The notes below the pieces were generated by a model. The model was given only the letters and a program-made list of their open reading frames with translations, was not told the origin of the DNA and ran no database searches. Shown here piece after piece: positions 1 through 64,000 of a stretch of 64,000 nucleotides of DNA; position 1 is the first letter of the stretch, and each line of letters starts with the position of its first letter. Source of the stretch: Perkinsus marinus ATCC 50983 (Eukaryota > Perkinsozoa > Perkinsida > Perkinsidae); contig NW_003207237.1 in assembly GCF_000006405.1 (NCBI RefSeq), positions 68,071-132,070 of the forward strand, written 5' to 3'. The position numbers were made by a program, and so were the translations under genes.

Positions 1-808
1 TCATAACGTGCTGAAGACGGTTCTCGTCCGCTGGGATCGGCCACTCTTCGTCGAAGGGACTCACAGTGTTGTCTTCATCCAATGGCGTCGAGTCAGCGTG
101 AACGGTTGGGAATGTGTTGCTCCTAACCCGCAGATTCTTGTTGACATTGCTCTGAATCAGAGTCTTCTGGTCAGTGAGCATGTCCCACATATCGTCAAAT
201 GGGCTCACAGCAAAGTCTTCTTGAATAGGAGCCGAGCCGATCTTCTTGCTGGGTAGACTACCAACGTTCACAGCTAAGTGTGGATTGACATTACTCATCT
301 TGTGACTCTGAAGGATCGGGAACTCCTCGTCGAAGGGACTAACAGAAGCATCCTCGGGTAGAGGAGTCCTGTCTATGTGCTTAGTAGGGAGAGTCCCAAT
401 GTGAACCTTCAGACTCGGGTTCACGTTGCTACTCTGGATGCCTTGGCATACAGCACAACGGTGCTTCTTGTTAATGCTGTGTCTTCTACCAGTCTTAGTA
501 TGAGAGATTGAGTTTGGGGACATCATAGGCATGTCCACGATGACATGAGAGGACTGGGAGGAAGTCGAACCCGAAGGGAGACGCAAGCCCTTAGAGATTG
601 CCTTGTTTGCCTTGATGCCTAGATTAGTGTTCTCTTGGAAGCCTCCCTTATTCAGCTGAGGCAGCTGGAAGTGAGACCAGCCTCTCTGACCGGCTGAGTG
701 AAGGTATTGCAGAGGCACATCCGACTTGTAGGAGTGGTGGTCCGTGTGACCGTACTTATTAGTGGTCCTCGATATCACAGCGCTAGCAGGTTGCTGGATG
801 AGGAACAT
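1..808 (-). CDS. Repeat protein with SPFDEE motifs (3' partial)
   Basis: A single open frame starts at the ATG at 808-806 (start MFLIQQPAS), just after an in-frame TAA, and runs off the left edge (269 codons). No family is recognised. The first half is Ser/His-rich and contains a CxxC pair (HRCAVCQ). The second half is a degenerate tandem repeat of about 45-48 residues with at least three units. Each unit begins S-N-V-N, has a hydrophobic/basic middle and an acidic ED, and ends in VSPFDEEFPI, VSPFDDMWDM or VSPFDEEWPI. Conservation of SPFD[DE] while the linkers vary argues for real coding and suggests a repeated short linear binding motif (inference). The C-terminus and total repeat number lie outside the window. 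Confidence 0.62.
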   Translation of the reverse strand, partial: MFLIQQPASAVISRTTNKYGHTDHHSYKSDVPLQYLHSAGQRGWSHFQLPQLNKGGFQENTNLGIKANKAISKGLRLPSGSTSSQSSHVIVDMPMMSPNSISHTKTGRRHSINKKHRCAVCQGIQSSNVNPSLKVHIGTLPTKHIDRTPLPEDASVSPFDEEFPILQSHKMSNVNPHLAVNVGSLPSKKIGSAPIQEDFAVSPFDDMWDMLTDQKTLIQSNVNKNLRVRSNTFPTVHADSTPLDEDNTVSPFDEEWPIPADENRLQHVM

Positions 809-1162
809 TCGTTAAATAATAATCAAATATGATAACCTACGGCCGAATCTTAGGTTTGCCGGAGCTACGAAGGGCCCAATGAGGGATAAAGATCCAATTA
901 TGTCCACGTCGAACTCGAATGGGAACGCGTGTCAGTTGATAATTTAGCTATCTGGAGGCGCCCGTATTCGTGATCGACACAGCCCTCTTGTTGATCCTGC
1001 GCCGTTAATATCGCGCGCGCCCGAAGTGGAAGACGGCTACTAGTCTGTGTGAGTGAGTGGGAACATTCTGCTTTCAGTTCGGTGGTTCTCTGTGTGAATT
1101 AATCCGCCAGGAGCTCGCGCCGCATTACTGAGAAAAGGACGTGTTTCACCTGATGTCGCAGG
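809..1162. other. Intergenic, no gene seen
   Basis: Divergent spacer between the minus-strand repeat protein and the plus-strand sestrin gene. It presumably holds both promoters, but no recognisable core element is visible. A GC-rich patch with CGCGCGCG lies near 1012-1020. Confidence 0.4.
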
Positions 1163-4100
1163 ATGAGTAAGTTCCTTCGACGACAATCTGTGGGGGCTAC
1201 TTCCCTGAGGGACTCCCTGTTGGTGCCCTGTAGTCATAGAACCTGGGATGGGTTCATCAATTGTATCTTGGGGCTTGTTGGGAGGGTCGCTCAATGCGGT
1301 TCATGCCTGGTCTGGAATAATGGAATGTGCATGGCTTCTTCAAATAGAGGCAAACGTTGCTCGATTTCTTGACGATGTTTACTCAGGTCACCCACCGTGC
1401 CCAACACTGATGTAGCTGTTATTCGTGTTACTGTACAGAGTCTACGAGACTTACAGCTCTCTATCGACGCTCCGAGAGCTAGGTAAGAGGAGTTCGATAC
1501 CGAGTCATAGGAAGGCCAACTTGTTCTTGTCTTTTCAGATTGGAAGCTTTTCAAGAAATCACATCGTGGCTACGGTCCTTGGCCACCACTCGCCGTAGTA
1601 CAGGTTCCATACCATCGGAGATAGACCAGGCCATCAGAATCCTCCTGCGTTTGAGATATACGTGTAGATTCGCTGACATAAGGAGTGTGGCTGATGTAGG
1701 ACGATGAGGCATTTACCCCTCGTGACCGATCATAGTAATCTGTCGTTGTTGCCAGAACTTCCTAGCTGCTCAGAGGAACTCTGGTATCGCAGTCGCAGCC
1801 CGTTATATCAATACGGAGGTCAGCAGATTTTCGAAGAGTAAGCTGTCAGCTCAAAACTGTTGCGGTTTCGCTCCATGAGCTCGAACTCCCAGATCCCCAT
1901 CTTGTGACGGTGCCAGCTGTAGATTGGTCACTATTTGACTCCTCCTCAGCTGCCAGGATAACGCACATAGTAATAATAATATCATGTGGTTACGTCATCT
2001 AGAGTGTGCACTTCTCCCCGCCCCTTAGGAATGGGCTATATCTACTGTACCACGATTCTATGTAAATTACGCTAGAACCATGGATATTCTCATGTTCCAA
2101 GAGGGAGGCTTGCAGCTCCACTGGAGGTAACACACCGAGGCTCCCACTAGTACATCGTAACTGCTTCATTTGTTATCTCAGGCACTTCATAGCCATGATG
2201 GCAGCCTCTCGGCATAATTGCGAGTATTTAGTTCGGAATCAAATGGAGCTTTTCCTGTAGTACATGTGAATAGCGCCACGTGCATGCGAGTGCATCATCA
2301 TCCTCGTCTCAGGGCCTCCGGTGGTGATGTAGCTTGGCTAACGGACCCGACGACTATACCAAAGCAGCTCAGAGCTTTACATGTAGTGTGATTTGGATAC
2401 TTATATCAATCATGCAAGTCGGAGTTCGTTGTAGGACGTAAATCTTATACTATGCCACAAGCCTTGGGAGCTCAAACAGCGGCATATGGAGGACTTACTT
2501 CGAGTAATTACATCAAGCGTAGTATGGGTGTATTCGAATGGTCCCTTTACAGGTTTGGTCGAAAGCCGACTTAGTGGTCGCTCTAGCTATACTCAGGTAG
2601 GTTGAAAGATCTGATGTTTGAGGCCGTTCTCCGGAGTATTGTGAGGCTCGCTAAGTTGCCGTTTCTCAGTACATTCCACACTCTTCCTGTTGTGGCATTT
2701 GGCCTCGGTCTAGAAGTGGAACCAGATCTGCGCCTCGAGCCTGGTGAAGTGTTTTTCGATGATCCCCCCTATGATCCTGACAACGATAGAATGCCTAGGT
2801 GATAATGTTCTTTTCTTGTACGGCAGCGAACATGTAGAGCTATCCTCAGTTGCTTCCTCGATAACACTGGATCGGTACCATTCACTGCTCAGAAGCTTAT
2901 AGAGCATGCGGCCAGAGACTCAGACGACGAGTCGGACAGCCAACCTTCTGTTGGTGGGCAATATGACAATTCTCTTCGTAGTATGTCAACGAGCCTCATT
3001 TTCAGAGTACTTGACGAAGGATCCAATTACGCGGGAGGACTCGCATCCATCGTTTGGTAAACTCGCGGACCACTATTGGATGTTCGGATCGTCTCCAAAG
3101 ACACGAGAAACTGAGGTAGTGAATACTGTGGTTAGTAAGTGGGTTGCCCGGCGCGAGAGTTGGCTCCTGCACAGACGAGCCGTCCGGCATCATCTTCATC
3201 ACAAGCGAAAACACGACATACTGGTGGGAAGCAGCCTCAAAATGTAAGTTTGGTCATTTCGAAATCGTATATTATTATCGAGTTGACTCGTTTCGTTAGG
3301 CTGATCCCTCTCCCCAAGCATCTTCGTCAGCCATTCGCCTATCTGAGGGGAAAAAGTCCAATTTGAGCTCAGTGATGAATGCTTACCCGCGTGTTCGAGC
3401 ACCAAGTTGCAGACGGTAGTATGGGTGTTTTTAATGTTTTCATCCCTTGTATGAGCAGGTTCCGGCACCCCTTCCACTCATCGGAGGATAGTATAGGGGA
3501 GCGGGAGGAATGGTGAGCGATATCTAACTTTGAAGTTTTGCCTCTGATAGATTATCATTCAGTGGGCATTGTGGTAAACCATTGCATTATCTGGATTTTG
3601 ACGTCCGAGGATCGAGAGGCATACCGTGGGACTCGCAGTTCTCTTGGGATGAGCAGGCTCGTGTCCTGATGAATCACCTCTTACTGGATGGCTCACTCAC
3701 GGACGCTATAGATCTAGAGTAATAGTCGCTGCTCCAGCGGTATCCGGCGTATTTCAGTCGTTCGTGCACGGTGTTAGGTATACGGAAGCTCTAGAGTCTG
3801 CCACTGATCATATAGGATCGCGAAGTGTGCCGAGTACCCTCCCGTTGCGTCAGGCTATTCTGGTCTATGTGCATCAAATGTATGGTATAGCGCATCACGA
3901 CTACGACTACACTCAGCAGAACAAGGTAGTCTTGTGAACTTCACTTCTATCCTCGAGTTGACGGTTTTGTAGTTCCTCACGTTGCTGCAGAAGGTTGTGT
4001 TGAAGAAGCTAGTATGCTATCCAGAACGGTTTTCTAAGGCTGATTTCGGTCGATTCATGGACGTCGAACAGTTGGAGTTCTGGGAGATGGCAGACTATGT

Positions 4101-4273
4101 TTATCTCATCTTCCAAGGTACGTTTCCCTCGCTTCCTCATTACCTGGGGTAGTCTTCTCCAGTTGGATGATAGTGATCTTGCCTCAGCCCGTCGCGTGGT
4201 GGAGCTAACGTATGCACTGCGTGCCCTCAACAATGCGATGTCGGCCTTGGATAGTCAACTATGTCAACGATGA
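1163..4273 (+). CDS. Sestrin (PA26 family) homologue, multi-exon
   Basis: Sestrins are stress-responsive regulators of TORC1 signalling with an alkylhydroperoxidase-like fold; animal sestrins bind GATOR2 and, in vertebrates, leucine. Exons that join in phase: 1387-1482, 1539-1695, 1756-1837, 1893-1969, 2029-2126, 2182-2256, 2313-2382, 2435-2503 (or 2518), 2553-2596, 2670-2798, 2838-3056, more to 3720, then exons ending at TGA 4271-4273. Diagnostic family blocks: LHWRHFIAMMAASRHNCEYL (2113-2233), GGDVAWL, CHKPWEL, YLDFDV, QFSWDE, VHQMYG followed by DYDY, CYPERF, and YALRALNNAM near the end. The active-site Cys (RHNC) and the Tyr two residues later are kept. The first exon (MSKFLRRQ, 1163) and the last two joins are uncertain, and one intron near 3705 may start with GC. 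Family assignment is firm; leucine sensing is not implied. Confidence 0.85.
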
Positions 4274-5440
4274 GGCGGCGGTTTTCATTTGATCTACCCA
4301 ACGTTGTACTCGACATCAGATTGAGATATCGTGCTATCTCGCTGATGTAACCGTGTTTGGGAGGGCACATGTCTTACATCCTCACCGTGGTTGTATCGAC
4401 AAGCCTCTAGCATCGTTTCCACAGGTTTTATTCGTAAATCACCCTCTGTACTTGCTCGATGTCATAATTATATTCTTTTGATGAGGGCGTACTATGTAGT
4501 TTCCTCAGTGGGGAATGTGTAATAAAATGACAAGTCAGTGTAGAGTTCAAAGTTTTCAATTCTTTAATGTTTGTGATTACCTGGGTTACCAGTGAGCAAA
4601 CGGAGCAGAGATTAACTTGGTTCCCCGTGGCGAATCTATGTAGCACTGAGTTCTTCGCTGGTTATAACCCTTAGGTGAGGGGTCCCAGCTACCCTATTAT
4701 AATCAGTGCTATGCAGAGCAGGAGCAGACCCGTTACCCGAGATGTGCTTCGATGTCGGTGAGGAACATCAGAGACCACATATCTTACCACATCCACTCTT
4801 CTTGGAGAATCGCGAACTAAGATGTCTCAATATCGGATATATACTGAGGGGACTCCGAGTTACCAGAAGAAAGGGCAGTGACTTTGATGCTCTCGAGTTA
4901 TCTCGAATTAATCTGATTCTCGAATGGTTGACTCCGTCACGGTTGGGCACAAAATGGGAACGACGAATTTGGTCCTGGGAGCTGCAAATATGTTTTTGTT
5001 CAATTTCACAGCTAGTCCATGCACTGCAGAATTAGTTCTCTCCCACACGGGTAAACCGGTGAGGAACGGCACTCTCATGCGGCTGGACGAAGTCCAATAG
5101 TAGTACAGAAGAAAGTATCTTAGTGGTATCGTGCTGTAAATTGCGGATATATCGAAGCGTTTGTGAGTACTCTTGTGTTGTCGAAATATTTGTGACTCCG
5201 TAAAAACCCTTGGTACGGGAGTGTGGGAAGGGGAAGAGCACACAGCCCTTACGCTATTGGCACTTGGGAGTTGTTGCTCTTCCATGTCTAACGATGGCTT
5301 AGATGATGTTGAGCAGCTAAGATGCTAACCATCGGGCCGATGGTGCGTCACCATCGTCAGACATCTCCCGACCTAGGAAAAGAAAAAAATGATTCATGGC
5401 CGCACATCGATGCGCCCACTCGCGCGAGGAATTGCGATGA
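4274..5440. other. Unassigned stretch with a weak ORF
   Basis: No recognisable gene. An open frame on the plus strand at 4706-5035 (opening with GTG) has coding-like composition (for example DFDALELSRINLIL) but no family match and no convincing splice partners. A minus frame at 4908-5285 overlaps it. A short inverted repeat, CGATGGTGCGTCACCATCG, lies near 5338-5356. Confidence 0.25.
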
Positions 5441-6299
5441 ATGCTGATGCCTGTGAGGGTGTTGCGATCGATTCACTACAGCGCACGCAATATGATATCG
5501 ATTAACCGGGAACACAAAGCAGTGCACGCGTGCACTCCCTCCCGTTTTGTTTTACCTGTCACTACGTTTCACTGCGCTCTCAAATATAATACTTCACCTA
5601 TTTGGTTGTACATCCTATTCTCGCGGAATGCGGTTACGAACATCCTAGGTAGAAAACCCGATGCAATCGGACAAGCTGAACTAGCTATGAACAAGCTGCC
5701 TCTCAGTCTGAGAGTCTCAGATGATCTGAGTCAGATCACAAACAGTGCATAAACACGGTATCACACTGGCAGTGTGATACCGTGTATATGCACTGTGGAG
5801 TGTGACACTGCACTCCCGCGATTAAAAGGGTACTACAACACAACAGACGCTATTGGCGATACGTGTCGCTTGTGGCTGGCATCTATACAATACTATCTAC
5901 GAAACTGCAGTGGTGTTACGAGGGATATAGCACTCCGAACCCGCACTCACATCACAGCTGTTCTGAAGACCTATGAATGTTGCTGCAAGTAGGCAAAAAT
6001 ATTGTGAATAAGCAGTGTATAGTGATCCAAATATATAGCTTGCTGTCGCTACTTCGATGGTCCGCATACGAGCGATAAACGAGTCAGCTGCTCGTTTGGA
6101 GACTAGACAAACAAGGCACTCACAAAACTCAGATATTGCAGCCGCCTTCATAGAAGTTGACGTCGCATGAGTTGACATACCTAACAAGGCCGAATATGCA
6201 CAAGTTCAACACTATGACGATGATAATCCTCCAGTGAAATATCAATGGACTCATCGATGCTGCTAGATGAAGTTTGAAATTCCACTTCCCCCATCACTA
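5441..6299. other. Unassigned stretch around the palindrome
   Basis: Apart from the palindrome nothing is recognised. Plus-strand open frames at 5441-5752 and 5774-5992 meet at the palindrome, have no family signature and are probably chance. Confidence 0.25.
5743..5795. repeat. 53-bp near-perfect palindrome
   Basis: Two 25-bp arms (5743-5767 and 5771-5795) are inverted copies with one mismatch, separated by GGC. The inner 15 bp, ACACGGTATCACACT and its complement, match exactly. The arms could form a cruciform or transcript hairpin. No longer inverted repeat was seen in the flanks. Confidence 0.9.
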
Positions 6300-6717
6300 T
6301 TACTCTTTCGCCGTCTGTCCAACACTCAGTATACCACAAAGGGCAGCAAGAGCGGCAACGGTGCAGATAGTGGTGAAAGTGGCACCCTCGTCCTTCCCCA
6401 AAATTATCGCACCCGCAATGAGCTCGGACATTACCAGAACCTAAGGCAACGGCACTTTGCAGGACAAACATACACGATTCGCAACTCACATGAGAGAACA
6501 AAATCATGACATAAAGTCGTTTTGCCTCGTACAAGGATCCGTGAGCAAGGATGCCGTCCGCCCCAGTCGCTATGAGGAATGCTGCTGCTATCAGCGCTGA
6601 GTTTCGGATGAGCGTATGATGTGGGAAGACGATCGATGCATCCAGGATGACGGCCCTGAGGGAATTAAAACCTTGTAGTAGGTTGTGAGAGAAGAGTTCG
6701 ACAAGACTAGCTCGCAT
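6300..6717 (-). CDS. Small multi-pass membrane protein, two exons
   Basis: Exon 6490-6717 (start MRASLVELFS) joins 6300-6440 across a 49-bp intron with GTGAGT donor and CTTAG acceptor, phase 0, giving 122 residues ending at TAA 6300-6302. Reading straight through the intron instead yields a Cys/His-rich stretch that looks non-coding, whereas the spliced frame gives clean hydrophobic helices: around residues 35-55 (ALIAAAFLIATGADGILAHG), 70-90 and 100-118 (VAALAALCGIL). Family not recognised. Upstream exons cannot be excluded. Confidence 0.5.
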
Positions 6718-6868
6718 AACGTACGAAAAGCCACAGGCGAGATGCTTAGTGAACCAATTGTCAACTTAACAGTTGATCATAGGAACGCATTGTAAAAGTA
6801 CGACACGATTTCAAGTTAACTTCAAGGAATACCCTAAACACTGAGGGCCTGCGATTGAAGTAATATCA

Positions 6869-7473
6869 CTACCCGATTCCAAGGGCAATCCCTAGAACAG
6901 CTAGGAATATGGAGTAAGCTCTCAGTAGAGCAGGAACAGGCCTCGATGGTGGTGCTTGTAATAGTAGGTAGTGTAGCGTCTCATCGACGTGACTAGGAGA
7001 GTTACACAGCACGTCTGCAGGTTGGAGGAGTAGCGGCATTTGAGAGCTCCGTAAGGAGGATCTTGTTGGCATTAAGCAAAAAACAATTTTACGAATAACT
7101 GAAATCATACCGCAAGAACCCTTCCACGCCACCCAGAGCGTGGCTCAACTGTAGAGAGTAGCTATCACACACAATTTGTCTGACATAAGTATCAGCTTCG
7201 ATTTCATATATATCATCTTAAATCCATTCATGAAAAGAGATAGTGTCACGAACAAAATTCGCGAAGAGCACTAGAATTGTGTGCAACGCTCCGTCGGAAT
7301 TGTGTTGCAGGAGTTGCAAAATAGATTACTAATTGGATGGCCCATGTCTTCTCTAGCACAGAGGATATCACATACAACGGCACGGCAGCTACGAGCTGTA
7401 CATGAACCAGCTCCATTGGCCATATACTGTAAGTTGGTCGTAAATACTGCAGGAGTGTTCGGCCTGTCTGCAT
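6869..7473 (-). CDS. Hypothetical membrane protein, about three exons
   Basis: The last exon, 6869-7061, ends in a hydrophobic tail (YSIFLAVLGIALGIG, TAG 6869-6871). Its acceptor AACAAG joins in phase to a short exon ending at 7111 (coding HALGGVEGFL). A further exon upstream, 7246-7473 (start MQTGRTLLQYL), contains a hydrophobic segment, LVAAVPLYVISSVLE. The join between the first and second exon is not settled. It lies head to tail with the small membrane gene at 6300-6717, and both could belong to one longer gene. No family recognised. Confidence 0.4.
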
Positions 7474-7853
7474 CCTAGCGATCTCGACTAGGGCCAGGAA
7501 TTCGGGTCCTCCATGGGAAAGTTTCAGGCTATAAAAAGCACTTCATGCGGCAGCAGCAGATTAAGGAGAGGATAAAGGGCTTACAGAACCCGCAGAAAGC
7601 TGACTGCGGGCCTATGGGGGAGTAATATTCGCGGCACGTCTAACTGTGTGATTGCTTGCGATGTAGGTGGTGGCGATGGTTCCGGGATAGGCGGATTCGC
7701 ATCAAGAAGAGGAAGCAATATATATGATCAGTTCATCAGCGTACATGGTCGTGGTTTCTGTCGACTTCTATTACAGGTCGTGTTGAAACTTTCACTGGTC
7801 GTTTCTTACGTTTATGCAGAACTGTCCATCCTCTTATTATTGTCTCACACATA

Positions 7854-9250
7854 ATGAGTACACCAGCTGTCCGTAACTTGTGGCTATCATCATCTAGTCG
7901 AGCTGCCACTGCGGCCCTCAGTGGAAGCGTCAGGAGTTTGCAGACCTCGGCACCGAGATTTTACTCGCAAGACGAGATTGATACCGCGCAGAACTTTTTC
8001 CAGCTAATGATGGAGGGTAAATTTCGGCCAATGTCCTGTCGTTCTCACCAAACTGAGCCTTCTCAGCGGCTTTGTTTTTGCACGCATACATTCACATCAT
8101 GAGTGGATAGTGTATTACCTCAGGTGATATCACAGGAGCCGCTAAGCTCGCGGAGCCTCAAGCAAAGCGACTTGGTATGAACGTTGAGGAGTTCATGGCC
8201 AAACAGGCCAGTGAACGAGCATACCTCATCTACAGGTAGCTTCTTTGTGACGCTCGACAACTGTATTGTTCAAGGCTGGAAGTACTCGACAACAGTTGTT
8301 TGCGATGCCCTACTACAGGTTCTCATCGGTTGAACGACAAGAAGCCATCAAGCTTGCTATGGATGGGGAGGGCTTCGACCAGGGCCTTACTGAGGCCGAA
8401 CGTGAAGCTAATACATCAGGTATGTTATCATCGGACAAGCCAAAATAGCTACGAGTAGATCGAAGGCAATGTCGCATGATACGACCTAACGAGTTACTAT
8501 GAGATCCTTTTCAGCCTCTGGAATGGCTATGTGCAAGCCTGAGCTAATTCATGAAATACTCGAGTCGGGAGGCGATAAGTTTTGGCTGCCCATCTGTAAG
8601 GAGCATTATGAGAGGATTGAACAGGGTAATTCGGGCTCTCAACCCGTATACCGTATGATTTTACCCTCATTTTTCTTGGTTCAGTTATCAAAATGTGTCG
8701 TACGTCTCTGTCGTTTGGTGATCTTTGTCCTGCGCCAACGAGAGACTATCAGCTGTTGGGACGGTCATACCCTCCTAGAATAATGCTAGGGAAGAGCGGG
8801 GCTGTTCTTCAAACGTAAAGATGATGATATACAGTGATACTGATGTTGAATATTCCGTATGTAGATACATATCTCGGCTCCTGGCCGGATCGCGTTCTTT
8901 CTCCCCTCAAGCCATGGCAAATCACGAAGCGGCCGCCCAGCTGTTCGACTCACAACTCCGTGGTTTGGGACCGGCCGATGGCCCCTTAGAGAAGCCTGAT
9001 GCGGATCAATCAGGCCGCTTACAAGAGTTCAAGGAATGGGCGGAGGGCAGGGAAGAGGCCGCACGGAAGCATCAGCGATTAGTGAGTCTCAGTGACTTGA
9101 CCAACTTGGACTGGACGAGTCTCCCTGCATCAGTTACTTCACCTTACATGCGATGTCTCCCGATACATGTTGGAACCACCAGAAGGCAGAGCTTTAATGG
9201 AGCTAGCGAAGTTGGTTATCACTCCAGAAAACCAAAAGGAGCAAGAGTAG
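7854..9250 (+). CDS. Probable mitochondrial protein, six exons, family unknown
   Basis: Exons 7854-8016, 8124-8235, 8319-8419, 8515-8625, 8912-9081 and 9134-9250 join in phase at GT-AG sites to give 257 residues. The N-terminus (MSTPAVRNLWLSSSSRAA, then SVRSLQTSAPRFYSQ) is rich in Arg and Ser, lacks acids and resembles a cleaved mitochondrial presequence. The remainder is a soluble, helical, charged protein with blocks such as GMNVEEFMAKQASERAYLIY, DKFWLPICKEHYE and RYMLEPPEGRALMELAKLV. It could be an accessory subunit of a respiratory complex or ATP synthase, which are often lineage-specific in alveolates; that is only inference from targeting, size and composition. The exon structure itself is well supported. 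Confidence 0.75.
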
Positions 9251-9990
9251 GAGGAGTAGGTTATCTAGTTGGTTATCACAAGTCCATCAGGTACACCTCG
9301 GGCGTCATTCAGTCGACTCTGGATATGATGTAGATTACTGTTCAAGTGTTTCTTATCGATTCCTGTATATGTTGTTTTCTCGGGCTTCTCACACAGAGGT
9401 TCCAATATGAATAAATCGAAATGGTTCGGGGCTGCGGTATTTGATTGATACCATGTACCACATAGTTTCAGTACCTTCGCTGGTGGTAATACCACCAATG
9501 GGGTCGTCCGAGTTTGATGAGTACAGCTCTTATTTCACCTTGTTGCTTGTATGATCATTCATATCTTCTCTTGAATGAAAGGTATAGGCTTGAATGAATA
9601 TATTCTCAAAGGGAAAGTATTCATCGGAGCTGTTTGTATGTCCGAGACCAGACTGGTTCGGGTGAAGAGAGTACGAAGGGTCGAAAAAAATCCTCTTGTC
9701 CAAAATCACTCATGTCCGATGGTCGAACCTGGGATCTTCCGCTTACCGAGACGAGCAAACATGGGCGTGTTTTTGTCTTAGTTCCACAGTGGAACTTCCA
9801 CTTTCCCCGATTATTAATTGATTGTAACACAAGATAGGAGCAACAACAATAATGTAACAAGGTGGATAGATTTGGTAATCCTAACGTACAGACATGTATA
9901 TATTACAGAATAATAACAAATATAATACAAAACCTACGTTCAAGTATCAGCGTGAACTATGGCACAGTCACGAGAAAGAAACAGAAAGAA

Positions 9991-10062
9991 ACCATTACCA
10001 GCATCACCGTCACCATCACCATTACCAGCATCGTTACCAGCATCGTTACCAGCATCGTTACC
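9991..10062. repeat. Short tandem repeat (12-bp unit)
   Basis: ACCATTACC/ACCATCACC words lead into about three copies of a 12-bp unit, ACCAGCATCGTT (10024-10062), all multiples of three. Open frames read through it in several phases, so these do not indicate a gene. Confidence 0.8.
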
Positions 10063-10172
10063 AATATACTCGAATATCAGTGGCCCGCACGTCAACAGCC
10101 CTTCTATCACCGTTTTTTGCTGTAATATAATAGATTTGTATGACGAATGAAGATGACCTGAGAAACAAATAC

Positions 10173-10391
10173 CTAATTAAATTTCAGGTGTTTGATCATG
10201 TTACGCTGAGTGCCACCGTGTCGGGAGTTATTGGAACGATTCAGCCACTGCTCGCAAATGTAGCAGTACCAAGCATTCTCACCACCATCTTCGACTGACA
10301 TCACGAATAGAACTGATCGCGAGACATGAGTTCCTTTCTGAGGATCACATGCGTTCAACCAGGACAAATTCACACGTTTCTCACGTGTCAC
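10173..10391 (-). CDS. Zinc-finger-like ORF, possibly BED-type fragment
   Basis: A 72-residue frame contains WYCYICEQW followed by two spaced His (SRHGG and IKHLKFN), a C-x2-C...H...H arrangement as in BED or C2H2 fingers often found at the N-terminus of hAT-type transposases. It stops right after the finger and no transposase domain follows in this or nearby frames. It may be a broken transposon remnant or one exon of a larger minus-strand gene. Confidence 0.35.
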   Translation of the reverse strand: MTREKRVNLSWLNACDPQKGTHVSRSVLFVMSVEDGGENAWYCYICEQWLNRSNNSRHGGTQRNMIKHLKFN

Positions 10392-11800
10392 CTGTGCTAA
10401 GCTGTCTCTGCATACAATCGACGGTTTCTACGCTACGGGCAGCGATAAGCCTTTCTATGAGATCTCGAGTTACTAATGGGAACAACCGAGGTACCATGGG
10501 TTGATTCCTTCCCTACACACTGGGCATGGGAAGCATGACTCGTCTTTTCCTTCACTCGTCTACGATGTTCCTGTAGGCTACAGGCTGTAGCGACTCTTCG
10601 ACTGGGCCGTACGCACGAGCAGCGGCGGCCGGTCCACCGTCTTGCAACTCAACATTACCAACTGTACTCATCTAGTAGTCTAGTAGTAATATCGAAGTGA
10701 TAGCAGGTGACCAACAAGTGAGAAAAGACTTGGGAAAAACTCCTGCACGATCAGTATTACGCAGGACAAAAAGGTAATACATAGCGCGTCTCAACTAGGT
10801 TCCTTCAAACCAAGTCACGTCAGCAGGTGATGTGACTTGATGACGGTCACCTTGATAGTCTTGTAATCTTGTATTCACTCAATAATCTAGTAATCTCTAC
10901 GGATAACACTGATAACAATAAATCTGGACGAACGACGAAGTTCGTCGTGTTATTGTTCATCGGACGAACAATAATCTCTCATAATATTTAGCATAATCTC
11001 AACTTCACAGTACCTTTGTGCTCGATTCAACGTGTATGGATGATGAGGCGTTAGAATAATGTAGTCATTGAAGACACGAAAGATTCTCCTCCATCATTGT
11101 CTTAAACTTGTGTTGTAGCTGTGTATCTAGGAGGGTCCTAGTAGGAGTCCACGCGCGGTAGCTGCTAGTGAAGAGTGTATGAGTCAGAGTTCGGAAAGTA
11201 ATAGGGGATTTGTCGTATCGCGTTGGGTGAGACATGTGGGAGACTCTCCCGGAGAGAGCGAGTAATACTGGATTTCTTTGAGATGTATAGAACCAATCGA
11301 TGTGTCGATATGTCGAAACGGAGATCGTTCTCTCCAGTTAGGGGAAGGACATGCGAGAAGCATACAGTCGATACAACTCGCTGTCGCTGCCCAACTCTCG
11401 ACAAGCTGACGACTAACTCCAACAACAGGGCTGTTGAACTAATGCTCAAAATGCACATCAATTGTGTGGCAGTTCTACCGTGAAGGAATCACCAAAGTAA
11501 AGAGGATCTTAGCAGTGCAAGGAGCAGGATGCTGATGCGATTATATGCTGTTCATCGTGGCTTCCTAATTCTGCAGATAATTTGGAGCAGTGTCAAAAAG
11601 CGACTTCAGGATAAATGCCTCACCCGAAAGAGGCTCGATAGCTGCATAATTAATAAGCACTCGCACGAAGAGTATAAATTCTGAGAAGTCAATCCTATCC
11701 AGCTAAGATGCCCAGTGAACCGAGAATGCGGTGCAGAGGTAGACCATCGTTCTCGGCTATACACGTATCCCAGAATCTCTAACGTACCTACGAGCCATGT

Positions 11801-13850
11801 TTAACGAGCTCTGCCACAATACCAACAGTGAATTGACGTGCACTGACTGAGTGACCTACGTTGCAAAGGCAGCTCCCGTAGCATGAGACAGTTGGACCAT
11901 CGAAACGCTATCTGGAGTGCTGCCATTTCTTTGTCTACGTGGCTGGCTAACTTGTCATCTACACGTTTGACGATGTCATCCTTCAACATCATCGTGCTAT
12001 CAACGTCGGGCTGAACAGGACTATTCAGATGGTCCTGTATGTCCGACAAAACCTGAGGCAGCGATAGTCAGAGTCATGAGGCCTCATATTAGCCCGGATA
12101 TTCACCGCACAGAGACCACCCATAGTACTCTATGTCCCCGTCTTTTCGGATCCACTGTCCCTTTCTGACGTTCCTTCCTAAGCGGTGTATACCTCAACCC
12201 TAATCTCCAAGCTTCGACCCGTACCTAGGTGAGACATTAGTTCAGCAATATCAAGAATAACATCAGTCGGAGCATATATGTATATAAACTTCTTCCCGAG
12301 AACATTACGTCGAAGTCGAATGGGCAGCCCGACCAGAGGCATTTCTCAAGCTCATCCAAATCGACCTGTTCCCTTCCAATGGTCGCCGCACCTTGAGTAT
12401 CTGAACCAATCAACCGATACTACAAATCGACAAAGATCTAGTTGGTCTACCCTAGCTGGTTTGGTGCCACCGGATGGCAACTTCCGCCTGTCTCGGAGTC
12501 CGACGGAAAACTCTGAGGACGAACCACTATGCGTGACAGTATTGAATCTTATATTCAATCCCCAATCACCAATGAACCCGTCCCCGAACGAGTGAGCACA
12601 CTTATCAGGTCGACTTGCGGTTGCTTCTGCAGCTAGATGATGACTGTTGGCTCCGCTAGTTGAGTTATACCCGAGCCTACTGAGCAGGCCTCCGGAACCC
12701 CCACTACGACGTTGAGCCAAACCGAGAGTCGACGATTGTGGGCTGGATGAAGCGCTAGACTGACGCTTGGTCCGCTGCAGATCCCAACACATTCAAAATG
12801 CAAACTAAGAACACGTCATCCAGTGCAACTCGATCCGTGTCTCTATGTACATCGGTCTTCCCTGACGGCAAGTAATGACAAAGTATGCTCTCTACTTTCC
12901 CATTTTAGTACTTGCCAAAAACTCAACCGATTAGCTAGTCTACGGATAATGTAGGAGTTCCACCATCATCACATTTCAAGTCTCTTCCAGAACTCCATAG
13001 TGTAATGGCCGAGCCTTATAGGCCCAGCCTGTACGAATGCGATATCAAATGTTAAAAAAGCTTGGCCTTCTCATGCTGCAACCTAAAGTCGGCGCCCGCT
13101 TGCATTGACGACTTGTGGCTGTATCGATGACCTACCTCAGGTTTACGCTCCTCTCCAACGTTCAAAGGGGCGGTCTCAGTCGGATCTCCATCAGGGACAT
13201 TGAGAGTAGGATAGTTACGGCCGAGATTAGCTGGCGTTGGTACGACCACAGAAGAGTCGAAGACTGGTTGGGTGTAGTCTCCAGGGGCCTTATTCATGAC
13301 CTACACAACCAGTGCATTTATGGCAGGAAAAATATGACCATCGTTTTACCTGCTCTCTGGCTTTCTCTATCTCACGCTTTTCGGCTAGGAGACGAGGAAG
13401 CTCATCATCGATGAAATCGAGCACGCGCCATTCGATAGCCAACCCGTTGTCCAGAGCGACCTGTACAATAACCAATGAGAATACTTCGGGTCGGCGCGAA
13501 TCGGTGATCTCCTACTTGCGCCTTCCTCTGCAGGTCCTCATCGTAGTCGCCTATCTCCTCAACGAGCTCCTGAAATGATGGTAATGTGAAATACGGAAAT
13601 CGATGATACCTGATTGAAGGTAGCCCTGGGCCTAACGACAGTCCTCTGGTCCAAAAGTTTAGAGATGGCCATTACTCCAGGATGATGGATAACAGTCAAG
13701 CGCCTCTCCCACCCAAATGTGGCAAAGACATCGGGGACCTGGTGGAGATCAATAAACGGTCTAAGGCGACACTGCTAGAAGTATCACCTGTTCCAGCAAG
13801 TACCTGGATCGACGAAGTAGAGTAGCTCCACGAAGAGCCATGTATAACGG
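11801..13850 (-). CDS. Multi-exon gene of unknown function
   Basis: Four consecutive exons join at phase 0 and are clearly coding: 13610-13738 (RRLTVIHHPGVMAISKLLDQ), 13516-13569 (ELVEEIGDYDEDLQRKAQ), 13350-13460 (EWRVLDFIDDELPRLLAEKR) and 13136-13300 (proline-rich, SSVVVPTPANLGRNYPTL). Downstream coding blocks on the same strand include a Ser/Gly-rich segment near 12,605-12,780, FIYIYAPTDVILDIAELMSH (about 12,235-12,300), VRKGQWIRKDGDIEYYGW (about 12,125-12,185) and a helical end with DIVKRVDDKLASHVDKEMAA (about 11,912-12,055). These probably belong to one protein, but the joins are not settled and a second gene is possible. The upstream exon ends near 13,805. Family not recognised; the charged helical segments suggest a scaffold or structural protein. 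Confidence 0.5.
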
Positions 13851-14230
13851 CACGAATGTAAAGGTAACGATGAGTTGTTGCAGACTAGGAGATCTTGCGC
13901 ATCTTGCGCGACTTGCGTTTTTCCGTCTCAGGATTTGCGTGCAGGGTCTTCCCGTCGAAGACTTCGACTATTATCAACAGATTGTGAACTGAAGTTCTCA
14001 CTTCTGCTGTTAGATTTGCAGACAGTGATGCCTCATTTAGGCATCATGTGTTGACTTTAAGCCAGTACTGTGTAGCGCACTCTTGGGGTGGACCCACTGG
14101 TGTCTACTCGGATGCCTTTTTGAAACATGCGAACACCCTTCAAAGGTAACCTGATTAAGTAAAGGTGAGTACAAGAACCTTCATGATGTGGTCTTACTAA
14201 ATCCAGCTAGAGATTTCAATGACCTTACAG

Positions 14231-15327
14231 AATGCCCAGTACCAAGGAATTGCCTTCACGCCGGACTTTGGCAGTAGCTGGTCTGCGGACGACGCCGACG
14301 ACGATGAAGACTCAATGGATGAAATAACGAGGGAATACATGAGTGCACGGCAGTACAATGCTGAGTGATCGGAGAGACGATTGAAATCGGCCGTGGATTG
14401 AGATGTCCAATAGGTTAGTGAAAGAGATTGAAATATTGGATCGGAAACTAGAAGAGGTCAGTAGTCGACGACGTATTGCGCCACACACGGAGGTATGACG
14501 ACGATCGCAGTAGTACGGTGATGACTTCGTGTGTAGAGTGGCTCTTACGGGACCGACTTCGAATCCTCGACTCTCCGAGTTAAGATTCTGGAGGAACAAC
14601 TTATAGCTGCTCGGTAGTGAACTAGGGGAGGGGGGCAAGCGTTGGTATTTCTCACAGGCACCTTGAGCAACTACGGCTCGACCAGCTCTCTAAAGTGATG
14701 AGTGTATTCGAGCGGTTGAAGCTTCCTCTTAGTGATAAAGAATGGAGTGAGACCTCCCTTGGTGAGGACCTTGGCATTGGGGTGGTATGTATGTGTATGT
14801 GCTGAGCAGAGATGACAGAAATTCTGACAGCGTGCCCAACTCTTCCCGCACTCTCTAAGGTAGACTTGAAGGATATCGATAATGCTGATCACAGTGAGGT
14901 GATTCTCTTTTGGCGTGGTACTATTATAGATGATCCGGCTCTTTAGGTGTCTTCTATTTCAACCGAACCGGACATTACAAATTCGCCATTGCTCACGCGT
15001 GGCGTCGGGCTGGAAATTACTGTTACTGAGTAACCTACGATCCAACTTATGTCTAGTGATGCTGCTCGCCACAGGATGGGATATTCCCACAAACGTCCCC
15101 ATGGCGAAGTACTGGCAATGTTGGAGAGGATGATCGCAAAAGTCGACCGAACACTCCATTTGGTTGATAAGGCGCAGGCATTGGAAAAGTCTCCCCCCAA
15201 ATTCGACCGGCTTAGCGCGTGGAAGCCTATGCTGTATGCCAGCAGGTCACCCGAGCGGTATAAGCCGTGTCACCATGGGCGATATGCAGAGAGCCTTCCC
15301 ATCTCCAGATGGAAGCTCATGCTCTAG
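14231..15327 (+). CDS. Coiled-coil protein, multi-exon, unknown
   Basis: Plus-strand exons with acidic then heptad-like content. One starts at 14231 after TTACAG (QYQGIAFTPDFGSSW, then an Asp/Glu run). A block near 14402 codes SNRLVKEIEILDRKLEE, one near 14549 codes LRVKILEEQLIAA, and it joins across an intron (CTCACAG at 14653-14659) to HLEQLRLDQLSKVMSVFERL. A short exon follows near 14812-14861, and coding-like sequence continues to about 15,280 (EVLAMLERMIAKVDRTLHL). Start, end and some joins are uncertain and it may be two genes. It looks like a cytoskeletal or structural coiled-coil protein; no family recognised. Confidence 0.45.
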
Positions 15328-16013
15328 GACTGTTCTCAATCACGTATTTTTCGTTATACTGAATCAACCTTTGCTAATATAAGCCGTGTTTTCGTAGAGT
15401 ATTGTGGAAGTCGACGACCCCTAACGGGCCTACCCCATGTCTGATGACCAATTTGATTTCTAAACTCCTCGTGTGTTGAGCCAGTGGCGTGGGGCCTGTG
15501 ATCAGTGTTGGTTGGAGACTTGAGACTTTTCGCCACAGAATCATCCTCTGTGCTCGAGATGGAGCTCAACGGGCGTAGTGATCATGCCTTCTTGGTGGGC
15601 CATCTGAACCACGTCGACTAGTGGGGGACCTTTCGGCTAGTTATCAGGAAGAGTATCATCATCATGGGAGTTTTGTATAGTACGCCATCCTTCTGATCAG
15701 TTGATGTGATCGTGTGACGGGCTGCACAACTCTGAGCATTAGTTGGCATTCCACATGAGAGATTTCACATGGCATTCATATGTCCTCACAAAGGAGAGCA
15801 CGACCGTGATCGCGAATTGTACCCCACGATATTTATACTTATCATTTGCCCCTAGTGGAGATCTACTCTAGAGTGTGCAGTTAACTTTCTGGAAATAATT
15901 GGGCTAGTGTGATATTTTTGTGTTGCGCGTTGTCTACCTCCTCTGCTTAGGTTGGGACCAGTACGCTAGTTGACGTGACTTGTGTAGTTTACTAAGCATT
16001 TTTACGCCCTCTA
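15328..16013. other. Intergenic, no gene seen
   Basis: Spacer before the peptidase C69 cluster. Only short frames and no recognisable element. It presumably includes promoter sequence for the extra C69 first exon at 16014. Confidence 0.35.
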
Positions 16014-16144
16014 ATGTCTAACTGCTCCGAGTTTTTGCAATGTGGTAATTGTACCGCTGTTGCCGTTGATTGTGGAGCTACAGCAGATGGGGGCTGTATG
16101 GCTGCGTCTAGTGCGGACGGCACTCCAGTAGATATCCGCTTAGT
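16014..16144 (+). pseudogene. Extra peptidase C69 first exon (orphan or alternative)
   Basis: ATG at 16014 opens a 131-nt frame, closely matching first exon 16328-16461 of the downstream gene: start MSNCSEFLQ, then GNCTAVAVDCGATADGGC and SADGTPVDIRLV. It keeps the Cys that would become the N-terminal nucleophile. It ends at a GT donor (GTAGGC) in the same phase 2 as the first exon of both complete genes, while reading on gives an immediate TAG. No second exon follows before 16328. It is either the remnant of a third tandem copy or a usable alternative first exon that could splice to 16515. Transcript data would decide. Confidence 0.7.
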
Positions 16145-16327
16145 GTAGGCATTGGGATCAGTATGGTCGGGGGGTGTAGCTGGCGGCAGTTTCTATGTGA
16201 TTTATATATGATGCCCCCATGAGGATCGTGAATCACAATTCTCATAAGGAAATCATACAGTTGATGATAATGGCATAGTTGACAGACTGAATCGTCTCTG
16301 AGTTGTTCTTTCTTGGTACTCCTTCTA

Positions 16328-18476
16328 ATGATGAGCACATCTGATAAGTTCCTACAGCGTGGTCATTGTACAGCTACTGCTGTTGACGGCATGGCTACGG
16401 CTGATGGTGGCTGTATTGCGGCTACAAGTGCCGATGGAACTCCTATAGATTTTCGCTTAGTGTATGCAAATAAGAATGCAGAGAAAGGGGTCGAGTGACT
16501 GTCTCTGCTGCTAGGTACATTCCCCCACGAACTTATGGTCCTAACGGCAAGCGGGCCGTGTACAAGCAATTCCAAGCTTATCCACGTATCGTGGATGCTG
16601 AGCGTGCACCGAGCTACGCTCCGACCGGACCTGAACAAAAACTAAGTGTACCTATCGGGTATGTTGATATGCCGGAGGGCACTACTACCTATGGATATTG
16701 GGAAGCTGCTTATGGGCTTATGAACGAGGCTGGGCTGTGCATGGGCGAGAGTAGTTGTAGTGGTCGCTTAGCTACTGTCCCAGTTGGTGAGTTCTCTGGG
16801 CTAGTATAACGGAATGGATCGCCCCTTGCTTGTTTGTAGATGAGAATCCTCATGGTGCCTTGTTCTGGGTCGGCGAGCTAGCAAGTGTTGCCCTTGAGCT
16901 TTGCTCCACTGCTCGAGGTGCGATTGAGACCATGGGTCGGCTTGCAGAGGAGCATGGCTTCTATGGCACCACTGAGGTCGAAGAAGCAGGGGAGGCCTTG
17001 ACGGTCGCTGATGGTGATGAGGCCTGGGTCTTCCATATCCTCTCTGATGACACTGGCAGTGGAGCGGTTTGGGCAGCTCAGAAGGTCCCTAAGGGCCATG
17101 CCACAATCGTTCCTAATGTTTTCATTATCCGTGATATTGATCCTGATGACAGGGATAACTTCATGTTTTCGAAGAACATCTTCGATGTAGCCAAGAGGTA
17201 GGCCGCCTCGCCCCTCGTCATTGTCTACTCACATTCGGTGTTTCATCTCAGATTAGGATGGTGGGATGGCGCTGGTTTATTGGATTTCACCAGAACATAT
17301 AGCGTCGGCGAGTAAGCTATACTTGGAAATACTTGTGCAGCCTTGAGCTGTGTCTACCAGGTATAATCATCCCTATTATGCTGGTCGCCGTTTATGGAGG
17401 GCGTTCTCTCTGTGGGCACCTTCGCAGAACTTCGACCCGAAACTTGGTGTTGAACTTGAACGACCAACATACCCTTTCTCGGTGAAGCCCGACGAGCCGA
17501 TCACGCTAGAGAAGATGAAGAGCTTGTATCGAGATCATATGGAGGGCACTCAGTACGACCTGACCAACCACGTGACGGCTGGAGGGGCGTTCAGGACGCC
17601 CAACAGGTAGCCTGGCTTCAAGCTTGTTCTCGGTCCGGACCATCTCCATTACAGGTATGCTGAAGCAGAGGCTGAGGACTCGATGGAATATGGTGCTTGG
17701 GAGAGAGCGATCTCCCTCTTCCGCACACAATACGCGTACATTGCCGTGGCTCGTAAGGGCCAGCCTGGAGTCCTTCATTTTGCTATTGGTGAGTGTGCTA
17801 TTATCTATCGTCGTTTGTACCCAGGGATGAGCAGGTGCTCCACACGGCAGTGTATATGTGCCCATCGTGGTGAAGCCGAACCCTACTGTGGTATGTTATG
17901 AAGCCAACTCCTAGTCGCTGATTCGATGTTGTACTTCAGAGGTCCATTCCTGCATTGGAGAATGCTTGGCAGGGCGAGTTCAACGAGAAGTCCCTGTGGT
18001 GGGCCGTTTTGAGTGTCTCTAACACGATGGATGTGAAGTGGTGCTATATGATCAAGGACGTTCGAGAGGCGCAGAAGGAGGTAGAGGATGAAATAGACGC
18101 TATGATGAAGACCAAGTCTTTGGATGGTGAGTACAGTGGAAATGGACTTAGACAAATATTTGTTTTTTCAGAGATCGAAAAACAGACCCCGGAGTTGTGT
18201 GATAGTTTGACTCGTCGTTGGTTCAAATTGCACTACACCCTTCTGGGGAAGTATCAGAACGGCTACGCCGACTGGGGTTACTCTAAGGTGCGTTTGTGAT
18301 AGGGAATGCGTCTTGTGACATAATGTGTTCAGCTGGGCTATGGACCCACTACTGAGTGGCTCAAGACTGTTGGTTTTGACAAGTTCGATGCAACCAAGAA
18401 GCAGTTCGATGAGCAGAAGGAGCGCTTTATGAAAAGTCAAAGCGAAGCTGATGTCATTCGGCGTAGAAACGCATAA
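16328..18476 (+). CDS. Peptidase C69 family dipeptidase, copy 1
   Basis: C69 (PepD/secernin-related) enzymes are N-terminal-nucleophile hydrolases that expose a Cys after autoprocessing. Ten exons join in phase: 16328-16461, 16515-16786, 16840-17197, 17252-17311, 17361-17606, 17655-17788, 17835-17890, 17940-18126, 18172-18287, 18333-18476 (TAA), giving 568 residues. The nucleophile region is HCTATAVD...ATADGG; later family blocks include YGLMNEAGLCMGES, WVFHILSDDTGSGAVWAAQ, NHPYYAGRRLWR, EFNEKSLWWAVLSVSN and YADWGY near the C-terminus. No signal peptide precedes the Cys (start MMSTSDKFLQ), which suggests a cytosolic enzyme unless a further upstream exon exists. A paralogue follows in tandem with the same exon pattern. 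Confidence 0.88.
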
Positions 18477-18765
18477 GTTCGTTCCTGTTCGAAGGTGGTT
18501 TCCGCGCTACTTTTTCACTTTTCCATATCTTTTCGGTCGCCCAGTTTTTACGTTTCCACACAGATCGCTACTTTTCTCTCCGATCTAACTCCATCGATGT
18601 TGTGTTGGAGATCCTCTAGCAGTTGGGTTATTCATGTGGACAAGTCCTCGCTGCCTACACTAGAGTGTGTTTTCTGTGGGATTGCATATGCCCTATGGAG
18701 TTTCTACTCTGTGCCATCGTGACTGTTTGTATTTTGCTTCCTGACAGTATCTCTTGTCATTGTTA

Positions 18766-21127
18766 ATGCGTTATTCATCTTTGTTATTGCTGAGTGGCCT
18801 CGGTATAGCTCTGGGATCCACCCCTCAGGTGAGTATGGGAGTATCTATTGAGTAGTATTTATCATATCAATTCTTGGCAAAGTCTTATCTGATTTTTTTT
18901 CTCAGAGTGCTAGCAGAGATCGAGTACGACCAGATCACGATCATTGTACCGCCCTCGCGGTAGATTGTGCTGCGACCATAGATGGGGGATGCATTTCTGG
19001 AACGAGTGCTGATGGAAGTCCAATTGACTTCAGGATGGTGTAAGTACTATTCTGTCGGGGTCTTATGCAATACCTCACAATTCAGGTACGTCCCTCCGAA
19101 GACCTACGGCCCAGGTGGCAAGAGGGCCGTTTTCAAGCAAGTCGATGATTATCCAAGGATCGTTGATGCCTCCCGTGCGCCGAGTTATGCACCTACATCA
19201 CCTGAGCAGAAGGAGAGTGTCCCTATTGGTTACATCGACATGCCTGAGGGAACCACCTATGGCTACTGGGATGCCGCCTATGGTGTTATGAATGAGGCTG
19301 GTTTGTCCATGGGTGAAAGTAGCTGTAGTGGACGTCTGGCCGCTGAACCAAGGAGTATTGTTCTGATAAGCAGCACATAATTTGTGATTTATTTATTTTT
19401 TCAGAGGATGAGTACGACACTTCAGGAGCGCTTCTTTGGGTGGGGGAACTGTCGGACATAGCAATGGAGCGCTGTGCAACCGCGAGGTGTGCTATTGAGA
19501 CCATGGGTGGTCTAGCAGAGAAGTACGGGTTTTATGGTACGACAAGTATCGTGGAAGCGGGAGAAGCCTTGACCATCGCTGATAAGAGTGAAGCTTGGGT
19601 TTTCCATATCGTGGCTGATGATACTGGAAATGGTGCGGTTTGGGTGGCCCAGAAGGTCCCCAAGGGCCATGCGACCATGGTCCCTAATGTATTTGTCATT
19701 CGAGAGATTGACCCTGATGATTCTGAAAACTTCCTTTTCTCTAAGAACATATTCGATGTGGCGAGAAGGTAATAGTAAAAGGGTGTTGCAAATACACTGT
19801 AGCCATGAAAACATTGTTTTTTACGTGGTTGACGCCCTCAATCCCTAATTCTCAGGCTCGGCTGGTGGGATGGTGTTGGCAAGCTCGACTTCGTCAATGT
19901 TTACAGTGTGAGCGAGTAAGTCGAGTTGCTGCTCACGGTATCGAACCATGTTGTACTCGTTAGGTATGATCATCCTTATTATGCTGGACGTCGCTTGTGG
20001 AGAGGTCTTTCACTGTTCGCACCCTCTCTGAATCTTGACCCTAAGCTCGGTGTCGATTGGGACCATGCCACCTACCCTTTCTCTGTTAAGCCTGATGAAC
20101 CTGTTACTGTCGATTTCCTCAAACGCTTGTATCGGGATCATTACGAAGGGACTCCGTATGATCTCACTGATCACGTCGTTGCTGGTGGACCCTTCAACAC
20201 ACCCACTAGGTAGGTAGCATGAACGTCAGCATCTTCAGCTATGCTGTTGCTCTCAGATATGATGGCGCTGAAGCTGAGAAGAGCTTCAAGCATGGTGCAT
20301 GGGAACGTGCTATATCGCTGTACCGAACGCAGTATTCGTACTTCGCTGTAGCCTACAAGGACAAGGCTAATATCATTTACTTCGCCCCGGGTAGATGATT
20401 CCTGTAAGGCTTGTGTGGGAAAATTCGGGCAAGTTCTCAGGTACCCCTCATGCTAGTGTGTATATCCCCATCGTAGTAAAGCCTCAACAATCAGTGGTAG
20501 GTTGTAGTTAGCAAAGTTCACACCATCTGCTTGTCGATCAGACGTCGATCCCCGCTCTTGAATATGCCTGGCAGGGTGAGTTCAATCGCAGCTCCCTTTG
20601 GTGGGGTGTGCTCTCCGTGTCGAACGTGATGGATTTGAAGTATCGTTATATGATCGAGGATGTTCGCAAGGCTCAAGTAGCAGCGGAAACCGAAATAGAC
20701 ATGATGCTCGCAACGAAAACTGATGAAGGTAAATCCCTGGCGTGTCACCGTGGCTTTGGCTTTGTTATTTCCCGTCCTTCAGAGATCGAAGCTGCTATGC
20801 CTGAATTCTGCAGCCATTTGACCAGTAAATGGTTTGATCTTACGTTCACGCTACTCGGCAAATACCAGAACGGGTATGCCGATTGGGGTTATACGAAGGT
20901 AAGTTTCCTTTTTGGAAGTTTTTTTAATCGTTCTTGAACCACAGATTGGATATGGCCCTTCCTCGGGATGGCTCAAGCGTGCCGGCTATGATAGATTCGC
21001 AGCCTCAAAGAAGCAGTTTAAAGATCTCAGAAGACGGTATGCAAAGTGTCAAAATGAAGCTGATGAGATACGACGGAGAAACAGAGGCCAAGCTTTCGAA
21101 GCAGAAGCTGTTCTTGAAACAGAATAA
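18766..21127 (+). CDS. Peptidase C69 family dipeptidase, copy 2, with signal peptide
   Basis: Eleven exons join in phase: 18766-18828, 18906-19039, 19086-19354, 19405-19768, 19856-19915, 19964-20209, 20257-20390, 20441-20496, 20542-20728, 20783-20898, 20945-21127 (TAA), giving 603 residues. From the second exon on, phases match copy 1, and exons 6-10 have the same lengths (246, 134, 56, 187 and 116 nt). The extra first exon encodes a typical signal peptide (MRYSSLLLLSGLGIALG), so this copy is probably secreted or vacuolar. The nucleophile Cys is kept (DHCTALAVD). The C-terminus is longer than copy 1 and ends in a charged helix. It arose by tandem duplication, with the paralogues since diverged in targeting (inference). 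Confidence 0.9.
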
Positions 21128-21515
21128 ATGAGTTCCCTGCACTCCTGACCTAGCCTGAAGAGCAGATAGCCATTGGTTGCAATGTGTGTGTTTCATTGAT
21201 AAGTTGAGTTGTGTCGACGAATGGAACAATAGATTGCGGTGGGGGACTCGGCAACTTGAGGGAACCAGCAGAAATGAAGAAAAATGCCAACTAAATGTTG
21301 TTGAGGCCTTTCGTTGAAAAAAATGTCATGCCCACAAAGGAGGTACTACGTTTATGAAAATCCAACGCTCATTCGGATAAATTGCTATTCTTCGCTGCCT
21401 CGGCTTGAAACCTACTGATGTAATGTTAAATACGTTGTTAAATGTCAACGCAACGCATCGTAAAACTTCGAAACACTTCCGTAGTATAAATGAGCAACGA
21501 TCACATCAATCACTC
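21128..21515. other. Convergent intergenic spacer
   Basis: Lies between the 3' ends of the C69 gene (+) and the proteasome gene (-). No gene or recognisable element seen. Confidence 0.4.
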
Positions 21516-22612
21516 CTAATCCTTCTCAGCTATCGCGTTCAGATGCTCATCGATTTCCGATGGGGTGAGTTTCCTGAAAATCCGAGTACATATAGCGAAT
21601 ACCGACGTAGAAGAATAACCACCTAAATCTAGTGTTTTGAGTACTCATGACGCAGACCTCGATATCACTGGGCTTGAAATCCATGGACAAAACCTGTAGC
21701 AACATGTTTCTGAGGAGGGACAGGCAACACATTCATCATATAGTACTGTCTGTAAGGCGGCTATGGCCTCTTCAACGGTCTCAGTCTCATCTGAGCCCTC
21801 GGGCACGCCAGTGTCCATTCTCTTGCGCACTATTTTCTCCAACGCATTCGTAGCTTCCTATAAAAGACAAGAATAGAAATAAAATGGTACATGCATACGG
21901 ATATCACCTGCTCCTTTGTACCGGCTGCAGCAGCCTTACAGCCCACATAGTGACCAGCAGGATCTACCTTCAAGAGTTGAGGACCGAATTCATCGTCAAT
22001 TCCGAAGAACAGAGCAACTAGGAAGGAAGAACAACTCATATCTGTTGCTAAGAAGTTCAATGCCTCGCTTACTAACACCATATGGACGCATATATGCATG
22101 CTGAGTGTAGACCTGAGCTAAGTTGGCGATCTTCTTAGCCAGATAGTGGCAAGGGATCTCGCAACCGTTCTTGTCCTCATACCTGCACAAGCGAATAGAG
22201 CGGCTTATATATTCATCGACTTCTTACTCGGAAGCAGTCTGACGAGCCCTATTGACGAGAGCTCGGGCATCAGCTGGCATGCCGGCTATGACAACTCCTA
22301 GGTTGGAGGTAATACGATATATAGAGTTGGTGAAGGAGCCATCCTGGAGCTTATCCTGGGAAATGAAACCAAGTGAGGAGACCTCTGAGAAGCACTTGTG
22401 CTGACCGGGATCTTCTTTTGGCCAACTGCAACAACCGTATTCTTGCCCTTCATGGCAAGGCATGTGAGCCCAGATGTCTTCACAGCTTTGAAAGCATACT
22501 CAACCTGACAGCACTACAGAAGCCTCTACCAGCAAGGGCCTATTACCTGGTATAGTCGTCCCTCAGGACTGAAGATTGTGATATGACGATCGTAGCCAGA
22601 TTGACGCGACAT
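21516..22612 (-). CDS. PSMA6: Proteasome subunit alpha type-6 (alpha-1/Scl1)
   Basis: Structural alpha-ring subunit of the 20S proteasome. Eight exons (22547-22612, 22406-22504, 22228-22355, 22073-22182, 21908-22017, 21747-21857, 21623-21693, 21516-21573) join in phase to 250 residues, the usual length. The N-terminal alpha signature is present ([19 protein letters not shown]). Later blocks identify the alpha-6 type: [51 protein letters not shown] and the end DFKPSDIEV...[10 protein letters not shown]. As in other alpha subunits there is no catalytic N-terminal Thr. Start ATG 22612-22610 gives the canonical MSRxxGYDRHI beginning. Confidence 0.95.
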
Positions 22613-23203
22613 TTGGCCAAAAAATCAAACGCTCCTGACGGCAAATACACCAAGAGAGAGCTCAATTGAGCTATGGCAAGGAAACGTGAGCGCCAGAAGC
22701 AACACAATACCCTACGCGCAGTTAACGTGAAGACCATGTAGAAAGCAGCCACCAAGATGACGCTGCCTGAGCTCAAGACTGGTGATCTCCCAACAGACAC
22801 TACCATTAGGCCCTCCTGTGGTTTGAATGGTCAAGAAGGTGAACCCAAGGTAGCAGCGTTGCTTGGTGGCCGACACAGATGTAGCGACGGGCTGGCAGTA
22901 AAGGTCAACAGACAAGTCGAATGCCTCGGGGAAGACTTCGAACACTTTCAGCACTATATAAACAATATCCGGGTTGACGGCGAGGAACGGGTCGGTAGGT
23001 GCAAAATGACGAGATAGAAGCTGTAGCCCAACCACCGAGACTGTAGGGGATATATGTGCCCAATGCCCCACTGAGGGAACTGATATAACCCTTGTAGTTA
23101 AGGAGAGTCCCAACACAAAGCGTTGGTGTCAGCAGGAGACAGGAGATGATAATATAGTAGGAATCAATCGTAGTGCTGTAGTACTAGTACAGCAGTAGAG
23201 CAA
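22613..23203. other. Unresolved stretch, possible small gene
   Basis: Open frames occur on both strands (plus 22757-23017, minus 22712-23116). Each has some coding-like composition, none has a recognised domain, and they overlap, so at most one is real. The minus frame contains VFEVFPEAFDLSVDLYC; the plus frame contains VECLGEDFEHFQHYINNI. Strand cannot be decided from sequence alone. Confidence 0.25.
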
Positions 23204-24331
23204 CTAATCTGCCTTACGGTCTACACTTGCTGTGGGTTTCTCACTCTCCTCTCTGCGAGTACTCTTCCGACGGCTCTCACTCCTATCACGTGAAGCACTC
23301 CTCTTCCGGTCATGGCCATCTCTACGACTCGAACTCCTACGTGTACTGTGATCTCGTCGACGTTGAGAATCACCCCGCGAGGGGCTCTTAGCGTCAGAAC
23401 TTGGCACCGGCTCGCCGCTGCGGTCGCGCTTCTCCACATCTTTCTGAGGGCTCTCACTTCCACGTTTTTCCTCGACACGGTCATTGGAGCGCTCGGTACT
23501 GCGGCTTCCAGAGCGACTATCCCGAGGTCCGCTACGGCTCCGGGAACCACGAGACTCCGACCGGTCGGCTTCTCTCGATTTGGATTTTCCCTCACGAAGC
23601 TCGCTGCGGTCCCTCGAACGACTTGTACGCTCCTTCTCACTGCGGCTCCTTGAGCGACCATCAGATCCTTCCCCTCGACGAGATGTCCTTGATCTTGATT
23701 CGTGACGGGACCGCTCTCTGTCTTCAGCCTTGGACGTGGACGAGCGATCGCGAGGCTTCCGGGGAGACTCCGAGCGACTACGACGCCCATCACGACTGTC
23801 CGATCTGAAAAGGAACGCCAGGACCTTGTCGGAGATCCCGATACACTCCGTGACTTACCGGCTGTCAGAGGAACTCGAGCGAGATCTAGATGATCGTGAG
23901 CCGGACCGCGAATAGGATCGGGACCGGGAACGGTAGCTTCTTCCCCGACGAGAACGACCACGTGAATAGCTACGACTCCTTGAGCGACCGTAACGTCTAC
24001 GGCTGTATCCACGCGAGGGGGAGCGGTAGTATCTCCGTACTCTGTCCCTAGCAGCCAATTGTCCGCTACCACCAAGTTGTTGGCAAGCTCACCTGGGACC
24101 GGCCTTAGCCCATTGCAGGTTCAATGTATTGCCATCAACGCGAGCTGAGGCCATACCGCGATAGGCATCCTCTGCATCCCGCTCGTCGTCGTACTCCACG
24201 AAGCAAATGTTCTTTCCCGAAGGGATGTAGCATCTTATGACGCGACCATATCGTCCAAACTCCTCCGTGATATCACGCTCAGTAGTACGCGAGGATATGT
24301 TCCCCACGTAAAGAGTGTTGCGGCTATACAT
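23204..24331 (-). CDS. SR-family splicing factor (RRM plus long RS domain)
   Basis: Exons 24093-24331, 23859-24047 and 23204-23804 join in phase to 342 residues. Residues about 1-75 form one RNA-recognition motif with RNP2 (LYVGNI) and RNP1-like (NICFVEYDD) submotifs. The remaining two thirds is an RS domain, first SR/YS dipeptides (YGRSRSRSYSRGRSRRGRSY), then a mixed RS/RD/SE tail. SR proteins bind exonic enhancers and recruit spliceosome components in the nucleus, regulated by Ser phosphorylation. One RRM and a long tail resemble SRSF2/SRSF7-like proteins, but no exact orthologue is claimed. A start further upstream at 24415 is open but not conserved-looking. Confidence 0.88.
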
Positions 24332-24852
24332 AGGAAGGGTAGTGGGACCGAACGCTCTGCAAACAAGAACGGGAGGCATCAACACAGTTTCACGTAGGCC
24401 TGAAGGGAACCACAACCGACTGGCGAAAAAGTGGAGAAACCGACGACGCCCCGTCGAAGCTACCCGTTCGAACTAACAGTCAGAGATACGTGGATGCCCG
24501 GAGGAACGAATACGATCTGGGAGGAGGAAGGGGAGGAGGAGGACTATAAGACAGCAATGAGGGGCTACGTTGGATGGACGTAAGCCTGGGCTATTGGTCT
24601 TACAATGATAGTAGCTATCAAGGTCGGTGCCTCAGGTAGGTCCTCCCTTTGTATTAATAGGAGTAGAACACCGGCTGGCTGCCATCTCGACCTACGTGTC
24701 TATACCCATGCCTTCGAGCACGAACTCCTATGAGGAAGGGAAATGATGACCAACTCTAATGAACCATAGGTCTCCGTTGAGGAAACTCAAGGTAACAAGA
24801 TGGCTCAAGATGCCACTGTCCTGAACGACCACCACGACGATGACGGTCGTAG
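24332..24852. other. Intergenic, divergent promoters
   Basis: Spacer between the SR gene (-) and the FLYWCH ORF (+), with purine-rich GGAGGAGG stretches near 24520-24540. No gene recognised. Confidence 0.35.
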
Positions 24853-25368
24853 ATGATGAAGACAGCGACGTTTCGAACGTCCCAGAGAGGCAAGGTGGTA
24901 TGTATAGTGGACGATAATGTGTATCACATGCAGAGAGCTTATAAGGATCGGGTCTATTGGACTTGCAAGTCACGGACGAAAGGCTGCAAGGCCCGACTTG
25001 TTACGTTGGGCGATCGAGTTATGAAGCAAAACCATGAGCATTCTTGTGGTTTGAGTACTCGTGGGGTATCGCGATCCGATTTGGCGGCTCCTATACCGTA
25101 CAATACGCCTAATCAAAATCAACCTACTACGACCATTGACATACCAGCGCCGACCGAAGCCGCTGCGGCGATGCGGTCTACTCTACTGGGCTTCGCTGAC
25201 CACCAGGAGCGAATACTATGTGATAAAGCCATTCTGGAAGCATACGCTCTTCCTAATGAGTCTCGAGCTACTGTTGATCTAGATGCTGTCATTCGAGAAT
25301 CTGCACAAGTTCCTGAGGCCCCAATTGACGACTTGAAGTTCAACTCCTCTACTTTGTATTATTGCTGA
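24853..25368 (+). CDS. FLYWCH-type zinc-finger protein
   Basis: Residues about 5-65 fit the FLYWCH zinc finger: FRTSQRGK start, a conserved aromatic turn (VYHMQRAYKDRVYWTC), C-x-C spacing (TCKSRTKGCKARL) and the closing H-x-H (NHEHSC). FLYWCH domains bind DNA and commonly accompany Mutator-like transposases as well as some cellular factors. The rest (to residue 171) is low-complexity then acidic, with no transposase core. Coding-like frames continue downstream to about 25,669 (YLKYYLYAPYDNELVDLIAW; GMVVIDWDDDGIAS) but in shifted phases, so the gene may have further exons or be a decayed mobile-element fragment. Confidence 0.6.
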   Translation: MMKTATFRTSQRGKVVCIVDDNVYHMQRAYKDRVYWTCKSRTKGCKARLVTLGDRVMKQNHEHSCGLSTRGVSRSDLAAPIPYNTPNQNQPTTTIDIPAPTEAAAAMRSTLLGFADHQERILCDKAILEAYALPNESRATVDLDAVIRESAQVPEAPIDDLKFNSSTLYYC

Positions 25369-26029
25369 GTGCTTCCCTGAACGCTGCTGGACTTGCGTTG
25401 GGGACGCCGTGACTCGAAATCAGCATCTACCTCCTCTATTTCTGCTACTTACTAGACGATCACGTTAAGAGCTCCCGTCCTTACCAGTTGTTGTGTTGTG
25501 ACGGCTACCTCAAGTATTACTTATATGCACCTTACGACAATGAGCTGGTAGACTTGATTGCCTGGGCAGAAGTCGATGAGAAGGGAGTTGGAGTATGATC
25601 AGCAGGGTATGGTAGTTATCGATTGGGACGATGATGGTATTGCCTCTACTGTGGACTCGTCTCTTTAGTCCACACCGTGTGGGAGGAATCCCACCCAGCG
25701 AGGGGACTGTTCACGCCAGGGTCGTGCTCTGAACTGGTCGAAACCTGGAAAAGTCCCCAGAAACGGTGGGGTTACCAGGGAGTCTCGCACCGATTCAGTT
25801 GGATGGGAACTCACCGTTGTGGTAGGGTTCAAGTGATGCTGAACAAAAATATGATATGGTCTCAGCTGAGAAAGAGAGCCTGCTTGTCGTTAGTGATGGT
25901 GATTATTTTTACAATCCTGAAATACGTCGCTTTCTGTCAATTTGGTATATTCGGGTTGAATCTGGGGCTTCGCCTTTTTCGAATTCGGAATTGGACGTGA
26001 GTGTGTTACTCGAACAGTTAACATTTTAA
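25369..26029. other. Possible C-terminal exons of the FLYWCH gene; otherwise unassigned
   Basis: Two coding-like blocks (about 25,464-25,598 and 25,586-25,669) in different phases may be exons or remnants. From 25,677 to 26,029 only a weak frame with one hydrophobic segment is present, just upstream of the Lnt-like start. Confidence 0.3.
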
Positions 26030-27586
26030 ATGCTCTCGGATGATTCGGTGATTACCTCCCGTCCCTCTGCGACATGTATCCTCCTCTCTGGCCTCTCAGT
26101 GGTTCTCTATAACCTACGCACGCTCAAGTTCGACCTAGACCAACCGCTTGAGCTCTGGCCGCTCGCCCTGGTCTGCCTCAGTCCGATGATTGCCGCGCAG
26201 GAGTGTCGGGGGGCAATTCTGGTATCCTCCATTTCATTCGCTGCTTGCTCGGGCATCTTTTTCTGGTCTATTGGTCTGGAATTGTACCTTGGTTTGGTAA
26301 CAGGGCTCATCTGGGGTGCCCTTTGGGACCTACTAGAGGTATCCGATGAATACGTATTAGACGATAAGTCCGCTATAGGCAAGCCCATCAGGAGGGCAGC
26401 ATACTGGACTGGTATCGTATATATCACATCTTATTTTTTGGGGACTTTTTTCGCACTCAGCACGCCTTTCCATGACGTCCCTTCACTGATACAGCCGATT
26501 TCCTGGTTCGGCTTCTATTCGTTGGAGTTCACCGTGTTCTTAGTTAACGCGGCTCTGGGTCAGCTTGTTTTCACACAGCGTCGGAAGCCTCTGGTCGCAC
26601 TTGTGCTGTGGTGCATGCTAGGATGGAGTCTGTTGTCAATTATTCAGTTTTACATCTTGCGGACTTCCACAGGGCCATCAGCCAGAGTGGCAACGATCAC
26701 TCCTGGTGCAGAACTGGGTGGTGTTGCATGTGACGAAACTGCAGTAGAGCAGTACGAGAGAGACGCTACTTGCAATGGGACCCTAGAAAGACAGATGCAG
26801 CTTACCAAAGACGCTGTAATGAATAAAGGTGCGAGATTTGTGGTATGGCCAGAAATGTGGCTCGGACCCTTCCAAAATCTCACAGAGGCTAAAGATTATA
26901 TCCGTTCGGAAATAGGACAAGTAGCGGGGCAGTTGAATATTTTCATGTCCATCGGAGCTCTCGTTGGTGAAAATGGTAATATCGCAATGCTGGTGGGGCC
27001 TGGCGGCAAGATCTTGGGAATCTATGGCAAGCAAAACCGACTCGGTGTAGTCGGGGAGAAGAGCTCATTACGGTTTGGATATCCGACATATGAGGTACCT
27101 TCAACTTTCATAGATTCGAATGGGCCCTGGACCGGGAAGGTTGGGATGCTGATATGCTACGATGTGGACTTTTCCCAGGCTGTTCGCTCCATGATACTCC
27201 AGGGGGCTGGACTAATACTCAATCCATCGCAAGATTGGTCAGCAGTTAGGGATCATCTATCTCAAGTCGTTTTCAGAGCGGTAGAGAGCCGGGTTGCTAT
27301 TGTCAAGGCAGACATGGCCTGGGATTCAGCCATTGTTGATCAAATGGGACGCAAGGTCGCGCGGTTTCAAAGCCGCAACGAGCGAGAGAACGTCCTGGTG
27401 GGAAGGGTAGAACTGGGAGATGGGAGGCTCACTGGAGCTGCGCTCACCAATGACCTCTTCCCTCTGATATGCGTGGGGTTCTCTCTCTTTGTGCTGATGT
27501 CTGCTAGCCGGAAACAATATTTTGCAAATACAACGAGAAGTGTATTAACTCCGAATGGAGATTACGGGGCTCTCATGTCGGCTTGA
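26030..27586 (+). CDS. Apolipoprotein N-acyltransferase-like (Lnt) membrane nitrilase
   Basis: One uninterrupted 518-codon frame. The N-terminal 210 residues are hydrophobic with about six membrane segments (for example LELYLGLVTGLIWGALWDLL). A C-N hydrolase (nitrilase) domain follows, with the catalytic triad visible: Glu275 in WPEMW, Lys334 in YGKQN and Cys376 in MLICYDVDF. A final hydrophobic helix (FPLICVGFSLFVLM) precedes a short tail. This order and spacing match bacterial Lnt (E. coli E267-K335-C387), which N-acylates lipoproteins using phospholipid. The eukaryotic substrate is unknown; a membrane acyltransferase or amidase is inferred. It has no introns, unlike most neighbours, which fits acquisition by transfer or retroposition. 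Confidence 0.88.
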   Translation: MLSDDSVITSRPSATCILLSGLSVVLYNLRTLKFDLDQPLELWPLALVCLSPMIAAQECRGAILVSSISFAACSGIFFWSIGLELYLGLVTGLIWGALWDLLEVSDEYVLDDKSAIGKPIRRAAYWTGIVYITSYFLGTFFALSTPFHDVPSLIQPISWFGFYSLEFTVFLVNAALGQLVFTQRRKPLVALVLWCMLGWSLLSIIQFYILRTSTGPSARVATITPGAELGGVACDETAVEQYERDATCNGTLERQMQLTKDAVMNKGARFVVWPEMWLGPFQNLTEAKDYIRSEIGQVAGQLNIFMSIGALVGENGNIAMLVGPGGKILGIYGKQNRLGVVGEKSSLRFGYPTYEVPSTFIDSNGPWTGKVGMLICYDVDFSQAVRSMILQGAGLILNPSQDWSAVRDHLSQVVFRAVESRVAIVKADMAWDSAIVDQMGRKVARFQSRNERENVLVGRVELGDGRLTGAALTNDLFPLICVGFSLFVLMSASRKQYFANTTRSVLTPNGDYGALMSA

Positions 27587-27654
27587 AAATCGTGACATGT
27601 TGTATGCAATATTGATATCACGGTTGAGATGCGTTCAGTTTGAGAGGGGAGGGC

Positions 27655-28335
27655 GAATCGCGAAAAGGAAGTGCCTGAACGAGATGACAACGTGGAGGAC
27701 CCTGCCACTGGCCGGAAGAAGGCCTCTGCTGATGTACGATGGGCTGTGGAGTGCCCCGATGAAGTTATGGAGGCAGATACTTTCTAAGCAAAAAATAGTA
27801 TCAGTACGACGGATAACTATGGGAGGAATTCCCACTGGTGTGGAAAAAGTATAAAATTGCAGACAGAATTGAAGTCTCCAACGGACGTACTTTTTTCAGC
27901 CTTCCAGAGTGTCAGAAACGGAGAGTGTGGCGTCATCACAAAACCCATTCACTGACCTTGGAAGTAGGCTTATAGCGTTGGATCAGTGGGTACATGTTTG
28001 CATGCACCGATTGTAGATGCGGAAAAATATGATATGGTGATAGAGTGATCGATATTTAGTGACAGATCTGTATTCCCTTAGGTGGGTTCAAAAAACGTGA
28101 AGTGTATCGGTCTCGATGATGATGAGAACACCGAGGAGGATGGGCAACTCGCGTCTTACCGTGTTAATGTATTCTCAATGGGAGGTTAGTTTTCTCTGTA
28201 ATGCGATCTCAGTTGCTTACTTACGAGAATGATTCGGAGTTCATTAAGACGGTGAGGAGCTTCTCAGCGAGCGGGGCATCGACAGCAGTCCCGTCACCTG
28301 AAACTGATGAGAAAGAAGGCTCTATTAAAGCCTGA
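27655..28335 (+). CDS. Acidic hypothetical protein, multi-exon
   Basis: Blocks that join in phase across short introns: an exon ending near 27,785 (EVPERDDNVEDPATGRKKAS, RWAVECPDEVMEAD), an exon 27,900-27,960 (SETESVASSQNPFTDLG), a very short exon near 28,017 (NAEKYDM), then 28,081-28,180 (NVKCIGLDDDENTEEDGQ) and a last part ending TGA 28333-28335 (YENDSEFIKTVRSFSASGA). Start not determined, and a competing frame is open over the first part. The protein is acidic and soluble; no family recognised. Confidence 0.4.
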
Positions 28336-28659
28336 GGAATGCATCTACCATATATGGTAACCATAATCAACTCATTCGTGTTGTGTTAAGGAATTTGTGA
28401 TAACGAGAATGCAGCGTTCATTTATGTCTGCTGATGTGCCTGGTTTTGAATTTTCCCTTCCAGGTTGTAAAACGTCGAAGCACGAGGAAGGAAAAGGACA
28501 CCCGTGAGGGTATGTACCACTAGAGAGCAGCATCCTTTCTTAATAATCATTTTACTCGGAAAGCCCTCGGCAGCAGAGCTCAACGGCCGAGCCAAGACTC
28601 TTCTGGATGGGTCCTTCAGCCCAGGTAGTTCTCGTTGAGGTGAGGCGGGAGCCGCCAAG

Positions 28660-29057
28660 ATGAGCTCTGCTACGGCTCTACCCTACGTAGTGGAGGTAGT
28701 ACTAGTTTAAGTATGGGGAGAATCTCATCGTATTTTATCAGAGTTCCACATGAGAGTATCCCATTACCATTTGCATAGACTGGTCAAGTCCGTTCGTTGT
28801 CAAGCAGCGGCAATGCCGTTACCTCTAAATGCTTGCGTCAATAGTGCAATGGGTTCAATCCGAAATCACTCGAGACTCCCTCATGATTGGAAGCTACGGA
28901 GTGCTGATGGCCATACTTGCCACTTTATTGGTTATTCGATTATGAGTAGATGATGTCAGTGATTGCATACACGAGGTTTAACAAGTCCTATGGTTTGAGT
29001 CCTCGAGGTCCTATCGGTATGCATTTGTCCACGCTCCGTTCAAACACTACATCTCCA
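28660..29057 (+). CDS. Possible small membrane protein gene
   Basis: ATG 28660 begins MSSATALPYVVE before a GTAG donor; further on, 28827-28945 encodes a clear membrane helix (MIGSYGVLMAILATLLVIRL) ending at TGA, and 28953 onward encodes SVIAYTRFNKSYGLSPRG before a GTATGC donor. The joins are not resolved, so this could be one small tail-anchored protein or unrelated frames. Confidence 0.3.
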
Positions 29058-29257
29058 TTAGAGATCGTCGTTAATTTACTAATTTATTAATGTGATCATC
29101 TTCCGGGTCCATGATAACCTCATCAACCAGGCGAGTGAAGGCGTCTCGACATGGCGTACATGCATACTCAACGAAATGCGCTGTAGGTCAACAAATGAAA
29201 CGAAAAGTTGAACGATGTGGAAAGAGAGGAGCATACCAGGGATAATATTCGCTGCTG

Positions 29258-30535
29258 CTAATCGGACTGTTCCACGGGCTGTACTTTCGTGTAAAGATCG
29301 TATCTGAGTTCAACAGGAAGTTGACCACACTGATTCGGAGCCCTCCTAAGAACCTTTTCTGAGAGGCCGTAGGGATATTCCGCCGGACTCTATCAACCAT
29401 GGTCAAGTCTACATCCACAGTGAACCAGCCATGCTTCTCGTCCGTCTCGTCCACAACCTGTATGGAAGAATAAGACCAAATACTACATTAGCCGTCCTAG
29501 TATTACCTCACCCCAAGGATTGACTACCATCGAATGCCCCCAAGCTTGATAATCCTCAGGGTTCTCACTACGAGAGGGGGATGCCATGACAACGTAGCAC
29601 TGTGTATCGAGAGCTCGTGCCCGTCCAAGGAGTCTCCAATGGGCCTATGAACAGCATACACCGACATTCCACTCGGAGACTTACTGGACCAGTCGTCATG
29701 TTGAACGCTCCTGGGTAGATAAGCATCTTCAGATCGGGAGCTATATTTCGAAGCAGAGCTGCGTATTCTGGAAACCTTACATCGTAGCAGATCCCTAGCC
29801 TACACCACGAAGGAAATATAATCTCCAGCGTTGACACATGCACTTGTTACCCGAAAGGCCCCCATGGAGTGTCGAATACGCATGGACCGGAGTTTCCAGG
29901 ACTTAGAGTTTCGGACTCGAAAAAACGAATACCAGGCTTATCACCATCCGCAGGAACATCAATATCGAAAAGATGAGCCTACCAGAGAAGTCGAGTAAAA
30001 CATCAGCGTAATCAGATCTCTACCTTGCGATAAGTTTTCACCAGCTCTCCCGAACTATTCACGACCAGTGCCGTGTTATAGACCTTATCAGCATCATCCA
30101 GTTCGGGCACAGTGCCACCAATTATCCACACCTACAACGTAAGATCTAATCCTTCAGAGCCTCGACAGACGATTGGGCCAGTCGCTAGCCGTCACATCAT
30201 TACATTTTTCTCTTTGGCAACTTCTTTGACCATGTCTAGCGTAGGACTCTGGTCGGGTAGGCGTTCGCCGTATTGTCGAAAGTATCTTGAAGAACGTATT
30301 TTTATGCAGAAGATATGCACATTGATTCATACTTCGGATGATAGGGACAAGTGAACATCTCTCCAATAACACATAGATCTGGCTTGGATATATCAATTGC
30401 TGCTAACAGAGTCTCTCGAGCGCCTAACGTCGTAAGATAGAGCACGACCGAAATACGAAGCATACCGCGGAGGGAACTAGCCTTTTCCGGAAAGACTTTT
30501 GTTTGTAAAACGGCCACACGAAGGGAAGATTTCAT
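29258..30535 (-). CDS. Omega-amidase NIT2-type (C-N hydrolase superfamily)
   Basis: NIT2-type omega-amidases hydrolyse alpha-ketoglutaramate or alpha-ketosuccinamate to ketoacid and ammonia. Start ATG 30535-30533 ([14 protein letters not shown]) after a T/A-rich leader; several exons end at TAG 29258-29260. The triad is visible: Glu in [12 protein letters not shown], Lys in [13 protein letters not shown], Cys in [14 protein letters not shown]. Other family blocks: GPVHWRLL-like region, [36 protein letters not shown] and the C-terminal QKRYDLY. The protein is soluble, without targeting peptide or membrane segment. It is only 1.7 kb from the Lnt-like gene but belongs to a different branch of the superfamily. 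A coding-looking block on the same strand downstream (29,090-29,180) is not explained. Confidence 0.9.
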
Positions 30536-30576
30536 AATAGGGGAAATTGCTGACATATGAGTGTTGAACAAAATCA

Positions 30577-30939
30577 ATGAAAAAAAAACAAAGCGGGTTT
30601 TCTTTAGCTGATGACCCCCTCACAAAATACTATGAACATTACGACTCGCGTTGTGTTAAGTCTGGATTCCGGAAACTACTCGAGCAACGCAATCCCATCA
30701 CGCTCAACGTGAAACAGACTCCCTATGAGACAGTTGGTGTATGTGGTATACTGGAAAAGCCGCGGTCTGAGGTGCTAAAGATTTACCAATATATCCGTGC
30801 CAGAGGGAATAATAGGAGGCAACGAAAACCAAACAACAGCACAATACTGCTGATGAGAAGTAGATGCCAACTACATCCAGCCGACCAGTTTGAACACGAA
30901 AGCAACCTCGCGCGTGTCACGGAAAAGCGAGTCTTGTGA
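30577..30939 (+). CDS. Hypothetical ORF divergent from NIT2
   Basis: A 120-codon single-exon frame starting 41 bp from the NIT2 start on the opposite strand. It is basic and hydrophilic (KYYEHYDSRCVKSGFRKLLE; KIYQYIRARGNNRRQRK), without signal or membrane segment, and no family is recognised. Composition is compatible with coding but there is no independent support. Confidence 0.35.
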   Translation: MKKKQSGFSLADDPLTKYYEHYDSRCVKSGFRKLLEQRNPITLNVKQTPYETVGVCGILEKPRSEVLKIYQYIRARGNNRRQRKPNNSTILLMRSRCQLHPADQFEHESNLARVTEKRVL

Positions 30940-31151
30940 CCACTGGAGAGACATTCGTAAGCAATCGGTCACAATCTTTCCAGTTCATGGTTTCTGTCAC
31001 AGATAGTTGATGAACTAAAGCAACAATCCGCAATTGGACCAACCGCGCCTTCAGCTAGAGTTAAATTGTAGCACCATAGAGGCAGGAAAAAAAGAAGGAC
31101 ACATAGTAGATCAGTTCTCACAAAGCCCTCATCACCAACATGCCGTGCGAG

Positions 31152-32434
31152 TCAGTGTTCCAAAAATTCATCGAAACGTGCGAGTATGTCTCCAAGAGTT
31201 CCTAAGGAGCGCGCGCTGAGAGCACACGATACCACCCTTTCTTCAACTGTTGATGATAGAACCGAATTCTCGAGGTCGGTAATATTTCCTCTCCCACTAC
31301 AGCACGCTAAAAAGTCTAAAAGTGGTCCGTCACCATTAACCTCGTCGATACTCTCCATGGGAGAATCCTCCTCGTCATCATCAACGTCGGGGCCGGCGGG
31401 AAAATAATCAATTAAGTTATCACAGTCCATGGCATTGAAATCCTCCAATGCTAAAGATGGATAGAAGCAGCACTCGGTGGCTTCAGTCGAAATAGATTCC
31501 GCGACGTCCCTCGTGGAAGGTTCAACTATAGTCTGATGAGATTGACAATACATACTTGGCCACGGGGCAAGCTTCTGAAAAAGATATCCCCAACGCTCAA
31601 TTGAAACACGAGAATTCACCTTGCACAGAGGATAGTCGCATTCTCTACCCGCTCCGTGATTGACACATAGACCAGTACTGCGATGAGCAACCCGTCCACA
31701 GCCGCAAATGCGGCATCTCGCTCCTCCTCCATGAGCAAAGCAGAAACCGGTGCTTCCTGGCAACATGTAAACAGCAGTTGTGATGATACTCGAATAGCCG
31801 TTCGCACCTCTGGCACTCTTCGAACAACCAGTGAATTCGCAGCGACGTCCTCCACCGTGAGTAACACACTTGTTACTGCGGCCTACTGCCGACCTAGGGC
31901 AACCTGGGAACTGGCACCGCCTGCCCCCACCGTGGCCGATACAGAGATTCGTTGCTCCTTGGGCAAAGCGAGTACAACCACCTGCAGCGAACTCTAATCT
32001 GTACGTTGCTATGAGTAACATCACACAATTAACCGAAAACAGGGCTGATGTCGAACACAGGTCAAATGCAAGACTTGAGTAGTCGCGAAATCACGACCCC
32101 TTCCCACACTATACAACATTTCGGCTTCGCCAAGTTGACGACAAAATCTTTCATCGGTTACTTTTTTATAATTCAATTCCGCTCCAGACTTCGAAAACTT
32201 GAGCATTCATCCGACAGCAATTGTATAAAGTATGCTACTCATTTTAGCCATGCCGAAGTTTCTTACCTGGATGCTGGCAGAGCTTCCCGTTGCGTTTTCT
32301 CTTCGATCCCTTGGGAGGCCGCACTACACCCTCACGTGGGGAACTCTGAAATGGTAAACTGACGCTAGTAATGGAAACGAATCTACCTCCGTAGTGCTAC
32401 TGCCCGAGGTGGAGCATGATCTTCTGCTGGCCAT
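31152..32434 (-). CDS. HGGG-type (WRKY19-like) zinc-finger protein
   Basis: Start ATG 32434-32432 (MASRRSCSTSGSSTTE), then a basic exon ending KRKRNGKLCQHPG. After an intron of roughly 290 bp there follow tandem finger units of the form C-x4-C...A.G...C..H-GGG.RC (CTRFAQGATNLCIGHGGGRR, CVTHGGGRRCEFTGC, CFAHGGGARC, CVNHGAGREC). Removing a 50-bp intron (about 31,765) restores the unit ARGSTGFCFAHGGG, and another near 31,600 restores the fifth, decaying unit. The C-terminal 120 residues are acidic (VDDDEEDSPMESIDEV). Such arrays are expanded in oomycetes and some alveolates as putative nuclear DNA-binding proteins; an acidic activation-like tail fits a transcriptional regulator (inference). Confidence 0.82.
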
Positions 32435-34144
32435 CCGAAATATAAAAAACTACTCGACACCGCATATTGAATTCACTGAACACAGCACACGGAGAGACTA
32501 CGGGACAAAACGATAGTACCGAAACCGTAGGAGAGCATCGTGAACCAACAGCCCATGAAGTACAGGCTTGGGGTCTGTATGTGGGCATACGCCCTTGGCC
32601 ATTTACCACAGAAAGTCATCTGTACCATCACAAAGACAACTTCTGCTGATGCCTCCTCGATTCGAACTAAGGGGATAAGGGGCTTGATTAACTACTTCTA
32701 CCAGTGGGGCGATAGGCCTGGCCATTTGTGGCGCATGTTGTTTTAGACCACTGATAGCATACAATAAGTCTAGGGATCGCATAGTATAGGAGTGGCGAGA
32801 CAGCAGCTCGCCACATAGTAAGATGATTAGTTTTTAGAGGACTTCGAACCAGCAGTCCCAAAATGAGATACAACAACAACAGTGTAGTTTCCAGGCAAGT
32901 CCGACTATACCCAGCAGTGGAGGTACGCATATAGGAGGTTGACATAGCACCACCTCACACAGCCGAGTAGGTCTGCTCATATGACCACGTTTCCATCGAC
33001 ACAGCACAACGAGAGGTGGTAAGAGGAGAGACAATAACCCTGATGAGTGATGAAGGACGGCTTCCGGAAAAACATCACAACTGCCTGGTCACCAAAGGTG
33101 AGGATAGCGGACCATGCTGAATACTACACAGCTGGTTGATCTCTATTATGATGCCAACACTGTGAGATGTAGCATTTAGATACAACAATTGTAGGGGAAA
33201 CATAAGGGGTGACAAGCCAAGGCATCGCTTATCGTTGCATACACCATCACCGTCCTCCACAAGGGATAGCATAACAACAATATCAATGCACAGTTACAAA
33301 GAAAATAGTAGGTTCACAGAAGAATAGACAAACAAGTGGTAACGATATACGGATGACAAGATGATCAATGTTTCGCCCTACGGGAAAGGCTCCAAACCCA
33401 GCTCTCATACTGGCCTGCTTCCCACACAGCTGCGCTCACAAATCCATGAAGTATCAGGGAATAAGTCTAGGTATACAATGGGTGCCAAAACGACGCAGCT
33501 GAGATGAGATATGCGAAGACCAAAGAGCTAAAAGGCCACCATACTACAGGGCCATACCATAATACTTCTACTTTTGTACAAAAAAGCATAAGTCCAGACA
33601 CATATACTTTCTACCATAGACTACTACTATTTCAACTACCAAAAAGTCAACAAAAACTCCCTACAGTCTACAGACAAAACTGAGAGCACAGGAGAGCTCA
33701 TGTGACGTGATCCGAGGTTGAAACGCACAGCCGATGAGGGATACTCAGTAGACTGCCGCGTTTGAGGGTAAGTCGAATGATATACAGCAAGTATACACCA
33801 ATGGAAAACTAATCGTTAGTAAACCTGGGAAGAAGAATAGTAGACTACTACACCATAGTAGAAAGGAATAACCAGATGAGATGAAGTTGCACACTATAGC
33901 CTGACGACCAGGACGACACCTAAGCATCATAGTCAAAACCCGTAAGTAACCGGTCGCCGTAGCAGCCATGTGTGCAGCAAACAACAGCAGTAGTCAGCAA
34001 TGAAAGCAATTGCTGTGTTCGCTCTTGTAGGGACAAAACATCGACAAACTTATGAGAATCACGACTATCGAAACCATGTTGGAGTCTCGAATGTGAACAC
34101 GTCAACTCGGACGTGCATCTGCGAGACTCCCTAGGGACAAATAT
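32435..34144. other. Gene-poor spacer
   Basis: About 1.7 kb with only short, overlapping frames, none with domain signature or convincing splice joins. Composition becomes AC-rich after 33,300. Probably promoter of the zinc-finger gene plus 3' flank of the CCCH gene. Confidence 0.4.
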
Positions 34145-35299
34145 CTACATAGAGATCAAAAAGCTGTTATTATCACCACTCGTGATAGCAGCACAGCAAC
34201 CAGCCAAACATCTCTGGCATAACACATCACCAACATTCGAGACGGTATTCTGGCAACCAATACACTGAGGGAGCTCTCCAGGCGGGGCCGGTGAGGGAAA
34301 TGCGGCAACCGTCGGTGCACCTCGAACCATCTCAAAGGGTGACCTGGGAAAGTTCCTCTCAAGTTCAGCCTGCTCTTCCTCAGGATCCGAATCAATGATA
34401 TCGTGAGTCAAGGAAGAAGGCAACAAGTTAGCCGGCGAGGTCCCAAACTCGTCCGTCTCGCACAGTTCCTCTTCAACAGGGTCGGAAGCTTTACTCCAAT
34501 TGAAAGTGGCGGCGTGCTCAAAGCCATACGGAGATGACGCCAAGGTGTTAGAGCTGTGACTTCCCGTCATGCGGCTGTCAAACTGCGATACCTCGGAACG
34601 TGGACTACTCTCTGCAACGGACGAGACGGTTGAGTCCGACTTGGGCGGCGATCTCAACTCAGCCTCTCCATGAGCAAAGCTGAGAACAACAACACCGTTG
34701 AGACACCCCTATAGAAAGCCATAGTGCTTACCGGCATTTAGATCCATGACTACAGTGACCACTCAACCACCATATGCACATGACAGTTTTCTCAGTAGCC
34801 CTCAGTTCAGCAGCCGAATGAGCGTAGGTGCATGCAGCTCCTTTATTGCACTTACCTAAAATCAGATGCCTCAGTAGCTCCGACAGTGCCGCTGACATGA
34901 CAACTACCTTGCCTATACAGTCTGCACAAACTCGTCTTCTTAAGATTTGGTTGTTGTTGCAACTCCGAGGTGGAGTGAGCGAAGAAACACTTGGAACCAT
35001 AATGACAACGTCCTTCCAGATAGAGACTGCATACCTACAAAGAGGAACTCAATTTCCATATTCCCAAGTTCTTCCATAGATATTACCTTAGTCTTCAACA
35101 GGTGTTTGCTAAGGTCCACGGGACGCAACTTTTTATTGTCGTTTCCCTCTCCATGACCTCTTCCCTTATTGCTGCCATGAGCCGGAGATGGTCTGCTTGA
35201 CGGCTCTGTAGCTGATCTCCTCATCTGTGTAGCAGAAGGCGAGTTAAGATCAGAGCTCAGCTTACAGGGCGACTGTCCCAGAACAGACGATGACGACAT
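34145..35299 (-). CDS. CCCH zinc-finger protein
   Basis: Start ATG 35299 (MSSSSVLGQSPCKL). The N-terminal 70 residues are Ser/Gly-rich. CCCH fingers follow: KCNKGAACTYAHSAAELRAT shows the C-x5-C-x3-H half, and VMCIWWLSGHCSHGSKC continues, after an intron ending at 34,684, into RFAHGEAELRSPPK, giving C-x7-C-x5-C-x3-H. This closely spaced pair with FAHG.AELR linkers resembles RNA-binding CCCH proteins. The C-terminal part is long, Ser/Pro- and acid-rich, ending with paired Cys (QCIGCQN, LCQRCLAGCC) that could bind zinc. The first finger's N-terminal Cys lies across an intron whose position is not settled. Probable RNA-binding regulator. Confidence 0.75.
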
Positions 35300-35716
35300 T
35301 ATTTGATAATCACACTACTGTTAATGATCGTTGACAACGATGTAATTCTCGCGATTTCCAACCATGATAGCGCACAGTTTTCACACCACATAGTACTACA
35401 GGAAGGGACATACGACACAACGACTGAGCTCCAGTAAATTGAGCATCTACAGAGCTTAACCACTTTCGCAAGGATTCTCCATACTCTCAAGGTATCTATC
35501 AGATATCCCTTCTCGTTGTAATCAGCTTAAAAAGATCGACTGGTCTCTGATATAGCTAACGCAACCTGCACGCCACAAAGCATCGCTCCGCTCACAAAAA
35601 AAGCGCACGCCCGAATTAACTAACTAGACACGCCCTCATCAACCGAAGAGGTAACGATGAAACAAGTAACTGACGTGGTTTGAGTAGCAAAGCATATAGG
35701 CGTATGCTGGTTTTAT
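35300..35716. other. Intergenic, no gene seen
   Basis: Spacer between the CCCH gene and DDX56, both on the minus strand; no recognisable element. Confidence 0.4.
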
Positions 35717-38195
35717 TCAACTCCTCCCTCCTAGTTGGAACTTCTTCCGGCGCTTCTTCATAGCCAAGGAATTGACCTTAGGTTGACCAGCACGGTCACT
35801 GTGACCACCAACATGCTTGCGATGACGGATCTTCCACAGCTTACGACCAGAAATAGGCGCCAACGATTCAACGTTCACACCAACTGAAACACATAACGCA
35901 CGTATACCACACCGGGACGAACTAGAAGCGAACCCACCATTAGAAGGCTCCTTCCGTAGCATCCGATCTCGCATGCTTCCTGTTAACAGACGTTTCCTGG
36001 TCGACTCAAAGGTCTTCAACGGATCGGATGATAACTTTCGCTTCATACCTATTGGAACCATCTCACCTCCAGTTCCCCCCTCAGAGCTTACCTTTCCCCT
36101 TCTTCCCATCTGTGCTATTCCCCTTGCCCAGAGCCGCCAACTTCACTGGATTGGACCCATCACCGTCCTCATCTAAAGAGTTGAGAAAACTCTGCGGTAC
36201 GAGGTACTCAGGGAGGTCCTTCAAACTCTTCTTGATAGTCGACCCAGCAACCTGCACGCAGACACAATCACCAAATGAACACATTCATAAATCTGCATTA
36301 AGAAATTGATTCCACCAAAATGATACCGATAGTGACGCCTTCCCAGACCCCCTTATACCTTCGCATTGTTCTGCCTCAAACTCTTCCGAAGTGCCTTGGC
36401 ATCCTCAGTATTCTCCTGCAGCTGTTGCTTCATCTTATCCGAGTGCAGTACCTCTCTCATGAGCTCTGATTGGCGCAGGGCAGCAACCGCCTGAAAGCAC
36501 TCAGTAACAACCCCATCCTATGCTGGCGTCACGACCTTCTTCGTGATCGAATGCGACACGTCCTCGACGCGATACTTCAAGCTGTTCAGTTCCGAAATGT
36601 CCAACGGTAGTGCCTCNNNNNNNNNNNNNNNNNNNNNNNNNNNNNNNNNNNNNNNNNNNNNNNNNNNNNNNNNNNNNNNNNNNNNNNNNNNNNNNNNNNN
36701 NNNNNNNNNNNNNNNNGATACAGCACGCTAACTCGACACAGAAACATATACTATTCACGGTAGCTCACCTCTAGCCGTTCTACCAACGCGATGAACATAC
36801 TCTCGAGCGGTGTCGGGCATATCAGCATTGAGAACAGCCTTCACGTCAACGAAGTCAAGCCCTCTGCAAAGCAGCACAGTTCCTTCCCCCAACTGTCAGT
36901 TCCCTCACAACCCTCACCTGTGTATAGCTTGCTCCTCGGCGCCCGATCCCGAAACGGCCTGGTTTGTTGCAATGAGAACGTCAATCGCGTTCATGTTGAA
37001 GGACTCGATGATTTGGTTTCGACTCAAGAAGGGCAACTCGTAGTTCAGCACGGCAACACTTCCCATTGAGAACTTATCCAACAGCAGCTTGTAGCGATAA
37101 GCACTGTCGATATCCTTGGCGAATATGAGCGTCTTGCCCACCAGAAGCTTCAATTTTAACAGCCCATAAACAACAAGGTACTTCTCGTCGGGTCTAAGGG
37201 GAAGGTAGAACTGCTTCAAATGGCCCTCGCCAGCAGCAGCGCCGCTCTCAGCCTCCTCTAACTTGACTATAACCGGCTTGTGCAAGCAAAGGCCCTTTAG
37301 GGTCTCCACATCATCGTTTAGGGTGGCACTTAGTAACATACATTGGTAACGATCGAGGTATCCCAACACGCCTTTGATGTCTTCTTCGTACCCATAGGAC
37401 AGCATAAGGTCAGCTTCGTCGATCACAAGATGTTTGATCGTTGGACCAAGGTCCTTCCGAGACTTCAACACAGAGAGGCAAGCAGCAGGAGTGCACACCA
37501 AAATGGTAGGCAGGGCCTTTCGATAAGGATGCGTCGTAGTGTGCATATCACATGAGATAACGTCGAAGGCGTAGTGCAAGAGCGAGTTCACGACTTGATT
37601 CACCTGCAAGGACACTCCATAGAGTCGGCACTACTGCGATGAGAGCTCTACCTGCACACAGAGTTCCTTGGTAGGTACCAATACGAAGGCCGTCAGTGGG
37701 TGCCGGGATCCACTCTTGGGCGCTGTAGCGAGAAGCTGCTGTAGTAAAGGCACTACGTAGGCTATAGTTTTACCGCACCTACATCACAATTCGCGCCCAA
37801 TCACAACAAAAATAGAGATGCCGACGAGGACCCAGAAGTACTACCCGGTTCTAGCCTTGACTAAGACGTCTTTACTTTCCAGCACGGGAGGGATGGCTCT
37901 CGACTGCACGAGCGCCGGCCTCTCGAACTGTAGCTTATTCAAAGCCTTCGATATGCGACGATCTGCCCAACAAAAGCCGATACCACACCTTCCGAAATCT
38001 CTAGTCATGCGAATGGCAAGGGGGCATCACATTAGAATATTTAGACGGCCCTGCGAACCCCGTACTACCTATACCATGCTTCTCGCAGAAGTCACTCCAG
38101 TTTATAGAGTAGTCTAAGACCGCATAAGAGAGCTCCCCTTGCGGCTGCTCCTCTACCTGCGGTGGTTCAGAACCGCCTTCGGTTTCCATTGACAT
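35717..38195 (-). CDS. DDX56: DEAD-box RNA helicase DDX56/Dbp9 (contains assembly gap)
   Basis: Nucleolar helicase for large-subunit ribosome assembly. Start near ATG 38195 ([13 protein letters not shown]). Going downstream on the minus strand: phosphate-loop region near 37,770 (VKARTG join), [32 protein letters not shown] (motif II, DEAD), LLSATLNDD (motif III), [10 protein letters not shown] and the family-typical [18 protein letters not shown], then motif V ([16 protein letters not shown]) and motif VI ([10 protein letters not shown]) immediately before the gap. After the gap: [20 protein letters not shown], a basic helix and the Dbp9-type C-terminus ([37 protein letters not shown]). The 100-N gap at 36617-36716 hides part of the region after motif VI. 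Confidence 0.88.
36617..36716. other. Assembly gap, exactly 100 N
   Basis: A run of 100 N, a conventional length for a scaffold gap of unknown size. It interrupts the DDX56 gene between motif VI and the linker, so the true distance is unknown. Translations running through it are meaningless. Confidence 0.99.
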
Positions 38196-38475
38196 GAAGG
38201 AGGAGTCTGCGAGAGTGCTGATGGGAAAGGCTTGAAAGAACGAGGCGCACGCGATGGAAAAAGGCGGAGCGAAGCAAGTTTTTTGTGTCACTTTGAAATG
38301 CTCTTCGTGGCTTGATCCATTTAACCTTCAATTGAATGCGATGCACTTTCACGGAGTCTTCACTGATATTAGACGAATTGTTCTCGAAAAAAATTTTCCC
38401 GTACTTGTGCGAATCGAACTAACAAGGCGAATTTCGCAGAAAGACTAGAGTCTAGTTCGAAAATCCGATCGAGCA

Positions 38476-39870
38476 TTGATGATGCCACTAAGCATTCGTG
38501 TATTTCTTCGAATAGTTTACGTAGGAATGAATCTCTCCACGACTCTGGACAGAGCATCGTTATGGCGCATAGATACGCTTCAAAGGGTGATGCCCTTTAT
38601 CGAGAGGGATATCCCTTTGGTCCCGGAAGCTCTGCAACACATTGCATCAGAATTACGGTCTACCTGTGAGCGCAGGGCTGTTATATTGTATAGAGCCCTG
38701 AGTTGGCTCCTACCCCCCTTCTTATTCGTCCTCTACTGGTTCGCCAACTGCGATAAGAGTGTGTTCGTCCTTATATTCGTTCGCCCTATTGTCGATGGGT
38801 GGCTTGCACCATACATAGGCACCAAGCCTAAGAGGCTGGGTGACTCTGCTTTAACTGCACAAGAACTTGTAATCTTCGGCATTGGCCTACACGTTATCCA
38901 GCTTATTTATCTATACCATACTGTATCGATTTTGAGTAGCCCGTACGGCTTCTGTAGTAATATTTTCCTCTTCCTCGTCACAGGATTCACTAGCTACTCT
39001 TATTGGGTCACCATCGTACTATGTATCCTCAAGAATGCCATAATCTCGATCATATCAATTACTCAGTTGCCTGTTCTCGACACCATCCATCAGGAATACA
39101 TATCGGCGTATTGGTGTAGCTGTGCTATCGTATTAGCAGTGCTCACCCCGGTCCATCTGGAGACTATCGCAAGGATTGTGGCGGAGCGGGAGGCCGACAG
39201 TTACAAGTCCCACATGCACGATTTGCTACGGGCGAGCTTTGATGCTACTATTTGGGTTGACAACGACTTGCGTGTTGTTGGTGATTCTGACCCCAGACTG
39301 GACTACGTTTTCCTCACACCGATGTGTGGTAATTCCCTGCTGGACTTTGTGGAGGACGAGACTGAGCGTGAACGGTTCGAGGCCTATGCGGCTAAGTCGA
39401 TGGCATCGAGATCGACAACACTGTTTCATGCGACTTTCCGTACGGCAGCTGAGGAGGGGTGTCGGAATTTCGATGCGGACGTGTATATGACTTCTAAGTA
39501 CTCGTTGTGGCTACAAGCTGGCCAACAGCATTTGATTGGTCTTCGCCTCCGAGATAATCGATCAGAACCAGGGTCGCCGAAGCAAGCTAGTGCCGCCCAT
39601 TTCCTCGATGGCTTATCGGTGCAATGGGAGTGTTCGGAGTGTCGCTGTGTTAACTTCGACAAGGCTGATACGTGCATATTGTGTGAACGATCGCGAGATC
39701 AGTTGTTGGGCCTCGTAGACAGATGTAGCTCTACAGTGGGTCGGAGTCGGCATCCTGCTAGTTCTACTAGGAGCTTCATTTTTGACACTATCTATGAAGA
39801 TGAGGAAAGTGAGGAGTGTGGTGGTGAAGGTGCTTTGGTTAATGGTCCGGAGGAGTTGAAGGGAACTTGA
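38476..39870 (+). CDS. Multi-pass membrane protein with PAS domain and RanBP2 zinc finger
   Basis: A single 464-codon frame. Residues about 70-235 hold about six membrane segments (WLLPPFLFVLYWFA; IFGIGLHVIQLIYLY; NIFLFLVTGFTSYSYWVTIV). Residues about 250-350 form a PAS-like domain (LLRASFDATIWVDNDLRVVG ... GNSLLDFVEDETERERF), typical of the N-cap and fold around small-ligand or redox sensing. Residues 384-403 are a RanBP2-type zinc finger (WECSECRCVNF, ending TCILC; W-x-C-x2-C...N...C-x2-C), which binds RNA or ubiquitin in other proteins. The acidic tail ends EEYG-like, without kinase or cyclase domain. Membrane sensor by architecture; signalling output unknown. Confidence 0.78.
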   Translation: MMMPLSIRVFLRIVYVGMNLSTTLDRASLWRIDTLQRVMPFIERDIPLVPEALQHIASELRSTCERRAVILYRALSWLLPPFLFVLYWFANCDKSVFVLIFVRPIVDGWLAPYIGTKPKRLGDSALTAQELVIFGIGLHVIQLIYLYHTVSILSSPYGFCSNIFLFLVTGFTSYSYWVTIVLCILKNAIISIISITQLPVLDTIHQEYISAYWCSCAIVLAVLTPVHLETIARIVAEREADSYKSHMHDLLRASFDATIWVDNDLRVVGDSDPRLDYVFLTPMCGNSLLDFVEDETERERFEAYAAKSMASRSTTLFHATFRTAAEEGCRNFDADVYMTSKYSLWLQAGQQHLIGLRLRDNRSEPGSPKQASAAHFLDGLSVQWECSECRCVNFDKADTCILCERSRDQLLGLVDRCSSTVGRSRHPASSTRSFIFDTIYEDEESEECGGEGALVNGPEELKGT

Positions 39871-40016
39871 CTAGGGCAACAATAATGTCAATTTCCTCAA
39901 GTATAGTTCTCTGTACAGTTACGTAATATTCGGGCAATTTGAAGCGTTCCTATGTCGAGTTGAGTGGTTGCGTATAATAATTTTTTCCTTTGCAGTTTTA
40001 TTCGATCGTTCTTTAG

Positions 40017-43000
40017 ATGCCTGAGATGGGCTCATGTAAAGAGCCGAAGTATCAGGCGTGGCTAAAGCGGTTAATTCCGAAGTGTTTACGCCACAATCAG
40101 GAGGATGGAGTGCCGCGGGATGCCCAGCTTATATGTGCGGTTAATGTACCTAAACTGTGCAGTAAATGTGTCCAAGGCTGGTCCAACTCTATTATGACCA
40201 GCAAATATACTATTCTTACGTTTCTGCCGAAGAACTTGTGGTACCAGTTCCACGTCTTCTCCAACGTCTATTTCCTGTGCATGGCAATGTTGCAGCTAGT
40301 CCCGGCGATCTCTGATTCCAACGGCAAGCCGACTATGCTCACACCTCTAGCATTGGTGTTGGGTGTAACGGCTTTGAAGGATGCTATTGAGGACTATCGG
40401 AGGCATAGGTCCGATGCTGTTGAGAATTCGAGAGTGACGGTAAGGTTGAATGCTGCTACTGGAGAGTTGGAGAAAGTGCCGTGGTCAAGTTTGGTGGTTG
40501 GTAATGTGATCAGGCTCCGGAAGGGTGATGGAGCTCCTGCTGATATAGTCTTGCTATCAAGCTCTGATGGTACTGGCACTGTGTATGTCGAAACCAAGGA
40601 CCTCGATGGTGAGACTAACCTCAAGGCTAAGGTCTGTCTTGAGGAAACGCAGTTGTTGGATGTTCGGAAGATGAATGCAGCGTCATCAGACCGCGTTGAC
40701 GATCATCTCTGTGTTCGTATCACCTACGAACAGCCGACTGCGTCGCTCTATTCTTTCACTGGGTCGATCGTCCTCAATAATGCGGCACCCTTGGCACTTT
40801 CGGCAGACCAACTGGTTCTTCGTGGGTCGAGTATTAGGACGACGAAGTATGCCTGGGGGGTTGTAGTATACACCGGTCACAACACTAGGTTGATGGTGAA
40901 CTCTGCGGCCTCCGCCTCAGGAAGGTATAAAATGTCGAAGCTGATGAAGATGTATAATACGCATATTTTGCAGCTGTTCGCACTGCAAATGTTCTTCTGT
41001 GTGATATCAGCGGTCTCCTATGCTCTATGGAGTAATCTCTGGCAGGATAACTGGTATTTGGAACGCCCAGAAGAAACTATTGGGTCGAAGATTCGTGAGG
41101 TGATTGAAGTCTTTGGTCGGCTCGTACTTCAATTTACTCTCTTCGTCCCCATATCTCTGCTGACCACTCTGGAGATCGTTAAGATCGTGCAGGGTTATAT
41201 CATTTCTCGAGATAGACAGATGGTTTATGGCGATGTGAAGGCGTCAACCAACTCTGCTGGAACGGCTGACGATCTGGGTTGCGTCACCCATGTGTTTTCG
41301 GACAAGACCGGCACGCTTACTGAGAACTGCATGCTCATCAATACGATCGGCATCATGGGTGACTTGAATCGTCAGTATGGTCCGAATCCCTATCCTTTGC
41401 GACCTTCTGATACACACGTTAGCCACAGCTTCCCCTCAAGGGGCATCAAGGCTGTGTCGGCTGGTAAAGATGAGGCTAATCTGAGGCGGTCTCTACTCGT
41501 TCTGGGGCTCTGTCATTCTGTACTTCGGCAGCAACGGGACGATTCCGAATCGGAGGCTGATACCCGTCAGAGCTTTGTGGGAGCGGGTAAGCTTGATACT
41601 GTGTCCTTGACTGACACTACTGGTGGCTCTTCCTCGAGTTGCTGTGGAGGGGCGATAGATGATCCCAAGCCTGGTGATGATAGCGAGGATCTTTATGATG
41701 CATCGTCTCCGGATGAGATGGCGCTGGTGGCAGCAGCACGCGAACTCGGCTTCGAGTTTTGGGGGAGACCAAGTGCCCATAAAGTTGTCATGAAGGTTAC
41801 GGACGATTGGGCTAAGAACCTCATTGGTCGTGACGGTGGTGCTACTGTTGACACTGACTTTATTACTTATGATGTTCTGGAGGTCCTCGAGTTCGACAAT
41901 GTACGCAAGCGCATGAGTGTCATGGTGCGCAGTCCTACTACTGGCAAGGTCATGCTCCTCGTGAAGGGAGCTGACTCTACTATGTTGGAGGTTGCTACTC
42001 CTGAGACTGATTCTAATGGTTTAACTGCTTATCTTTTGGGCCTTGCTACTCAGGGTCTTCGGACTCTGGTTTTGGGCATTCGCGACTTGACTGATTTCCC
42101 CCTTGATAGTTGGCGCGAACGCTACGGTAAGGCGCGTGCAACGGGAGATGCGGATGCTCTCGAGGAGCTGATCGCCGATGCTGAGATGGGCATCACTATT
42201 GTTGGTGCTACTGGTATTGAAGATAAACTACAGGATCATGTTCCTGAGACTATTTCCGATATCCGTGCTGCTGGTGTGAACATGTGGATCCTCACTGGTG
42301 ACAAGGTGGAGACCGCCATCAACATTGGACGGTCAAGCAATCTGATAGCGCACGATGGGGAGAACTTTGTGATCCAGGACCCCGACATGGACGAGAAGGA
42401 CATTCTGGAGAAGCTTCAGGACATCTCTGATAGAGGAGCACCCCCTCGGACGGTGTCACTGACTATTTTGGGCGATTGTCTCACGACGATCCTCAAGGAT
42501 GATGATCTCCGTGAGCAGTTCTTCTCGGTTGGTTTGACCAAGTGTGGCACAGTTATTGCTTGTCGAGTCTCTCCGGCCCAGAAGGCGGATGTGGTGGCGT
42601 GGGCCCAGAAGTACCACAAGAGTGGTACGATGCTTGCTATTGGTGATGGTGCCAACGATGTGGGAATGATCGTCACTGCCGACGTTGGTGTCGGAGTTTC
42701 CGGTCGAGAGGGAGCTCAAGCGGTTAGAGCCGCAGATTTTGCAATACCGAGATTCTGTCACTTGCAAAGGCTTCTTTTTGTCCATGGTAGAGAGACTATT
42801 AGAAAGAATACTCTCTTTATATACTACACTGTGTTCAAGAATGTCGCCTTTGGCATCCTGGCAATGCTGTTCGGACCTTTCTGCATGTTCTCGGGCTCCA
42901 TTATATATGATCCTTTCTTCAAGGCGTGGTACAACACATTCTTCACGCTGCTACCGGTCATGGCATATGCTGTATTTGATAGGGATTTGCCCTACAATAT

Positions 43001-43760
43001 TATGGCTAGGTGCTCATTCCTGTACAAGTGGCCTCGGCCATTGTTCTCGAAGCAAGTCCTGGCCAATTGGTTCTGGCATGCGTTTTATGTTGGCGGTGCC
43101 TGTTTGATAGTATGTACGTGCTTCTCTAGTGTATTCATAAGGAATCACACTGGTATGGTTGTGACGACACTGCCCGAACTATCGGTACTTATAATGGTGC
43201 TCCTCATCCCTTTGATGAATCTCATGATCTATCGTTGGATCAACTCCTTCCACTGGTTCACGACACACTTTTTGTATAATATCTGTACTGTTCTGTTCGT
43301 CGTGGCCTTGTTCATTCTCTATCGCTCCTTCCTTTGGGACATCCTCTTTAGTCCCATGGGAGTTGCTATATGCCTGATGGGGTGGGCGACCGCTGTTTTA
43401 CCACTGGTGTTCTATCATACATATATGTCACTCTTCAAACCCGACAATGCTAGGATTGTTAAGGAGAGGCTTCACATGGGCGTGCATGATCTGGTTATCG
43501 GTAAGGGCGGTCCAGAGGTCGGTGGTGCAGCGGAAGTTCTGGTACCGAATCTTACGGCGATTGAGCACACGACAACGTTGGCTTCGAATGAGGTTCCTCA
43601 AGAGGGTGTTCCTCGAGTCCTGCGGGATCGTGTTAACTCTACTGGTTACGCCTTCAGTGAGTCTGAGAACCAAGACAGAATTGGTTTGTACTCCCGAAGC
43701 AAAGTTCTGCAGCCGCTATCGTCGAAACTCACTATTCTGAGAGAGAAATCTCCATGGTAG
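40017..43760 (+). CDS. P4-type ATPase (phospholipid flippase)
   Basis: P4-ATPases move phospholipids from the outer to the cytosolic leaflet. One uninterrupted 1,247-codon frame, normal family length. The N-terminus carries the P4 signature SIMTSKYTILTFLPKNLWYQ. The actuator loop has DGETN (Asp197), the phosphorylation motif DKTGTLT starts at Asp429, nucleotide-binding blocks include SPDEMALVAAARELGF, and the hinge motifs TGDK (760-763) and GDGANDVGMI (876-885) are intact. Membrane segment 4 has PISLLTTLEI, as in P4 rather than ion-pumping ATPases. About ten membrane helices and a cytosolic C-tail complete it. All catalytic residues look functional. A Cdc50-type beta subunit would be expected elsewhere. 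It has no introns. Confidence 0.95.
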   Translation: MPEMGSCKEPKYQAWLKRLIPKCLRHNQEDGVPRDAQLICAVNVPKLCSKCVQGWSNSIMTSKYTILTFLPKNLWYQFHVFSNVYFLCMAMLQLVPAISDSNGKPTMLTPLALVLGVTALKDAIEDYRRHRSDAVENSRVTVRLNAATGELEKVPWSSLVVGNVIRLRKGDGAPADIVLLSSSDGTGTVYVETKDLDGETNLKAKVCLEETQLLDVRKMNAASSDRVDDHLCVRITYEQPTASLYSFTGSIVLNNAAPLALSADQLVLRGSSIRTTKYAWGVVVYTGHNTRLMVNSAASASGRYKMSKLMKMYNTHILQLFALQMFFCVISAVSYALWSNLWQDNWYLERPEETIGSKIREVIEVFGRLVLQFTLFVPISLLTTLEIVKIVQGYIISRDRQMVYGDVKASTNSAGTADDLGCVTHVFSDKTGTLTENCMLINTIGIMGDLNRQYGPNPYPLRPSDTHVSHSFPSRGIKAVSAGKDEANLRRSLLVLGLCHSVLRQQRDDSESEADTRQSFVGAGKLDTVSLTDTTGGSSSSCCGGAIDDPKPGDDSEDLYDASSPDEMALVAAARELGFEFWGRPSAHKVVMKVTDDWAKNLIGRDGGATVDTDFITYDVLEVLEFDNVRKRMSVMVRSPTTGKVMLLVKGADSTMLEVATPETDSNGLTAYLLGLATQGLRTLVLGIRDLTDFPLDSWRERYGKARATGDADALEELIADAEMGITIVGATGIEDKLQDHVPETISDIRAAGVNMWILTGDKVETAINIGRSSNLIAHDGENFVIQDPDMDEKDILEKLQDISDRGAPPRTVSLTILGDCLTTILKDDDLREQFFSVGLTKCGTVIACRVSPAQKADVVAWAQKYHKSGTMLAIGDGANDVGMIVTADVGVGVSGREGAQAVRAADFAIPRFCHLQRLLFVHGRETIRKNTLFIYYTVFKNVAFGILAMLFGPFCMFSGSIIYDPFFKAWYNTFFTLLPVMAYAVFDRDLPYNIMARCSFLYKWPRPLFSKQVLANWFWHAFYVGGACLIVCTCFSSVFIRNHTGMVVTTLPELSVLIMVLLIPLMNLMIYRWINSFHWFTTHFLYNICTVLFVVALFILYRSFLWDILFSPMGVAICLMGWATAVLPLVFYHTYMSLFKPDNARIVKERLHMGVHDLVIGKGGPEVGGAAEVLVPNLTAIEHTTTLASNEVPQEGVPRVLRDRVNSTGYAFSESENQDRIGLYSRSKVLQPLSSKLTILREKSPW

Positions 43761-45784
43761 AAGAAGAGATGCGAATGGCTTCGGTTCTTCACTTGAAGTT
43801 TATATCGGATTTGCGGAGGAGCAAACTGTTCTTGTTGTCCATTTTAGCATACGAGATTACACCTAAGTGTATGATCTTGTCCTTTTGCTCTGTTGTGCGT
43901 AATCGATTTAATGCAGCGGTAGTAGTATTTTTTCCGATTGATGACTGCAAGTGTATGCCGGCCTCCTCGAAGAGTGACGTTATTCATAGTTCAAGTCGCA
44001 GCGTTTTGCTGACTGAAAAATAGAAATTTAGAGTTAGCCCATTCAGTGTGGACGCCCTTGTAGTGGGTTCAGCACAGACACTGGAAGGCCATTTTGATTG
44101 TTGTTGTTGGGTCGTAATGTTATGCTTGTTGTACTACTCGTTGGTAAAGCCAGATCCTCTCGCCACTGGTGCTCAGTATCCTTGCCACATTTGTATCTCA
44201 TTTTCTCGTATGCCACATTGCTCTGTCGGTATTGCTTGGTGTCGTCGTACGAGATCAAACTGTTGAATAGTTGGCTGAGTTGATTGTGGCGACTATAGCG
44301 GTGGTACTGAGACCGATTACTATGATATAACTAGAATTAACTTATTGTTGCGTTGTAAAGTTATTTCAACTCAGTGTTAATGGAAATTTGTCTGTTAAAT
44401 CGCCATAGTTCCCTGTCGCAAGCATTGGTCACAGGGTTCAGTTGAGCTTCTCATTAGAGCTGCTCTGGCTGATCATTTAGGTTCATTTTTGACGTTGTGT
44501 TCGTGTAGTAGATACTCGAATACATGGGAGTTACTTCCCTGGCGCGGCATTCGTACGGTACGAATGCCTGTAGGACTCGTACCATACCGTTCTCGGAAGA
44601 TGTTTTGGTTTTATACTAATCACCTGAAACTATTTATAACCTATGGGCAATATGCTATGGGCAAGGATATAGGTTGGAAAATGGGGGCATGCGTCCATGT
44701 ACAACAACAGGGAGAGGTTTTTCTTAATTGTTTCATCGTATCAAGAAAGGCGACCCGTCATCTCGGGAACTTACGGAAATTACGATAACCAGGCCGTGAG
44801 AATGATCCGGTTGGTTGACTGTCAATGATACTTGAGCTAACATGGCCCCTTGCACCCTAAGGACAGCTTCTCATACTTGGTATTGTACAGACCCGTTTAT
44901 GTGGGAGATCTTGACAGAGTGTTTTATTCTATTGGAGTGGTTACGAGCATCTGAGCTCACCGGTACCAGCGTGCTGCCAGGGAGGGCTGCAGAGCCTCTT
45001 GTCACCAATTAGTAGAATCTCTGTAGCCCACTCTGTGAACCCATGCCTCGTGTCTGATGTACTCGACTGTCACGTGCTTACGAATGAGGGTGTCGAAGTG
45101 AGGTCCGAGCGATATTGAATGACTAAGGATTGCAGCCTTTTTTTCTTGTCGGTCGCCCTCTCGTGCTTTTCAAATGCTTAGATTTCTTACTATTAAGCTC
45201 TCTCTATGGACCCGTCATGTACGATATTCTTGGCGCCACTGTGGTGCCATCACATGCGCCAACAAGGCCGTGAGAGAGCCTCCAGTCGTGAGCCGCTCGT
45301 GTAGATGCGACTGCCGCGTCCGGGCTCAGGTATATTATACTACCAAGGAAGCTCTTCATGCCTTATGGGAAGAACACTTCGTATTGGTCTGTTCACTTAC
45401 CCATGAACCTATTCGTTTAATGTGAAGGCAGAAGTGATAACTCCAGTTGCGAGATGGGTGCACGCTTCCGTTTTCTCAAAGATCTTGATATTTGCTCGAA
45501 CACCTTTCTGCTGGGCTATAGTTGATTGCTCTGGATCCCACATTGCCGAAGATGGTCCCGTATTTGCTCATACCTTATCCGCGTCAGCACTTCATACTCT
45601 CAGTGCACTTACTGAGCGGCATCGGTGTCGCTCCCCCATTGTTGAGTTTATAGATGTTTCGAAGCTGGAATGGGGTTGTTTAGAGGGAAATGCGTCATGC
45701 CGTACTTGAGGATCTCCTGTGATCCTCCGTACTGTCATCGGGTTGATGACAGTATGAGTATCGTACTCTGTTTTCCAACAGTTA
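43761..45784. other. Unassigned 2-kb stretch with weak coding hints
   Basis: No recognisable gene. Frames at 45422-45709 (IVEFIDVSKLEWGCLEG) and 44489-44788 have some coding-like composition but no domain and no clear splice partners; they could be upstream exons of the gene starting at 45785. The 44.0-44.5 kb part is AT-rich and looks like 3' flank of the flippase. Confidence 0.3.
44546..44568. repeat. Perfect 11-bp-arm palindrome
   Basis: GGCATTCGTAC (44546-44556), one G, then its exact inverted complement GTACGAATGCC (44558-44568). It could be a dimeric protein site or a hairpin; no context assigns a role. Confidence 0.85.
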
Positions 45785-46948
45785 ATGAAAGTAAAGTTGC
45801 CAGAAGAAATTCCAGTTCGGTCGTCGGCGAGGCTGCACGGTGTGAAACTCAGCCAGTCTGTGTTCGACAATGAGTCCGTGATGAGTGAGTCGGACCTCGC
45901 GGCCTTCATTGTCGACAAGGCATGTCTTGAGGTACGCCCAAGAAGCCCCGACGAGGCACCAAGAAGAGAGAGAGCCGGACTAATGTTAAGTACTCCTCCG
46001 AGCTTGGTCCACTAGAAGAGGAGCTCGGCCCGGAAGCATCAATAAAAAGCGGCTCCGGTAGAGCAGCAAGGACTCCATCGAAACCCAAGCCCAAAGCTAA
46101 AGCCCGACCGCAGGCTGTCCGAGCTGAGGGGCTACCAAGTGCTTGTAAGCCCCCTAGTACTCCACCAGTAGTCGGCCAAGGATCCGCAGTCACGGAGATC
46201 GAGCGTACGCGTACTCCCAGAGGGAAGAAAAGAAAGAGTGTAATGAGCTGGGGGTATAGCACGTTCATACTGATCTCCAGGTGAATACGAGGAAGGTACG
46301 CAAGGCGATCTCCAAGGACGCGGGGGTACTATCTACCCTCGCGACACAGAGTTGCCGATAGACTTGTGCATCAGGTCAACTCCAATAAGTCGAAATCTCG
46401 CGGAGTGCGTGTTGTCGTAGAAGAGGTGAAGATGCGAAAGGCAGTTGTCGACGTGGATTCAAATGGAGTGGTGATAGGCCAAATTTGTCGTGTATGGGAG
46501 TCGGCGCAGTGGATCCTTCGGAATCCAACACTGTTAGTATCGTTAGGATGTTGAATCAGCACTCCTGATATGAATTTACTTTCAGAAACCACTTGCTCGC
46601 GAAGGAGCTCAGCCAGAGGGCAAAGAAGAGACTTCTTCTCCGTGAGAGCACAGCTTCGATCGACCTTGTGAGGTTAGTTATTTTTAGAACCGAAAAGCGA
46701 TCGCAGTGGTTACCGAAAAGTCACCGACGGAAGTTCGTCATTCCCAGGAGGCGCTATGCGTGAGAAAGCTCGGCTGCTAACTCAATGTGTCATGGTAGAA
46801 ACCTTTTAGGAGGAAATCGCGCGGAGGCGGCGGTCCAGGGATCCTGGGCCGGGCGGTCCCTATGGGGCTGATGGCAGCGGGAGTCGTGTCTGGCATGCTC
46901 ATGGCTTACTTCTATCCTGCCTTCCGAGAACTGCCCAACCGGATGTGA
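45785..46948 (+). CDS. Basic protein with C-terminal membrane anchor, multi-exon
   Basis: From ATG 45785 the first exon codes LHGVKLSQSVFDNESVMS up to a GTGAGT donor. The next exon (from about 45,931) is strongly basic and proline-rich (TPKKPRRGTKKRESRTN; RTPSKPKPKAKARPQA), later VRVVVEEVKMRKAVVDVD, then HLLAKELSQRAKKRLLLRES, joining through AG|G to a Gly-rich end with one hydrophobic helix (GLMAAGVVSGMLMAYFYP) and TGA 46946-46948. Basic linker plus C-terminal single-pass anchor suggests a nuclear-envelope or other tail-anchored chromatin protein (inference). Some internal joins are unsettled and upstream exons are possible. No family recognised. Confidence 0.5.
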
Positions 46949-47171
46949 GGCTTTATGCAATATTAACGTGCACGCGTATACAAGCTAATCGAGCATTTTT
47001 AGGTATTGATATGTAAGCATGTCGATTGCGAACACTACGATGTATAGTTATGGTCACGTGGGAGATGTATTCTTCCAATACATTTTCTGACAATGAAAGC
47101 TGATAGCAGTCAGTCATTTCAATGCATAGTCACCTTTCAACACATGAGCTTTGAGTTAATACAACAGCAGT

Positions 47172-47350
47172 GTGGTAAAATTTGCGCATGGTCAACCACA
47201 CGTGTGGGTGACAATATGGAATCTCTGAGGAAAATTTGGAAAATCCTTGTTACTTTCTGTACACTAATCGTATATATTCTCCCAATTCGCATATAAAATC
47301 CTATCATTAGTGAGGAAAATTTGGAGCTCAGCTGAGGAAAGCGAACATTT
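47172..47350 (+). repeat. Dispersed repeat copy R1
   Basis: First of four related elements. It opens TGTGG, has the core GTCAACCACACGTGTGGGTG followed by ACAATATGG, and near its end carries GAGCTCAGCTGAGGAAAGCG. It lies just upstream of the small gene at 47434. Coordinates are approximate. Confidence 0.8.
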
Positions 47351-47433
47351 TTTGCAGCACTGGTAGAACAGGACTTGCAGCACTTTATATGGGTTGTAAC
47401 TAACCAGCACGAAGAACGATACGCAAATTTCGT

Positions 47434-47774
47434 ATGGTTCACGTTAAACGTGAAAACGACGTTGGTGATGATAAGTGGCTCACGAATCGGAGCGAGAGTG
47501 ATGAGGGTGAACAGTTCCTGTTCACGGAGAATGCTGACCAAGAAGCTGAGCGCATTCGAGCGCAAGGTTCGTGCTGCGCTTGAAGGCGTTCGGTGAGCGG
47601 GAGGCAGGTAGTGGTGGTGTGACAGGTGCGGCAGAGGAGGGTGTTGTTGTCGAGTCTGCCGACGAATCTACGGTCGAGGAGTACAACGTTGTCACTTCAT
47701 CACCAACTTGGCCTAGTGATAAGAAGAAGAGATATAACGAGTCCAAGGTGTCTGAGGAGGAAGGGACTGCCTAA
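47434..47774 (+). CDS. Small acidic hypothetical protein, two exons
   Basis: Exon 47434-47566 (start MVHVKRENDVGDDKW) joins 47608-47774 across a 41-bp intron (GTTCGT...GGCAG), phase 1, to give 99 residues ending TAA. Without the intron the two coding-like frames are out of register, which supports it. The product is acidic and hydrophilic (AEEGVVVESADESTVEEYN); no family recognised. The start may lie further upstream, with repeat R1 then in an intron. The retroelement begins about 400 bp downstream. Confidence 0.45.
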
Positions 47775-47949
47775 TTTTTATGTTTGTTAATAGCACATCT
47801 AATAGTGGGGCACTGCATCAAATCTAAGCGAGATGCATAAAAACCAAAGAATATCAGCGCGCGCCATTAATGGAAAGTAAAGGTTGATATCCAGGTGATG
47901 ACAGTAACGCAAGTGAGAATCTAAACTGCAAATTCCAAAAAAAAACAAG

Positions 47950-48025
47950 AACTGCAGGTGAAAGCGGAGAAAGGGAAACCCGAAACCCCACCCGAAACCC
48001 GACGGGAAACCAGAAACCCGAACTG
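47950..48025. repeat. Degenerate GAAACCC-rich tandem words
   Basis: Repeated CCCGAAACCC and GGAAACCAGAAACCCGAAC words over about 60 bp, followed by duplicated ATCCAAGGCCA words (48028-48056). Simple-sequence expansion; resemblance to telomeric C-strand repeats is superficial. Confidence 0.6.
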
Positions 48026-48168
48026 TTATCCAAGGCCAGGCTGCAATCCAAGGCCAAGTCGAAATGCAGGTGAGAGCGTGCGCAAAACTTCTTTAGAAAA
48101 GAGGCCTATTCTTTAGAAATGAGGATTTCCCCTCTAATAGTGCTTCTGCTCTGTTGAATTGCGTTATT

Positions 48169-48584
48169 TGTGAGGGTGGGACGGTTGATGAGACGTCAGT
48201 AGTGATAGCTATGTTGGACGCATGATGGTTCCTGTGCTGTAGAGAAGAAGCAGAGGATGATCTAGGCCTTAATCGAGGAATCCTAGATGCTCTTAGCGAT
48301 ACTATAGGCTCACCAGACTCTTGATAGACACTGCGTGTAATAACCATCCCAGACTCAGCGCGACAAGACTAACTTAGATTCAATTAGTTACAGATATACT
48401 CAGAGCGCTGACTAGCGTTACAGCAATAATAGCCGTAATAAGACTCTAATACTCATTCAACACTTCAAAGGTCGCTCCAACGAGCGGTTACAGAGATCCA
48501 ATCGTTTCAGATACTTATCACTCTACAGATATTCGGGCGTGCGCGATACGACTTGCGCCGATCTTTCCCGATCGTGTCGTCACA
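48169..48584 (-). repeat. 3' LTR (416 bp)
   Basis: Matches 55730-56145 throughout by eye. It also repeats the first 59 codons of the polyprotein frame (start MVITRSVYQES), here ending in unrelated flank. On the coding strand the bases directly before it are GCTGGCGCCCAC, not the purine tract normally expected. Confidence 0.92.
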
Positions 48585-48643
48585 GTGGGCGCCAGCGATA
48601 ATCAGATACGATAATCCTCAAAATTGACTGCAAAGATAAATAG

Positions 48644-48973
48644 TTAGACGATGATAGCTATCTTTGACGACGATGACGATCTAACATTACTACGAATCAG
48701 ATAAAAAGAATAATGATCACCATATAGTCGTCTCCTTCTACCCTTCTGATGATCTTCATACACGATATAGTTAGTCTTGATACAGCATAGATCCCTGATA
48801 CGATGCCGTAGGAAATAAATTGATAATCCCTCCTCCAGATCACTGCCAGCTTCCAAGGCAGCGATGTTGTAACCAATGATATCTTCGACCTTGTGATAGG
48901 CTTCCATCCCCTTAATAAGACAATCTATAGTGATGAGATCATTAGATGATACACTTGACCGATAGTTGAGCAA
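48644..48973 (-). CDS. Extra small ORF between polyprotein and 3' LTR
   Basis: A 109-codon frame starting MLNYRSSVSSNDLITI, 41 bp after the polyprotein stop, with hydrophilic helical content (GMEAYHKVEDIIGYNIAALE) and a basic patch (KGRRRRLYGDH). No membrane segment, so not envelope-like. It could be an accessory ORF, a downstream remnant of the polyprotein, or chance. Confidence 0.4.
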   Translation of the reverse strand: MLNYRSSVSSNDLITIDCLIKGMEAYHKVEDIIGYNIAALEAGSDLEEGLSIYFLRHRIRDLCCIKTNYIVYEDHQKGRRRRLYGDHYSFYLIRSNVRSSSSSKIAIIV

Positions 48974-49014
48974 AACCTTAATTAAGTCTATCGATTAACT
49001 TAGAGCCCTTAGAA

Positions 49015-52000
49015 TTAGATCCATGGATCCCCGATGCCTAAGCTATAATGTAGCTCCCTCATAAGGAATTGGTGTTGCCGAGTTAGGACGGTAGTAGACC
49101 CACAGATATAAACCAGATCAGAGAAGAAGCACTTGCGCGACCTTGCTTGATCATCTTCGATTGAGCCAAGATAAACTCTTCCTTCGTCTTTGTCGGTGGG
49201 GGCTACGATATCGACACCTCTGCTCGATACTGAACTTGATAGGAATACCACCACACTTTCATCAGGGGGACTCATAGATAAGATAGCACCAGTAGATAAT
49301 AGATCCGATTGGAGAAGATGTCGTCTTAGATTGCTGATGCCTATGGGAAGGGGTCTCGTAGCCTTAATAGCAGTAGGGTCGTGTTGATCTTCAGTCTTCT
49401 CATCCCCTTGTTGATGGCGATTCCGAGAAGTCCTTGGCTTCGATGATCTCGAAGGATTGGCATCTTCTGGTATTAGGTCGGGGGAATCGGAAGGGGCTAA
49501 CTGGTCATCTTCTTGAACTTGATGTAGATCTTCTGAGATAGAGTGGCCTTGTGGTTGTCTATCTTGACCTTGACCTCCTTCGGATGGTGATTCATCATTG
49601 GGGGTCGTTGTAGTAGGATTTCTCCACACCTTCAGAGCATCAATGATAGCACCCTCAGTGATCAATTCTCTGACTCGTTGTAGATCTTGTGACTCATCCT
49701 TCAGAGAGTCGATAGACCCTATAGATCCTCTATGGTCGACGTAGATCCTTTGACCTCGTAGATGTTGATCTCGTATCAGGTCTTGGAAAGCTTTAGCATG
49801 TACAACATTCTTCAATGATATTAGTTGAAGTTCATGATCTTCAAATAACCGATCGATACCAGAGTTGCAGTTGTGACCGTCGGTGATGTTGGTAGGACCA
49901 GAAGACCGATGATTAGTAGAAGGAAGTGAACTTAAGTTATCGACAGTTGGTGAAGTAGGATCAGATGTGGGATTCGGACTAGACGATGACGAGTTAGATC
50001 TTTCCCAGATCTTCCTGTTGGGAAGGATCAGTTCGGGCGCCACGAGTACCGTAGCCGATGAAGTGACCTTGGCAATAGTAAAGGGTCCTTCCCATCTGGA
50101 TCTCATTTTGTTGTCGATAGCCCATCCAGTGTCATTGTAGAGGTCGATAGAGGCGTTCACCCAATCAGATACTTGTTGTCGATGGTCATCAGCGATTTTG
50201 GCATCCCAATCTGTTGTAGCTTCAGTGATCTTCCGCCAGATAAGTCGACCAACCATTGTATGCTCTAGAACAAGCCCGAGAGGATCGTATAGAGATAGAA
50301 GATAGGAGCTAGCCTTCCTCTTAGTGATACAATCTTCTTCAGATAGTCGATCTGCTTCGTAAACAGCATGTAGAAGATCAGAGGATCGACGAAATAGATA
50401 GCCAAGTAATTTCTTCAGTGCCTCGGGCTGATCTTGATGTTGTTCATCGACCCATGATGTGAAGTTCTTGTTGGGATCGAATAGTTTATGATGTCCCTCG
50501 TAGATGTGTGCAGCAAAGCTGTAGCAGTCGATAGTGTGTGATCTAGATAAACCACCGATGTAGACGTCGTCAACGAACCAGACCATCGATATCACGATAG
50601 GGACTTGTGGTCCGAATCGGATCCAGTCGACATTGTCGTTAGTGGGGCATAAGAGAACATTCATCAGATCTTCTGTGAGTAGATTCCAACCAGGAACTGT
50701 CGATGTAGGCGGTCTCGATGATTCTCTAGCTTTAGCGGTTGAAATGACTTGATAGATCTCATCAGACATGTCGTTGATATCAGTCTCCAACATAGCTGGC
50801 GCACAAGTAGATCCAAAGCTGACTCGATTCCACAACAGAGTGAAATTGCCGATGCAAGTATATCCGATAAACGGAATATCGCTTGGATCCGCGAACATTT
50901 CACAAAATGCTTTGGATATGTCAGCTGATATCACATACTCCATTGATCTTACCGATAGTAAAGTACCAACTAGATTATGTTGAGTTGATCCTCCTCGATT
51001 CGAGAATCGATTTAGGACTCGATAATCTAGTACAATCCTACACGGAGTAGTGCAGTGATCCTTACGAAACACCATGTGGCTCGGCGTATAGTGGATAGGC
51101 TTAGGTACGATAGATCCTGCCATAGATGTACCTTCATGTAGAACACGCCAGATAGCTTGACAACGTTCAGATGATGGTGGGATTGTATAGTTGCCGATAG
51201 AGTTGTCTTGGACAATACCACAGTACTTCCGGTCGATGAAGGTGTTCAGGGATTGGTGAAATAGATCCTTTTCCTCGGGTGATAGTCGTTGGACTGAAGC
51301 CGCTCCTCGGCGCGCCGCGATCCTAAAGTTGTGATCGGGCCTGTCTGATGATAACCATGGTACTGATAGTTGGCAACGTCCTAACGGAGCGCTGAAGTCG
51401 GGTATCCATTGTCGTTTGATGACTTCCCATGGCGGGAGATCGTCGGTAGGATCAGATTGTAGTTGTAGGTCAGGATGTAGTGGAACGTCTTCCATATCAG
51501 TAGCACCATAAGGATCGTTGGTGATCACGTCCGGGATTGAGTTCATGATACGGGGAACGGCATTGTTGTTGGTAACCTTCCCATTCCAGATACCACCATG
51601 AAGGAGATCGAGATGGGTTGTGACGTCGTTAGAGGCCATTATCGTAGAACATGATGAAGTTGGTAGGTCATCATTCACCACCCTGACGACATGAGAGGTT
51701 GGTTGATGAGTAATAGATACGCCACCAAAACCTTTGATCTCAGCAGGTTGTCGTTGCTTGGCTGATCTAGAGATAGTCTTATAGATCTGCCTATGGAACG
51801 ATGAAGTAAGATCTTCGATCCCACTGAAGACCACGGAGCCACTAACCGTGAAGACAATGGCACACTGTAGTTGTTGTAAGGCCGGACATCCAAGGATAAC
51901 TGGGCTAGATAGTGAGTTGTCTGTGACGGCGAACCTTTCTGTGATCTTGATGTGCCTGGTCTCGATAGGTATAGAGACATGGCCGATGACCTTGATGCTG

Positions 52001-55000
52001 GTGGTGTTAGCAACCTTCACATTAGAATTTGTGGTGGATGAGAAGATAGGACAGTCACCACCGAAGATTTTCTCCAAGGCTCCGATAGCGATTAAAGAGA
52101 TATCGGCTCCAGTATCAAACAGAACAGGCCGGGTCTCAGGACCGATCTTGATCACGCCAACAACAACATCGCAACGAGTAGATGAAGTTGAAGATGAGCA
52201 GATATTCGAGGTAGATGTTACCTTAGGATCACCAAAGACCTTATCCGAGCTGTTGGCCTTCATAGTCTTGAGTTGATTGGGAACCGACTCCGATACCGTT
52301 AGAATCGATGATTCAGGATAGTGATGCGATACAATCATGTTAGTTTGGGCGTCGTTGTAGATGTCGTACTCATTATTTGCATCACTTGAATCATCGTTAT
52401 TCTCGTTGGGATCTACACCAGAGATCTTGACTTCGGGAGTAGGTGGTGTTGGGAGCTGTTGAAGATTACCATCGGTTGTAGATGAGGTTGTAGCCTGGAT
52501 ACTTGATGGACCGGGAGATTTCCCTTTTCCTTTACCAAGGCCCTTGCCTTTACCTTTACCACCTTTACTCCTCATTGATACCGTAGGGGATGGTAGCGGG
52601 TCAGGGCATACATAAGCTAGATGGCCTTCTCGACCGCAGCGATGACACGTGGCAGTCGTAGAGACGTTACATTTGTCGATGGTATGGGTAGGGTTGCCAC
52701 ACCGGATACATCTCTCGTCCTTCTTACCGATATCATTAGTACAATTCCTAGCAGGATGACCATCCTGTAGGCACCTATAACATGTGATGGATTGTTGATC
52801 ACGAACCACCGCATAGACATAGTAGACATCGTCATCAGTTGATGATCCAGAAGGAATAGGGGATCCATCATGATAGTCATCAGAGTGGTCGTTGTTGATG
52901 ATGTTGCTCACCGTAGCTTGACGTCGTTGATCAGGATGTCGTCCACCATACAACCGGAGAGTAGCGGGATCAGCTTCCTTCTTAGATAAGCGCCCTTGTC
53001 TCCTTCGATCATACTTGATCAGCTGCCGTTTGAAGCGGGGATAGTCTATACGGTGATCATCGACGTCACGATCCATCTTATCTCTAAGACGGTCGTTTAA
53101 TAATCCATCATACAGACGTCGCTTGATGATGTCATCCAAGATACTGACACCTAGTAGACATAGTTGATTAGCATAACCATCCAATCTTGAGATAAACTGA
53201 TTGACCGTCTCCTTAGGTTCTTGTTGTAGATGATTGAAGTCGTTCTGGAGTTTCAGTAGGACTTCTTGGTCACTGTAGAACTCATTGATCTTGTTGATTA
53301 GTAGATCCCAATGACGATCATAGTCCTTGTGACATAGTGCAGGATCAGTTTCGTCACGTACAAGATCGTCCCAGACGGTGTTGATGGTATTGAGACGGGC
53401 AAAGGTATAACGAACAAGATTCCTTTGGCCAACCGTCCGTTTAAAGATCTCTTGGATCCAAGCTGCACCAGAGCGTCGATCATCAGCACCTTGATAGTGG
53501 TTCTTGATAGCGAGACCTTTTGCCGTATTGGTAGCGATTTGGAGATCCTTATCAGAGATCTTGTGTCGGCATTTGGTATGTCTACAACCCGGACAGCGGT
53601 CATAGGTCTTGTTGCCGAACAGATTAGGGGGTCGATACATTCTGCCAGAAGTGATTCCAGGCAGATGTTTCAACGTAGGGTAGGGTCTTGATAGAGCACG
53701 ACCCGAAGCAGAAGAAGGGCTAGAAGAAGATGAGCTCGATGATAGGCTTCTCCGACGGCGTTGATGGGAACGTCGAGAACGACGAGAATCATGATCGTCA
53801 CCAGAAGAATCCGATGAACCAGAAGGAGAGCCAGATGGATCACGTCTTCTTGTAGACCTCATAGCAGCTCTACGAGATGGTTGTTGATGATGTTCACGAT
53901 AATTCTCGTGATGACTTCTCGAACCATTTTTAGCAGCAGATGAAATAGAAATAACTTCAACAGGTTTAGTAGAATCTACTTGTTCTAGAGGGACTCGATC
54001 ATCAGCAGTAGTGATATCCTTGACAGTGGTGTCGTAGATAGGAACCGATTGCTGAGGTCGTGAACCATCAACTGTTAGAGTAGAGCTAGCAGCAGCTGAC
54101 GAGTAGTCTTTGATAACCGTACCACAAGACTGATGCTGTTCACTATGTTGGGAATCTTTGATGGGGTTGGGGTAGTGCTCGATGTTCAGGAAGTTGGGAT
54201 CACTCATTGACTTCTCGATGATAATGGGGTGGCTTAGGAAGATTGGTCGTAGATAGTCGTCTTGAATGATATTATAGAGTAGCTCTCTATCCTTTGTGAT
54301 CATGTCCAGATAGAACTCGTTATACAGGATCTTGTCACTAACTCGCAAGTTTGATAGGATGCTCTCTCGTAGACGATGTTGACCATTTAATGATGCCACG
54401 TTAGCTTGTAGTGGATGTTCTTGAGCTCTTTCATATCCGACCTGTCTCTGGATAAGGTTTTCTTGACGAACATAGGAACCTTTGATAGTCGTACGATCAT
54501 CTGTTACTGGAGGCTTAGAGACTCTTCCATGATCTAATTGATGACCTTGTTGCTCATATGGTCTATCATGGATAGGTCTGTCGTTACTCGACATTACCAC
54601 TTCTTGATGACGATGTAGTCGATCAGTACTCGGCACAATCACTTCACGATGATCTCCAATAGGCTTGACGTTACTCGACTTTACCACTTCTTGATGATGA
54701 TGTAGACGATCAATACTCGGTAGAGACACTTCACGATAGCCTTCGGTAGATTTAACGTTACTCGATGTTACCACTTCTTGATGACGATGTAGTCGATCAT
54801 TACTCGGTAGAGTCACTTCACGACGACCTTGCCTCGCCCCAGTGTTAGGATGTACTGGACGAATATGTTCTCTTGTTGTCGGGAACCTTCTTATAGACAC
54901 CGGTCTGGATAGATGCACATTATCCGGATAGTGCATTGATTGGAGCTGATAACCACTTGACAAAGATGTATCATACGGATAGTTTCCAGTGCCGAACTCC

Positions 55001-55908
55001 TGATCGGGCTGATGAATGGCGACCCCGGGGTTGTTAGTGTCGTTGTCGTTCATGTAGGGTATGTTCCTTTGTTGGCGTTGATCATGATGTAGATGAACTT
55101 GTCTTATACTCTCGATATCTGGTTGGAGGAGATGTTCTGGTACCAATTGATGACATTCTTCGTCTCTAGAACCATTGGAACCTTCGGCTCGTTGATGATG
55201 TATCGGCAAGGATAGACGATTCTTCCATAGAATATCGAGTTCAGCCTGGGATGTTGGGCAAGATACTGGAGACCGAGGATCCTTTCGCAAAGGATGTTGA
55301 TCTTCTTGTTGGGGAGTTTGGTCCGATAGAGCTGACCCTTGATCCTTTCGTAAGGAGTTCAATCTCGTTAGGACAGCCCGGTTTGTAAGAGGGACCGGAT
55401 AGCAGTTCCCAACATGAGGAGATTGGTCATAATACGGAACCTGATCCCTACGCGAAGGATCCGAATACCCAGCATGAAGAGAATGGTCTCGTATCAAGCC
55501 TTGATCATTGCGAAAATGATCACGTGATTCAGGTTGAACAAAATGGTCTTGCACCGATAGAGGATCTTGTAGATTTAGATCCGACATGTGAGCTCGAGGA
55601 TGATGTTCTTGTACCAGTGTAGAATGATGCTGTAGCTCATTAGGGTCTCCAACTCGATTATGAGGTAGACGTTCATAGTCTTGATTCTTAGAGCCAGACG
55701 ATTGGGCGGGAATACCAATCCCGGTAAAATGTGAGGGTGGGACGGTTGATGAGACGTCAGTAGTGATAGCTATGTTGGACGCATGATGGTTCCTGTGCTG
55801 TAGAGAAGAAGCAGAGGATGATCTAGGCCTTAATCGAGGAATCCTAGATGCTCTTAGCGATACTATAGGCTCACCAGACTCTTGATAGACACTGCGTGTA
55901 ATAACCAT
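49015..55908 (-). CDS. Retroelement polyprotein (Gag-protease-RT, internally deleted)
   Basis: One frame of 2,297 codons starting inside the 5' LTR. Residues 1 to about 600 are hydrophilic His/Asp/Arg-rich with internal repeats (RLHRHQEVV variants). After an RS-like patch comes a Gag-type helical region (about 780-1000), then three CCHC-like knuckles: CYRCLQDGHPARNC near 1040, CIRCGNPTHTIDKC and CHRCGREGHLAYVC. The protease motif LFDTGADIS is near 1265. RT shows CRIVLDYRVLN, SADISKAFCEMF (about 1660) and the catalytic WFVDDVYIGG (about 1776); the A17-like segment has LSLYDPLGLV (about 1870). Sequence then jumps to an integrase C-terminal-like patch (RWEGPFTIAKV, about 1936) with neither RNase H nor the integrase zinc finger/DDE core between. 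A 350-residue Ser/Asp-rich tail follows. Confidence 0.9.
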   Translation of the reverse strand: MVITRSVYQESGEPIVSLRASRIPRLRPRSSSASSLQHRNHHASNIAITTDVSSTVPPSHFTGIGIPAQSSGSKNQDYERLPHNRVGDPNELQHHSTLVQEHHPRAHMSDLNLQDPLSVQDHFVQPESRDHFRNDQGLIRDHSLHAGYSDPSRRDQVPYYDQSPHVGNCYPVPLTNRAVLTRLNSLRKDQGSALSDQTPQQEDQHPLRKDPRSPVSCPTSQAELDILWKNRLSLPIHHQRAEGSNGSRDEECHQLVPEHLLQPDIESIRQVHLHHDQRQQRNIPYMNDNDTNNPGVAIHQPDQEFGTGNYPYDTSLSSGYQLQSMHYPDNVHLSRPVSIRRFPTTREHIRPVHPNTGARQGRREVTLPSNDRLHRHQEVVTSSNVKSTEGYREVSLPSIDRLHHHQEVVKSSNVKPIGDHREVIVPSTDRLHRHQEVVMSSNDRPIHDRPYEQQGHQLDHGRVSKPPVTDDRTTIKGSYVRQENLIQRQVGYERAQEHPLQANVASLNGQHRLRESILSNLRVSDKILYNEFYLDMITKDRELLYNIIQDDYLRPIFLSHPIIIEKSMSDPNFLNIEHYPNPIKDSQHSEQHQSCGTVIKDYSSAAASSTLTVDGSRPQQSVPIYDTTVKDITTADDRVPLEQVDSTKPVEVISISSAAKNGSRSHHENYREHHQQPSRRAAMRSTRRRDPSGSPSGSSDSSGDDHDSRRSRRSHQRRRRSLSSSSSSSSPSSASGRALSRPYPTLKHLPGITSGRMYRPPNLFGNKTYDRCPGCRHTKCRHKISDKDLQIATNTAKGLAIKNHYQGADDRRSGAAWIQEIFKRTVGQRNLVRYTFARLNTINTVWDDLVRDETDPALCHKDYDRHWDLLINKINEFYSDQEVLLKLQNDFNHLQQEPKETVNQFISRLDGYANQLCLLGVSILDDIIKRRLYDGLLNDRLRDKMDRDVDDHRIDYPRFKRQLIKYDRRRQGRLSKKEADPATLRLYGGRHPDQRRQATVSNIINNDHSDDYHDGSPIPSGSSTDDDVYYVYAVVRDQQSITCYRCLQDGHPARNCTNDIGKKDERCIRCGNPTHTIDKCNVSTTATCHRCGREGHLAYVCPDPLPSPTVSMRSKGGKGKGKGLGKGKGKSPGPSSIQATTSSTTDGNLQQLPTPPTPEVKISGVDPNENNDDSSDANNEYDIYNDAQTNMIVSHHYPESSILTVSESVPNQLKTMKANSSDKVFGDPKVTSTSNICSSSTSSTRCDVVVGVIKIGPETRPVLFDTGADISLIAIGALEKIFGGDCPIFSSTTNSNVKVANTTSIKVIGHVSIPIETRHIKITERFAVTDNSLSSPVILGCPALQQLQCAIVFTVSGSVVFSGIEDLTSSFHRQIYKTISRSAKQRQPAEIKGFGGVSITHQPTSHVVRVVNDDLPTSSCSTIMASNDVTTHLDLLHGGIWNGKVTNNNAVPRIMNSIPDVITNDPYGATDMEDVPLHPDLQLQSDPTDDLPPWEVIKRQWIPDFSAPLGRCQLSVPWLSSDRPDHNFRIAARRGAASVQRLSPEEKDLFHQSLNTFIDRKYCGIVQDNSIGNYTIPPSSERCQAIWRVLHEGTSMAGSIVPKPIHYTPSHMVFRKDHCTTPCRIVLDYRVLNRFSNRGGSTQHNLVGTLLSVRSMEYVISADISKAFCEMFADPSDIPFIGYTCIGNFTLLWNRVSFGSTCAPAMLETDINDMSDEIYQVISTAKARESSRPPTSTVPGWNLLTEDLMNVLLCPTNDNVDWIRFGPQVPIVISMVWFVDDVYIGGLSRSHTIDCYSFAAHIYEGHHKLFDPNKNFTSWVDEQHQDQPEALKKLLGYLFRRSSDLLHAVYEADRLSEEDCITKRKASSYLLSLYDPLGLVLEHTMVGRLIWRKITEATTDWDAKIADDHRQQVSDWVNASIDLYNDTGWAIDNKMRSRWEGPFTIAKVTSSATVLVAPELILPNRKIWERSNSSSSSPNPTSDPTSPTVDNLSSLPSTNHRSSGPTNITDGHNCNSGIDRLFEDHELQLISLKNVVHAKAFQDLIRDQHLRGQRIYVDHRGSIGSIDSLKDESQDLQRVRELITEGAIIDALKVWRNPTTTTPNDESPSEGGQGQDRQPQGHSISEDLHQVQEDDQLAPSDSPDLIPEDANPSRSSKPRTSRNRHQQGDEKTEDQHDPTAIKATRPLPIGISNLRRHLLQSDLLSTGAILSMSPPDESVVVFLSSSVSSRGVDIVAPTDKDEGRVYLGSIEDDQARSRKCFFSDLVYICGSTTVLTRQHQFLMRELHYSLGIGDPWI
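55704..55717 (-). other. Candidate primer-binding site
   Basis: On the coding strand TGGTATTCCCGCCC starts 12 nt after the 5' LTR. It begins with TGG as expected for pairing to a tRNA CCA end, but the spacing is long and no tRNA is identified; the site lies inside the polyprotein frame. An alternative TGG-type motif (TGGCGCCCAC) abuts the other LTR. Confidence 0.3.
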
Positions 55909-56145
55909 CCCAGACTCAGCGCGACAAGACTAACTTAGATTCAATTAGTTACAGATATACTCAGAGCGCTGACTAGCGTTACAGCAATAATAGCCGTAAT
56001 AAGACTCTAATACTCATTCAACACTTCAAAGGTCGCTCCAACGAGCGGTTACAGAGATCCAATCGTTTCAGATACTTATCACTCTACAGATATTCGGGCG
56101 TGCGCGATACGACTTGCGCCGATCTTTCCCGATCGTGTCGTCACA
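55730..56145 (-). repeat. 5' LTR (416 bp)
   Basis: Coding-strand start TGTGACGACACGATC, end CCCACCCTCACA. The polyprotein ATG lies 238 bases into it, so the promoter and transcription start must lie in its first half. Outer flank TATT matches the other end. Confidence 0.92.
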
Positions 56146-56221
56146 TATTATATTATTGGGCGCGCGCTAATGTCGGTAGATTCGCGCAACATTTAACATT
56201 CCGCTGTCGCATATTACCACG
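56146..56221. promoter_or_regulatory. Short spacer between 5' LTR and GAF gene start
   Basis: Only 76 bp separate the element from the first ATG of the downstream plus-strand gene, so that gene's promoter either fits here or was displaced or replaced by the divergently oriented LTR. AT-rich TATTATATTATT lies at the junction. Confidence 0.35.
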
Positions 56222-59200
56222 ATGTCAACTATTCATGATATGCGAGTGATAGCGCAGGAGAAAGATCGCCGGAAGAAATGCGTGGTGAGTCGCTTGGAGA
56301 GAAAGCTGCGGACCGGAATGCAGTTGAACTCGGAATTCGTGAGCTCTGTCGATAATCGACGCTAGAAATTCTCGGGAATGTCTCATTTGATCAGAAAGGT
56401 TGTGGAAATTTTGTTGTTGTTATTCGCGACGCGGTTTTCACAGGAATCTCGATTGCCTGCTATATACGATCCGAAAGTTGTGGAAAAAAAGACGAAAAAA
56501 CGAATCGCCACGACTCTGGCAAATCCAGCGGAGCGTAAGGCTTTCCCACTGCATCCTACAAAACTATAAGGATTCGTTCAGCTACGCCTGAAGAACCGAC
56601 GAGCCCGCGAGACGAGTTGGCGACTTCCAACTCTTGGGCTCCTGAGCCATCCCGGGACTCTATAGGTGGCCTTTCATCTACTTGGAAGTGAGCAGGGAGT
56701 TACCGCGTAGAGACGCCCTCAAGAATGTGTCTTTCAGGACTGATTGTCAATCAGCACGGGCCCGTTGGGGCTACAACAAACGCCTTAGGAACATACGCGA
56801 AGCTCATGGAGGTATAACATCTGTCAACTCGTCAGAGGAAGTCAAACTTGACCATAGAGTAATATTCAGCTCTAGGAAAGCCTCGTTGATTTCGCGAATC
56901 CTAGGTGACCGAACTCATGGATATGTGCGTGGATGTTGTCGAAAAGCAGAAGCGACGTAATAGCACTACTTTCTCTCTGTCAGTCGTGTACTATTGTCTT
57001 ACTCCAGGATGGGACCAAGTTAGAGGAGCTCTCACCCAACTGGCCAGACGCACTGACTCTTCGGAGGCAGTTCGAATAGTCGACGGTCTTGTGGCGGATC
57101 TCGGTGATACTCTGAATGCCGAGTCGGGGATCGTTCGTCTGAGCCGGAAGGTAGTGTACGGGTCTGAACTCGCTGGTTTGAAGTGTCCACCCAGGCTCAT
57201 GCATACGCGGTTGATCATAGATCTGCTGAGACAAGGTGCGAGGCGCTTCAGAAACAGGTATTTCTGGGATTTAACTTCTCCCTTGCTCTCGTGTTGCATT
57301 GTTTCTACTCGTAGTCTTCTATGTAAGTGTAAGCGTTGTGTAGGTGAAAAGCCTCGAGACTGAGCTGACTGTGACCAAGATAGAGCTGGCCAACAGAACT
57401 AAGGAATGCGAAATGCTACAGCGACGGGTTAATACGAATGCCCACAGGTAGTGGGCCTGGCTTGTCACAGGAGTCTGCAGATTCACTGGTTATGATGGTA
57501 TGCAAGGTACGAGCAGTTGTCCAAGAACGTCGATACATTGCAGCGTGAAATCGCTATTGCGACCAAGGAACGGAAAGCAGCACAAGGGAGTAAGACCCAG
57601 CTCAACACCGCCCTCCCAGACGATAAAGGCGCCCATGCAAAGCGGGCCCGCTACCTCTCTAATCAGCTGGCCCTCACTGTAAGAGAGGAGCAGGTGTATC
57701 GACCCAGGATTGGCCATGTACAGATGCAACAACTGACAGCACTTGAGAGGCAGAAGAAATGGTGGATGGCGAAGAGTGCGGTTCTGGAAGCAGAGACTAT
57801 GTCACTTATCACCTATCATCAAAAGGCTCCGATGTGAGTTCATAAGCTACCTTCCTTCACGGAGACTTTGTCCAGAGCACTCATGAACGACGATGCCCGG
57901 TCGAAGCTCATTCAGCTCGTGTGGAAAGTTATGAACGAGAACCCGCTGGAGAATGGGTGGGCAAAGAGCCTCTGCTGGAGCTGTGGGTTTTACTGCTGTT
58001 TATTAGATATAGTTTTGTGAATACGGCGTCCCAGTTGAAGAGTATGCTGGGCGAGGCCTTCGGTAAAAAGGTGACGAAGTTACCTCAGATTCCGCCGTAT
58101 CGTCAGCGCGGTGCAACAATGGTATGAGAGCTGGGCATTCACACTGTGAATGATTCTTTCTATATGTAGATCACAACATTCACGGCCAACCGCTTGCCTA
58201 TTCCGAAGGGTTATATGGTTTTGTCCCAAGAACAGACTGATTTCCTAACAATGGTAGGCAGTGGTGAAAAATATGTAATCGCCTTCCTCAGCTGAGCTTG
58301 ACAGTTTCCTCACTAAATATACACGTCAACATACGCATGAGTGTAAAAATGTAGACCTCAATGAGAATTTCTCAAAATTTCCTCCCAGAATTCTCATATT
58401 GTCACCAACATATGTGGTTGACCGCGTGCATACTTTCCCTCCACACCGATGGTAGGAGGGGGAGCAGACAGGAATCGGTACGGATTGATCGGTAGGTTGC
58501 ATCGACTCGTGGGAGATGTACTCTGCCCTATCTGTGCGATTCGGACTGTGTGTCCACCGAGCAAGGCAGGCAGGAGTGTATCACGGCACTGGGCACTGAA
58601 TTCTGGGCACAGCAGAGGTTCTGGCCAACTCACTCGTCATGTTGCTACTGTTGGGATCCTTAAGATATGCAAACGCGATCGGCAAAGCCTTCACTCGGTT
58701 GAAGGAACTATTCGAGGTCCGGGCGTTGGATCATTTGATTAAAACACTCATTGTAACATGTTCATCTCCTAACGCTGCGACGACGTTATTCATGGTAGAG
58801 CATAAGTTGCGAAGCGCTCGACTGTGATCGCGGCTCGCTGTGGGTAGTCGATGCAAGGCAGAATGTCATGTGGACATACGTGCAGAACGCGTATGGGAAT
58901 GAATTCACGAAGCTGGAGGTGGGGAAATCGGCGAACTCGCGAGGGCACTTTAGATGATGCCCTTAGATGGAATTGCCGAAGCGTGGTACTGACCCCTATG
59001 CGGAGAATATTGGTCTGGTGGCGAGCGCTTACCTTTTGAAGCAACCCATAAGTATATACAATGCATATGAGGACAAGCGATTCAATAGCAGGTAGAAAGG
59101 AAGGTGAAAGTGCATCGCTCCGCTGTATTATTGTGATGCAGTTTTGATCGCGTCACTAACTATCGCACAAGTTCAGTGTTGTGCATACCGGTCGTGAGTG

Positions 59201-61285
59201 GAGGCAGAGTTACGTGCGTTGTAAGCTCATCACAAGAGCTATATTAGTGCCAATGTGATCGATACCAAGGTTCAAGTAGTAAACAAACGTCGTGAACCAG
59301 TCTTCGACCAAGACGATGAAGCCCTTTTGAAGAACATCGCGGTAGCATTACCGATGTTGGCTAGATGATGACGGGCAGCTCAGGTCCTCGGGCTGGAGAT
59401 GATCATGGTATTCGAGAAGTCGGCCGTAAGTGGATTCTCGATGAAGCGTGAGCCTTGGAAGTGAATCTGCCCGATTAGCGATTGTTATGGTATGCAGGTC
59501 AGAGTTATCTGCTGCAATTCGCTACTGAGATCATGCAGTACTGTGCAGACCCGAATACGTTGCTGGGGCTGTTAACATTGTAATACAGGCTCTTTGTGAA
59601 CTCAATGGTCGAATATGCAATTACTATTAAATTTTTATAGTCGGATTTATTCAGCTATAATATTTGGTTTGTTTTCGTAGGTATATGAATGAGCTATTCC
59701 GAGCAAAGAAGGTCGCTCTTCATATCGTTGTCGGTGACATGACTGCGCAAATTGTGAGGAGGACTCTTCGCGAGCACGACTTGGACGGTATGGCAGGTGC
59801 ACGGTGGAGCTCAGCCTAAGAATACACATGGGAGTCCGACGCCTACACGTGTTATTCCGGATCAGAAACAGTTGGAGAAAAACTTGAAACCACACCTTGG
59901 TGAAATGACAGGAATTGTGGGAGAGACGGTATGAGAAATAATAGATATTTAAAAATATTCCGCTTGGAAGGTGAACTCGAAGAGCCCGCTTACGTTCTCC
60001 TTCCCGGCTGGTGATGAGCTCAAGTCAGCCGCAGCGAAACATGTACGGAGCTTAGCTTTAGTCGGCAATGCTGGAGGTGACTTATTGGCCTTCAGGATCC
60101 GCTCAGGGGAATCTATGATGAATCGGTCGACCTGTCACCACCTGATAATAATGATCTTTATGCACGTAGGGATAGTCAAAAGAAAAGGTAGATAGTGTGT
60201 GTCAGTTCTTGATGTGAGCATCCTGGCTCCTTATGTAGATATGTGCTTCATTCGTATCCTTTGTTCGACAAGAGATCTGTCACGGCAGTTCTCCAATTCG
60301 TGTGTGTTGATGGCAAGAAAACTAGCTTTGGAAATGACGAGGAATTCGACCCCTATAATGTTAGCCATACTAAGGTAAGAAAGGACTCCTTGAACAAATG
60401 AGCTAATAGATATCCAGTATTAATAATAATAACCAAACTATACTATCGAGTAATGTATAGTAGTGGAGTTACACGACCGTGATATGAAAAACACTAGTGA
60501 AAAACATATTTCACGACTACTACAGGAATCCGCGAATATCGCGTTTTCACGGAGTTTTACGCCATTTCACGTAAAACGGGTGAAGCTCCAATATATCAAC
60601 TAATAATATCGGATATTTTTCGGGAGAATTAATGTCTGATTTGGTTCATACTCAGGTTTTGAAACAGATATGCAACTACATTGTTGTTGTGATGAGAGAT
60701 TGGTACACTTCAGCTGAGCGTAAGGATCTTCATGAACGCTGGGCTAAGGCTGCGAGGACCAAGAGCCCTGCAGATATAGCGATGGCTGCATGTAGGAGAG
60801 TTTTCATTTTGTGGTCAGCAAAGTGATTTTTCCTGTCTTAGTTATTCTCGGGAAGTATAACAACAATGTTGGGGGCGCAAATTCTGAAAAAGCTGTCAAC
60901 GGTAAGTTCTGGAAAGCAACGACAAGGGACGAAGTTTGGCGGTCTTTTAGGGGGTACTGGAGTGAGGAAAAGCTCACGAGAGGAGGGGCAGAAGGCTCCT
61001 TCTGGTAAGGCTCAAGGTGGAGGGTCGCTGTGGGGACTCACAGAAGGGGAGAGGCAGAGCGATTGGAAAAACGCCGAAGTAATAGGGCTTGATTCGTGTC
61101 ACCACGTGTCACCATGTTGAATCGTCAGCCTGGATGGGAAGTGCGCAATTTGTCTACGATCTACCAAGCGTCGTTTGAGGCGGGTCTTATCAGCGCTCAG
61201 GTAATCATCATCCACGAATACTATTACTATCAAGTTTTTCTCTTCGTATTCTCAGGACCTTATGAGCATGATGAGCTCATCATGA
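56222..61285 (+). CDS. Coiled-coil protein with two GAF-like domains, multi-exon
   Basis: Starts at ATG 56222 (MSTIHDMRVIAQEKDRRKK). Coding blocks: an N-terminal charged region (56,600-57,160; RWGYNKRLRNIREAHG, VTELMDMCVDVVEKQKR), a long coiled coil (57,350-57,830; TLQREIAIATKERKAAQG), then LMNDDARSKLIQLVWKVMN. A first GAF-like domain spans about 58,800-59,370: LWVVDARQNVMWTYVQNAYG, GLVASAYLLKQPISIYNAYE, LCIPVVSGGRV and VQVVNKRREPVFDQDDEALL. A second follows at about 59,500-60,375: YLLQFATEIMQYC, AKKVALHIVVGDMTAQIV, RSVTAVLQFVCVDG. A final region (60,632-61,285) contains VRNLSTIYQASFEAGL. GAF domains bind cyclic nucleotides or other small ligands; no phosphodiesterase, cyclase or kinase domain is visible. 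Joins are only partly settled and a second gene may start near 60,632. Confidence 0.6.
58255..58445 (-). repeat. Dispersed repeat copy R2, nearly filling an intron
   Basis: Inverted relative to R1. On the minus strand it opens TGTGGAGGGAAAGTATG, then has GGTCAACCACATATGTTGGT followed by GACAATATGAG, and later AGTGAGGAAACT and AAGCTCAGCTGAGGAAGGCG. It starts within a few bases of the donor GTAGGC at 58254 of the GAF gene and occupies nearly all of that intron. Confidence 0.85.
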
Positions 61286-61759
61286 TGAACCACATATCCA
61301 ACCGCTTAGTTTTATCAATTAGATGTGTTGATGTGTACCTGACCACATTGGGAGTTGCGTTCGAGCCGCGGGTTAAATGTGTGGGACCTTCACCTTGCAG
61401 AAGTTTGGTCTTCATGGTGTATGAATAGCCGACAATGTCAGTCGGTGTGTTGTGATGATGGGGACTGTTCGGCATGGAAGTGAATGCAATAGCAATAGAG
61501 ATAAAGAGGAGACTAGAGAATAGCTGATCCCCCGGCAGAATTTCCAACATTGATTATGGAAGCATGCAGTGAAGTCCTTCGTTATGAAGGTGATAGAGCG
61601 TGTGTTCCATCGGGAGTTGGGTGGATGTAAAGATGTGGTTTTTTGTTAGCATTCTGTCCACTTAGATGTGGTAAGGGTGAACGTAATAACCATACCTTTG
61701 TTGTGGTCACTTTTTTGAGATTTTCGCGAATTAGTTCACTTGTTTTTCGACACTTTATC
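61286..61759. other. Spacer before the glucokinase gene
   Basis: No defined gene. A coding-like block near 61,545-61,620 (LIMEACSEVLRYEGDRACVP) may be a further exon of the upstream gene. The rest probably holds the glucokinase promoter. Confidence 0.3.
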
Positions 61760-64000
61760 ATGGTGCAGAGTGGGATGCTACCGACAGTCATAAACACTTT
61801 CTTGCCCTTGCTGGTTCTCTTCATAGCAGTGGCTTACGTGTAATACAGCTAGAAAGGGAACTTGGAATACACTTCTTGTTGGTGGCAGGTATTTCTGTGG
61901 CGATTACACCAGTCGTGAGGTTGTTCATCATAATACAGCATTTGTACACCCGTCGGACAGGAAGCTTATCGATAAGCATGAACTACTAGAAGTAATGGAT
62001 GACAGCATCACCGAACTGAATACGCTTGTGTAGGCGCAGTTATCCGAAGAGGCGGCGACTCGACGAAGAATAGAAGCTCATCCGAAAAGTGTCGTGCTGG
62101 GGTTTGGAGCATGCCTGGATGGAGTTACTCGTGGAGTGGATCTACTCAGGGAGGTACTATTGATATGCTATGAAGTCGGCAGTTTACGGTATTGTGGGAA
62201 AATATGTGCATGCTCAACTACATGTGTTGGTGACAATATGAAAATTCTGGAGAAACATGGGGAAGTTCTTATTGGTTTCGGTACACTCCTACCCGAATTC
62301 GTGTGTAAACTACTACGTGAGGAAACCGCCGACCTCAGCTGAGAATAGCGAACATATATTCCGGCATTTTCTCAGCTGCACATAGAGCCTTCTGAGCACC
62401 CCCAGGATCATGATGTCATCACCAGTCGGGAGGATTTGGCCGAAACTTTTCACTATTTTTTTGAGCACGGTGCTGCGGCTGAGCGGTAGTAATTTCTCCT
62501 CATAATTCCCTTATGGATTTCGCTCCGCCTCAGCTACGTCTCAAACAGGACACTCTTCGATGAACTGGTCACTGCAGTGCGGAGTTTTGGTGATCATTAT
62601 GGGACTTTCTGGAGATTCGGTGGCAACGCTCCACATATGGGGTGTAGGATCAAGCTGGAGGTAAAGCACTACCTTTCCACGGCGTAATTTATGCTCATTA
62701 CATCGCGCTGTGGGAGGGGGGCAACTCGCACTTCACCACCTCGTCGTTGTTCATTCAGGGGCATGATGTTCTGTTGGGCGCACATGTCTCGAAAGAGCTC
62801 CGAGATCAGTTCGCCGTGTCCTTGCCGGTAGCAGGAGGTCTGGCATCAGCATCAACGGAAGGTAGACTCTGTATGAAGTGATGATGAACTGTTCGCCTTG
62901 CAGGAAGTGGAGACGATATCCACATCATTTTGGAGAGCATTTCTGATGAGACTTGGGGTTCCGACATTTGTCCGAGGGCTAACCGTTTAGGTAGTGATGA
63001 AGCCCCTCGTTTCTAGGGTCGTATTTTGCGCAGCTCTTCATAGCGATATTCACTCACCGTATCTGCGCGGTATAGAGGAGATCCAGGAGGAAATAGGCTC
63101 GGGTGCATTCAAGCCCGACGCCTTGGTCCTGGGGGCTTTCCAAATGATGGATGGGTGACACCATGAACATCTCGTCGGAGGGAATTCTGGGAGTGTTTAG
63201 GTTCCCGTTCCCAACAGAAGGGGAGCGGCTAGAGCGACTTGAGCGGGCTCGACAGCTGATTGATGCACAGGGCCCTTCCGTAAAGGTCCACGTTGAACTC
63301 GCTAGTTTCGCCAATTGTGAGTGATGCCCGTCTGCGTAGTAGTAGCAGCTCATCGTGCCTTGCAGCTCAGTTCATGAGAGAGTTGTATGATACCGGTATG
63401 CTGACTAGAGTCGATAGTCTTGGGATGAATGAACAGGAGCTAACGACATTCACGGACTGGCTGGGGTAGGGGGAAGGAGAGTGTGTGGGGAAAGATGCAT
63501 ATGGTCAACTACATGTGTTGGTAACAATATGGGAGTTTCTGTACATTTCTACCCCAAGTCGTATGTACACTTGTGTAGTGAGGAAACCTCTGAGCTCAGC
63601 TGAGGAAAGCAAGCATAAATCCCAACACTTCCTGCTGCTGATGATGATGATGATGATGATGATGAGTGAATCTTTGCCACAACGCTTGAATATAAAATTT
63701 ACGTTGTAAATGCGTCTTCCTGCGGTTCTTGCATGCCCTATTGGTTTTCCAGAAAGTCGTCTACGAGCGATGGGAGTCTCATCCGCGCTTCGGAGTCTCG
63801 TCCTAAAGTTCGGAACGTTTTGGATGCGTTACGAAGCCTTTGGAAACTGATTGAAGAAGTGAATGAGAAAACGTAGTATTCAGCTCGTTACGGTATGCAT
63901 TGATGATCTGTCAGGAACTCCACGAGGCAGGTATCTCGTATACACGTTCACACTCTAGCCTTCCAAGCTGTTTTGGTCAAGACCGATGCCTGGAACAGAA
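61760..64000 (+). CDS. ADPGK: ADP-dependent glucokinase (3' partial)
   Basis: ADPGK phosphorylates glucose using ADP; the animal enzyme is ER-associated. Exons that join in phase: 61760-61839, 61889-61991, 62034-62153, 62406-62485, 62534-62660, 62759-62861, then from about 62,885 onward to the right edge. The N-terminus has a hydrophobic anchor (TFLPLLVLFIAVAYVYFCG) as in metazoan enzymes. Family blocks in order: VVLGFGACLDGVTRGVDLL, SREDLAETFHYFFEHGAAAE, WRFGGNAPHMG, IHIILESISDETWG, PRANR, FKPDALVLGAFQMMDG, KVHVELASF, SLGMNEQEL and SRIHVHTLAFQ at the edge. The 42-bp intron 61992-62033 removes an otherwise in-frame TAG. The C-terminal catalytic GxGD region is outside the window. Two introns contain dispersed repeat copies. 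Confidence 0.9.
62194..62375 (+). repeat. Dispersed repeat copy R3, in a glucokinase intron
   Basis: Opens TTGTGGGAAAATATGTGCAT, then CTCAACTACATGTGTTGGTG followed by ACAATATGAAAATTCTGG, and near the end GTGAGGAAACCGCCGACCTC and AGCTGAGAATAGCGAACAT. Lies in the 252-bp intron 62154-62405. Confidence 0.85.
63482..63635 (+). repeat. Dispersed repeat copy R4, in a glucokinase intron
   Basis: Opens GTGTGGGGAAAGATGCAT, then GTCAACTACATGTGTTGGTA followed by ACAATATGGG, later GTGAGGAAACCTCTGAGCTC and AGCTGAGGAAAGCAAGCAT. Followed by a short GATGAT microsatellite (63639-63665). Confidence 0.85.

What the first reader, a model, noticed from the sequence alone, without database searches (positions are those of the whole stretch)
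47172..63635. Dispersed 150-190 bp repeat family that sits in introns (possible introner-like element)
Four copies (47172-47350 +, 58255-58445 -, 62194-62375 +, 63482-63635 +) share a TGTGG start, the core CAAC[CT]ACA..TGT.GGTGACAATATG and an end with GAGCTCAGCTGAGGAAAG. R2 almost exactly fills an intron of the GAF gene; R3 and R4 are in glucokinase introns; R1 lies between coding blocks. No ORF or clear terminal inverted repeat is present. Intron-filling repeats could be MITEs or elements that create introns.
Basis: partly seen in the sequence, partly recalled or inferred. Interest (0 to 1): 0.8.

Follow-up and report, generated by a model that had tools for sequence, protein, structure and literature searches.

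The report
Short hAT-like transposon family in Perkinsus
The repeats are old copies of a short cut-and-paste DNA transposon in the oyster parasite Perkinsus marinus that often landed inside introns that were already there, so this looks like an ordinary mobile element and not one shown to make new introns.

Summary
The four repeats are real: a profile search finds exactly four copies in the window at E<1e-3, and genome-wide a 29-base core has 1,088 near-matches against 0 for its reversed control. The consensus is 185 bp with an imperfect terminal inverted repeat (15 of 18) and an 8-bp target-site duplication (z 10.6 over 63 full-length copies; 10.2 over 58 after dropping near-duplicates): the signature of a non-coding hAT-type MITE. 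The host is Perkinsus marinus: three annotated proteins map without mismatch. R3 and R4 are in glucokinase introns; R2 takes only the first part of a 545-nt intron. In 9 homology-supported host introns the element is never within 10 nt of both splice sites, the published introner criterion (PMC9860276). Two ABC-transporter introns become 50- and 38-nt GT-AG introns without element and duplication. Against this, four of the nine would be shorter than the 42-nt minimum seen in 36 repeat-free introns, one of them 12 nt. Introner reading: not supported, not fully excluded. The autonomous partner was not identified.

The parts
47168..47362 (+). Copy R1 (195 bp)
   Evidence: Profile positions 1-184 of 185, 151 bits; also present in the homologous contig C164
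47160..47167 (+). R1 left target-site duplication TACAACAG
   Evidence: 7 of 8 against TAGAACAG one base beyond the right end
47364..47371 (+). R1 right target-site duplication TAGAACAG
   Evidence: positions read
58259..58448 (-). Copy R2 (190 bp), opposite to the GAF gene
   Evidence: Profile positions 5-184, 135 bits; ends set by the duplication, read; present in C164
58251..58258 (+). R2 duplication ATGGTAGG, spanning the exon/donor boundary ATG|GTAGG
   Evidence: 8 of 8 identical to 58449-58456 (read)
58449..58456 (+). R2 duplication, second copy ATGGTAGG
58254..58798 (+). GAF-gene intron that holds R2 (545 nt, GT-AG)
   Evidence: Spliced alignment of annotated P. marinus protein P0121, no mismatch
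62190..62369 (+). Copy R3 (180 bp)
   Evidence: 160 bits; present in C164
62154..62375 (+). ADP-dependent glucokinase intron that holds R3 (222 nt)
   Evidence: Spliced alignment of P0001; solved structure 5ccf aligns across the junction
63481..63630 (+). Copy R4 (150 bp)
   Evidence: 132 bits; 93% identical copy in C164
63466..63752 (+). ADP-dependent glucokinase intron that holds R4 (287 nt)
   Evidence: Spliced alignment of P0001; 5ccf aligns across the junction

Best explanation
The repeats are copies of a non-autonomous, non-coding DNA transposon (MITE), most likely of hAT type, about 185 bp, in the genome of Perkinsus marinus. A hAT-type transposase supplied in trans would have bound the short terminal inverted repeats and subterminal motifs, cut the element out, and inserted it with an 8-bp staggered cut, leaving an 8-bp duplication (inverted repeat and duplication shown; transposase inferred). 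Insertions were tolerated where they did not break coding sequence, so surviving copies sit in pre-existing introns and, by prediction, between genes; a copy in an intron is spliced out with it by the host's own GT and AG (inferred from annotated proteins; no RNA was seen). The family is old: copies are a median 84.5% identical to the consensus over aligned bases, the best of 63 is 91.4%.
For: Family far above control: 29-mer 1,088 vs 0, 18-mer 2,863 vs 2, TIR 17-mer 1,473 vs 1. 8-bp duplication: 45.8% identity at k=8 against 25.5% shuffled, z 10.6; other k from 3 to 12 at most 3.1 (63 copies); z 10.2 after dropping 5 near-duplicates (58 copies). 15 of 63 copies match at 6 or more of 8 unshifted, 0.5 expected; 14 of 58 without near-duplicates. 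Consensus TIR 15 of 18. hAT dimerisation domains in the same genome, 14 matches. In 9 supported host introns none has both element ends within 10 nt of the splice sites. ABC intron a: duplication well inside, 50 nt left; ABC intron b: perfect duplication GTAACTCT, 38 nt left. None of 173 hits lay mainly in predicted exon, masked or unmasked (the masked run penalised exon inside elements).
Against: No hAT gene with matching ends on both sides was found: 10 hAT loci of about 2.2-3.2 kb and one extended locus. The superfamily thus rests on TIR and duplication; P elements also make 8-bp duplications (recalled), and the P-domain search was uninformative (nothing rang in the controls). 48 of 63 copies show no clear unshifted duplication; R3 and R4 show none I can recognise. 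Four of nine introns would be 38, 35, 34 and 12 nt without element and duplication, below the 42-nt minimum of 36 repeat-free introns (for R3 and L025 the 8 nt subtracted is an assumption). The supported introns rest on annotated or predicted proteins, not on RNA.
Confidence: 0.86

Rival explanations
1. Introner-like element: each insertion into an exon creates a new spliceosomal intron, with splice sites carried by the element or recruited from the duplication.
For: 3 of 4 window copies are in introns. R2's duplication contains the used donor, and its empty site happens to read as an open frame. In the L010 BTB gene the element reaches 4 nt from the acceptor and only 12 nt are left without it; two predicted introns (L022:1494-1658, L017:1461-1630) are also almost all element. 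An early gene model trained on the elements gave 2 of 38 introns with both ends within 10 nt (L015:7052-7206, L017:4075-4199), and a later unmasked run put 41 predicted splice sites inside elements, many in arrays. 23 of 63 single copies have an AG in their last 20 bases (6 of 63 in reverse).
Against: 0 of 9 supported introns and 0 of 25 predicted with elements masked meet the published both-ends rule. The annotated R2 intron keeps a further 347 nt. ABC introns a and b leave 50- and 38-nt GT-AG introns. The consensus has no AG in its last 20 bases in either orientation. Only 1 of 14 clear duplications contains AGGT or ACCT. Empty sites are open 20 or more codons on both sides in 21% of 62 against 25-28% of random sites.
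Confidence: 0.07
2. MITE of another superfamily that makes 8-bp duplications (for example P).
For: 8-bp duplications are not unique to hAT (recalled); no hAT partner with the same two ends was found.
Against: The CAG start and short imperfect TIR resemble hAT MITEs such as Mar, CAG(G/A)GGTAGGC (PMC3517528, passages), and hAT domains are present.
Confidence: 0.12
3. A conserved intronic regulatory or structural-RNA motif, not a mobile element.
For: Some blocks (around GGTCAACTACATGTGTTGG and TCAGCTGAGG) are better conserved, 89-92% in ten-base bins, than the extreme ends (77-79%) and part of the middle (75-85%).
Against: 8-bp duplications, both orientations, no Rfam match in the window at gathering scores. 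Conserved subterminal blocks are usual for transposase binding (recalled).
Confidence: 0.03

Closest known systems
hAT-superfamily MITEs, e.g. Mar of Drosophila willistoni (PMC3517528, passages seen)
   Same: Non-coding, short imperfect TIR starting CAG, 8-bp duplication
   Different: 185 bp against 610 bp; different sequence; autonomous partner not identified here; duplications (n=15) lean to T at 2-3 and A at 5 and 7, not clearly Mar's nnnTAnnn
Introners (PMC9860276, results part 1 and section 15 read)
   Same: Short elements, often with TIR and duplication, found in introns; aquatic protist host
   Different: Element does not extend to both splice sites in any of 9 host introns tested; most host introns stand without it
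Introner elements of Amoebophrya (PMC7789003, passages seen)
   Same: Alveolate host, inverted and direct repeats
   Different: Those are defined among non-canonical introns, with 3-5 nt direct repeats overlapping the exon/intron boundaries; here the 42 protein-mapped introns are all GT-AG and the repeat lies inside the intron

Membership tests
MITE of the hAT superfamily | 8-bp target-site duplication | tested here: met
   z 10.6 at k=8 over 63 copies, 10.2 over 58; 15 of 63 at 6 or more of 8 against 0.5 expected
MITE of the hAT superfamily | Short terminal inverted repeats (5-27 bp; PMC3517528, passage) | tested here: met
   15 of 18 in the consensus; imperfect in single copies
MITE of the hAT superfamily | No coding capacity, short, high copy number | tested here: met
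   185-bp consensus; 1,088 near-matches of the 29-mer
MITE of the hAT superfamily | Termini shared with an autonomous hAT element | tested here: inconclusive
   14 hAT-domain matches; in 10 loci no TIR at 4 or fewer mismatches except one weak site. One hAT frame (L050:1798-3972, 725 aa) has an element 3' end at 4289-4371 in the same direction, but no partner 5' end between it and the next full copy at 672-838
Introner | Similarity between introns starts within five exonic or ten intronic bases at both splice sites (PMC9860276, section 15) | tested here: not met
   0 of 9 homology-supported introns; 0 of 25 predicted, elements masked; 2 of 38 in an earlier element-trained model
Introner | Insertion creates the intron (orthologue lacks it) | not testable with these tools
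   No DNA of other Perkinsus species was at hand; indirect evidence against from residual introns
Introner | Carries or recruits functional splice sites | tested here: inconclusive
   Consensus ends carry no AG within 20 bases, but 23 of 63 single copies do; donor lies in the duplication for R2 and at its edge for ABC intron b, and the acceptor lies 4-6 nt from the element in L010 and R3. No RNA was available

The most novel reading that the evidence does not exclude
A minority of copies have become almost the whole of an intron and lend it a splice site: in the BTB gene of L010 the element end itself appears to have evolved into the acceptor, so old MITE insertions may gradually take over the host intron ('intron replacement') or, rarely, have founded it.
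Probability: 0.13. Interest if true: 0.55.

Novelty: new member of a known kind. Interest (0 to 1): 0.25.

Why it matters
It gives Perkinsus a well-defined, abundant MITE family and accounts for some of the unusually long introns in the genes examined, which helps gene annotation and repeat masking. It is also a caution: intron-resident repeats with inverted repeats and duplications can look like introners until the host intron is tested with the element removed.

Tried and rejected
Empty-site coding test (62 of 63 copies used, one too near a locus end): no excess of open frames. Home-made gene finder: exact for 19 of 33 known introns in its final round (21 in its first); its split of 173 hits into intron and intergenic was unstable (67/106 with elements masked; 136/37 unmasked; an earlier model trained on the elements gave 166/5 and 153/18 of 171), so I claim no intron enrichment. 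An apparent orientation bias (106 opposite/47 same masked and 100/66 unmasked) shrank to 38/29 and was dropped. Insertion differences between homologous contigs: in three pairs the copies within the aligned stretches were shared. Long relative with the same ends and duplication in fetched loci: none found. P-element domain: uninformative. Pfam on nine segments: six had no domain across the junction, two of these were later confirmed by P0123. The 15-residue insertion in the P. chesapeaki glucokinase model at R4's intron looked like a retained intron, but no GT donor fits the residues, so it was not used.

Full report
Observation. The window is C23:68071-132070 of a 54.46-Mb eukaryotic assembly in 347 contigs. 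A profile built from full copies finds exactly four copies in the window at E<1e-3. Genome-wide, the 3' motif GAGCTCAGCTGAGGAAAG has 2,863 places at two or fewer mismatches against 2 for the reversed pattern; the 5' 29-mer has 1,088 at three or fewer against 0; the terminal 17-mer 1,473 at one or fewer against 1. The 18-mer count is inflated by minisatellite arrays made of the element's last ~50 bp. In 274 kb of window and 10-kb loci, mostly chosen around copies and so biased, the profile finds 94 5' ends where the 29-mer finds 26, and 134 3' ends where the 18-mer finds 83. Scaling by these, or by the window density of 4 per 64 kb, gives very roughly 3,400-4,600 copies and fragments.

Organism. 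Spliced alignment puts the glucokinase protein P0001 (first 424 of 532 residues given) and the GAF protein P0121 (all 754) of P. marinus ATCC 50983 on the window without a mismatch, with 11 and 22 GT-AG introns. A third, P0123 (first 1,099 of 1,519 residues), maps the same way on L028 with 9 introns, and its database contig has the same length, 625,208, as contig C34 that holds L028. These proteins are database annotations, not RNA evidence of mine.

Anatomy. The consensus is 185 bp: CAGTGTGGGAAAATATGCACATGGTCAACTACATGTGTTGGTGACAATATG ... GAGCTCAGCTGAGGAAAGCGAACATATATTCCAACACTG. The two ends form an imperfect inverted repeat, 15 of the first 18. Over 63 full copies the flanks match at exactly 8 bp (45.8% against 25.5% for shuffled partners, z 10.6); other lengths from 3 to 12 have z of 3.1 or less. 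Five copies are near-duplicates of others; without them z is 10.2. Fifteen of 63 copies have 6 or more of 8 unshifted, 0.5 expected. R2 has a perfect duplication, ATGGTAGG; R1 has 7 of 8 with a one-base shift; R3 and R4 have none that I can recognise. Median identity to the consensus over aligned bases is 84.5%, range 74-91%. All four window copies are shared with the homologous contig C164 (about 92-95% identical), so they predate that divergence.

Where the copies sit. R3 and R4 are in glucokinase introns of 222 and 287 nt, R2 at the start of a 545-nt GAF intron. Three more copies are in ABC-transporter introns given by P0123. Three predicted introns are supported because a Pfam domain runs across the junction: BTB in L010, aminotransferase V in L018 (three copies in a row), gamma-tubulin complex C-terminal domain in L025 (nine segments given, six without a domain across the junction). 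In these nine introns the element lies within 10 nt of one splice site in four cases and of both in none. Removing element and 8 nt per copy leaves 347 (R2), 34 (R3), 129 (R4), 50, 38 and 337 (ABC a, b, c), 12 (L010), 94 (L018) and 35 nt (L025). The 36 repeat-free introns of the three protein-mapped genes have a minimum of 42 and a median of 49 nt, so four of the nine residues are below that minimum. For R3 and L025 no clear duplication is seen, and without the 8-nt subtraction they would be 42 and 43 nt; ABC b has a perfect duplication, so a 38-nt intron must be allowed; L010 needs another explanation. ABC b and R2 show how a duplication can overlap or abut a donor: the intron was, on this reading, already there and the duplication merely copies its first bases.

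Introner test. The published survey keeps an intron family only if similarity starts within five exonic or ten intronic bases at both ends (PMC9860276, section 15 read). This family fails in 9 of 9 supported introns and in 25 of 25 gene-finder introns with one full copy when elements are masked (the sets overlap). Masking forbids splice sites inside elements; in unmasked runs 2 of 38 introns passed with an element-trained model, and a second model placed 41 splice sites inside elements, many in arrays. None of those is supported by homology. The consensus ends contain no AG within 20 bases in either orientation, though 23 of 63 single copies have one (6 of 63 in reverse). Of 14 clear duplications one contains AGGT or ACCT. 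Joined empty sites are open for 20 or more codons on both sides in 21% of 62 copies against 25-28% of random sites. The gene finder puts none of 173 hits mainly in exons, but its intron/intergenic split is unstable, so intron enrichment is neither shown nor excluded.

Against this reading. L010's BTB intron cannot have been a 12-nt intron before insertion, so either flanking sequence was lost or the element end became the acceptor. L022:1494-1658 and L017:1461-1630 are similar but lack full support (in L017 the fn3 match only begins at the junction). The autonomous partner was not identified: hAT domains occur 14 times, 10 fetched loci hold no convincing matching TIR, and one hAT frame has an element 3' end about 317 bp after its open frame ends but no matching 5' end, which may be chance.

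Literature. Searches for Perkinsus with introner (1 paper), with introns and transposable (21 papers, 15 listed), Perkinsus marinus with transposon (39, 15 listed), Perkinsus with MITE (9) and with genome assembly, repeats and introns from 2020 (15, 10 listed) listed no title or abstract start that reports this family; only listings were seen for those, plus passages of PMC7789003. Perkinsus is not named in the main text of PMC9860276; its supplements were not read. Repbase was not searched, so the family may be catalogued there.

Verdict. Probably a new family of a well-known kind, useful for annotation, not shown to be a new way of making introns. On checking against the calls I lowered confidence in the MITE reading from 0.88 to 0.86, raised the introner rival from 0.06 to 0.07 and the novel case from 0.12 to 0.13, because of the short residual introns and the AG counts.

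Noticed in passing
window 47703-56146: LTR retroelement with identical 416-bp repeats at 48169-48584 and 55730-56145 and a 2,304-codon open frame; the homologous contig C164 lacks it, so probably a recent insertion. Described only.
   Followed up: partly
L011:2201-3427 and 7078-7444; L016:2651-3463 and 4637-4976: Minisatellites of 59-64 bp units, up to about 20 copies, made of the element's last ~50 bp plus TATAGG.
   Followed up: partly
L018:4805-5383: Three element copies in a row; the first two are each flanked by the 8-mer GCTGCGAC, inside one intron of an aminotransferase-V gene.
   Followed up: partly
L050:1798-3972 and 4289-4371 (C254): A 725-aa open frame with a hAT dimerisation domain followed about 317 bp later by an element 3' end in the same direction; no matching 5' end seen. 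A lead to the autonomous partner.
   Followed up: partly
L046, L047, L048 (C79, C157, C333): Three hAT-domain loci identical over about 2,398 bp and then different, suggesting a recently copied element whose end does not resemble this MITE.
   Followed up: partly
window 16328-21127: Two tandem, about 72%-similar stretches that the gene finder joined into one protein.
   Followed up: no
P. chesapeaki protein P0003 at R4's intron: Extra 15 residues at R4's intron position; could be part of a retained intron but no donor fits.
   Followed up: partly
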